Origin: Lachnospiraceae bacterium
Lineage (GTDB): Bacteria; Bacillota; Clostridia; Lachnospirales; Lachnospiraceae
DNA: 38,288 bases
Direction: 5' to 3'
NCBI GenBank assembly: GCA_022796475.1
Contig: JAAWIS010000001.1
Span: 86,219 to 124,506, forward strand
The position numbers were made by a program, and so were the translations under genes. Shown piece by piece: positions 1 through 38,288 of this stretch (position 1 is the stretch's first letter; every line of letters begins with the position of its first letter). A model generated the notes under the pieces. That model saw only the letters and a program-made list of their open reading frames with translations, searched no databases and had not been told where the DNA came from.

Positions 1-959
1 GCCCTGGCAAGATGATCTTTACGTTTCTCATACAATTTCTGTATCAACCTATCAGAATCTTTTCCATAATGGATTTCATTATGACAATTGCTGCACAGCG
101 ATATAATATTCTCTTCCACATCAAGCGATACATCGAATTGATCCTGCATTGCAAGCGGAATTAAGTGATGTGGTTCTGTATAGGGTTTATCCGAATGCTT
201 TCTTATAAATGTCAGATGTCGTGGATCAATTTCACAAGTAAATCCTGCATGAACCAATGCATTAACTGCTGTCTGTCTATCTCGTGGGAAAATTCTAACC
301 CCATCTTTATCCACAGGTTCCTTAACTTTCCGGGGCATTCCTATGTATTCGAATATTGCTGTCTGTCCAACCATGTTGCTATACCTGATTTTTCTGACCA
401 ATTCATCATCCTCTGTTTCGTTAGCCTCTACAACATCTGGCTCTGGCAATTCGAATCCGCCTACATCAGCATAACGACGCAAATCGGCTCTGTCACTTAT
501 TTGAATAAATTCCCGATGATCATCTGTGGAATGCTCCAAATCCATATGAAATATACCAAGGAAACGGTATCCGCCCTTTTCACCTATCTGAACTCTGCCA
601 TTCCTATACGGTCCGTCTTCATAATGTCCAAACACATACCGCGGCAACTTTTCATTAGTTGTAATTGATGGCCGGGAAACACCTGTGTTTTCTTCGACTA
701 ATACTTTCCCATCATCACTTAATATATTAAGCCATCCCCTTGCAGGATTAAACGGTACAAACTTATCCCCTCTTTTTTTGGCCATACCTGGAAACCAAAC
801 AACATAACCGCTCCCATCATTTAAAGGTATAAATCCTTTCTGGCATCCATTCCATGACTTTCCAAAGCAGAAATTCATTACATCAACGATGGTACGAAAT
901 AACTTGTCTTCATCAACGCTAATAGATTTTAGTCTCTTTATATTTCTAATATCTGCCAT
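1..959 (-). CDS. HNH endonuclease, 3' end beyond window edge
   Basis: The minus strand stays open from an ATG at 959 to the left edge, giving about 319 residues of an incomplete protein. The start is preceded by AGGAG about six bases upstream. Near the visible C-terminal end is an HNH signature: EPHHLIPLAMQ, then ENIISLCSNCHNEIHYG, with the catalytic His pair, the central Asn, a paired-Cys zinc knuckle and the last His all present. This arrangement is typical of McrA-like endonucleases that cut DNA, often modified DNA, in restriction. The N-terminal 200 residues include VFGHYEDGPYRNGR and GGYRFLGIFHMD, which may form a DNA-recognition domain, but I cannot name it. A stand-alone restriction or mobile-element nuclease is likely. 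The HNH call is firm; the biological role is inference. Confidence 0.82.
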   Translation of the reverse strand, partial: MADIRNIKRLKSISVDEDKLFRTIVDVMNFCFGKSWNGCQKGFIPLNDGSGYVVWFPGMAKKRGDKFVPFNPARGWLNILSDDGKVLVEENTGVSRPSITTNEKLPRYVFGHYEDGPYRNGRVQIGEKGGYRFLGIFHMDLEHSTDDHREFIQISDRADLRRYADVGGFELPEPDVVEANETEDDELVRKIRYSNMVGQTAIFEYIGMPRKVKEPVDKDGVRIFPRDRQTAVNALVHAGFTCEIDPRHLTFIRKHSDKPYTEPHHLIPLAMQDQFDVSLDVEENIISLCSNCHNEIHYGKDSDRLIQKLYEKRKDHLAR

Positions 960-1055
960 ATTCTTCTCCTATGTCCCCTATATTCTCTTAGAATTGTTTT
1001 ATCATAACTATGATGTGTGGGGCGAAAAAACGCTTCTCCGAAATATCTCTGATTA

Positions 1056-1241
1056 CTAAATCCTCATATGGTCTTGACTAACTAAATAATCATCCATTCT
1101 ATCCATAATTTTACTTTTCTCCATCCTACTCTGCCAATCATCAAGGTTCATGTAAATAAGAGCTCCCTTTCTTGATTTCTCATTTAATTCATTTGCATAT
1201 TGTTTGGCTTCCTCAATTGAATAGATGAATCTGCACTCAGC
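1056..1241 (-). pseudogene. C-terminal gene remnant of unknown family
   Basis: An open minus-strand frame of about 60 codons ends at TAG (1056-1058) and reads as plausible protein, for example FIYSIEEAKQYANELNEKSR and ALIYMNLDDWQSRMEKSKIM. It begins directly after an in-frame TGA (1242-1244) and has no credible start codon or ribosome binding site upstream, so it looks like the tail of a truncated gene. It lies between the HNH gene and prfA, in a 470-base stretch that otherwise shows nothing I can identify (1242-1429 has no supported gene). The family is unknown. Chance coding potential in AT-rich sequence is the alternative. Confidence 0.3.
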
Positions 1242-1429
1242 TCATAGTCAATGTTGCGAAAGCAGCTATAAACTGGGCCAAAAAGAAAAATCAGCTCATT
1301 TTCCGAGAAAACAAGCCAATTCTTTATCCATTTATTCGTTTCTGGCAGACACCCAAAGCCCGGAATCCCGCATAGCCAAATGCTCGTGCAAACACGGCAC
1401 TTGGCCCATTGCTCGCGGAAAGGAAGGTT

Positions 1430-2506
1430 TTATGCCGTTTCATTTAAGCGGCTCAGCTTCGCCGCCTGATCCGCCGTAATCAGCGAATCCAAAAGTTCCT
1501 GAATATCTCCATTCATAATGGAATCAATTTTATAAAGCGTCAGCTTGATCCTGTGATCCGTAACCCGTCCCTGAGGGAAGTTGTAGGTACGGATTTTTTC
1601 CGATCGATCCCCAGTACCGATCTGGCTTCGCCGTTCATCTGCCTCTGCGCTTTGACGTTTCTCCATCTCAATGTCATACAGCTTAGAGCGCAGCAGCCGA
1701 AATGCTTTTTCCTTGTTTTGAAGCTGGGATTTTTCTGTCTGGCTGTAAATCACAATTCCTGTAGGAATATGGGTAAGACGTACAGCAGAATCTGTGGTAT
1801 TAACACATTGGCCTCCATTGCCGGAAGCCCGCATTACATCGATCCGGATGTCCTTATCATCAATTACAATATCAAACTCTTCTGCTTCCGGCATCACGGC
1901 TACCGTAGCTGTTGACGTATGGATTCTTCCTCCCGATTCCGTTTCCGGAACCCGCTGCACCCGGTGGACGCCGCTTTCGTATTTCATTTTGGAATAGGCG
2001 CCTTTTCCCGTAATCATAGCGACCACTTCCTTAAATCCGCCGATTCCATTTTCATTGACACTGACTAATTCCACTTTCCATTTCTGGCTGTCTGCATAAT
2101 TTACATACATCCGGTACAGTTCTGAGGCAAACAATGCGGCCTCATCCCCTCCTGCCCCTGCACGGATTTCAAGGATAATATTCTTATCATCATTCGGATC
2201 TTTGGGGAGAAGCAGGATTTTAAGCTGATACTCCAGCTCTTCAATCTGCTTCTTGGCATCTGCCAGCTCCTCCTTTGCCAGTTCCCTTAACTCTTCGTCG
2301 TTTTCCTCCTCCAGCAGTAACAGACTGTCTTCTGCACTCTGTTTTGCCTGCTTATATTCCTTATAGGCATCTACTAAAGGTGTTAACTCTGCCTGTTCTT
2401 TCATCAGCCGCTGAAACCGCTTAGGGTCGTCTGTCACCCCTGGGCTGGCCAGCTCCTGCATCAGCTCTTCAAAATGAATTAAAATATCATCTAACCGATC
2501 AAACAT
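1430..2506 (-). CDS. prfA: Peptide chain release factor 1 (RF1)
   Basis: Reads UAA and UAG stop codons in the ribosomal A site and triggers hydrolysis of peptidyl-tRNA. At 358 residues it has normal RF1 length. The catalytic GGQ loop is present in [15 protein letters not shown], and the codon-recognition PxT motif typical of RF1 rather than RF2 is seen as [15 protein letters not shown]. The N-terminal coiled-coil domain and the conserved [14 protein letters not shown] segment are intact. The gene lies 203 bases downstream of prmC, whose product methylates the GGQ glutamine of this very protein, so the two are functionally paired. The start codon follows a purine-rich AAGGAGAAGGGG region. No abnormality is seen. 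The intergenic stretch before it holds a palindromic repeat (2554-2615). Confidence 0.97.
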
Positions 2507-2553
2507 ACGAATTTCCCCTTCTCCTTTCCTGTTGATTTTCTGCCGCAGTTTTC

Positions 2554-2615
2554 CTGTAAAAGCTCAGCGCTTTGCGCTGAGCTGTGCGAAAACGGGGGCG
2601 CAAAGCGACATCTTC
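2554..2615. repeat. Dispersed palindromic intergenic repeat, copy 1
   Basis: Contains a perfect inverted repeat with 10-base arms (2561-2570 and 2574-2583) around a TTT loop, followed by GTGCGAAAACGGGG. A second copy at 28081-28142 matches over roughly 60 bases in the same orientation, with the loop reading AAA instead of TTT. This copy sits between prmC and prfA. The remaining intergenic sequence (2616-2709) includes another short hairpin (GCCC-TAAGCA-GGGC). Short frames crossing it look like repeat-derived noise, not genes. Confidence 0.8.
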
Positions 2616-2709
2616 CATACCCGTTTTCTGCACATCCCCCGGAGGCTTCACAGATCCTCCCTTCATTCATGGTGCGCCCTAAGCAGGGCATGGGGGGCCT
2701 GTGACAATG

Positions 2710-3615
2710 TTACCCTGCTTTTGACCACAAGGCCGTTACTACCCGTTCCAGTCCGGCGCTATCCCGAATAATCCGGATATTGGAAAAACCGCCATCCTCT
2801 AAAATCTCTTGTACAGCAGCTCCCTGATCATAACCGATTTCTAAGTAAAGGGCAGCTCCTTTCTTCAGAAATGTTTTGCCTTCCAAAGCAATTCTTCTGT
2901 AAAATTCCAGGCCATCACTGCTGCCGTCTAAAGCCATCCTCGGTTCAAAATCCCGAACCTCCGGCTCCAATCCTTCAATTACCCCTGTAGGAATATAAGG
3001 GGGATTGGATACCAGAAGGTCAAAAGAATCCTCCCCTGGCTTAAGGGCATAAAATAAATCTCCATGGCGCAGTTCCACTTCCGGATCGGTTCTGTCCTCT
3101 TTTCCCCCTTTTCCTCCCAGCAGCAGCCCGCAATTCTTAGCCGCTACTTTTAAGGCTTCCGGAGATAAATCCACAGCAGTAATCGTTCCATACTTACCTT
3201 TCAGGGCTAAACTTATTGCGATACAGCCAGATCCTGTGCAAAGATCTAATATCCGTTCTCCCTGCCCTGGGTGTTCCGTTAACACCAGCTCGACCAAAGT
3301 TTCCGTATCCTGTCTGGGAATCAAAACATGACGGTTTACCCAAAATGAAAACCCCATAAATTCCTGACTCCCTAAAATCTGCTGCAGCGGGATCCGCATG
3401 GCCCGCTTCCTGATCATTTCCCGGTAACGGCTGGTCATTTCCCTTATTTCCTGGTTATCTGGCAGTTCCCGGCTCCGGTTCATCAAAAAATGTGCCATAT
3501 CCGTTCGAAAGGCTTCCAAAAGCAAATACTTGGCATCCAATTCCGGTTCCGGATTATTATGGCGCTTCAATTCTTCCCTTCCAAATGTTAGAAGGCTTTG
3601 GAGTGTCTGTTTCAT
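2710..3615 (-). CDS. prmC: Release factor glutamine methyltransferase
   Basis: Uses S-adenosylmethionine to N5-methylate the glutamine of the GGQ motif in release factors. The 301-residue protein has the helical N-terminal domain and a class I methyltransferase fold with the SAM-binding segment ILDLCTGSGCIAISLA. The family's hallmark NPPY motif occurs in VSNPPYIPTGVIEGLEPEV. The gene starts eight bases after the DUF1385 gene ends, so the two are probably cotranscribed, and it precedes prfA, the substrate gene. This arrangement with DUF1385, rpmE and rho is common in Clostridia. Length and motifs are normal. Confidence 0.96.
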   Translation of the reverse strand: MKQTLQSLLTFGREELKRHNNPEPELDAKYLLLEAFRTDMAHFLMNRSRELPDNQEIREMTSRYREMIRKRAMRIPLQQILGSQEFMGFSFWVNRHVLIPRQDTETLVELVLTEHPGQGERILDLCTGSGCIAISLALKGKYGTITAVDLSPEALKVAAKNCGLLLGGKGGKEDRTDPEVELRHGDLFYALKPGEDSFDLLVSNPPYIPTGVIEGLEPEVRDFEPRMALDGSSDGLEFYRRIALEGKTFLKKGAALYLEIGYDQGAAVQEILEDGGFSNIRIIRDSAGLERVVTALWSKAG

Positions 3616-3623
3616 TTTCCCGG

Positions 3624-4568
3624 TTATCCTTTCTCCCAGCCCGGAAAATTCTCGTTCAGATAGGCTTTCCAGTCAAATACCGCCTCCACCGCCTGGATTG
3701 CCACCTGAATCATACCATCATCCGGCTCCTTAGTGGTTAAATTCTGCATCCACATACCGGGACGGCTTAAAAAATCTACGATTTTTGAATCGCTTCGCCC
3801 TGCCAGCCGCAGAAATTCATACGATACCCCGGCAATCACCGGAATCAGCACAATCCGGCTTACAATCCGCAGCCAGAGAGTATCCGTCCGGATCACCATA
3901 AAAAATAAAATGCTGATGACCATAACAATTAAAAGAAAACTGGTTCCGCAGCGTTTATGCTGTTTGGAGCTTCTTCGGACATTATCCACCGTCAGCTCCA
4001 GGCCATGTTCAATGCAATTAATGCATTTGTGTTCTGCACCGTGGTACATAAATGTGCGGCGGATATCCTCCATTCGGGAAATCAGCTTAATATATGCGAT
4101 AAAAATACCGATTCGGATCAGCCCTTCCAGCACAGCCATTCCTGTAGCAGACGGGATAAACCTTCGCAAAATGTTTGCTAAAAACAGGGGAAGCACCATA
4201 AAAATACCAAGAGCCATCACCACAGAAAACACCATAACCACGCTCATCAGCGCAGTTTCCAGTTTTTCACCAAACACCTTGTCCAGCCAAAGTTCAAACT
4301 TTCCCGGCTGGCTGTCTTCATCATCCTCAAAAAAACTGGCAGACCATGTTAAAGTCTTCATCCCAAGAATCATAGAATCAGCAAAGCTGAATACGCCTCG
4401 GATCAAGGGAAGGGAAAACAGCTTAACCTTTTCCGTAAGGCTTACATAAGTATCCTTTGAAACCTCAATTTCCCCGTCAGGCTTGCGGACGGCTGTGGCA
4501 TACTGGTCTTTGTTCTTCATCATAATCCCTTCAATCACTGCCTGCCCGCCGATCCCTGAATATTTCAT
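3624..4568 (-). CDS. DUF1385 family membrane protein
   Basis: Predicted integral membrane protein of the DUF1385 family, function unknown. I place the start at 4568 (MKYSGIGGQAVIEGIMMKN), giving 314 residues, because an AAGGAGG motif lies nine bases upstream and the family begins with this conserved segment. A longer frame reaching 4679 would run into the rpmE terminator hairpin and is unlikely. Hydrophobic stretches such as SVVMVFSVVMALGIFMVLPL, the GLIRIGIFIAYI segment and SFLLIVMVISILFFMVI indicate several membrane helices. The conserved YHGAEHKCINCIEHG segment carries His and Cys residues that could bind metal, but this is speculation. It is immediately upstream of prmC. Confidence 0.9.
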   Translation of the reverse strand: MKYSGIGGQAVIEGIMMKNKDQYATAVRKPDGEIEVSKDTYVSLTEKVKLFSLPLIRGVFSFADSMILGMKTLTWSASFFEDDEDSQPGKFELWLDKVFGEKLETALMSVVMVFSVVMALGIFMVLPLFLANILRRFIPSATGMAVLEGLIRIGIFIAYIKLISRMEDIRRTFMYHGAEHKCINCIEHGLELTVDNVRRSSKQHKRCGTSFLLIVMVISILFFMVIRTDTLWLRIVSRIVLIPVIAGVSYEFLRLAGRSDSKIVDFLSRPGMWMQNLTTKEPDDGMIQVAIQAVEAVFDWKAYLNENFPGWEKG

Positions 4569-4643
4569 GCAGCAAAACCTCCTTACGTCAGATGCCTCTT
4601 TGCTCCCGCTAAATCCATACCGATCCTTAAGGAGCATATCAGG

Positions 4644-4693
4644 TAAAAAAAGCGTCCTCTTCCATACGTGTATACGCATAAGAGCACGCTTTA
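4644..4693 (-). terminator. Rho-independent terminator of rpmE
   Basis: On the minus strand AAAGCGTGCTCTT pairs with AAGAGGACGCTTT with one mismatch, and a run of seven T follows. The loop itself contains a further near-palindrome (ATGCGTATACACGTAT). It lies just after the rpmE stop codon. Confidence 0.85.
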
Positions 4694-4716
4694 TCTACAT
4701 TCCTTATACTAAATTA

Positions 4717-4923
4717 CTACTGAGCCTTAATACCATACTTACGGTTAAATTTATCGATACGTCCGCGGGCTGCAGCAGTCTTCTGCTGACCGGTATAGAA
4801 CGGATGGCAGCTGGAACAAATTTCCACGTGGATGTCCTGCTTGGTGGATCCGGTTACGAACTCATTTCCGCAGTTGCATACTACTTTTGCCTGATAATAA
4901 TTTGGATGGATTCCCTCTCTCAT
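4717..4923 (-). CDS. rpmE: Ribosomal protein bL31, zinc-binding form
   Basis: Large-subunit ribosomal protein of 68 residues, beginning [20 protein letters not shown]. The start at 4923 is chosen because GAGGTG lies about seven bases upstream and bL31 proteins begin at this point; an in-frame extension to 4965 has no family support. Four cysteines (C-x-C in VVCNCGNEF and C-x-x-C in EICSSCHPF) mark the zinc-containing C+ form, as opposed to the zinc-independent paralog used under zinc starvation. It has its own promoter (5026-5054) and terminator (4644-4693), so it can be expressed independently of rho upstream. Confidence 0.97.
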
Positions 4924-5025
4924 ATGTTTCACCTCACTCATGTTATTTGCGGTTTCCGACCGCACAGAAATACAGTTCTTCTCAAAACATCTATTTCAAT
5001 TACAATATAAATAGACAGCCTAATC

Positions 5026-5054
5026 AGTATATCACAGGAAATATGAAATTGCAA
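5026..5054 (-). promoter_or_regulatory. Sigma-A-type promoter for rpmE
   Basis: On the minus strand a TTGCAA -35 box (5049-5054) and a TATACT -10 box (5026-5031) are separated by exactly 17 bases. This predicts a leader of about 100 bases before the rpmE start. Confidence 0.7.
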
Positions 5055-5109
5055 TCACTTTTTCTGGCAGTTTGTCTTTTTGCATTTCCATATATTACCA
5101 TAGACAAGG

Positions 5110-5138
5110 CAGACGGCAGGCGCTATAAGTACCGTCTG
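5110..5138 (-). terminator. Hairpin overlapping the rho stop codon
   Basis: CAGACGG (minus strand, 5132-5138) pairs with CCGTCTG (5110-5116) across the rho stop codon. No T-run follows, so it is at best a weak intrinsic terminator or a 3'-end stabilising structure. Confidence 0.3.
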
Positions 5139-6940
5139 CGGCGGATTTCATCCACAATCTCCTTATTGCTTTTGGTTTTTGTAAACATGTCCAGTATTTT
5201 TTCCACAGAATCTTCGGATTTCATAGAGTTGGTTCCCCGCCGGATGATTTCCATAGCTTCTGCCTCTTCCCTGGTTAAAAGCAAATCATCCCGCCTGGTT
5301 CCAGACTTTAAAATATCAATCGCCGGGAAAATCCTCTTTTCGGAAAGTTTCCGGTCTAATACCAGCTCCATATTTCCGGTGCCCTTAAATTCCTCATAAA
5401 TCACATCATCCATGCGGCTTCCCGTATCAATCAGCGCCGTTCCAAGGATCGTTAAGCTGCCGCCTTCACGCATATTCCGGGCTGCACCAAAAAAACGCTT
5501 TGGCATATGAAGAGCCGCTGGATCAAGACCGCCGGATAAGGTGCGTCCGCTGGGAGGCACCACCAGATTATAAGCTCTCGCAAGCCGCGTAATGCTGTCC
5601 AGCAAAATCGTTACATCACGGCCATGTTCCACAAGTCTTCTGGCACGTTCAATCACCATCTCAGAAACACGTTTATGCCGTTCCGGAAGTTCATCAAATG
5701 TGGAATAAATCACTTCCACATTTTCCCCTACAATCGCTTCCTTAATATCGGTAACCTCTTCCGGCCGCTCATCAATTAAAAGAATAATTAAATGCATTCT
5801 GGGCTGGTTGGTGGTAATCGCTTTGGCTACCTGCTTTAATAATGTGGTTTTTCCTGCCTTAGGCGGAGATACAATCAATCCCCTCTGCCCTTTTCCGATA
5901 GGAGCCATCAGATCCAGAACTCGCATAGCCATGGAATTGCGCAGTCCTGCAGTTTCCATGTGAATCCGGTCATTCGGAAAAATCGGTGTTAAATCTTCAA
6001 AATTCGGTCGTTTCTCAGCCACATTGACCGGATAACCATTAATACTGGTGACATAAAGAAGGGCTGCAAATTTTTCCGTGGCAGCTTTCACCCTCCGGTT
6101 TCCCCGAACCATATCTCCTGTTTTCATATTAAAACGCCGAATCTGAGATGGGGCCACATAAACGTCATTTTCACCGGGAAGAAAATTTTCACAGCGGATA
6201 AATCCGAATCCATCCGGCATAACTTCCAAAATCCCATTGGCCTCCATGCCGCTGTCCAGTTCCTGAATCTCGTCCTGGTTCATTTCCGCATTCCTGCCGT
6301 CAGGTCTGGCTCCTTCCCGGATCAGGCTGTCTGGCTGCCGGAAAGAGGGCGTATCCTGATTTCCACTTCCGCCTGTCCGATCCACAGTCCGGGAAGCTTC
6401 CTGGCTTCCGGCTGCCCTGTCCGATCCATGGGAAGAATCTGTGCTGCCCATTCCGTTATCCTGGCTTCTTCCTCTGTTTTGATAGCTGTTCCGGTTCTCA
6501 TGCCGGTTCACTACCCGGATCTGTTTGCCCTCCATCCGGCCGGCCAGACGGCTCCCTGTGCCGGTTCCGTCCTTTCTGGAAGTCTGAGGCTCTCTTTTTA
6601 TAAAACCAGTTCCACTTTCCGTTTTCCTCATGCCGTTTGCCCGTTCCTGGCCATCTGTCCGTTCCGGCGCTTTCCGGCTTTTTTCCGTTTTCTCCGCCGC
6701 CTTTTCAGAAATTTCCACAGGCGTTTCCAATGTCTTTTGAACCGGTTTCTGGCGTATTTCCTCTGCTGTCAAATCTGGTTCTTTTTCATTTTCCTCAGAT
6801 ATTTTTTCATCCGGTTCTTCTGCCTGGCAGATCAATTCCACCAATTCTGCTTTCCGTAAGCTGCTGATGCCTTTCAGACCCTTTTCCTTTGCCAGCTCTT
6901 TTAATTCGCTTAATGGAAGCGTATTCAGTTTTTCACGCAT
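5123..6940 (-). CDS. rho: Transcription termination factor Rho with long disordered insert
   Basis: Hexameric RNA-dependent ATPase that ends transcription. The 605-residue protein is about 180 residues longer than the E. coli protein. Order: Rho_N helical domain (1-40, [20 protein letters not shown]), a very hydrophilic linker (about 42-232) that is first acidic/basic and then rich in Gly, Ser, Asn, Arg and Gln, the cold-shock-like RNA-binding domain (about 233-310, [20 protein letters not shown]), and the ATPase with Walker [13 protein letters not shown], Walker [17 protein letters not shown] and the Q/R-loop region [20 protein letters not shown]. All catalytic motifs are present. GGAG lies about seven bases before the start. 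Linkers of this kind occur in other Clostridia and Bacteroidetes Rho proteins, where some drive assembly or phase separation; whether that applies here is inference. Confidence 0.97.
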
Positions 6941-7438
6941 ACCTTCTCCTTTACCTTATATGATCCGGCATCTATTAAGAATAATACCAAACCATATTGC
7001 TTTTCCTTTCCATAGATCGCTATATTATTTTAAATTATCAAAATCATCATAATGGGGATTTTCTTCAGATTCAGAATCTATTGAACTTCACAATCTAATT
7101 TCTATAAAAAGACCATTTTATTATAATCCTAATTTCCACATAAGTAAAGGGTTTTTTCCTTCTTTCCTGCTGTCCGATGGATCTATTATTACTGTTCGCA
7201 GTGCACCTATGAACAGCAATGATCTGCTGCAGACCACGAATATAGTTTTAACCAATAAGATAAACGGCCCAGGCAGAAACAAAGCATCTGAAATATAAGC
7301 GTTCCAACACGCTCTAATACAGATACCTTGTATGCTGACCAGCCGTTTACCTGCCTGCGTTTTCTGTTTCTTTGCTGCAAATATGAGGAACGGGAATCTG
7401 CTCCTTATTTCTGTTTCTGTTTTAACTTCTCTATCACT
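6941..7438. other. AT-rich intergenic region; rho leader
   Basis: No gene is supported in these 498 bases. The left part is the probable 170-base untranslated leader of rho, containing a short palindrome (AGATTC-A-GAATCT, 7067-7079). The part beyond the promoter is the 3' flank of the phosphodiesterase gene; it contains a six-base inverted repeat (CTGTTC...GAACAG near 7191-7215), with no clear terminator. Confidence 0.6.
7120..7148 (-). promoter_or_regulatory. Sigma-A-type promoter for rho
   Basis: A perfect TATAAT -10 box (7120-7125, minus strand) lies 17 bases from a TTTACT -35 box (7143-7148). The predicted start leaves a leader of about 170 bases before the rho ATG, long enough for the autoregulation known for rho in other bacteria, although no specific structure is evident. 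Confidence 0.7.
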
Positions 7439-8755
7439 TTAATTCCCAAACGGAAAAAATTGATCAATCACCGCCCCGTCTGCATCTTCCAGCTCTAATC
7501 CCAGGGCTCTTGCCATAATCGGCCCTTCATCTATCAGGTACATGTCAGAAACCTGGATCCCTGGCTGAAAGTCCGGCCCGGAAGCCAGAAAAAAGGTTTC
7601 ATAATCCGGACTGTCCGGATTATAGCCATGGGCGCCGCGATGGACTCCATTCCCTTTTAAAGCTTTCCTTAGAGGTTCCCTGCAGCCATTTTTAAAATAA
7701 ACCCCATCCTCCGCCTCCAGCATAAAGGAGCACCTTGGATCTGCCCCCTTTTCCCTGGCCTGCTTTCCGGAATAAACGGCCCGGATACCGGAACCAGGGC
7801 GCTTCTTCCATTCCTTCAGCCACAGCGCTACCTGATACAGCCCTTCCTTATCCTTCCGGTTTTTCAGATAGATGTAGCAGGCACCGTCACAAGTTTGGGC
7901 AGCCACGTTCCATTTAACCAGCCGGTTTCCTTTTCTTTTTGCCCACCCCTTCTCCACGATATAGTAATTGGGATACAGCACCTGATTTACATTCTTTTGG
8001 AAATGATCGCCCAAAACGATAATATTTGTAGTTTTTGTTTCTCCCAGCCGCTCAATCAGACCGAATATTTCCCCCAGCCGCATATCATGGCGCTTTAAAG
8101 CTTCCTCTGCCTCTTTTGAATCTACACCGTATTCATGACGGATGGTATCCACATCTGTAAAATGTACCATTGTAAGATCTGGGCGGTAATGGCTTAAGGT
8201 CCTAAGAAGGCTGGCCTGAACAAAGTTATCCAGCATTGGCTGACGGATCCCATCCAGCAAGTGGCCGTACCGTTTATATAGATCCCACTGATACCATGGC
8301 GTACCATTTAGGAAAGATGCCATAAGCTGATTTTCCCAAGGCCGGTTTGACCATACTTCCGGCAGGTTGCAGGAAATTCCCGCTCTTCCGGTTACCGGCC
8401 ACAAAAGAGAAGCCGTTTTAAGTCCTGCCTTCCTGGCTTCATCGTAAAGAGTGGTTCCCCGGATAAACCGCCTCTGCCAAAACCAATCCGGATTTTCCCG
8501 GTTGGGCTGAAACTGCAGGTTATTCACAATCCCGTGACGGGCCGGAAGTTTTCCTGTAACAATACTCACATGGGCCGGATAGGTAAGACTTGGATAAACG
8601 CTTTTCACATGGCGGCAGACTGCCCCACTGGTTAAAAGCCGTTTAAAATTAGGAAGGGTTTCCAAAACCGCTAAATCTTTGCACCCCACTGCATCCAGAG
8701 AAATCACCAGCATTTTATTTGGCTTTTCCCCTATGTATTTCTTTCTTCTGATCAT
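7439..8755 (-). CDS. Type I phosphodiesterase/nucleotide pyrophosphatase family protein
   Basis: Member of the alkaline phosphatase superfamily (NPP/autotaxin-like), a two-metal hydrolase of phosphodiester or phosphate-ester bonds. At 438 residues it shows the family layout: the first metal-binding Asp in MLVISLDAVGC (Asp21), the nucleophile motif PSLTYPAHVSIVTG with probable nucleophile Thr58, HFTDVDTIRHEYG with Asp/His metal ligands, and LGDHFQ with the next Asp-His pair. No signal peptide is seen, so it is probably cytoplasmic, unlike many NPP enzymes. It begins 21 bases after rarA ends and is likely cotranscribed with it. The natural substrate cannot be told; related proteins are often annotated simply as alkaline phosphatase family. 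Confidence 0.87.
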   Translation of the reverse strand: MIRRKKYIGEKPNKMLVISLDAVGCKDLAVLETLPNFKRLLTSGAVCRHVKSVYPSLTYPAHVSIVTGKLPARHGIVNNLQFQPNRENPDWFWQRRFIRGTTLYDEARKAGLKTASLLWPVTGRAGISCNLPEVWSNRPWENQLMASFLNGTPWYQWDLYKRYGHLLDGIRQPMLDNFVQASLLRTLSHYRPDLTMVHFTDVDTIRHEYGVDSKEAEEALKRHDMRLGEIFGLIERLGETKTTNIIVLGDHFQKNVNQVLYPNYYIVEKGWAKRKGNRLVKWNVAAQTCDGACYIYLKNRKDKEGLYQVALWLKEWKKRPGSGIRAVYSGKQAREKGADPRCSFMLEAEDGVYFKNGCREPLRKALKGNGVHRGAHGYNPDSPDYETFFLASGPDFQPGIQVSDMYLIDEGPIMARALGLELEDADGAVIDQFFPFGN

Positions 8756-8776
8756 AATTTTTCTCCTCTGCCTGCT

Positions 8777-10135
8777 TTACAGCTCTGCCTGCTCCTTAAT
8801 AAAATTCATATGGGCTTTTATCTGCTTTTCATACCCGTTGTCAGAAGGCTCATAAAATACGGTTCCCTCCAGCCCATCTGGCAGATACTGCTGCTTTACG
8901 TAATGGTTGGGAAAATTATGGGCATACAGATAACCCTGCCCCCGCCCTAATGTGCCGGCACCTTTATAATGACTATCCCTTAAATGAGCCGGAACTTCCC
9001 CTGTCCGTTTGGATTTTACTGTTTCCATAGCAGAAAAAATAGCGTTGCAGGCTGCATTGCTTTTTGGCGCTGTGGCAACATAGGCTGCCGCCTGGGACAG
9101 GATAATTTGGGCCTCCGGCATCCCGATCCGCTCAACTGCCAAAGATGCGGATACAGCCACACAGATTGCCTGGGGATCTGCATTGCCCACATCCTCTGAG
9201 GCACAGATCATAATCCTCCTGGCAATAAATTTAATATCTTCTCCCCCATACAGCATCCGTGCCAAATAGTAAACAGCTCCGTCTGGATCCGATCCTCTCA
9301 TGCTTTTAATAAAAGCAGAAATAACATCGTAATGATTATCCCCATTTTTATCGTATCTGACAGCCCGTTTCTGGATGCATTCCTGGGCTACTTTAAGATT
9401 CAGATGAATCCTGCCGTCTTGGCTGCGTTCTGTGGTGAGAATTCCCAGCTCCACTGCATTTAGCGCTGCTCTTGCATCTCCATTTGCTGCATCTGCCAGA
9501 AATTCCAGGGATTCTTCATCGATTTCTGCTTCATAAGCCCCCATTCCCTGATCCCGGTCATAGACAGCCCGGTGAATCAGTTTTTTAATATCCTCCTTTT
9601 CCAGAGGCTTCAGTTCAAAAACACGGGAGCGGGACAGCAATGCCCCGTTAACCTCAAAATAAGGGTTTTCCGTAGTAGCTCCAATTAAAATTAAGGTTCC
9701 GTCCTCTACAAAGGGAAGAAGATAGTCTTGCTGTCCTTTATTAAACCGGTGAATTTCATCTACAAATAAAATGGTTTTTCTGCCGTACATCCCACGGATG
9801 TCCTGAGCTTTTTTTACCACCTCTTCCATATCCTTTTTCCCCGCCACTGTGGCATTTATCTGCTGAAATTCTCCGCTGGTGGTATTGGCAATCACTTTGG
9901 CCAAGGTGGTCTTCCCTGTTCCTGGCGGACCATAAAAAATAACAGATCCAAGTTTGTCTGCCTGGATTGCCCGGTACAGCAGCTTATCCTTTCCCACAAT
10001 ATGCTGCTGCCCCACAACCTGGTCTAAGGTTTTGGGACGCAGCCTGGAGGCCAGCGGCGCCTCTGTTTCCTTTGCCGTTTCCCGCATATAATCAAATAAA
10101 TCCATATCCATCTGCTGATCCCATCCCTTCATCAT
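8777..10135 (-). CDS. rarA: Replication-associated recombination protein A (RarA/MgsA)
   Basis: AAA+ ATPase that acts at stalled replication forks, related to clamp-loader subunits and eukaryotic WRNIP1. Visible motifs: SRLRPKTLDQVVGQQHIVG at the N-terminus, Walker A FYGPPGTGKTTLAK, Walker B ILFVDEIHRFNKGQQDYLL, sensor 1 IGATTENPYFEVNGALLSR with the arginine-finger SRSR, and the C-terminal tetramerisation region ending with DSHYKGAGTLGRGQGYLYAH. I choose the ATG at 10135 (452 residues) because an AGGTGA motif lies a few bases upstream; a longer frame to a TTG at 10156 lacks such support. It is close to the downstream phosphodiesterase gene and 60 bases after the permease gene. Confidence 0.95.
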   Translation of the reverse strand: MMKGWDQQMDMDLFDYMRETAKETEAPLASRLRPKTLDQVVGQQHIVGKDKLLYRAIQADKLGSVIFYGPPGTGKTTLAKVIANTTSGEFQQINATVAGKKDMEEVVKKAQDIRGMYGRKTILFVDEIHRFNKGQQDYLLPFVEDGTLILIGATTENPYFEVNGALLSRSRVFELKPLEKEDIKKLIHRAVYDRDQGMGAYEAEIDEESLEFLADAANGDARAALNAVELGILTTERSQDGRIHLNLKVAQECIQKRAVRYDKNGDNHYDVISAFIKSMRGSDPDGAVYYLARMLYGGEDIKFIARRIMICASEDVGNADPQAICVAVSASLAVERIGMPEAQIILSQAAAYVATAPKSNAACNAIFSAMETVKSKRTGEVPAHLRDSHYKGAGTLGRGQGYLYAHNFPNHYVKQQYLPDGLEGTVFYEPSDNGYEKQIKAHMNFIKEQAEL

Positions 10136-10195
10136 TTCGTCACCTGCTGACGTCAAACCCTGACAGAATATGAAATAAGTATAGCTTTTCTTTTC

Positions 10196-11248
10196 TCAGG
10201 CGTCAACTGATTCCCGGATAATCAAAAACCCCAGGGGCCCTAAAATCACCCCTAAAATACCGAATAACTGGATTCCCACATAAACTGCTGCCAGAGTAAG
10301 AAAGGGCGATAATCCAGCCTTTTTCCCCATAACCTTTGATTCCATAATCTGGCGAAGAAAATACGAGGCCAGATAAATCCCCAGCAATACCGCCCCTCTT
10401 CCTCCATTCCCTCCCAAAAACAAACTGAACGCCCATGGAAACAGTATGGTTCCAGTTCCAATAAATGGAAGGGCATCCAGCAAACCAATCACTAGCCCTA
10501 ATATTCCATAATATGGATTTCCTATTAAAAACAAACCGCCCATGCATATCATCACTGTTCCGGCTAAAATCAAAAGCTGTGTTTTTCCGTAAGCAGCGCC
10601 AATCACTTTTAAAATACGCCCCATCTGCACATATTCCTGATGAAAAGCAGACCGGCAAAAATAACTGTGGATCTCATCCCCATCCTGAAGAGCCAGTATC
10701 GTACCGAACACAATCACAACGAGCAAAACCGCTGCTTTCACAGCCGCCTTCGCCCATGCCATGGAATTTCCCATTACATAAGGCATCATCAGTTCCCCAG
10801 CCTGGCTTCCCAGATTCTTAAATACGTCTTCTGCCCACTTTAAAACACACCCGCTTTCCAGGCGGAGAGCCTCCTCTAAATGCATACACCACTCAGCCAT
10901 TTTCTGCTTCGCCTCTTCTGTAAACCGAGGAAGATCCTGCAAAAGCAGCTTCCCTTCTGAAAGCAGTTTTCCTCCAGCCACATAGCAGAGAACTGCAGCG
11001 GCAATCATGATTCCAAACAGCAAAATTCCTCCAATTAGGCCAAGGGGAAGCTGGAATCGGTGCCCCTTTACAGAAAAAGAACATTTTTTCTGGATCCAGA
11101 GGGCCCATGGCCGCAAAGCCTCAGCCAGTCCAAGGGCAATGAAAAAAGGAATTACCAGGGGCAGCAGGTATTTTAAACCTGCATAAACCCCAAGAGCAAT
11201 TCCTATGGTTAACATTAATTTCTTCAGTTTCTTATTGGGCACTCCCAT
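10196..11248 (-). CDS. ytvI: AI-2E family permease, YtvI-like
   Basis: Polytopic membrane protein of the AI-2E (PerM) family. About eight hydrophobic helices are visible over 350 residues, starting with LMLTIGIALGVYAGLKYLLP, and the diagnostic segment near the C-terminus reads LDALPFIGTGTILFPWAF, as in the B. subtilis YtvI subgroup linked to sporulation. Transport substrate is unknown; the family name does not prove autoinducer transport. The start at 11248 (MGVPNKKLKKL) follows AGGTGA about five bases upstream; a longer frame to 11329 overlaps the rluA-type gene and has no better signal. It is probably cotranscribed with the preceding pseudouridine synthase. Confidence 0.85.
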   Translation of the reverse strand: MGVPNKKLKKLMLTIGIALGVYAGLKYLLPLVIPFFIALGLAEALRPWALWIQKKCSFSVKGHRFQLPLGLIGGILLFGIMIAAAVLCYVAGGKLLSEGKLLLQDLPRFTEEAKQKMAEWCMHLEEALRLESGCVLKWAEDVFKNLGSQAGELMMPYVMGNSMAWAKAAVKAAVLLVVIVFGTILALQDGDEIHSYFCRSAFHQEYVQMGRILKVIGAAYGKTQLLILAGTVMICMGGLFLIGNPYYGILGLVIGLLDALPFIGTGTILFPWAFSLFLGGNGGRGAVLLGIYLASYFLRQIMESKVMGKKAGLSPFLTLAAVYVGIQLFGILGVILGPLGFLIIRESVDA

Positions 11249-11312
11249 GGACTCACCTGTTTCTGTTTTGTACTTCCTTTGTACCCTCCTAGTATGGTTA
11301 AAATCACAGATA

Positions 11313-12116
11313 TTATACACAGCTTTCAAAACACTTCTGGCAAAACCAGGAAAAGGCCCCGCCTTCAGGCTTCATCCAAAAATCCATCCGTTCTCCGGAA
11401 GAAGGATGGCTGAAGGATAATCCGGCCCCACACAGGGCAATCGTTCCCCGGATTTTTTTACTTGCAAAATCTGGATGATACCGGTTATCTCCCCACAGAG
11501 GCATTCCTCTCCCGGCAAACTGTACCCGGATTTGATGGTGCCGCCCTGTAAGCAGATGAACCCGGACCAGGGAAGCCACCAGATCCTTTGTTACCGTTTC
11601 CACAACCTGATACTCCAGTTCTGCCCGTTTTCCGTCCGCTCTGGACTTGTCCACAATTTCTGAACAGTTCTTTTTCCCATCTTTTCTCAAATAGTCCACA
11701 TAGTTACCCACATTATCCACAGGTTTTCCACAAATGACAGCGTAATAAATTTTATCCATTTTTCCTTCTTTTACCTGACTGCTTAAGGCAGCAGCCGCTT
11801 TTTTCGTTTTGGCATATACCATAATGCCGGATACTGGTTTATCCAGCCTGTGGATAACTGCCACATACGGCTGCTCTAAGGTTTCAGAAGTTTTCTTACC
11901 CTTTTGCACTGGCTTTGTGGATCGTTTTCCCCAATTTGTGGATAACTCTGTGCATATCTTATTGGAATGATCCCCAAACGGCTTCGCACCTTTGGCAATA
12001 TGATTTTGAATCTGGCTTACTAAATCCGGCTCAAACCCTTTGGATGCCTGGGATTCGATTCCGGAAGGCTTTTCTAAAACAATAATATCATTATCTTCGT
12101 ACCGTATCGTCAGCAT
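11313..12116 (-). CDS. RluA-family RNA pseudouridine synthase
   Basis: Isomerises specific uridines in rRNA or tRNA to pseudouridine. The 267-residue protein has the RluA catalytic motif IHRLDKPVSGIMVYAKT, with the nucleophilic Asp, and the downstream RVHLLTGRHHQIRVQFA motif. The start at 12116 (MLTIRYEDNDIIVLEKPSG) follows GAGG about six bases upstream. There is no S4 domain. Between the N-terminal strand region and the catalytic motif is a poorly conserved-looking, basic stretch (about residues 40-85, for example NKICTELSTNWGKRSTKPVQ) longer than I would expect; the DNA encoding this neighbourhood is studded with DnaA-box sequences. The RNA target cannot be assigned. Confidence 0.92.
   Translation of the reverse strand: MLTIRYEDNDIIVLEKPSGIESQASKGFEPDLVSQIQNHIAKGAKPFGDHSNKICTELSTNWGKRSTKPVQKGKKTSETLEQPYVAVIHRLDKPVSGIMVYAKTKKAAAALSSQVKEGKMDKIYYAVICGKPVDNVGNYVDYLRKDGKKNCSEIVDKSRADGKRAELEYQVVETVTKDLVASLVRVHLLTGRHHQIRVQFAGRGMPLWGDNRYHPDFASKKIRGTIALCGAGLSFSHPSSGERMDFWMKPEGGAFSWFCQKCFESCV
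11713..11945. promoter_or_regulatory. Cluster of DnaA boxes inside the pseudouridine synthase gene
   Basis: Three exact matches to the 9-base consensus TTATCCACA occur at 11713-11721 (plus), 11849-11857 (minus) and 11937-11945 (minus). TTTTCCACA at 11724-11732 also fits the relaxed consensus TTWTNCACA. Degenerate relatives are present nearby (TGTGGATCG around 11915 and TGTGCATAT around 11949). Four consensus sites in 233 bases is far more than expected by chance. The motif match is direct; binding by DnaA is inference. Confidence 0.6.
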
Positions 12117-12141
12117 TGTTTTCCTCAATTCTAAAAATCCC

Positions 12142-12170
12142 TTGCACAAACAGCAAAAGAGTGTTATAGT
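12142..12170 (+). promoter_or_regulatory. Sigma-A-type promoter for hemolysin III gene
   Basis: TTGCAC (12142-12147) and TATAGT (12165-12170) are separated by 17 bases. The following leader contains two copies of a TACATATA...TAGTT motif (about 12183-12215), which could be an operator. AAGGAGGT then precedes the ATG at 12239 by about seven bases. Confidence 0.7.
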
Positions 12171-12238
12171 ATTTTATATAATTACATATAGTTTTCAATA
12201 CTACATATAATAGTTATTATAAAAAGGAGGTACTCTTT

Positions 12239-12889
12239 ATGAAGTTTCATATTAAAGATCCAGGAAGTGCCATCACACATTTTATTGCAATGGTAGGTGC
12301 CGTTGCCGCCTCAGCCCCTTTGCTGGTAAAAGCTGCCCGCGAACCGGATCAGATCCATATTATGGCACTGTCTGTTTTCATGCTCAGTATGATTTTACTG
12401 TATGCAGCCAGCACCGTTTACCACACCTTAGATATTTCTCCGGCTATTAATAAGCTTCTCCGAAAGCTGGATCACATGATGATTTTTATCCTTATTGCCG
12501 GAACATATACTCCTGTGTGCATGATCGTATTAGGCGATCAGACCGGCTGGAACCTGCTGGCCCTGGTTTGGGGAATCGCTGTCAGCGGGATTCTGATTAA
12601 AGGCTTTTGGATTACATGCCCAAAATGGTTCTCTTCCATCCTTTACATTGCAATGGGCTGGATCTGTGTCCTGGCGTTCAGCCGGATTGTCCAGGCTCTT
12701 CCCCGGGCTGCTTTTGGCTGGCTTTTAGCCGGAGGCATTATCTACACAGCCGGCGGTATTATTTACGCATTAAAACTTCCCATATTTAATTCCCGCCACA
12801 AAAACTTCGGCTCCCATGAAATCTTCCATCTGTTTGTAATGGGCGGAAGTATGTGCCATTACATTATGATGTACCGGTTTGTAGCTTAA
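12239..12889 (+). CDS. Hemolysin III family (PAQR-type) membrane protein
   Basis: Seven-helix integral membrane protein of the hemolysin III/PAQR family, 216 residues. The predicted metal-site motifs are present: AASTVYHTLD in the second helix, KLDHMMIFILIAGTYTP, and the C-terminal HEIFHLFVMGGSMCHY with the His pair. Family members are linked to membrane-lipid homeostasis in some bacteria and to pore formation in a few; haemolytic activity should not be assumed. It is the only clear plus-strand gene in the window, with its own promoter and a strong ribosome binding site. Its stop codon overlaps the end of the convergent GIY-YIG gene by four bases. Confidence 0.93.
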   Translation: MKFHIKDPGSAITHFIAMVGAVAASAPLLVKAAREPDQIHIMALSVFMLSMILLYAASTVYHTLDISPAINKLLRKLDHMMIFILIAGTYTPVCMIVLGDQTGWNLLALVWGIAVSGILIKGFWITCPKWFSSILYIAMGWICVLAFSRIVQALPRAAFGWLLAGGIIYTAGGIIYALKLPIFNSRHKNFGSHEIFHLFVMGGSMCHYIMMYRFVA

Positions 12890-13200
12890 AGCGTGTCTGA
12901 AAACTGCGTCTGGTTTCTTTCTGCTGATACCAGACGCTCTTTGTCTTTTTTGGCCAGCTTTTTAATTGCCGCTTCCCGGCGCATAGCTTCTTCCTTTGTT
13001 TCAAACACTTCAAAATACACCAGTTTGACCGGCCTGCGGCTCCTGGTGTATTTTGCCCCTTTTCCTTCATTATGAGCTTTTATGCGCTTGTCCACATGGT
13101 TTGTCCAGCCGCAGTAAAGGGTTCCGTCTGCACACCGCACTAAATACGTTACAGGCTTTCCATTGGCTTTCTCGATTGATAGTAAAGAATTCATTTTCAT
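12886..13200 (-). CDS. GIY-YIG domain protein, UPF0213/YhbQ-like
   Basis: Small protein made almost entirely of a GIY-YIG nuclease domain. The signature is VTYLVRCADGTLYCGWTN (GIY and YIG positions), followed by the catalytic-type Arg in HVDKRIKAHNEGKGAKYT, and RPVKLVYFEVFETKEEAMRR with the Glu. About 104 residues are predicted from the ATG at 13200; ATG 13194 is equally possible and a longer frame reaches 13257. Ribosome-binding signals are weak for all of these, so the start is uncertain. Stand-alone members are thought to act in DNA repair or recombination, but their substrates are mostly unknown. Confidence 0.88.
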   Translation of the reverse strand: MKMNSLLSIEKANGKPVTYLVRCADGTLYCGWTNHVDKRIKAHNEGKGAKYTRSRRPVKLVYFEVFETKEEAMRREAAIKKLAKKDKERLVSAERNQTQFSDTL

Positions 13201-13537
13201 TCTGCTTTCTAAATTCCAGCCAGCCCTTTTTGTTTGCTGTAAAAATCCGCGGGCCAACGGCCAATATCCAGATCTTCCAAATACCGCCTTAAATCCTTCC
13301 TTTCTGGCGGCATAGCGGGTAACTGCAAAATACTATGTAAACGGCTCCGACGCCTTGCAATAACGCCGCGGCCGTCCCGGAAAAATCCGAATCTATGAAA
13401 AAGCACCAGCTGGATGCGCAGGACATGCAGCCATTTGGCCAATCCTCCTCTGTTTTTGGTATGTCTTGCGGAAAGCTTCCGGAGAGATTCCGGAAGCTTT
13501 CCCGAAACAAGAAATCTCATTCACTAATAATAGTATA
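13201..13537. other. Intergenic region with no confident gene
   Basis: A minus-strand frame of 103 codons (13209-13520) exists, rich in Arg and Leu, but its ATG has no ribosome binding site and its first codons run through a perfect palindrome (13471-13501). Stretches such as KDLRRYLEDLDIGRWPADFY look protein-like, so a decayed gene cannot be excluded. I recognise no family and do not call a gene. Confidence 0.4.
13471..13501. terminator. Perfect hairpin downstream of the SPOCS gene
   Basis: Two perfect 13-base arms (GAAAGCTTCCGGA and its complement) enclose a five-base loop GAGAT. It lies 37 bases after the SPOCS/LysM stop codon on the minus strand, which suits a transcription end, but there is no T-run on either side, so it may instead be a repeat or 3'-stabilising element. 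Confidence 0.5.
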
Positions 13538-15118
13538 TCATGTTTTCGGAAATTTGTGCGTGTTTCCAATTTCTTTTACTAAAATCAGCCTCTGCCCTGA
13601 TTTTACCGTATCTTCCGTTAATTCATTGGCCCGGACAATCGTTTCAATTGTGGTGTGGAATTTTTTTGCAATGCCCCAAATATCATCGTCTGGCTGTACA
13701 ATATAGCCTACAATTCCTGGCAGCTTCTGAAGCTTCTCCAAATCCAGGGGCTGACGATCGATTCCCGTGATCACGGCCTGTTCAATTGGCTGCTGAACCA
13801 ATACTTCCAAATTTACCACAGCTTTGATTTCTACCCCATTTCCTCCCATCATTACCGCTGTCATCTGCTCTAATCCTGGAATAATCTGGTAAATGCTGTT
13901 TTCGTCCACATTAGGTACTGTGGCGCTGCACTGGAAAGGCAGAGTAAACCGCTCCGCCTGAATGGAAGCGCTGTCATCGCTGGTAAGATACAGCAGTGAC
14001 ACTTCCAGCACCCCTTCCAGCAGCAGCTCATCTTTCTGAACGGTCACCTCATCCAGTTTTACAGCTCCGTCGCTTCTGCAAATCTGCAGCACAGAGCGTT
14101 CTTCATTTAATGTAATCTTTTCCGCCACTTTACACTTACATGCATTTTTCGCTAAAATCTGCTGAAACTTAGCTGTCTGGGTAATAGGCTGCAGCTCTTC
14201 TTTTGTGGAATAAACATCTCCCAGCAGGCTGATTTCCTCTTCCTGATACAGACGGATATCCAAGTCCAGCACCACGTCTGCAGTAAACTCCCGCATTTCC
14301 CCATCATAATCTGGCTTTGCCTCCAGCTCCTTATGGGCAATCCGTACATTTACCATGGAAACCATATCTTCTGAGCTTTCCGGCAGCTCCAGTTCCCCGG
14401 AAAACGGAATGCTCTCTTCCATCCACTGAATCGGAATATTTTCCCCTTCCCCCTTATAGAGAAGGAAAATCATTAAATCCCCGCTGATATAAAGGTTCCG
14501 ATCCATTGGCCGGGTCGTGACTCCCCGCAGTTCCATTTCTTTCCATAAAAGCCGATCCACATTCGGTTTGTTGGCTGGAAGAGCGATTTCTTCCTGAATC
14601 CGGAAGGTATCCCTTCGGCGCACAGCGATTGCTGCAAGCTCTACCTGCTCTTTGCGAACCTGCACCTCCTCCTCTGGCTCCATGTCCACCTCCAAAGCAG
14701 CCGTTTCCTCAACCAGCGCTTCCGCCTGAATCAAAAATCCTACCAGCGCCTTAACACCCAGCTTTCTGGAGTGGATCATATCCGTTTTCAGATCCTCTAA
14801 ACTCCAGCTTATGCTTACATCATCCCGCTCGTTTAATCCGGTAAGATTCACCGTTTCCTCAAAGGGAATGGAGCCTGCCAAAGTCTGAAGCCCCCCTTCT
14901 TCCTTTCGGTACAGTACCTGGAATTCCAGTTTTCCCTTAATCTGAACCTTTTCTGGCATAGGCTTTACTGATTCTACTAAAATATCCCCTGTATCCAAAA
15001 GAACCTGGGACATATCATCCATGGTATCCGGAACAATAAAATCATCATCCATGGTTATCTGAGTAGAAGCCCTTCCTTTCATCCGGTTCATATGTATCTG
15101 CTTTTTCACCAATTCCAT
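13538..15118 (-). CDS. SPOCS (DUF3794) and LysM protein, SipL-like
   Basis: Probable spore coat morphogenesis protein. The 526-residue product contains repeated SPOCS/DUF3794 domains; recognisable repeats begin near LVKKQIHMNRMKGRASTQ, near VRRRDTFRIQEEIALPA and near LNEERSVLQICRSDGAV. A C-terminal LysM domain (about the last 50 residues) reads GYIVQPDDDIWGIAKKF then ETIVRANELTEDTVKSGQRL. This architecture matches SipL of Clostridioides difficile, which uses its LysM domain to bind the coat ATPase SpoIVA. I place the start at 15118 because the family begins MELVKKxIHM, although the ribosome binding site there is poorly spaced; the frame is open to 15211. The gene is monocistronic between a hairpin and the ttcA-type gene. 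Confidence 0.87.
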   Translation of the reverse strand: MELVKKQIHMNRMKGRASTQITMDDDFIVPDTMDDMSQVLLDTGDILVESVKPMPEKVQIKGKLEFQVLYRKEEGGLQTLAGSIPFEETVNLTGLNERDDVSISWSLEDLKTDMIHSRKLGVKALVGFLIQAEALVEETAALEVDMEPEEEVQVRKEQVELAAIAVRRRDTFRIQEEIALPANKPNVDRLLWKEMELRGVTTRPMDRNLYISGDLMIFLLYKGEGENIPIQWMEESIPFSGELELPESSEDMVSMVNVRIAHKELEAKPDYDGEMREFTADVVLDLDIRLYQEEEISLLGDVYSTKEELQPITQTAKFQQILAKNACKCKVAEKITLNEERSVLQICRSDGAVKLDEVTVQKDELLLEGVLEVSLLYLTSDDSASIQAERFTLPFQCSATVPNVDENSIYQIIPGLEQMTAVMMGGNGVEIKAVVNLEVLVQQPIEQAVITGIDRQPLDLEKLQKLPGIVGYIVQPDDDIWGIAKKFHTTIETIVRANELTEDTVKSGQRLILVKEIGNTHKFPKT

Positions 15119-15260
15119 CCTTACTCTGCCCGCCTTCCTGATTTTCTTGGGAATATATTTGAACGCTTGTTTCCGGCATCTTACAATAAGAATCCGTCCT
15201 CCTCCAAACATACTCCTTATGGGATTAGCCCGCTAAAAACCTTCTAATCCTTTATAGGAA

Positions 15261-15268
15261 AGTGTATG
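15261..15268 (-). promoter_or_regulatory. Possible sporulation-sigma -10 element
   Basis: CATACACT on the minus strand resembles the -10 box used by sporulation factors sigma-E and sigma-K, and lies upstream of the SPOCS gene. The -35 region is not convincing. Confidence 0.3.
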
Positions 15269-15283
15269 CAGATACGAAAAAGA

Positions 15284-16132
15284 TCATGCAGGAAAATCAT
15301 AATCCTCCATAAAATGGTGCCGGACGCCTTTATGCACATAGCCTAAGCAGGCATCCAGGTTAACATTTTCCACGCTTTTTAAGATATTGGTTTCAATATG
15401 TGGGCTGATGGTTCGGAATCTTGAAATCAGCTCCTTCATTTCCTGGCGCTTTGAACTTCTTACTTCTGTTAAAGCTTTCTTTTCCCGCTCAATCTCTTCC
15501 GTAAACCGGCAGGCGCACTGAAGGAACCGAAGACCATTTTGTTCTTTCCAGGCAATAATATCTGCCTCCTTCACAAAATACAGAGGCCGGATCAGTTCCA
15601 TTCCCTGAAAATTCGTGCTGTGGAGTTTAGGCATCATGGTATTTACCTGGGCGCCGTAAAGCATACTCATCAAAATCGTTTCAATCACATCGTCAAAGTG
15701 ATGGCCCAGAGCTATTTTATTGCACCCCAATTCCTTTGCGTGGGCATACAAATAGCCTCGCCGCATTCTGGCACACAGATAACAGGGAGATTGCTCCACA
15801 TCAACTACAATATTAAAAATATCAGAGTCAAACATGTGAAGGGGAATTTCCAGACGTCTGGCATTTTCTTCTATTAAGTTCCGGTTCTCCTGATTGTAGC
15901 CTGGATCCATGGCCAAAAAATGCAGGCCAAAGGTCATTTTTCCATGGCGAAGGATTTCCTGCATACACTTGGCAAGAAGCATGGAATCTTTCCCTCCGGA
16001 AATACAGACTGCAATGTTATCCCCTGGCTGTATCATCTGATACTCATTTAACCCTCTGATAAATGGCTTCCAAATAGTTTTCCTAAAATCCTTTATAATG
16101 CTCCGCTCTAACTGGCGGCAAAATTCATCCAT
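15284..16132 (-). CDS. TtcA-family tRNA thiolation enzyme
   Basis: ATP-pyrophosphatase (PP-loop) enzyme that adenylates and then thiolates a tRNA base, by homology 2-thiocytidine at position 32. The 282-residue protein has the PP-loop SGGKDS (45-50), the CxxC pair SPCYLCARMRRG (Cys117, Cys120) and a later Cys in FLQCACRFTEE, which would complete an iron-sulfur cluster site. GHHFDDVIETILMSMLYG is the typical central motif. A good promoter lies upstream (16177-16205). It could belong to a sister branch such as TtuA-like enzymes acting on another base, so I withhold the symbol. Confidence 0.88.
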   Translation of the reverse strand: MDEFCRQLERSIIKDFRKTIWKPFIRGLNEYQMIQPGDNIAVCISGGKDSMLLAKCMQEILRHGKMTFGLHFLAMDPGYNQENRNLIEENARRLEIPLHMFDSDIFNIVVDVEQSPCYLCARMRRGYLYAHAKELGCNKIALGHHFDDVIETILMSMLYGAQVNTMMPKLHSTNFQGMELIRPLYFVKEADIIAWKEQNGLRFLQCACRFTEEIEREKKALTEVRSSKRQEMKELISRFRTISPHIETNILKSVENVNLDACLGYVHKGVRHHFMEDYDFPA

Positions 16133-16176
16133 ACGCTGCTTCCTTATTCATAGTCAAATTTTCAGTTTCCGAAATT

Positions 16177-16205
16177 ATTTTATCACAATGGATTTTCCCT
16201 TTCAA
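16177..16205 (-). promoter_or_regulatory. Sigma-A-type promoter for the ttcA-type gene
   Basis: TTGAAA (16200-16205, minus strand) and TAAAAT (16177-16182) are separated by exactly 17 bases, giving a short leader before the start at 16132. Confidence 0.7.
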
Positions 16206-16261
16206 CCGGAACCGGCAGAAGCCAAATGATGCAAAAACCACTTGTCCCATAAAGCAACATG

Positions 16262-16315
16262 AAAAACCCCCTTTCAAACAGAAGCGTTTCTATGAAACTG
16301 CTTTGCTTAAAAGGG
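16262..16315 (-). terminator. Terminator of cysE
   Basis: On the minus strand CCCTTTTAAGC pairs with GTTTGAAAGGG (with G-U pairs), enclosing a second stem GTTTC/GAAAC, and is followed by GG and five T. It begins 15 bases after the cysE stop codon. Confidence 0.7.
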
Positions 16316-16329
16316 AGCAAACGGGAATA

Positions 16330-16968
16330 TTACAAATCACTTATGTTATGTTTTTTTAATTCATTCAGTTCCTTTTCCAAGAAAGCTATCCTTTCCTGAA
16401 GCTGTTCGATCTCCTCCGAACGCACAATCTGATTGGCAGGAATCTTAACCCCGTCCTTTTTTACCGGACGGGCCGGGATTCCGGCTGCTGTCACATTGTC
16501 CTCTAAAGGCTTTAAAAGCACTGCATTTGCGGCAATGGAACAGTTATCCCCCACTTCAAAAGCCCCCAAAATCTTAGCGCCGCATCCAACTGTAACATTA
16601 TTTCCCAAGGTCGGATGGCGCTTTCCTTTGTTCAGTCCTACCCCTCCCAGCGTTACACCCTGATAAATGGTGCAGTTATCTCCTACCACTGCAGTTTCTC
16701 CAATTACAACACCGCTGCCGTGATCAATCAGGATCCCATGACCTAGCTGAGCTCCCGGATGAATTTCAATCAAGGTTAAAAAACGGCTGATCTGGGACAG
16801 CAGACGGGCAGTAAAGAACATTTTATGTTTATAAAACCAGTGGGCAAAGCGATGCCAGATCAGCGCATGGACTCCCTGATACAAAATCAATACCTCCAAA
16901 GCGCTTCTTGCCGCCGGATCCCTGGCCTGCACCGCTTTCACATCCAGCCAAATATCCTTCAATATCAT
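16330..16968 (-). CDS. cysE: Serine O-acetyltransferase
   Basis: Acetylates L-serine with acetyl-CoA to O-acetylserine, the first step of cysteine synthesis. The 212-residue protein is the short, EpsC/CysE-like form common in Firmicutes. The N-terminal helical part (VQARDPAARSALEVLILYQG) is followed by left-handed beta-helix hexapeptide repeats with the active-site segment LIDHGSGVVIGETAVVGDN and the CoA-binding turn YQGVTLGGVGLNKGKRHPT. The C-terminal tail (SEEIEQLQERIAFLEKELNE) looks like a coiled coil. The start at 16968 follows AGGAG; the frame upstream to 17064 is not needed. A sulfhydrylase gene (cysK) is not adjacent. Confidence 0.95.
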   Translation of the reverse strand: MILKDIWLDVKAVQARDPAARSALEVLILYQGVHALIWHRFAHWFYKHKMFFTARLLSQISRFLTLIEIHPGAQLGHGILIDHGSGVVIGETAVVGDNCTIYQGVTLGGVGLNKGKRHPTLGNNVTVGCGAKILGAFEVGDNCSIAANAVLLKPLEDNVTAAGIPARPVKKDGVKIPANQIVRSEEIEQLQERIAFLEKELNELKKHNISDL

Positions 16969-17085
16969 ATTTTTTCTCCTTTTATCAAATCCTCTTCTTA
17001 AGCAGGCAGCCCCAAAACCCATCCAATATCCGGAAAAACATTTCCAAACATGTAGGACGCGCAAACAATACCCCCTAAGTGTTAC

Positions 17086-17091
17086 ATTATA
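17086..17091 (-). promoter_or_regulatory. Extended -10 promoter element for cysE
   Basis: TGATATAAT on the minus strand provides a perfect TATAAT with the TG extension. The -35 region (TTTTTA at 17 bases) is poor, as expected for an extended -10 promoter. No T-box or riboswitch is evident between it and cysE. Confidence 0.5.
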
Positions 17092-17155
17092 TCATATGAC
17101 GGATTGATTAAAAAGGAATATTAAAAACATATTACTAAAATATTTCTCTTCTTTG

Positions 17156-17243
17156 CCCTTGCCGGATGCCGCCGGGCCGGACATAGAAATCCGTTTCGCA
17201 CCACAGGCAGCTATTAGATTTTCCTTCCGGCAGCACGCAAGGG
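17156..17243. repeat. Long imperfect hairpin between prcB-like gene and cysE
   Basis: On the minus strand CCCTTGC-G-TGCTGCCGG at one end can pair with CCGGCGGCA-TC-CGGCAAGGG at the other, about 16 base pairs with small bulges, enclosing about 50 bases. It starts seven bases after the lipoprotein stop codon. No T-run follows it, so a simple terminator is not obvious; it could be a mobile miniature element, an mRNA 3' structure or a small RNA. Confidence 0.55.
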
Positions 17244-17249
17244 TGATGC

Positions 17250-17681
17250 CTACTGAAATACTACCGGATTTTCCAGATATTCTGTCTTAATCACAATATA
17301 TGGATAAGAAGGCTCTTTTCCTGCCTGTTCTCCATTTTCCGGCCCCTGAAGTTCTGTATCAATTACAATAGAATTTTCTGTCAAATACAGTTCCTCCACA
17401 CGGATGCTATATCCTCCGCTTGGCTGCTGCCCATATCCGGTAATTATGTAAAGGTTTTGTCCGTCGGAATACGTTAATTTAAATACATTTCCTTTTTTTT
17501 CCTCAATGGTTTTCATCAGTTCCTGCGGAACTTCCCCATCCCCTATTACCGTAAATTCCAAATCCCGCACCTTTTTCCCGTCATCTTTTTCCACACTGCA
17601 GCCGCTTAAGCACCTCACAATTAATACCCATGCAATCATCAGCGCCCACAGTACCAGCTTTCGATCTGCCGCTTTCCTCAT
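17250..17681 (-). CDS. Lipoprotein with PrcB C-terminal domain
   Basis: Predicted membrane-anchored lipoprotein of 143 residues. The signal peptide LVLWALMIAWVLIVRCLSGC has a good lipobox, LSGC, with Cys28 as the lipidation site. The remaining domain (ending GQQPSGGYSIRVEELYLTEN and YPYIVIKTEYLENPVVFQ) resembles the PrcB_C domain named from the Treponema dentilisin protease complex subunit PrcB; its function in Firmicutes is unknown. The start at 17681 follows GAGGAGG by about nine bases. It lies downstream of the ABC transporter genes with a gap of about 180 bases, so cotranscription is possible but not clear. Confidence 0.82.
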   Translation of the reverse strand: MRKAADRKLVLWALMIAWVLIVRCLSGCSVEKDDGKKVRDLEFTVIGDGEVPQELMKTIEEKKGNVFKLTYSDGQNLYIITGYGQQPSGGYSIRVEELYLTENSIVIDTELQGPENGEQAGKEPSYPYIVIKTEYLENPVVFQ

Positions 17682-17862
17682 CACAATATCCTCCTCATAT
17701 TTTCCGGATAAGCCCTTGTCCAAAAACAACGGGAAACCGGGTTTATAACAGGATATTCCGCAAGCAGGAAAAATATTCCTGTCCTGCCAAAGTCCCTAAA
17801 AGCGGGTATCTTGACCAGATAGAATCCGATCAAAACGCTGGTGTTTGGCATGTTGGCATTCA

Positions 17863-18972
17863 TCAATCTGGCAGACAATATTTATTCTGTTTTTTTGCAT
17901 ATTCCATAAGCTCTTTATTGGCTGACTCTAAGGCGCCAAACTGTTTGCGGCAGCAGATTACCCTTTGGCACCGATCAATCCATCCTTTTGCCTCTGAAAT
18001 CAGCCTTTCTTCTATCGGTTCAAACCCTCTTGCTTCAATGGTATGGACAGCCAGGGCTTTTGCCACCGGGTAGTCCAAATCCTGATCAAATAAAATCCCC
18101 GCAACAAACGGCCTTCCTTCTCTTTGAAGTTTCCGAAACTCCATCCTGCCCTTTCCGCCTCCTGCAATTACAAAGATTTCCGGATTCCCCTTTGGTTTTT
18201 CTAATTCCGGACTCTGGTTTTCCTCATCAAAGGTTCCTGCCGTAATCCCAAACAATTCCCTCAGGAATCCAGACGAAAATACTTCTTTTGGAGGCCTGGG
18301 GCCTTCTGCCTGTGTGCCCCGGATACAGAGCACTTGATCGGAAATTCTGGCAGCAAAATCCAACTCATGAATCGACATAATCACCATCAGTTTTTTCTTT
18401 CTTGCTAAACTCTGCAGAAGGGATAAAAATTCCAGTTTGTATCTCATATCCAGATAAGAAGTAGGTTCGTCAAGAAGAATCAGCTCCGGCTCCTGGCAAA
18501 TCGCCCTTGCTAACAAAATCCTCTGCCGCTGTCCATCGCTGATTTTTTCAAATTCCTGATCCTTAAGCTCCTGCACCTGAACCAGCTCCATAGCCTCATT
18601 AACTGCCAGGCGGTCTTTTTTTGAAAGAATCCCAAAACTTCCGGTATAGGGATACCGTCCCAAAGCCACTACATCCCAGCAGGAAACCATTTCTCCATGC
18701 AAGCGGTCTGTAAAAACTACGGACACCTTCCTGGCCCGCTCCCTGGCCTTCATCTTATGCAAATCCCTGCCGCCCAGAAAAACGCTCCCGCCCAGCAGAG
18801 GAATCCGGCCTGCAATACTCTTTAAAATCGTAGATTTCCCGGAACCGTTAGGGCCAAGAAGCGTAAGGATTTCCCCTGGGTTTACCCGGATTTTAATATT
18901 TTGAATAAGCGGAATACCATGATATCCCACATCCATTCCTTCCGCATAAAAATATCCCGGCCCTTTTCCCAT
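17863..18972 (-). CDS. ABC transporter ATPase, BtuD/FecE type, with C-terminal extension
   Basis: Energises import of a cobalamin, haem or siderophore-type ligand with the adjacent permease. Motifs: Walker A LLGPNGSGKST (about 38-48), signature KISDGQRQRILLARA (Asp replaces the usual first Gly of SGGQ), Walker B LILLDEPTSYLD and the switch His in IMSIHELDFA. The ATPase ends near residue 255. The remaining 110 residues (for example NPEIFVIAGGGKGRMEFRKL and RGFEPIEERLISEAKGWIDR) form a separate domain not found in ordinary FecE/BtuD proteins, which are about 255-270 residues long. The gene starts eight bases after the permease ends. Cobalamin-type ligand is inferred from the upstream riboswitch. 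Confidence 0.92.
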   Translation of the reverse strand: MGKGPGYFYAEGMDVGYHGIPLIQNIKIRVNPGEILTLLGPNGSGKSTILKSIAGRIPLLGGSVFLGGRDLHKMKARERARKVSVVFTDRLHGEMVSCWDVVALGRYPYTGSFGILSKKDRLAVNEAMELVQVQELKDQEFEKISDGQRQRILLARAICQEPELILLDEPTSYLDMRYKLEFLSLLQSLARKKKLMVIMSIHELDFAARISDQVLCIRGTQAEGPRPPKEVFSSGFLRELFGITAGTFDEENQSPELEKPKGNPEIFVIAGGGKGRMEFRKLQREGRPFVAGILFDQDLDYPVAKALAVHTIEARGFEPIEERLISEAKGWIDRCQRVICCRKQFGALESANKELMEYAKKQNKYCLPD

Positions 18973-18980
18973 AGTTTTCT

Positions 18981-20003
18981 TTACTCCCTTCTGGCGCTGC
19001 CCCTTCTTAGCATAACCCCGATTACCACCGGAGCGCCAAATACCGCAGTTACTGTACTGATGCTGAGTTCTGTAGGCGCAAACACAGTTCTTGCCAGCAA
19101 ATCACAAAACAGGCAAAATACGCTGCCGCCTAAAAAACAGGCAGGAATCATCCGGAACGGTTTCGTATCATTTAAAAATGCCTTAACCAATTGGGGCACT
19201 GCAATCCCCACAAATGAAACCGGCCCCGCAAACGCTACAATGCTGGCAGACAAAATGCTGGACAGCAGAACCAGTAGGACTCTTAATCTTCGGATATTCA
19301 CTCCCACGCTGTCCGCATAAGACTCTCCCAACTGATAAGCAAGGATTGGTTTCGATAAAAAAAATACGGCCAGCGTCACTGGGAAGATCACTGCTGACAT
19401 GGTCCGTATATGTTCCCAGGCAATTCCGGAAAAGCTGCCCTTTGACCAATGATGAAGATTCACAATATCGGCATCTGCTGCAAATGTTACGATAAAATCA
19501 GTTACTGCAGAGCAGATATACCCGATCATTACTCCGCTGACCACCAGCATCGGCATCTGCTTTACCTGCTTAGACACCAGAAGCACAAACCCCATGGAGC
19601 TGACTGCCCCTAAAAATGCAGCCCCAATCATAAAACTGGAGCTGATTCTTCCCATTTTATCGAAAAAGAATACCATTACCATGGCAACTGCCAGCTTTGC
19701 TCCTGAAGAGATTCCAAGGACAAACGGCCCGGCAATGGGATTGTGGAAAAAGGTCTGGAGTAAATATCCGGACAGGGCAAGTGCGCCGCCTAAAATCGCG
19801 GCTGCCAATGCTCTGGGAAAACGGATCTGCCAGAGGATGATCCCTGTTTGTCCTTCCATTTCTGCATGTAAAAAACTGGAAAACGCTTCCTTAAACGAAA
19901 TGCTGACACTTCCCTTACATAAGTTTAACAGAAAAAGGAAAACGAGAAAGAAGACCGCGCTGGAAAAATACGCCAGATACCGCTTTTGAGCCATACCCTG
20001 CAA
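18981..20003 (-). CDS. FecCD-family ABC permease
   Basis: Membrane subunit of a type II ABC importer, about ten membrane helices in 340 residues. Family landmarks are QIRFPRALAAAILGGALALS, LLQTFFHNPIAGPFVLGIS (the conserved NPLAxP-like motif), GPVSFVGIAVPQLVKAF and the C-terminal PTELSISTVTAVFGAPVVI. I accept a TTG start at 20003 because AAGGAGG lies seven bases upstream of it, whereas the ATG at 19994 would be 16 bases away. It sits between the binding lipoprotein and the ATPase genes in one transcription unit controlled by the cobalamin riboswitch. Confidence 0.94.
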   Translation of the reverse strand: MQGMAQKRYLAYFSSAVFFLVFLFLLNLCKGSVSISFKEAFSSFLHAEMEGQTGIILWQIRFPRALAAAILGGALALSGYLLQTFFHNPIAGPFVLGISSGAKLAVAMVMVFFFDKMGRISSSFMIGAAFLGAVSSMGFVLLVSKQVKQMPMLVVSGVMIGYICSAVTDFIVTFAADADIVNLHHWSKGSFSGIAWEHIRTMSAVIFPVTLAVFFLSKPILAYQLGESYADSVGVNIRRLRVLLVLLSSILSASIVAFAGPVSFVGIAVPQLVKAFLNDTKPFRMIPACFLGGSVFCLFCDLLARTVFAPTELSISTVTAVFGAPVVIGVMLRRGSARRE

Positions 20004-20126
20004 AATGCCGCCTCCTTTCTCTGTTTTATCAGTCTTGTAATTGTGTGTATTTCTATCTGTACTTACTGATCCGCTTTTTATGGCATTCCTTATCTTAATC
20101 TCCTCACAGCCACAAACCGCCTTCCT

Positions 20127-21353
20127 TTACCGCTCCTGCTTCACTGGAAATAAGTACTGAAGTGTTGGCTCCCGGTCCTCTTCTTCTGTTAAAATTTTGT
20201 AAAAATCCATAGTAATATCGCCGACAGCCATAGATTTCTGGTACATCTCCTTTTTAGTACACCAGACATTTCCCTTTTGGACCGCTTTAAAGTCTTTTAA
20301 AACCCCACACATTTCCAGCAGGTCATCGATTCTCCCCACTTCCCCGCCTACTGCACTGTTATAAATCAAAATATCTGCATCTCTGGCAGCAGCATAAAAT
20401 TCTTCCACCTGCAAATTCACAGAAGAAGAACTGCCTTCTCCTTCTTCTCCTAATGATTGGAATACATACTGTCCCCCTGCCAGTTCAATCATCTTTGGAA
20501 TATAATCCGAAGGTTTCCTCACATTAACTGCACCATTGGAAGTAATATAGAAAAAAGCAACTGTTTTTTTCACTTCCTTACCTGAAGAAACCTGAGATAT
20601 AGCCTCCTTCTGCGCCTGAAAGGCAGCCTGTGCCTCTTCTTCTCTTCCTGTCAGTATCCCATAAAGCTTGATCCATTCTATTCTGCCTAATGGATTGGTT
20701 TCGCGGCTGGAGTGGTCAACCAGAACCGGAATTCCAAATCCCTCCAGTTTTTCCCGTACCTCCGGCGCATGATCCAGCATCGTATTTTCTATGGCAAGCT
20801 GGCAGCCCTCTGACAAAATCAGCTCGTAATCTGGTGCATTATACTTTCCTGCGTATAAAAGCCTTCCCTGAACCATAGCCTCTTTTGCCTGACCAATATA
20901 CCAATCTTCCTCTTTGGTTCCCGATAAACGTAAGTGATCCAGTGCGTCTAATGCGCAAAACATATCCATGACAGCAGAGGCTGCCAGATAAATCTGGCTT
21001 ATGGGCTGCTTTAAAACTGCAATATCCTCTGGCAAATTCTGAAAAGCTTCTGCTGATTCTGGTACAACTAAAAACCGGCTGCCATCAGACAAAGTAATCA
21101 GTTTACAGTCATTCTGGCAGAAATCTACTGTAAATTCCCTGGCATATTCCAATTCCAGCCTGCTCCCCGTCAAAAATTCTTCATATTCAGAGCCCCTTTC
21201 CTGGTTCTCTCCATTGCCTCCCTGGAGTTCGGCTTCGATTGATATGCTTTGTTCCTCTCTTGTTTTGCCGCATCCTGTACTTAGAATCCAAAGCAGCAAT
21301 GCCATTAAAAAATAGATTCGATTCCGTTTTGTCAATTTTGTCTGAGCGTTCAT
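20127..21353 (-). CDS. ABC transporter substrate-binding lipoprotein, BtuF/FepB type
   Basis: Extracytoplasmic binding protein for the adjacent permease and ATPase. The start at 21353 gives 408 residues with a basic N-terminus (TKLTKRNR), a hydrophobic core YFLMALLLWILSTGC and a lipidation Cys28. The mature domain has the class III binding-protein layout: DYELILSEGCQLAIENTMLD in the first lobe, a long helix over TGREEEAQAAFQAQKEAISQ, and DILIYNSAVGGEVGRIDDL in the second lobe. The linker after the Cys is acidic. Ligand specificity cannot be read; cobalamin or a related corrinoid or tetrapyrrole is inferred from the riboswitch and the chelatase gene directly upstream. Confidence 0.88.
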   Translation of the reverse strand: MNAQTKLTKRNRIYFLMALLLWILSTGCGKTREEQSISIEAELQGGNGENQERGSEYEEFLTGSRLELEYAREFTVDFCQNDCKLITLSDGSRFLVVPESAEAFQNLPEDIAVLKQPISQIYLAASAVMDMFCALDALDHLRLSGTKEEDWYIGQAKEAMVQGRLLYAGKYNAPDYELILSEGCQLAIENTMLDHAPEVREKLEGFGIPVLVDHSSRETNPLGRIEWIKLYGILTGREEEAQAAFQAQKEAISQVSSGKEVKKTVAFFYITSNGAVNVRKPSDYIPKMIELAGGQYVFQSLGEEGEGSSSSVNLQVEEFYAAARDADILIYNSAVGGEVGRIDDLLEMCGVLKDFKAVQKGNVWCTKKEMYQKSMAVGDITMDFYKILTEEEDREPTLQYLFPVKQER

Positions 21354-21430
21354 TCTTCCCCCCCTTTCCTGATTGCTGTAAGATACGAAAAATCTTCCCT
21401 GCTGCTCTTTGCTGCATTTCTGAAACAGCA

Positions 21431-22441
21431 TTAATCTGCAGTTTGATCAATAGCGTTTTGGCTGTGATCTGCATAAATATCCCGAATCTCTGAAAGCTCT
21501 CCCAATCCCCGAAGAATGCAGGTTACTTCATATCCTTCTGCTTCCAATACATTCTTCCAGGAGTCCTTATCATCGCCAGCCATATCATTATTTGCATGAT
21601 CCCCGGAAACTACCATAAGGGGCTCCAAAACTACTTTTTTATAAATCCCCGCCTCTTTGAGCGCTTCTGTCAGATCCTTCAATGTTGGCTCTGCCTCTAC
21701 CGTTCCGATATAATAGTTAAAAAATCCCTCTTCCTTTAAGGTTTCCTGAAGCTTTTTGTAAACCGTATTAGAATCTGCCTCTGTTCCATGTCCCATAAAA
21801 CAGATGGCCGTTTCTCCATCGTCATAGGATGCCGTATTGGCAGTAATCGCCTGAACCACTGCCTTATAATCTGCATCGCTGCTTAAAAGGGGCGCTGCCA
21901 GAGAAACTTTAGAAAACCGCTCCTTATAGCCCTCCAATGCCTCTGCTAAATCCATATATTCAAATCCATCCATCAAATGGGTCGGCTGTACAATCAGCGT
22001 CGTAACGTTGTCAGCTTCTGCCCGCTCCAGCGCCTCTTCCACATTATCAACTGCAAGCCCGTCCCGCTCTTTCAGCTTATCAATAATAATCTGGCTGGTA
22101 AAGGCCCGGCGCACCTCAAATTCCGGAAATTTACCGGCAATTGCTTTCTCAATCGCCCCAATAGTCACTTCCCGGCTGTCATTATAGCTGGTGCCAAAAC
22201 TTACCACAAGAATCGCCTTTTTTCCTGATTCCACTTCTCGTTCCCCTTCCCTGCTCTTAGCCCCGCGGCCCTCTTCTCCGTTTTTCGCAGATGATGGTTC
22301 CTCTGCTGTTTCCATTTCTTCTGCCTTCTGACCCGGCTTAGCTCCTCCGCTATTTTCTGCTTCCTTTACGCCTTTCAAACAGCCTCCCAAGCATAGCACA
22401 CCTGACAGCAGCAAAGCTGCCGTATAAACCCTTTTTTTCAT
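21431..22441 (-). CDS. cbiK: CbiK-type cobaltochelatase, exported as lipoprotein
   Basis: Anaerobic-type tetrapyrrole chelatase (CbiK/HemH-like fold). CbiK normally inserts cobalt into sirohydrochlorin in the cytoplasm. Here residues 1-21 are a signal peptide with lipobox LGGC (Cys21), followed by a Glu/Gly/Lys-rich linker (22-74) and the chelatase domain (75-336). The domain has the expected histidines: His218 in CFMGHGTEADSN and His282 in VSGDHANNDMAGD, spaced like the catalytic pair of Salmonella CbiK; His155 in VQPTHLMDGF is also conserved-looking. The start at 22441 follows GGAGGATTGGAGA. It is the first gene behind the riboswitch. Surface location suggests work on external tetrapyrroles or metal delivery, as inferred also for the periplasmic CbiK of Desulfovibrio. 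Confidence 0.9.
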   Translation of the reverse strand: MKKRVYTAALLLSGVLCLGGCLKGVKEAENSGGAKPGQKAEEMETAEEPSSAKNGEEGRGAKSREGEREVESGKKAILVVSFGTSYNDSREVTIGAIEKAIAGKFPEFEVRRAFTSQIIIDKLKERDGLAVDNVEEALERAEADNVTTLIVQPTHLMDGFEYMDLAEALEGYKERFSKVSLAAPLLSSDADYKAVVQAITANTASYDDGETAICFMGHGTEADSNTVYKKLQETLKEEGFFNYYIGTVEAEPTLKDLTEALKEAGIYKKVVLEPLMVVSGDHANNDMAGDDKDSWKNVLEAEGYEVTCILRGLGELSEIRDIYADHSQNAIDQTAD

Positions 22442-22513
22442 TCTCCAATCCTCCTCTTTATGAACTATGCAATTCATCATTGAACTGGCAACGGCTGAAT
22501 ACAGAGAATATAA

Positions 22514-22584
22514 TCCGGCCTGCCGGCCTGAAAAGGACGTCAGAACAAAGAGTCCGGCCTGCCGGACTCTCGCGCCGGAGCGCG
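22514..22584. repeat. Cluster of palindromes in the cbiK leader
   Basis: Three palindromes follow one another: CCGGC-CT-GCCGG (about 22514-22527), a perfect 10-base-arm palindrome AGAGTCCGGC-CT-GCCGGACTCT (22549-22570) and CGCGC-CGGA-GCGCG (22571-22584). They share the core TCCGGCCTGCCGG and lie in the leader between the riboswitch terminator and the cbiK start. Confidence 0.7.
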
Positions 22585-22664
22585 TCTGCATCAGAAGACA
22601 GTTTCCTTAGGCGCAAAGTGTGCATCTCCCGGAGTTTTTTTGCTTTATAGGGCGCAATTTTCTA

Positions 22665-22698
22665 TAAAAAAAGCCTTTGCTTAATCATAAGCAAAGGC
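22665..22698 (-). terminator. Expression-platform terminator of the cobalamin riboswitch
   Basis: On the minus strand GCCTTTGCTTA pairs with TAAGCAAAGGC around a short loop and is followed by seven T. Its position directly after the aptamer and before cbiK suggests premature termination when cobalamin is bound. Confidence 0.9.
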
Positions 22699-22739
22699 AG
22701 TTTTCCCCTACGAAAAACGTACAGCCAATTACTCGTGGC

Positions 22740-22935
22740 CCGGAACATTGTTCCTGTACAACAGTCAGGCAGGTCTCCTGGCTTATCGATCCACACATCG
22801 GCCATCTTCCCGGTTTCCCAGTGATATTGCGGCTTCTGCTCCCGAAATACAGTGACGAGTTCGTACAGGATTCACACCTGTTTCCCTTTTCACCAGACCC
22901 AAAAATCCAAGCCGCTTCCAGTTAACACTGTATCA
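22740..22935 (-). promoter_or_regulatory. Cobalamin riboswitch aptamer
   Basis: Minus-strand RNA shows the hallmark B12 box AAGCCAGGAGACCTGC (22769-22784), preceded in order by GGTGAAAAGGGAA, GGTGTGAATCC, CGTCACTGTA and CACTGGGAAACCGGGAAGATG, the conserved core of the cobalamin class. The helix GCGGCTT/AAGCCGC closes part of the aptamer. It lies upstream of the cbiK-transporter unit and is followed by an intrinsic terminator, so ligand binding should repress by transcription termination. Boundaries are approximate. Confidence 0.95.
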
Positions 22936-23001
22936 TGTTTCCTATGGCTGGCTCCCTGATTTTTTGTCTGACACCTGCTGTTACCATATTCAATTGGTAA
23001 T

Positions 23002-23030
23002 ACCATACCATATTTCGCCGCAGATCGCAA
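23002..23030 (-). promoter_or_regulatory. Promoter upstream of the cobalamin riboswitch
   Basis: TTGCGA (23025-23030) and TATGGT (23002-23007) on the minus strand are 17 bases apart and lie about 70 bases before the aptamer. Confidence 0.5.
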
Positions 23031-23153
23031 GATCTTGTTGAATAAAAAAACTTTGCATAAATTATATGTATGGCTTCCTAGTGTTTGAAAATTACTTGCC
23101 TGAATTTCCACAATTCTGTACCGGAGCCAATTAGCATAGGTGTAAAAGCAGCG

Positions 23154-23897
23154 TCAGTCATAATCTACTTCCATCAGGCACAAACCGCAGGGCGGCGCCG
23201 TAAAACCGGCCAGGGACCGGTTCCTGGCCTCCAAAAGCTCCTCCATACTTTGGGGTGTGCGTTTTCCAAACCCTACCTCCAGCAATGTCCCAGTCAATAT
23301 CCGTACCATATACTGCAAAAACCCAGTTCCGTGATACGTAAAGTTTAAATGCTCTCCCTTTTTTGCAATCTCTATCCGATCTACACTGCGAATGGTGGAT
23401 TTCTTCATTTTAGGATTGTGGCAAAAGCTTTTAAAATCGTGTGTTCCCATCAGATACCCGGCTGCCTCCTGCATTTTTTTTATATCCGGCAGTTCCTCTA
23501 AAATATAAACATACTTCCGGTTAAAGACTGGTTTTAGCTGACCTGCATAACAGGTATAGCAATACGTTTTTCCAATAGCATGATATCGGCTGTGGAACCG
23601 GCTGGAAGCTTTTTTTACTTCTCGTATGCAGATATCCTCCGGAAGATAGCGGTTCATATAGTCCCGGATTCCATCCGGTTCCAAATCGGTTTCAAGATGC
23701 ACGTTTGCTGTCATCCCTTTGGCGTGAACCCCTGCATCGGTACGCCCGGCGCCGATTACTTCAGCCGGATTCCCAGCCATCCGTGACAGCACATTCTCAA
23801 GTTTTCCCTGGATGGTCATATCTGTGCCAGGCTGGCGCTCCCACCCCAGATAACGGGTGCCGTCATAAGCAATCAATAATTTGTAATTTTCTTTCAT
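23154..23897 (-). CDS. truA: tRNA pseudouridine(38-40) synthase
   Basis: Forms pseudouridine at positions 38-40 in the tRNA anticodon arm. The 247-residue protein has the catalytic motif AGRTDAGVHAKGM with the nucleophilic Asp, the N-terminal LLIAYDGTRYLGWERQPG, SSRFHSRYHAIGKTYCY and the C-terminal GTGFLQYMVRILTGTLLEVG. Length is normal. It is preceded by the terminator of the 2-hydroxy acid operon (24016-24077), so it should have a separate promoter, and it is separated from the riboswitch unit downstream. The start codon is followed by MKENYKLLIAYDGT, typical of the family. Confidence 0.96.
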   Translation of the reverse strand: MKENYKLLIAYDGTRYLGWERQPGTDMTIQGKLENVLSRMAGNPAEVIGAGRTDAGVHAKGMTANVHLETDLEPDGIRDYMNRYLPEDICIREVKKASSRFHSRYHAIGKTYCYTCYAGQLKPVFNRKYVYILEELPDIKKMQEAAGYLMGTHDFKSFCHNPKMKKSTIRSVDRIEIAKKGEHLNFTYHGTGFLQYMVRILTGTLLEVGFGKRTPQSMEELLEARNRSLAGFTAPPCGLCLMEVDYD

Positions 23898-24015
23898 TCT
23901 ATCCCTTTTCCTGTTCCCTTTTCATTTTGTATTTGGATCTACATTTAGGATACTACATTTTCCTTCTAATTACAAAAGTATTTTTTCGGCACAAGATACA
24001 GCGCTTTCCTGAGCC

Positions 24016-24077
24016 GAAAAACAGAAGGCTGTGTGAAATCCGCCTGTCCAATGGTACAGATTCCACACAGCCTTCTG
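24016..24077 (-). terminator. Strong terminator ending the 2-hydroxy acid operon
   Basis: On the minus strand CAGAAGGCTGTGTGGAATC pairs almost perfectly with GATTTCACACAGCCTTCTG, followed by TTTTTC. It begins 13 bases after the LarA-type gene stop. Confidence 0.9.
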
Positions 24078-24089
24078 CTATCAATTTAT

Positions 24090-25373
24090 TTAATCCATCA
24101 TGCCGTCTTCATTAAAATGCATGGGAACAGGTCCGCTTACGTAACTGATTCCCTCCTGATCCTTGATTGCTTCATAAAGAGGCTCCGATACCTGAATTTC
24201 ATTCAGGCAAAGGGTATTTTTAATATGCACCACTCTGGCTTTCTGATAGTCCAGATTATGGCAGCACCGGATACACATCAATACTGCCTCTTTGTCTGTA
24301 TTCACATACAGCGGAATCGGACAGGCATCCATCAGCCCTGTAGTCAGCACATTGGTCCAGGTTACTTCCCAATCTACCTGATTTAAACATCTTCTGGTCG
24401 TAACATCAGCCGAACCAAGGCCGCAGCCATTATGATGGGCTTCCGGTGTAATCCCCCGGATAAACAGCTTCCGCAGTTTTAGCGTATCTCCAAATGTATG
24501 AGTAATATTTCTTCCCGTTACATTCGGATCGTGTCCATTGCCGCTGATATTCTTTCCAATCTCATCAATAATCAGCACATCGATATCATCAAACTGGAAT
24601 TTTGCCATTCGTTTTTTTGCAATCTCAAGCAGGCGGGCATCGGTTTCCATAAAATCATCCCGGTTGCACACATCAATATTGCAAATATCATCGTATGCAT
24701 TCTGAACTACCCCTACCCCAAATGCAAAGGGGCATTTTTCAAGGAATTTCTCAGCAACTGGCGGAATCAGCTCGGCAAAACGGTGGAAGCCAAAACTGTG
24801 AAACATACTGGCGCCTTTATGCTTTGCAATGCCGATTGCAATCATCTTTGCCAGGCCGCTTTCGTGAGGCCCTCTGAAATCGGTGTGAGGTTTTACCTTG
24901 TTAAAAATAACAATTCCGTCTGATTCATACGCATATTTATCACAGTACAGCGGAATTCCATTTAATTCATCATACTGAACCACCTCCATGGAGGAAAGGA
25001 TCGGAACCCCCATGGTTTCCTCTGTGATATGATAGCCTTCCAGCATTTCTATCTGCCCCTGGGCGGTAGCGCCGCCATGGCTCCCCATGGATGGAATAAT
25101 AAAGGGTTCTGCCCCCCACTCTTTTAAGGTATCACAGATTACCCGAAGCATAACATCCATATCTGGAATTCCTCTGCTCCCTGCTGTAATGCAGATTCGT
25201 TTTCCCCGATACGTTTCTTTCCCCTGGACTTTTTCCAGTTCAGACCGCATATGACTCTTTACATCTTCGATTTTTGCAGGATCATAGCTTTGGCGAATGG
25301 TCACCATGTTAGGAACCGGTACATTCTCCATCCCCTGTATTGGCGTATGCACTTCTGGAAAATCAATATACAT
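24090..25373 (-). CDS. LarA-family nickel-pincer 2-hydroxyacid racemase
   Basis: Homolog of lactate racemase LarA (DUF2088 fold), 427 residues. In LarA the nickel-pincer nucleotide is bound at Lys184 and His200, with His108 and His174 as acid/base. Here His99 (PSMGSHGGAT), His163 (KVKPHTDFRG), Lys176 (ESGLAKMIAI) and His192 (MFHSFGFH) fall in matching order, with Lys-to-His spacing of 16 as in LarA. Overall sequence differs from true lactate racemase, so it is likely one of the other LarA homologs that racemise or epimerise longer 2-hydroxy acids. It is the last gene of the operon, 29 bases after the GntP-type permease, with AGGAGG before the ATG. The cofactor genes larB, larC and larE are absent here. 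Substrate is inferred only. Confidence 0.82.
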   Translation of the reverse strand: MYIDFPEVHTPIQGMENVPVPNMVTIRQSYDPAKIEDVKSHMRSELEKVQGKETYRGKRICITAGSRGIPDMDVMLRVICDTLKEWGAEPFIIPSMGSHGGATAQGQIEMLEGYHITEETMGVPILSSMEVVQYDELNGIPLYCDKYAYESDGIVIFNKVKPHTDFRGPHESGLAKMIAIGIAKHKGASMFHSFGFHRFAELIPPVAEKFLEKCPFAFGVGVVQNAYDDICNIDVCNRDDFMETDARLLEIAKKRMAKFQFDDIDVLIIDEIGKNISGNGHDPNVTGRNITHTFGDTLKLRKLFIRGITPEAHHNGCGLGSADVTTRRCLNQVDWEVTWTNVLTTGLMDACPIPLYVNTDKEAVLMCIRCCHNLDYQKARVVHIKNTLCLNEIQVSEPLYEAIKDQEGISYVSGPVPMHFNEDGMMD

Positions 25374-25402
25374 CTTAACTCCTCCTTATCTGACAGCTTA
25401 TT

Positions 25403-26695
25403 TTAAGCCATCCCAAATAAATAGAACAGAATAATCATGAATACTAATGTTATAAGGGGAACAACACAGGTTGTAATAAATATCGGAAAATATGAATGTT
25501 TATGGTCATTTTCTGTCACATTTAATACCGATACTACTAAACCGTTATGAGGAAGGGAATCCAGGCCTAAGCTTGCAAGTGCACTGACTCTGTGAAGGGC
25601 TTCTACATTAACGCCCAACGGTACAAAGTAGTCTTTGATAATCGGCAGGACAATGCCAAGTCCGCCGGAACCGGAACCGCAGACACCTGCCAGAATCGTA
25701 ACGGCCAGGCCGGAGGCGATTAACGGACTTCCTCCAATACCGGTAATTGCCCCAATCAGCGTGGCAAATGCAGGTGTAGCCTGTACCAGGGAGCCAAACC
25801 CGACAACAGCAGAGGTATTAAACAGTGAACCTGTTCCATCCTTCGTTCCATCACTTAAATGTTTCCAGATTTCCTTCCAGGGAATCTGCTTGTAATAGAA
25901 TATCAATGCAGAAATAAAGCCTACAAACAGCGCAACCTCTGCCGAAAGTTTAAATATGTTCAATACAACTAATAAAATAATCATGGGAACTAACGCAATG
26001 AAAAAATTTGGCAGTTCTTTTCCCTTTTTTAATTCCAGCATTGCCTTGTCTTTTTCCGTCATCTCAAAATGCATCCCTTTTTTCTTGCAGCGGTTTGCAT
26101 ACCAGATCATGAAACTGAACACAAAAGCAGCTTCAAATGCCGCTGCAATCAAACCGGGAACAAAGGCTGACGTTGCAGGTGTTCCCAAAATTTGCCCAGG
26201 CATTAAGTTTTGAATCTGCGGGGAACCTGGCATCATACCGGTAAACGTACCGGCACCTGCAAAATATACAGCCGGAATCAGCGTTCTGGAAATATCGCCT
26301 CTCTTAAACAAAGAAACCATCAGCGGATACAGGGTAAACATACATACAAATACAGAAACACCGCCGTAAGTAAGCACTGCTCCGGCAATTAGGATTGAAG
26401 GGATAATAAATTTATCGCCTAGTTTCTCAATAATCGTTTTTGCAATCGCGTCTGCTGCACCGCTGATATCGGTCAGCTTTCCAAATAATGAACCTAACAC
26501 AAAGATGAAAAAGAACTGGCCAAAATATCCGGAAAGCCCTTTTACATATGTTGTAGTTAAATGCTCTATGGGATTCATCCCTGCTGTAAGAAGCAGAAAA
26601 ATACCAGAGATCATAGCAGAAAAGAAAATCGGAACCCCTTTAAAACACAAAAATATCAATAATACCAAACTTAAAATTACTAAAAAAATCTGCAT
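25403..26695 (-). CDS. GntP-family permease
   Basis: Secondary transporter of about 12 hydrophobic segments (430 residues) related to gluconate:proton and other organic-acid symporters. Typical pieces are VLGSLFGKLTDISGAADAIA, LTYGGVSVFVCMFTLYPLMV, TFTGMMPGSPQIQNLMPGQ, VCGSGSGGLGIVLPI and SLGLDSLPHNGLVVSVLNV. The family carries sugar acids and other hydroxy acids, which suits its place next to the LarA-type racemase: the two are only 29 bases apart. The start follows AAAGGAGAG. The exact substrate is unknown; a 2-hydroxy acid is my inference. Confidence 0.87.
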   Translation of the reverse strand: MQIFLVILSLVLLIFLCFKGVPIFFSAMISGIFLLLTAGMNPIEHLTTTYVKGLSGYFGQFFFIFVLGSLFGKLTDISGAADAIAKTIIEKLGDKFIIPSILIAGAVLTYGGVSVFVCMFTLYPLMVSLFKRGDISRTLIPAVYFAGAGTFTGMMPGSPQIQNLMPGQILGTPATSAFVPGLIAAAFEAAFVFSFMIWYANRCKKKGMHFEMTEKDKAMLELKKGKELPNFFIALVPMIILLVVLNIFKLSAEVALFVGFISALIFYYKQIPWKEIWKHLSDGTKDGTGSLFNTSAVVGFGSLVQATPAFATLIGAITGIGGSPLIASGLAVTILAGVCGSGSGGLGIVLPIIKDYFVPLGVNVEALHRVSALASLGLDSLPHNGLVVSVLNVTENDHKHSYFPIFITTCVVPLITLVFMIILFYLFGMA

Positions 26696-26737
26696 ACTTT
26701 CTCTCCTTTATAAAAAACGATTGCAGTACCTTAGTTT

Positions 26738-27955
26738 TTATATTTTTCGAATCCCCATGGCAAACATCAGGCTTACAGCTCCGCTTGCTGCCATATAAAG
26801 CAATGTGGTCATATAAGAACCGCTTGCATCAAACAGGATTCCGGCAATGGTTCCTCCAAATGAAGCTGCCAAAAGGTTTAAGTTCATCACAGAAAAATTT
26901 ACCGGATAATGGCGCGCCCCATACGAATAATTTACATAGGCGGAAATGCTGGGATTTAACCCCCCATAAGAAAACCCGCAGCATATAAATCCTGCCACTA
27001 CCAGAGAAAATGCCTGCAGGGCCACTGCCCCAACCAGAATCACGGAAGAGAAACTAAAGCAAATCCCTACCATGGCCATGGTCACTTTTCGGCCTTTCCG
27101 GTCAAACAGGTTCCCGAAAAACACCCGTCCTAAACCATTAAAAATGGAAATCAAGCCCACTACCGTGGCAATTCTTCCGGCTTCCACTGCAGGCCCAACT
27201 TCTTTTGCAATCCCGCTGGCCTGGCTGATTAATGCCATTCCGGCTCCGCCTACCGTTATCGTCCAAAGGAAAAACAGCCAGAAACTTGGCCTGGACACCA
27301 TCTGTCTGGCATCCAGATCCAGTCCTTCCCCCTTAGTCTTCTTCTTTTCAGGAATCACTACATTTTGAGCCTTTAAATCTTCTTTTGAAGGTTTGGCAAA
27401 AAAGAAACCGCACATTGCAAACACAACTGCCAAAATAACACCGAATCCAAAAAATGAATTCCGCCAAGCTTCTATCCCCTCTCCTGAAGGGGTTACAGCC
27501 TGATACACCTTCCCTACAATAAAGGAACTAATGCCGAACCCCATCAAAAGAATACCGGAAATTAACCCTTGCTTATCTGGAAACCATGCACTCATGGCAC
27601 TTAGCACTGCATTGTATACAAAGCCAGAAGCAAAACCGCAGAAACCGCCATATCCAAGGTACAGCATTCCAGGTGAGGCGGCCCGGCTTGCCAGCAAAAA
27701 TCCGGCAAAAAACAGTCCGCCTGAAATCCAGACATGAAATCTTACTTTTAACTTCCCTGACATCATCCCCCCTGCCATACAGCCAATACAAAAGCTCATC
27801 ATGCAGATGGTGAACGTTAACGATAACTGCGCCTTGCTCCAATCTGTAAAATACGCCCCCAGCGGAAGGGAAAGTACACTCCAGGCATACACAAGCCCGG
27901 CTGAAAGCAGCATAATTACCCCAACTGCCGCATAGATCCATCGGTTAAGCTTCAT
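26738..27955 (-). CDS. OFA-type MFS transporter
   Basis: Twelve-helix major facilitator protein of 405 residues, of the oxalate/formate antiporter (OFA) group. The first helix and motif read YAAVGVIMLLSAGLVYAWSV and LSLPLGAYFTDWSKAQLSLT, typical for this group; the central loop EKKKTKGEGLDLDARQM is cytoplasmic, and the motif GLGRVFFGNLFDRKGRK marks the start of the second half. OFA proteins exchange monocarboxylates or dicarboxylates, so it could export the acid product in exchange for substrate. It is first after a 195-base repeat region that separates it from etfA, and has a moderate AAAGGATTGG ribosome binding site. Cotranscription is likely because no terminator is visible between. Confidence 0.87.
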   Translation of the reverse strand: MKLNRWIYAAVGVIMLLSAGLVYAWSVLSLPLGAYFTDWSKAQLSLTFTICMMSFCIGCMAGGMMSGKLKVRFHVWISGGLFFAGFLLASRAASPGMLYLGYGGFCGFASGFVYNAVLSAMSAWFPDKQGLISGILLMGFGISSFIVGKVYQAVTPSGEGIEAWRNSFFGFGVILAVVFAMCGFFFAKPSKEDLKAQNVVIPEKKKTKGEGLDLDARQMVSRPSFWLFFLWTITVGGAGMALISQASGIAKEVGPAVEAGRIATVVGLISIFNGLGRVFFGNLFDRKGRKVTMAMVGICFSFSSVILVGAVALQAFSLVVAGFICCGFSYGGLNPSISAYVNYSYGARHYPVNFSVMNLNLLAASFGGTIAGILFDASGSYMTTLLYMAASGAVSLMFAMGIRKI

Positions 27956-27970
27956 AATCCAATCCTTTCG

Positions 27971-28142
27971 TTACTGTGAAAGTCCTGCCGCCGGTTAGGC
28001 GGCCTAAGTTCAGGGATTCCAAGTGCGCCCGCCACACTTTCCTGTGTGCGGTGCGTCCGCTGCCGGGCGCATGGAGGTTACTGTGAAAGCTCAGCGCAAA
28101 GCGCTGAGCTGTGCGAAAACGGGGCCGCAACGCGGCAACTTC
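27971..28142. repeat. Composite intergenic palindromic repeats, copy 2
   Basis: Three structures lie between etfA and the MFS gene. GCCGCC-GGTTA-GGCGGC forms a hairpin at 27987-28003. TGCGCCCG (28024-28031) pairs with CGGGCGCA (28064-28071), with CACAC/GTGTG inside. AGCTCAGCGC-AAA-GCGCTGAGCT (28088-28110) is a perfect palindrome and the partner of the copy at 2554-2615. The 12-base sequence TTACTGTGAAAG occurs at both 27971 and 28078, so two related units seem joined in tandem. No gene is supported here. Confidence 0.8.
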
Positions 28143-28150
28143 ATCATAAA

Positions 28151-29353
28151 TTAATGATTGGATCCATCATGAAACTTATTCAGCTCTTCTATAATCTCCG
28201 GGATTACTTGATACAAATCACCTGCTATTCCAATATCTGCAATATCAAAAATCGGTGCGCTTTCATTGGTATTAATTGCCACAATTAATCCGGAATTCTG
28301 CATTCCTGCCACATGCTGAATCGCCCCGCTGATTCCACATGCAAAGTAAATTTTGGGCTTCACCGTAGTACCTGTCTGCCCTACCTGGTAAGCGTGGTCG
28401 ATCCAGCCTGCATCCACTGCTGCCCTGGAAGCGGCAATCGTTCCGCCCAGCCGTTCTGCCAGTTTCTTTAACAGTTCAAATCCTTCCGGCGTTCCCAGTC
28501 CCATACCGCCAGATACAATAACCTCTGCATCTGTCAGCGATACCATTTCTTTCACGCTCTTTACTACTTCCAGTACTTTTGTCCGGATATCCCCTTCCTG
28601 AAATGCTGCAGAAAGCTTCACTAACTGGCCTTTTCTCCCTGGCTGTCTGGAAGCTTTTTCCATTACGCCGGGACGTACCGTGGACATCTGAGGCCGATGG
28701 TTTGGACAAACAATGGTTGCCATTAAATTTCCGCCAAAAGCCGGACGGGTCTGCATAATTCCTTTTGTTTCCGGATTAATTTCCAGTTTCGTGCAGTCGG
28801 CAGTCAGCCCTGTATTGCACTTTACTGCCAGGCACGGCCCCAGATCACGCCCAATATGGGTTGCTCCAAGAAGCACAATTTCCGGTTTATACTGGGTAAT
28901 GGCTTCATAAATTGCTTTGGTATAGGCGTCTGTCGTATACTGTCCCAGTTCTGGAGCATCCGCATAATATACCTTATCTGCCCCATATTCAAACAGCTCC
29001 TCTGCCAGACCTTCTACTCCGCTGCCGCACAGCACAGCGCAAAGTTCACAGCCAATTGCCGCTGCTAACTTACTGCCTTCCCCTAACAGTTCCACAGCCA
29101 CCTGCATTAATTTCCCATCTCTTTGCTCTGCAAATACCCATACGCCGTGGTATTGGCTTAAATCGGCTGCCTGCTTCCCGTCATCAACCTTTTCAATTGC
29201 CTGGAACGGACATGCCTCCACACACTGTCCGCAGCCAGTACAGGCGCTGCCGATTACCGCCTTCTTTTCCTCCATAGTAATGGCGGTAAAGGGACAGCTT
29301 TTTACACATTTGGTACATCCTTTACATTTATCCTTTATAACCTGAACTGCCAT
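28151..29353 (-). CDS. etfA: EtfA with N-terminal 2[4Fe-4S] ferredoxin domain
   Basis: Alpha subunit of an electron-transfer flavoprotein. I choose ATG 29353 (400 residues; GGAGGGAG upstream). Residues 10-20 ([11 protein letters not shown]) and 38-48 ([11 protein letters not shown]) are two complete four-cysteine cluster motifs, followed by the EtfA domain; the FAD-binding C-terminal part reads [40 protein letters not shown] and [19 protein letters not shown]. Most EtfA proteins lack the ferredoxin part. CarE of the caffeyl-CoA reductase of Acetobacterium has it, and that complex bifurcates electrons. Gene order dehydrogenase-etfB-etfA matches. Bifurcation here is inference. Confidence 0.94.
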
Positions 29354-29377
29354 TCGTTCTCCCTCCTCGCTATGCAA

Positions 29378-30163
29378 CTAAATCAAATGCTTCTCTGCCA
29401 GTCTGCCAACTAAAGCTTTCGCCATATCGGTTATGCTTCCGGACAGCATCTCCCCTTTTCCTTTCTGCGGCGGGGTAAAGGAACGGAATACCTGGGTAGG
29501 TGATGCATTCAGGCCGCAGTCTGCCGGATCCAATGCCACATCTGTATGGTTCCATACGGTAATTTCCTTTTGATACGCATCTACAATAGCGCCAACCGAC
29601 ATATATCTTGGTTCATTTAATTCTTTTACGCATGTAAGCAGGCAGGGTGTCTGCACATTAATTACTTCGTAACCGTCTTCCATCTGCCTTTGTACCGTTA
29701 CGTTTCCTTCTCCCATCTGAATATCCTGAACGTAAGTAACTACCGGAACTCCTAATCTCTGAGCAACCTGAGGCCCAACCTGAGCGGTATCGCCATCAAT
29801 TGCCTGACGGCCGGCAAATATCACATCCACTCCCTCTACTTTCCGAATTCCGGCTGCAATGGTAGTGGAAGTTGCGCAGGTATCTGCACCTCCAAATGCC
29901 CTGTCGCTTAACAAATATGCCTCGTCTGCACCCATAGCCAGGCATTCCCTTAACATATAAGTAGCCTGAGGCGGCCCCATAGTTAAAACGGCTATGGTCA
30001 CATTTGGATCCTTATCTTTTAACTGAAGAGCAGCTTCTAACGCATTGGCATCATCCGGATTTAAAATACTGGGAACTCCGTCACGAATCAAGGTTCCTTT
30101 TACCGGATCGATCTTAACCTCATTTGTATCCGGAACTTGTTTCACACAAACTAAAATCTTCAT
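29378..30163 (-). CDS. etfB: Electron transfer flavoprotein beta subunit
   Basis: Partner of EtfA, 261 residues. It has the family start MKILVCVKQVPDTNEVKIDP, the NPDDANALEAALQLKD segment, MGPPQATYMLRECLAMGADE and the conserved AGRQAIDGDTAQVGPQVAQ loop, which in bifurcating ETFs helps bind the second flavin and NADH. The start follows AGGAGG by about eight bases. It lies 24 bases before etfA and 11 after the acyl-CoA dehydrogenase stop, so the three products are surely made together and act as one complex linking NADH, ferredoxin and the enoyl-CoA. Whether it truly bifurcates needs the bound flavins to be known; the sequence is only compatible with it. Confidence 0.95.
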   Translation of the reverse strand: MKILVCVKQVPDTNEVKIDPVKGTLIRDGVPSILNPDDANALEAALQLKDKDPNVTIAVLTMGPPQATYMLRECLAMGADEAYLLSDRAFGGADTCATSTTIAAGIRKVEGVDVIFAGRQAIDGDTAQVGPQVAQRLGVPVVTYVQDIQMGEGNVTVQRQMEDGYEVINVQTPCLLTCVKELNEPRYMSVGAIVDAYQKEITVWNHTDVALDPADCGLNASPTQVFRSFTPPQKGKGEMLSGSITDMAKALVGRLAEKHLI

Positions 30164-30174
30164 GGTTTTTCCTC

Positions 30175-31323
30175 CTATTTTTTAAGCAGTTTGCTCCCAA
30201 TTACCATCTGCTGTACCTGGCTGGTGCCTTCGTAAATGGTAAATACGCGGCAGTCACGGAACATCCTTTCAATCTTATAGTCCTTAATAAAACCGTAGCC
30301 GCCATGGATTTGCACTGCCTTTTGTGCAATCTCGTTGCAGACCTCAGAAGCATAGTATTTTGCCATGGAAGCGTTTAAGGTTGCATCCTGTTTTGTATCC
30401 ATCAAATATGCCGCTTTATAAACTAACTGCTTGGCCGCTTCCAGCTTAGTTGCCATTTCTGCAATCATAAAGCTGATCGCCTGGAAGCTTCCGATAGGAC
30501 GGCCAAACTGTTTCCGCTCTTTTGCATATTTAACGGCCTCATCCAGACATCCCTGAGCCACGCCGATGGACTGGGCTGCAACTCCAAGGCGGCCAGTGTT
30601 TAAAGTCTGCATTGCAATCTTAAAGCCGTCGCCCTCTTCTCCTAAACGGTCACATTCCGGAACTACTGCATTCTCCAAAATAATATCAGAAGTAGCACAT
30701 CCGATTACACCCATCTTATTTTCCGGTTTCCCGCAGGATACCCCTTCTGCATGCATATCCACCACAAAAGCAGACAACCCCTTATTTCCCTTTGTAAGGT
30801 CGGTTTTTGCAAAAACGACTGCATAATCGGAAAGAGGGGCCATTGTAATAAAACATTTACGTCCGTTTAATATGTAATGATCCCTTTCTTTCCTGGCAAC
30901 TGTGGCCACAGAGCCGGCATCCGAACCAGCTCCCGGCTCTGTCAGCGCAAAGGCCAGCTTCTTTTCTCCCGTTACCACAGGTCTTAAATACTTCTCCTTC
31001 TGCTGATCATTTCCTGCCAAAAGCAGAGGGCCGCCAGACAATGAGTTGGGGCTGGACACATAAATACTTGCCACGCCAGACACTCTTGCGATCTCTTCCA
31101 TTACCAGTACATAGGCACGTGCGTCTGCACCCTGGCCCCCTAATTCTTTAGGAATCTTAATTCCGCAGAATCCGGCCTTAGCCATTTTATCTAAAATTTC
31201 CTCTGGAAACACCTCTGTTTCCTCAACCTGATCCAGAACTTCTTTGGTCAGTTCTTTTTCCGCAAAATCACGGGCCAATTTTCTGATCAGTTCATGCTGC
31301 TCTGTAAAATATGCTTCTGCCAT
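30175..31323 (-). CDS. Acyl-CoA dehydrogenase (enoyl-CoA reductase direction)
   Basis: FAD-dependent enzyme of 382 residues that interconverts acyl-CoA and enoyl-CoA; with Etf and in this operon it most likely reduces the 2-enoyl-CoA made by the dehydratase. Features include FALTEPGAGSDAGSVATVA (FAD/substrate contact), CFITMAPLSDYAVVFAKTD, KERKQFGRPIGSFQAISFMI and the catalytic Glu365 in FTIYEGTSQVQQ, at the same place as in butyryl-CoA dehydrogenase. AAGGAGG precedes the ATG. Comparable roles are known for CarC (caffeyl-CoA), AcdA in the aryl-propionate pathway of Clostridium sporogenes and acryloyl-CoA reductase. Acyl chain specificity cannot be told. Confidence 0.94.
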   Translation of the reverse strand: MAEAYFTEQHELIRKLARDFAEKELTKEVLDQVEETEVFPEEILDKMAKAGFCGIKIPKELGGQGADARAYVLVMEEIARVSGVASIYVSSPNSLSGGPLLLAGNDQQKEKYLRPVVTGEKKLAFALTEPGAGSDAGSVATVARKERDHYILNGRKCFITMAPLSDYAVVFAKTDLTKGNKGLSAFVVDMHAEGVSCGKPENKMGVIGCATSDIILENAVVPECDRLGEEGDGFKIAMQTLNTGRLGVAAQSIGVAQGCLDEAVKYAKERKQFGRPIGSFQAISFMIAEMATKLEAAKQLVYKAAYLMDTKQDATLNASMAKYYASEVCNEIAQKAVQIHGGYGFIKDYKIERMFRDCRVFTIYEGTSQVQQMVIGSKLLKK

Positions 31324-31374
31324 ATTCTCTGTTTCCTCCTTATTCTCTCAGAACACGTTCGAAAATACTCATAC

Positions 31375-32982
31375 TCAAATCCCTTTTCTTTCCTGCACTG
31401 CCATTTCTTTTGCCATCTCTTTAAGAGCCTTCAGCTTAATCTTCCCGCTTGCATTCATGGGAAATTCATGGAAAGGCAGGACAAAAGCAGGAACTTTATA
31501 ATGGGCAAGCCTTGGCTTTATATAGTCTAAAAGTTCTTGTTTATTCAAAACACAGCCTGCTTTGGGAATGATGCAGGCAGCTATCTCCTCCTGCAGTACC
31601 TCTGCCGGAACTCCTACCACCTTAACCGACGAAACCCAATCTAACTGCAGAATCACCTGTTCGATCTCCTGAGGCGAAATATTCTCCCCTGCCCGGATAA
31701 TCATTTCTTTCAGTCTTCCGGTTATATGCAGGTGCCCGGTTTCATCCAGCCGCCCAATATCTCCTGTCCGCAGCCAGCCGTCTTTTGTAAATGCCTTTTC
31801 ATTTGCTTTTGGAAGGTTATAATAACCCTGCATCACATTGTAGCCTTTTACCTGAATTTCCCCTTGTTCCCCGTTTTTTAAGATCTCTCCTGTTTCCCAG
31901 TTGCTAAACCGCACTTGGACAAATTCTGCAATCTTGCCTGCTGAAACAGCCTTCTCCTCTTTCGTTTCATCCCAGTCTGCAATGGATACACAAGGCGAGG
32001 TTTCTGTCTGCCCATAAGAAGGCTGCAAATGCATATTGTAAAATCTGCCGCTGATCTCCTGATATTCCCTTTCTGTCATGCTGGAACCGGCAATAATCCC
32101 AGACTTCAAACCGCCTGCATCCCGGTCCAAAAAAGCTTCCTTTCGGTTCATAGCCAGAAACATACTGGGCACCCCGTTTAATACGGTACAATGGTAACGG
32201 TCAATTGCGTCCCACACCTGCCCGGTTTTAAAGTACGGGATCAGATACATGGACATTCCACCCAGCAAACAGGAAATTATCCCTGCCGTAATCCCAAAGC
32301 AGTGGAATAATGGTACGGTAATGCACATTTTGTCATCCCGGCCCCACCGCATAGACGAAACCATGCAGGATGCATTATTTACTACATTATAGTGGCTTAA
32401 CAGCACTCCTTTCGGAAGGGATGTAGTTCCTGAGGTAAAAATCATGCAGGCCGGATCTTCTGGTGAAACCAGTTTCTTCTTTTCCTGAATTTTTCTTGTA
32501 GTCTGGGGCAGTTTATCATCCGGCAGAAAGCTGTCTTCGCCCATCCACCTGCCGGCTTCTTTCTCGTTAATATGGATAAAATGCCGGATTTTAGGCGTTT
32601 CATTCCGAAGCCGGGTCACAATATCTTCATACAAAATGGTCTTATACCCTGCCCCGTAATACAGCACTTCCACATCCGCATAATTCAAGATTCCCTTTAC
32701 TTCTTCCTGTCGGTAGCAGGTATTAATCAGAACCGGAACTGCACCAAGTTTCACCAGTGCCAGAAATGTAAATACCCAGTTAGGACTGTTTACACTCCAA
32801 ATACCCACATGAGTTCCTTTTTGAATCCCGTACCGCTCCATATTCCCTGCCAGATAATCAGAAACCGTATCCATCTGCCGGAAGGTACAGCTCCATTCCC
32901 CGGTTTCCATAGCAGTATGCTCTCCATCTAACTGGACCCGTTCCCACAGACACTGGCCAATGGTCTTATTCATAAGTTTCAT
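31375..32982 (-). CDS. AMP-forming acyl-CoA ligase
   Basis: ANL-superfamily enzyme (535 residues) that uses ATP to make an acyl-CoA through an acyl-adenylate. Core motifs are complete: P-loop MIFTSGTTSLPKGVLLSHY, YGQTETSPCVS, GWLRTGDIGRLDE, the hinge GRLKEMIIRAGENISPQEIE and the C-terminal catalytic Lys in NASGKIKLKAL. In the C. sporogenes aryl-lactate cluster (fldL) and the caffeate operon (carB) such a ligase primes the pathway by making the first CoA ester, after which CoA is recycled by transfer. That role fits here, since a CoA-transferase gene is just upstream. GGTGA precedes the ATG at 32982; ATG 32973 is an alternative. Confidence 0.92.
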   Translation of the reverse strand: MKLMNKTIGQCLWERVQLDGEHTAMETGEWSCTFRQMDTVSDYLAGNMERYGIQKGTHVGIWSVNSPNWVFTFLALVKLGAVPVLINTCYRQEEVKGILNYADVEVLYYGAGYKTILYEDIVTRLRNETPKIRHFIHINEKEAGRWMGEDSFLPDDKLPQTTRKIQEKKKLVSPEDPACMIFTSGTTSLPKGVLLSHYNVVNNASCMVSSMRWGRDDKMCITVPLFHCFGITAGIISCLLGGMSMYLIPYFKTGQVWDAIDRYHCTVLNGVPSMFLAMNRKEAFLDRDAGGLKSGIIAGSSMTEREYQEISGRFYNMHLQPSYGQTETSPCVSIADWDETKEEKAVSAGKIAEFVQVRFSNWETGEILKNGEQGEIQVKGYNVMQGYYNLPKANEKAFTKDGWLRTGDIGRLDETGHLHITGRLKEMIIRAGENISPQEIEQVILQLDWVSSVKVVGVPAEVLQEEIAACIIPKAGCVLNKQELLDYIKPRLAHYKVPAFVLPFHEFPMNASGKIKLKALKEMAKEMAVQERKGI

Positions 32983-33012
32983 ACTGTCACCATCATCATA
33001 ATCGACTATGTA

Positions 33013-33133
33013 GCAGCGAAGGTTTCTTCGCCTGCAGCAGGTTATTTTTGTTTCATAGAACCATTTTCCCGTGAAACAGAAATGGCTGCCGAATTTCAGG
33101 AATCAATATTTTGTCCTCTCCTTCAGCAGCCAT
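33013..33133 (-). other. Three hairpins between CoA-transferase and ligase genes
   Basis: On the minus strand GCAGCCAT/ATGGCTGC (33082-33089 with 33126-33133), GTTTCA/TGAAAC (33050-33055 with 33072-33077) and GCAGCGAAGG/CTTCGCCTGC (33013-33035, one bulge) can form in series inside a 166-base gap. No T-run follows any of them, so they are not obvious terminators; an RNA-processing or stability role within the operon is possible. Confidence 0.5.
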
Positions 33134-33148
33134 CCTTCCTGTTAATTT

Positions 33149-34384
33149 TTACCGTTCATCTTTCCACACAAACAGGGTTCCTTTTTCCTGCATCTCCTGT
33201 ATCTGTGCATCATCATAGCCCAGTTCTTTCAGGATTTCTGGTCCCTGCTCACCAATCAATGGACCTGCTTTGTATTCCGGTACACCCATTTCCTGGAACT
33301 TAACGGGAAGGCGAACCAGCCTTCTGGTATTTCCGTTTGAATATGTCATATCATAAAAGCAGTTATTTGCCTCTGCCTGCTTATCATTCCGGATTTCAAT
33401 CCAGTTTTGGCAAAGTGCAAAGGGAATATCTGCTGCCTCCAGAATTGAACTCCACTCGCTGGCAGTCTTCTTCATAAACTGTTCCATTACAATATCATAA
33501 ACCTGGGTTCCTAAGCCCTTTGCCTGGCAGGTAAGGATAGGGAAGTAGTCCTCATTATCAGCCAAATCCTCTCTGCCAATAGCAGCAATAAATTTCTTGT
33601 AATATGTGTTGTAGTCCGGCATACAAGTCTGGATAAACCGATCATCCTTGGTCCTCCAGGCTGCATTAAAGGGATTTGCCCCCTCCCTCACGTCGATAGG
33701 ATACTGCTGTGCAATTCCTTCGTAATTAGATGCCTGAACCATCATTCCCATATTGTAAACAGCGCTTTCAAATAATGAGGTTTCTACCTTTTCCCCAATC
33801 CCTTTTGTTTTTGCCTGATACAAAGCAGCTAAAATTCCAGCCGCCAGGTTCATGCCCACATTATGATCCCCAAGGCCAGGCACGCCATTAAACGGAACGG
33901 TTCCTTTCTGACGAAGGGAATCAAAATAGCCGCCCCGGGCAAAAAATGCAGTAAAGTCAAATCCTGGCAGATCCTTATCCGGACCATACTCGCCGTATCC
34001 GGTACAAATGGCATAAACCAGCTTAGGATACCGCTCTTTTAAAGTTTCATAGTCCAGTCCTGCCCTCTGAAGAGCCTGAACTCTCCAGTTGGTAATCAGT
34101 ACATCTGCTTGATCCAGAAGTTTAAAAAACGCTTCTTTGCCCGCTGGATCCTTCATATTCAGAGAAATACAGCGCTTATTTGCATTCTCCAGATCCCAAG
34201 TGGTATTTTCATACATATCCAGAGGCCTTCCCTCTGACGGGGCCGTATGCCTTAAAGGATCCCCCTTTGCTGATTCGATTTTAATTACATCTGCTCCTAA
34301 ATCTGCCATAAACCTTCCGGCAGAAGCGGCTGCAATAAAAGTTGCAAGTTCTACAACTTTAACGCCTTCTAATGGTTTGCTCAT
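33149..34384 (-). CDS. Class III CoA-transferase, FldA/HadA type
   Basis: CaiB/BaiF family enzyme (411 residues) that moves CoA from the product acyl-CoA to the incoming (R)-2-hydroxy acid. The catalytic Asp is Asp143 in LPGFDFTAFFARGG, followed by VPFNGVPGLGDHNVGMNLAA and GIGEKVETSLFESAVYNMGM. These segments, and the C-terminal NGNTRRLVRLPVKFQE, resemble cinnamoyl-CoA:phenyllactate CoA-transferase (FldA) and 2-hydroxyisocaproate CoA-transferase (HadA) more than formyl- or carnitine-CoA transferases, judged from memory of those sequences. AAAGGAG precedes the ATG. Its place between the dehydratase and reductase genes supports this role; substrate is not settled. Confidence 0.9.
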   Translation of the reverse strand: MSKPLEGVKVVELATFIAAASAGRFMADLGADVIKIESAKGDPLRHTAPSEGRPLDMYENTTWDLENANKRCISLNMKDPAGKEAFFKLLDQADVLITNWRVQALQRAGLDYETLKERYPKLVYAICTGYGEYGPDKDLPGFDFTAFFARGGYFDSLRQKGTVPFNGVPGLGDHNVGMNLAAGILAALYQAKTKGIGEKVETSLFESAVYNMGMMVQASNYEGIAQQYPIDVREGANPFNAAWRTKDDRFIQTCMPDYNTYYKKFIAAIGREDLADNEDYFPILTCQAKGLGTQVYDIVMEQFMKKTASEWSSILEAADIPFALCQNWIEIRNDKQAEANNCFYDMTYSNGNTRRLVRLPVKFQEMGVPEYKAGPLIGEQGPEILKELGYDDAQIQEMQEKGTLFVWKDER

Positions 34385-34494
34385 ATAAATGGGCTCCTTT
34401 CATAAATTATTCTTAATTCAAACATGCTGGTAAATCTTTCTGCTGCTTCCTGTTGCCTTTGCAGCAAGCTGTATTGCTTATCATGCCCGTTTCT

Positions 34495-35616
34495 TTATTC
34501 TGCTGTGCCCTTAGTGGAAATCATATGAAGCACATAAGGAATCATAACAACCGGAATAGTTAAGTATCCAAGGTATGCATACCCAACGGATACAATCTTG
34601 TTTAAGCCAAGCTGTGCAATTAAGAATGCAACAATGGTGCAAACCAAGGTAACAACAATAACGTTTCTTCCCGGCTTTGCCGTTGGATCAAATTCCTTGT
34701 CAATCGCTTTGCACACACGGTTTGACATACCGGCAATCATATTCACTGCTGTTGATACGGAACCTAAAACAATCAGGATGGAAATAATCGGACGAAGCAG
34801 ACCTGGCGCAACTCCTTTATTTACCAAAATTAACAGCGGGATACTGGCCTGGGCAAATTCCGGATCATCTGTAATTGCCATCAGTCCAAGAACTGCCATA
34901 AGGCAAATCACTGCATTTACACATAAACCATAGGTCATGGAAGTTTTTGCATCATCCGGACTTTCAAATGGTTTTGCATGCTGAACCAAAAGCCCGATGG
35001 AAGCTAGCTGGAACGCTGCATATACAATTCCTGTCCAAAATGCTTTTCCTGCCGGCGCCGGATTTGCAGCACTGGCAGAAATATTTGCTGTAATGCTTCC
35101 CCACTGTGCAATAATGTTCGGGATATATACAATAAACAATCCGGCCACAATCAGCACAGACAAAGTAGCTGCAACTTTGCGGACAACATTCGTTCCATAC
35201 ACGGCAACGATAAAAATGAAAATTCCTACAAAAACTGTTCCAACCCAGTGATTGATCCCGAACGCGCTTTCCATAGTGCTTACGCCTGTAGCAAAAGCTG
35301 CTGCCGGAGCCACACAGATTGTAACAATATAAACTAATTCATATAAATTGGAAAAAATCGGCGAATATTTTCCATAAAAACTGTCGTTAAAGCTTTTATA
35401 ATCGTATACTTCATGTTTTTTGGCATATTTCAGGGCATACCACTGGTAAAATGCTCCAATACACTGTGCTATAATACAGGTAATAAACGCCCACACACCA
35501 AACTGTACAAAATACTGCCTTAACTGGTTGCCAGATGCAAATCCACCGCCAAACTGAGTTGTAAACCATACAAACGCCACACCTACTGTAACTGACATTT
35601 TATCTTTACTTATCAT
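34495..35616 (-). CDS. YkvI-family membrane transporter
   Basis: Integral membrane protein of 373 residues with about ten helices. The N-terminus VGVAFVWFTTQFGGGFASGN is the glycine-rich, broken first helix typical of the LeuT-fold amino-acid/sodium symporter superfamily, and the family is named after B. subtilis YkvI, function unknown. Later helices include LYELVYIVTICVAPAAAFAT and PLLILVNKGVAPGLLRPIIS. It lies between the dehydratase and CoA-transferase genes, 89 bases after the former, so it probably imports the pathway substrate or a precursor amino acid. Sequence alone gives no ligand. Confidence 0.85.
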   Translation of the reverse strand: MISKDKMSVTVGVAFVWFTTQFGGGFASGNQLRQYFVQFGVWAFITCIIAQCIGAFYQWYALKYAKKHEVYDYKSFNDSFYGKYSPIFSNLYELVYIVTICVAPAAAFATGVSTMESAFGINHWVGTVFVGIFIFIVAVYGTNVVRKVAATLSVLIVAGLFIVYIPNIIAQWGSITANISASAANPAPAGKAFWTGIVYAAFQLASIGLLVQHAKPFESPDDAKTSMTYGLCVNAVICLMAVLGLMAITDDPEFAQASIPLLILVNKGVAPGLLRPIISILIVLGSVSTAVNMIAGMSNRVCKAIDKEFDPTAKPGRNVIVVTLVCTIVAFLIAQLGLNKIVSVGYAYLGYLTIPVVMIPYVLHMISTKGTAE

Positions 35617-35705
35617 ATTGTGTTCTCCCTGTCATTTTCTTTTTCCGATGTGTATCTACTTTACCTGCCGCTTACTTGTTTATCATGCAATTTGGATTTA
35701 GCCAA

Positions 35706-36818
35706 TTAACACATTTCTTTTAAAGCCTGAATCATAGTGCCCGCCTGCTCGTAATTTACCATCTGGCGGTCGACTTCAATGTTTAAGTTTAACAGCCCTT
35801 CTGCTTCACAAGCCCTTTTAATGGGAACATAGTCAAATTCCTCTGGATCACAGAACTTGGTCATCAGAACTACAACGCCTTTTGCATCATGCTGCTTTGC
35901 CTGCCGGATGATATAATCTACCCGCTTCTTATCACGGTCATACAGTAAGGTACAGTGATCCATATCTGCAAACTTTTGAGCCAGGGCATCTAAGGGGTTT
36001 TTCATTTCCGGCACATCAGTCCGATACTGTCTGGATTCATGAGCCACATCATCAAAAACAACCTTAATTCCATTATCATCAAATATCTTTAACAAACCAG
36101 GAGAGTCTGCCAGAATACCGCTTACCAGTACCCGCACTTTTCCTTCTGCTTTTGGACCGGCTTTTAACTCCTCATTTAATTGCTTAACAATCCGGGTATG
36201 TTCCTCCGGAAGCATAAACCAGGCGCTCTTAAATACATCGCTCCGCTGTGCTGCCGTAACCTCTGCTTCTGCTGCAATCTCTGCAAACTCACGCATTACT
36301 TGATTGTGCTCATTATAAATTTTAATAGATTCTGCAAGGGCAAACTCAGAAAACTGTGCTCCGGTAGCCACTGATAAATCACTGATCACACGCTGATAAC
36401 CGGCCTTTGTAAACTTGATTCCGTAATCTGGCTTCCGGTTTTGTGGGTAAGTCATAGGGATAAAGGGGATGCCCTTTACTGCATATTTCCAGTTCTGTCC
36501 CAAGGTCTTTAACGAGTCACAGAGGGACGGGATTACGATCGCAGAAACGCCCTGGTATTCTCCACGAATTCCCAGTTCCAGAATGGTCTGCATAATGGAA
36601 CAGATAAAGGCCGGATAATACTTTTTCGCCTCGTTGATCTCCATATCTGCTCCCCAAACACCCATAGGAACCAATCCCATTGAATGGATGATTTCCTGGG
36701 GGGTATAAACCGGAGCAACTGCCACTACCTTTCTTCCCTGAGCCAGGTATTTTTCCTTCTGCTTGTTGGGAGATGCCGCTACTTCATGAAGCTGCGCAAA
36801 TAATTCGTTTACTGCCAT
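35706..36818 (-). CDS. 2-hydroxyacyl-CoA dehydratase beta subunit, FldC/HadC type
   Basis: One of two [4Fe-4S]-bearing subunits of an (R)-2-hydroxyacyl-CoA dehydratase, which removes water through a ketyl radical after a one-electron activation. The 370-residue protein is of the HgdB/FldC/HadC family: PVYTPQEIIHSMGLVPMGVW, FICSIMQTILELG (Cys73), VIPSLCDSLKTLG (Cys100) and TKFCDPEEFDYVPIKRACEA carry the conserved cysteines that should ligate the cluster. AAAGGAGG precedes the ATG and overlaps the end of the alpha gene (two-base gap), so the subunits are translationally linked. The activator ATPase that injects the electron is not encoded in the window. Confidence 0.94.
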   Translation of the reverse strand: MAVNELFAQLHEVAASPNKQKEKYLAQGRKVVAVAPVYTPQEIIHSMGLVPMGVWGADMEINEAKKYYPAFICSIMQTILELGIRGEYQGVSAIVIPSLCDSLKTLGQNWKYAVKGIPFIPMTYPQNRKPDYGIKFTKAGYQRVISDLSVATGAQFSEFALAESIKIYNEHNQVMREFAEIAAEAEVTAAQRSDVFKSAWFMLPEEHTRIVKQLNEELKAGPKAEGKVRVLVSGILADSPGLLKIFDDNGIKVVFDDVAHESRQYRTDVPEMKNPLDALAQKFADMDHCTLLYDRDKKRVDYIIRQAKQHDAKGVVVLMTKFCDPEEFDYVPIKRACEAEGLLNLNIEVDRQMVNYEQAGTMIQALKEMC

Positions 36819-36820
36819 CT

Positions 36821-38056
36821 TTATTTCCCTCCTTTATTTGCTTCCATGATTTCCATCAGGCCCTGGACGCGGGTATCATACTGTGCTTCTGAGAAGTTTC
36901 TTGGGTCTGCCTGGTCGCCGTCGAAAGAAGTTACCGGAATTCCGCATGCAGCGCCAATCTGGCGGCTCATTTCCGGCATAAATCCAGACCACAGCTTACA
37001 GGAACGGTTGGTATGAACCAAAAGGCCTTCTACATGGTTATCTCTGCACAGTTTGATTCGCTTATCTCTGGAGTGCTCTAAATTCATACAGTTGGGTACA
37101 TTGGCATAAGCACGGCACATTCCATCAAAATCATCATAGATAAATCCGAACGCATCCGCATAAATGGTAGTAACCATATTAATTCCTCTGCTCTTTAAGC
37201 CGGTAGAAGTAGCCCTAAGCCATGGCCAGCAGGCAATTCCCTCAAACATGATCCTGTATTTTTCTTCTGCACGGAAGGTAGATACGCCCTTTTCATGATT
37301 CTCAATATATTCCTTTAACAAGGTTTCCATGGCTTCTCCGGCTTCTGCCTTCCCTCTGGCAGTTACCATAACTGCCATATGGTTTAACAGGTCAAAACCA
37401 TTAAATGGCGACGGTACATATTTTGCCTGGGAGGTTGCCTCAATCCAGGCACGGCTTGCCCGTCCTGACAGCTCCATAACTTCTTTAAACCGCTCATCTG
37501 TCCATTTCTTTCCTGTAATTTCCTCAAGCTGACGGATAGCATCTAAAAACTGTGCCTTTATGTATTCCGTTTCTGCATCCGATACTTCATAATCCGGATT
37601 AAAGGGGATATCGATCATAATCATGGGGATATCCAGTTCCTTTGCCAGGTTTTCATACCACTTGATCATACAGTTGCAGATATTATTGCAGCAAAGCATG
37701 AAATCCGGCTGAGGCATATCCTGCTCCGGCGCCTCCTTCAGCTTTGCGTATGCAAGGGAAATTCTGGCATACGCACAGATATCATTGGAATACCCCTCGC
37801 CTTCACTTACATTGCACATCCGCTCTCCGCCGCCTCTTGCAGCAATTCCGGCAGCCTGGTTTTCCGGATAGCACACATGCAGCCCTAAGGTTTCCGGAAT
37901 CTCTACCGGAAAATTACTGGCGCACCATCCAATTTTCTCTCCCCGCTTTTTTGCTTCCATGGCATCACTGTAAGCCTTTGCCGCAATCTGTCCTAATTTA
38001 AACTTTGCTGAATTGGGATCCGGTGCCGGCCTGCTCTTTTTTACTTCCTCTGCCAT
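36821..38056 (-). CDS. 2-hydroxyacyl-CoA dehydratase alpha subunit, FldB/HadB type
   Basis: Alpha subunit, 411 residues, partner of the preceding entry. Diagnostic segments are EKIGWCASNFPVEIPETLGL (Cys45), VCYPENQAAGIAARGGGERM, LCCNNICNCMIKWYENLAKE (Cys122, 123, 127, 129) and VHTNRSCKLWSGFMPEMSRQ; three of these Cys would hold the [4Fe-4S] cluster, leaving one iron site for the substrate. The resemblance is to the phenyllactyl-CoA and 2-hydroxyisocaproyl-CoA enzymes rather than to 2-hydroxyglutaryl-CoA dehydratase. ATG 38056 is chosen because GGAGG lies nine bases upstream; TTG 38062 would be too close. It is the first gene of the operon visible here. Confidence 0.94.
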   Translation of the reverse strand: MAEEVKKSRPAPDPNSAKFKLGQIAAKAYSDAMEAKKRGEKIGWCASNFPVEIPETLGLHVCYPENQAAGIAARGGGERMCNVSEGEGYSNDICAYARISLAYAKLKEAPEQDMPQPDFMLCCNNICNCMIKWYENLAKELDIPMIMIDIPFNPDYEVSDAETEYIKAQFLDAIRQLEEITGKKWTDERFKEVMELSGRASRAWIEATSQAKYVPSPFNGFDLLNHMAVMVTARGKAEAGEAMETLLKEYIENHEKGVSTFRAEEKYRIMFEGIACWPWLRATSTGLKSRGINMVTTIYADAFGFIYDDFDGMCRAYANVPNCMNLEHSRDKRIKLCRDNHVEGLLVHTNRSCKLWSGFMPEMSRQIGAACGIPVTSFDGDQADPRNFSEAQYDTRVQGLMEIMEANKGGK

Positions 38057-38153
38057 ATCCAATTACCTCCTTTAGTTTTCCCCTTATGGGGTTACTGAAT
38101 CTATTGCCACACGCCCTTTAAAGCAAAGGCATGTAACCTTTATTTTTGCTGCG
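38057..38153 (-). promoter_or_regulatory. Leader of the 2-hydroxy acid operon
   Basis: This 97-base gap holds a weak promoter candidate (TTGCTT and TAGATT, 17 bases apart), an imperfect hairpin ACATGCCTTT/AAAGGGCGTGT and a tight CCCC-ATAA-GGGG hairpin (38080-38091) just upstream of the AGGAGG. The second could modulate access to the ribosome binding site. No known riboswitch is recognised. Confidence 0.4.
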
Positions 38154-38288
38154 TTATTTGAAACTTTCCCTGAACTGCCTGCAAAATGGTACTAGTGTTC
38201 TGTCTGGTTCATATATGGTAAAATTCCGCCGAATATTTTTCTGAGAGTGCTGCTCCACAAACGAAGGCGTAGCGGTTGCTACGTCGAG
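38154..38288 (-). CDS. C-terminal end of an unidentified gene, 5' part outside window
   Basis: A minus-strand frame is open from the right edge to a TAA at 38154-38156 and gives 44 residues, including SFVEQHSQKNIRRNFTIYEP and DRTLVPFCRQFRESFK. It ends 97 bases before the dehydratase alpha gene. The composition looks protein-like, and the end is reminiscent of the C-terminus of LysR-type regulators, but that is a weak impression. It does not resemble the end of a dehydratase activator. It may be the operon's regulator or an unrelated neighbour. Confidence 0.4.
   Translation of the reverse strand, partial: LDVATATPSFVEQHSQKNIRRNFTIYEPDRTLVPFCRQFRESFK

Follow-up and report, generated by a model that had tools for sequence, protein, structure and literature searches.

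LarA homologue in an operon with a 2-hydroxyacyl-CoA dehydratase and a CarCDE-like reductase in a Lachnospiraceae bacterium

What might a LarA homologue do in an operon that encodes a 2-hydroxyacyl-CoA dehydratase and a CarCDE-like reductase? The question is raised by a locus of a Lachnospiraceae bacterium, analysed here as a window, the whole stretch of 38,288 nucleotides. An earlier note on this DNA proposed that a 2-hydroxy acid of either configuration is taken up, converted to the (R) form and reduced to the saturated acid, a scheme that appears plausible from the sequence. In our reading, the operon is probably catabolic and scavenges a ready-made 2-hydroxy acid as an electron acceptor, with LarA equilibrating the C2 stereoisomers.

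Gene content and family membership were read directly from the DNA (Table 1), as were the cofactor genes and the conserved neighbourhood described below. Eleven uninterrupted open reading frames, all on the minus strand, fill positions 24,090 to 38,056, in agreement with the eleven co-directional genes noted earlier. The first gene, hadB, starts with the ATG at 38,056, which is preceded by AAAGGAGG. In the order of transcription, the intergenic gaps measure 2, 89, 110, 166, 51, 11, 24, 195, 42 and 29 bp; their description as small holds for most of them, but not for the three above 100 bp. The one strong terminator that had been claimed is found after larA, with a folding energy of -40.8 kcal/mol against a mean of -18.6 across 200 shuffles. 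However, among the other gaps folded, the one between the CoA-transferase and ligase genes also folds well, with a hairpin followed by UUUCUGUUU (z -5.4), and the etfA/MFS gap contains a 10-bp hairpin that no U run follows. With two gaps folding in this way, separate control within the eleven-gene set is conceivable.

Table 1. Coordinates of the operon and its flanks in the window
Feature	Position	Strand	Basis or remark
2-Hydroxyacyl-CoA dehydratase alpha (HadB/FldB-like)	36821..38056	-	PF06050; NF052455 497 bits, cut-off 750
2-Hydroxyacyl-CoA dehydratase beta (HadC/FldC-like)	35706..36818	-	PF06050; NF052456 425 bits, cut-off 700
Membrane permease, YkvI-like	34495..35616	-	no Pfam or NCBIfam match
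Type III CoA-transferase (FldA/HadA-like)	33149..34384	-	PF02515
AMP-forming acyl-CoA ligase (CarB/FldL-like by position)	31375..32982	-	PF00501, PF13193
Acyl-CoA dehydrogenase, CarC-like	30175..31323	-	best PDB match CarC of 6FAH, 604 bits; next 396
EtfB, CarD-like	29378..30163	-	best PDB match CarD of 6FAH, 426 bits; next 279
EtfA, CarE-like, N-terminal 2x[4Fe-4S] ferredoxin domain	28151..29353	-	best PDB match CarE of 6FAH
MFS transporter, oxalate/formate or monocarboxylate type	26738..27955	-	PF07690
GntP-family permease	25403..26695	-	PF02447
LarA homologue, nickel-pincer-nucleotide isomerase group 22	24090..25373	-	NF052515 500.6 bits, cut-off 400
Rho-independent terminator after larA	24015..24075	-	long stem then TTTTT; z -7.7
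hadB leader up to repeat	38057..38189	-	activator and GntR genes expected past contig end
Multicopy repeat ending contig	38190..38288	.	54 genome matches including itself, many at contig ends

The enzyme identities given in the earlier note are supported by Pfam and NCBIfam families and by the best PDB matches. The dehydratase belongs to the HadBC/FldBC/HgdAB type: it has two PF06050 subunits, and its cluster cysteines and active-site serine and glutamate align. The alpha subunit is best matched in the PDB by 3o3m, HadB of C. difficile, whose cysteines 84, 117 and 346, Ser37 and Glu55, which we take to be cluster ligands and active-site residues, respectively, align with identical residues in the window. 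Assignment to the isocaproate (Had) equivalog was rejected, both subunits scoring under the model cut-offs. In a tree of HadB (one duplicate, L273, and one fragment, L213, left out), the sister group of the core clade comprises Fld-type enzymes together with dehydratases linked to a glutaconate CoA-transferase, for which the label HgdAB-type is our own, and the presence of LarA changes seven times. Judging from this tree, lactate would be the least likely substrate among lactate, phenyllactate, indolelactate and 2-hydroxyisocaproate.

The CoA-transferase is 67-71% identical to that of six Fld-type loci and 38-41% to those of L286, L287 and L289; the ligase gene, judged by its position, presumably corresponds to CarB or FldL. 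A CarCDE-like reductase had been proposed, and all three subunits indeed have their best PDB relatives in the A. woodii complex 6FAH. EtfA aligns with CarE over 394 residues with 637 bits (next 350), and its ferredoxin domain has two CxxCxxC motifs. RnfC is encoded in the genome (522 bits). The caffeyl-CoA reductase of A. woodii differs in that it serves free hydroxycinnamic acids and is accompanied by neither a dehydratase nor a racemase.

The contig, and with it the window, terminates 232 bp upstream of hadB, inside the multicopy repeat. In four close relatives (L303, L304, L305 and L306), GntR and HadI genes lie directly upstream of hadB. The small ATP-dependent activator (HadI/FldI) was not found in the draft genome, in which the only protein passing the PF01869 cut-off has 1430 residues. 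The pathway proposed earlier was incomplete: the activator that this class requires is absent at the contig end, and the acrylate pathway had gone unmentioned.

The known Fld aryl-lactate pathway comprises fldL, fldA, fldI, fldBC, acdA, etfBA and fldH. The window shares with it the ligase, the CoA-transferase, the dehydratase (HadB 61-63%), the acyl-CoA dehydrogenase and Etf, and the window's relatives share the activator as well. In contrast, the window operon has no FldH-, aminotransferase- or BrnQ-like match, and it adds the ferredoxin domain of its CarE-like EtfA, the GntP, YkvI-like and MFS permeases, and LarA. The Had 2-hydroxyisocaproate pathway of C. difficile, represented by L286, whose HadB begins with the same residues as 3o3m, has the same kinds of enzymes (HadB 47%). 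However, its CoA-transferase is only 41% identical, LdhA adjoins, and no ligase, LarA or GntP match is seen. A FldH-type dehydrogenase above 60% identity occurs in none of the 19 distinct core loci (contig or stretch ends truncate several) vs. six of six loci of the Fld-type dehydratase clade, one being the source of the query. This favours uptake of a ready-made acid, as had been supposed. Weak relatives of FldH or LdhA were found in two core loci (L204, 37%; L271, 33%), and the best FldH match of the genome itself reaches 33%. As to possible importers, the permease encoded by the third gene, for which the YkvI label is our assumption, has relatives of 50-93% identity in several core clusters and of 27-28% in others, one of the latter (27%) giving a weak AA_permease_2 match under cut-off.

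The presence of a LarA-type enzyme in the operon was borne out by the group-22 score, and its pairing with the dehydratase is repeated in other lineages. An AlphaFold model of the protein has a pLDDT of 93.1, and Foldseek returned 13 hits at E<=0.001, every one a LarA-like protein; the solved LarA structures in this fold search are 14-18% identical. A PDB search with the single LarA sequence returned nothing, and one with a LarA profile only chance hits. One Foldseek hit, 4nar, is titled putative uronate isomerase and also matches a lactate racemase. LarB (292.9 bits) and LarC (460.3 bits) are encoded together on contig C116 and LarE (280.7 bits) on contig C145, all outside the operon. No second LarA was found in the genome; the other group match is under cut-off and reads, in our judgement, as a DUF362-like ferredoxin protein. 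At 1e-30 the lactate racemase model matched nothing in the genome, the window LarA included.

Residues R67, H99, H163, K176 and H192 are invariant in 46 of 46 aligned rows; in a wider alignment, one of 63 unlinked LarA rows carries S at position 67. The portion of PMC11770544 available gives H108 and H174 as the catalytic pair of LarA1 and R75, K184 and H200 as NPN-binding. By forced global hhalign (probability 58, E 1.4e-5), the former correspond to H99 and H163 and the latter to R67, K176 and H192. Because no alignment to lactate racemase was obtained for the C-terminal domain, LarA1 positions 358/359 were left unmapped and a reading of the pocket was dropped. Where the two do align, T164 faces a gap, D165 pairs with F175 and F166 with F176; a polar character of the pocket is thus not evident. 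T164 and D165, beside the catalytic histidine, are also present in 57 and 38 of the 63 unlinked LarA, respectively, and are thus no marker of linked ones.

A search for the same gene neighbourhood, suggested earlier as a check, showed that the pairing of LarA with the dehydratase recurs in other lineages. HadB or HadC adjoins LarA in 10 of 80 loci, and HadI, CoA-transferase and ligase genes do so in one further locus. All 14 LarA scored from linked or GntP-linked loci, the window among them (L084, L087, L088 and L138 left out), pass the group-22 cut-off. Linked LarA occupy three places in a quick LarA tree (two fragments, L143 and L161, and five duplicates left out), with differing gene orders and in two phyla, within Clostridia and Coriobacteriia; the fewest-changes count of three is based on rows flanked by 5 kb or more on each side, 12 of them linked and 33 unlinked, 65 others being ignored. 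On the branch of the second linked group also sit L092, L094 and L107, unlinked within the stretches fetched. Judging from this distribution, the pairing is not accidental. Part of the recurrence represents a related pathway and not the same one, since the linked loci L133 and L147 (HadB 57-58%, acyl-CoA dehydrogenase 25-29%) and L136 and L138 (49% and 38%) have other dehydratase types and no CarCDE-like reductase. Among 14 sampled genomes whose core HadB is at least 66% identical, five have LarA within the cluster. Contig ends truncate G210 and G224, neither of which gave a LarA match in the genome, and G869 and G727 were scored inside the cluster only. Clusters without LarA, nine in all, are the majority, so the GntP-LarA pair is an add-on and the pathway can do without the racemase. 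In four relatives GntP-LarA and hadB are not neighbours on the contig, and these genomes also encode the same HadB (88-97%). Of the open-licence PMC papers listed by literature searches, none describes a LarA in a HadBC/FldBC-type cluster in its title or in the part of its abstract shown.

The pair could instead be a sugar-acid module of its own, in which GntP would import an aldonic or similarly polar hydroxy acid and LarA would epimerise its C2 for another pathway, their position next to the dehydratase operon being incidental. The classical role of GntP is that of a gluconate permease; it accompanies larA in eight of the 80 loci. Genes that we label sugar-acid-type (UxaA-, IlvD/Edd-, DUF1537- or PdxA2-like) lie within four genes of LarA in 13 of 55 unlinked loci, counting same-strand open reading frames of at least 100 residues. 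Window and L085 agree at 92% in LarA and 89% in GntP and only at 75% in HadB, so the pair has a history of its own. In L083 (16.0 kb fetched, with 4.8 kb upstream, cut by the contig) and L084 (13.8 kb, 10 kb upstream), GntP-LarA adjoins genes for an enoyl-CoA hydratase and MaoC, and the fetched DNA contains no dehydratase gene, but both genomes encode the same HadB elsewhere. Furthermore, linked LarA occur in three places of the tree, seven of them (L095, L098, L102, L133, L136, L138, L147) have no GntP match, and the window operon has no sugar-acid dehydratase, kinase or aldolase. We regard such a module as unlikely.

The acrylate pathway is a known precedent for inverting the substrate before an (R)-dehydratase: the sections available of PMC12342382 and PMC8914356 report a lactate racemase, or else a putative lactoyl-CoA epimerase, ahead of the dehydratase. 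The C. catus lap cluster likewise combines dehydratase genes, a CoA-transferase, a permease and a putative stereo-inverting enzyme; the accessible text of PMC8914356 ascribes inversion to a methylmalonyl-CoA-epimerase homologue acting on the CoA ester, with acyl-CoA dehydrogenases unlinked. That the operon is itself a lactate-to-propionate route with an L/D-lactate racemase is nevertheless very improbable. The reductase subunits do score with acryloyl-CoA reductase models and the MFS transporter with the L-lactate model NF049980 (240 bits, cut-off 320), all under cut-off, and Megasphaera is reported, in the part of PMC12342382 at hand, to have both lactate racemase and the acrylate pathway. 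However, among solved structures CarCDE is by far the better match to the reductase, the window LarA falls outside the lactate racemase family, and a Pct match was sought in the operon and not found. The lap-like clusters L215 and L219 (Pct, epimerase-like protein, HadI, HadBC, lactate permease) have HadB only 39% identical to the window's and distant in the tree, on which ground the acrylate identity was rejected. Equally remote seems a dehydratase acting on 2-hydroxyglutarate or another polar acid, not an aryl or branched-chain one, with LarA making the (R) form: the sister group of the core clade and, with GntP, part of the unlinked LarA neighbourhoods fit it, but none of the core loci has a glutaconate CoA-transferase match and the CoA-transferase resembles that of Fld-type loci.

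Returning to the scavenging pathway, we infer its reactions, their order, the stereochemistry, the bifurcation and the substrate as follows. The GntP, YkvI-like and MFS permeases would import the acid, and product export may fall to them as well. Acting on the free acid, the nickel-pincer LarA homologue would bring the C2 stereoisomers into equilibrium; the ligase would prime, and the CoA-transferase recycle, CoA onto the (R)-2-hydroxy acid. Removal of water by the activator-dependent HadBC/FldBC-type dehydratase would then yield a 2-enoyl-CoA, which the CarCDE-like complex would reduce with NADH, probably bifurcating electrons to ferredoxin usable by Rnf, and the saturated acid would be released as its CoA passes to the next substrate.

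A further, tentative and rather doubtful reading is that group-22 LarA of this kind racemise (S)-aryl- or (S)-alkyl-lactates from other gut bacteria. The operon would then serve cross-feeding, converting the 'wrong' enantiomer to aryl- or alkyl-propionate and conserving energy through bifurcation and Rnf. If so, a LarA group that has so far been only a family model would acquire a function, and the conversion of gut (S)-2-hydroxy acids to reduced acids would be explained. Should the scavenging pathway itself prove true, a single gene would set whether a gut bacterium uses one enantiomer of a 2-hydroxy acid or the two, the fate of the (S) forms would be testable by genotype, a nickel-dependent cofactor would be tied to reductive fermentation outside the acrylate pathway, and the assignment of LarA group 22 would have a starting point. 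Provided that NCBIfam shares the numbering of PMC7583248, group 22 is absent from the 13 tested homologues in the portion of that paper available. Ten LarA positions, N279 for example, are common to two linked groups and present in at most 35% of the 63 others.

The eleven-gene operon described in the earlier note was confirmed as eleven minus-strand genes with intergenic gaps of 2–195 bp, running from hadB to larA in the terminal part of contig C57 (86219–124506 of 124506) of a 3.77 Mb draft genome in 170 contigs. A strong terminator (z −7.7) lies 3′ of larA and stable hairpins occur in two further intergenic gaps; one predicted transcript likely covers the whole operon. The contig breaks off within the HadI–HadB gap, inside a repeat of about 99 bp. 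Counting itself, this repeat matches the genome 54 times; many of these matches lie at contig ends and some involve both strands, so that it is a likely cause of assembly breaks. Since the contig stops in that gap, in a multicopy repeat, the absence of a gene for HadI, the small ATP-dependent activator of the dehydratase, is probably an assembly gap. A PF01869 search of the draft gave a protein of 1430 aa as the sole one over the cut-off, plus two weaker matches.

Both dehydratase subunits belong to PF06050, the top models being HadB and HadC with scores under their cut-offs. HadB aligns over nearly its full length with C. difficile HadB (3o3m), and C84, C117, C346, S37 and E55, which we take to be functional residues of the latter, are identical. 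The best PDB relatives of the acyl-CoA dehydrogenase, EtfB and EtfA are CarC (604 bits; next 396), CarD (426 bits; next 279) and CarE (637 bits; next 350) of A. woodii (6FAH), respectively, and EtfA carries an N-terminal ferredoxin domain. Family profile matches bore out the earlier assignments of the CoA-transferase, AMP-ligase, GntP and MFS genes. RnfC is also encoded in the genome (522 bits, cut-off 246).

The LarA homologue scores 500.6 bits with the NCBIfam equivalog model of NPN isomerase group 22, above the cut-off of 400. Its R67, H99, H163, K176 and H192 show no variation in 46 of 46 aligned rows. Forced global alignment of the profiles, at a modest probability (58%, E 1.4e-5), pairs them with the LarA1 residues given in PMC11770544. 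AlphaFold yielded a confident model (pLDDT 93.1, pTM 0.89). A fold search with it returned 13 PDB matches at E up to 0.001, all LarA-like proteins when 4nar, which separately matches a lactate racemase, is counted among them; the best is a broad-spectrum I. pallida enzyme, and the TM-scores are only 0.43–0.54 at 14–18% identity. LarB adjoins LarC on contig C116, and LarE is on C145. A search of the same genome found no second LarA, so the NPN cofactor pathway is presumably maintained to serve this larA.

Judged by gene neighbourhoods, the pairing of LarA with a dehydratase is real and recurrent. Among LarA relatives in named genomes (86 found, 80 kept), HadB or HadC lies in the fetched stretch at 10 of 80 loci (L085, L086, L090, L095, L098, L102, L133, L136, L138 and L147). 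HadI, CoA-transferase and ligase genes accompany LarA on the 6.3-kb contig of L089; GntP is found at L083 and L084, MFS and GntP at L087, and EtfBA, MFS and GntP at L088. The remaining 65 loci, many of them short-flanked, gave no match above 60 bits to the core proteins other than LarA, except a 31% HadI-like one in L137. Linked LarA, i.e., those clustered with dehydratase-type genes, come from Clostridia and Coriobacteriia, with differing gene orders, and fall in three places of a 110-protein LarA tree: an 11-row group with the operon's own (support 98); L095, L098 and L102; and L136 and L138. The group-22 cut-off is passed by all 14 scored LarA from linked or GntP-linked loci, ours included, and the residues beside the catalytic His do not differ between linked and unlinked LarA. 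L133 and L147, likewise L136 and L138, have other dehydratase types and no CarCDE-like reductase.

Core clusters, HadBC-type clusters of the operon's kind, occur without GntP and LarA in L201 (HadB 92%) and L202 (HadB 85%), so GntP–LarA is an optional module. L304 has the operon's gene order from GntR–HadI by way of HadB as far as MFS, apart from an added metallo-beta-lactamase-fold gene that separates etfA from MFS, and GntP–LarA of that genome is on a separate contig (L083). Partial order is seen in L303 (GntR to the acyl-CoA dehydrogenase), L305 (GntR to ligase) and L306 (GntR–HadI–HadB). The clusters are mosaics: identity to L085 is 92% for LarA and 89% for GntP but 75% for HadB and 48% for ligase, and identity to L090 is 87% for HadB and 73% for LarA; LarA changes 7 times on the HadB tree. 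The dehydratase-side search gave matches, at the thresholds used, in 31 of 397 family and 22 of 391 class genomes. Window-type HadB (66% or more) is present in 14 distinct genomes, and in five of them (G000, G253, G647, G732 and G554) the cluster includes LarA. Only 27 of 397 family genomes contain a relative of this LarA at E below 1e-20; therefore, chance neighbours should be very rare. All four genomes of L083, L084, L087 and L088 hold the same HadB (88–97%) elsewhere in the draft. A 42% relative of the metallo-beta-lactamase-fold protein adjoins larE in the operon's genome.

As to the origin of the acid, a dehydratase clade of six rows (L276–L281, support 100/99; HadB 61–63% to ours), which we take to be Fld-type from the presumed content of the fld cluster, has an L277-like dehydrogenase (74–100%), a BrnQ-like gene and an aminotransferase-like gene at 6 of 6 loci. 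An LdhA-like gene is present in L286, L287 and L289. None of 20 core loci (19 distinct), several cut by contig or stretch ends, has a dehydrogenase more than 60% like FldH; weak relatives occur in L204 and L271, the best FldH match in the operon's genome is 33%, and core clusters often have permeases in place of the dehydrogenase. This gene content speaks most strongly for import of a ready-made acid, whose configuration would be outside the cell's control.

Regarding the identity of the acid, the HadB tree places the core dehydratase clade (18 rows, support 100/99) as sister to a group with both Fld-type and glutaconate-CoA-transferase-linked enzymes, and far from C. difficile HadB and acrylate-type enzymes; the CoA-transferase is Fld-like (67–71%). 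Toward a polar acid count GntP, classically a sugar-acid permease, and the UxaA-, IlvD/Edd-, DUF1537- or PdxA2-like genes (labels by reading) near LarA at 13 of 55 unlinked loci, or 16 of 55 if MhpE/F-like genes are included. In a less likely account, GntP–LarA would be a sugar-acid module separate from the dehydratase genes. Aryl- or alkyl-lactates seem slightly more probable substrates than polar acids. Elsewhere, LarA stands beside IclR-, MhpF- and MhpE-like genes in L106, L110, L111 and L114, which suggests a different substrate, and beside DUF1537- and/or PdxA2-like genes in L113, L123 and L160, which suggests C2 epimerisation of four-carbon sugar acids (labels by reading).

The aryl-lactate and isocaproate pathways were fairly contrasted with the operon earlier, but a precedent was missed: stereo-inversion ahead of the acrylate-pathway dehydratase is already reported (PMC8914356, PMC12342382). 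In C. catus, the lap cluster encodes a putative lactoyl-CoA epimerase, whereas the acyl-CoA dehydrogenases are not linked to it (PMC8914356); Megasphaera elsdenii reportedly expresses a lactate racemase along with the acrylate pathway (PMC12342382). Another LarA homologue, LarAH52, may act on indolelactate according to PMC11770544, in which the word "dehydratase" is absent. In searches of open-licence PMC papers, no listed title or abstract opening described LarA in a HadBC/FldBC-type cluster. New are the combination of an Fld/Had-like dehydratase, a CarCDE-like reductase and a group-22 LarA, and its recurrence. The broad scheme of the earlier note, in which a 2-hydroxy acid of either configuration is brought to the (R) form and reduced to the saturated acid, is likely.

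Coordinates of features in the window and in loci of relatives
Feature	Location	Positions	Remarks
COG2827 RNA	window	13334–13410	RF02938, 68.8 bits
Cobalamin riboswitch	window	22751–22930	Rfam RF00174, 87.8 bits; upstream of CbiK-like chelatase and ABC-transporter-like genes, minus strand (labels by reading)
Operon	window	24090–38056	minus strand; ATG at 38056
Repeat	window	38190–38288	
Metallo-beta-lactamase-fold protein between etfA and MFS	L304	15155–16171	
Same	L088	1765–2775	
Same	L003	2458–3438	
Enoyl-CoA hydratase and MaoC-type gene near GntP–LarA or LarA	L083	426–1761	
Same	L084	5712–7075	by reading
Same	L090	8672–9954	
Acrylate-type cluster in a family genome	L215	4083–11179	Pct, epimerase-like, HadI, HadBC, lactate-permease-like (labels by reading)
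Same	L219	8616–15747	same genes (labels by reading)
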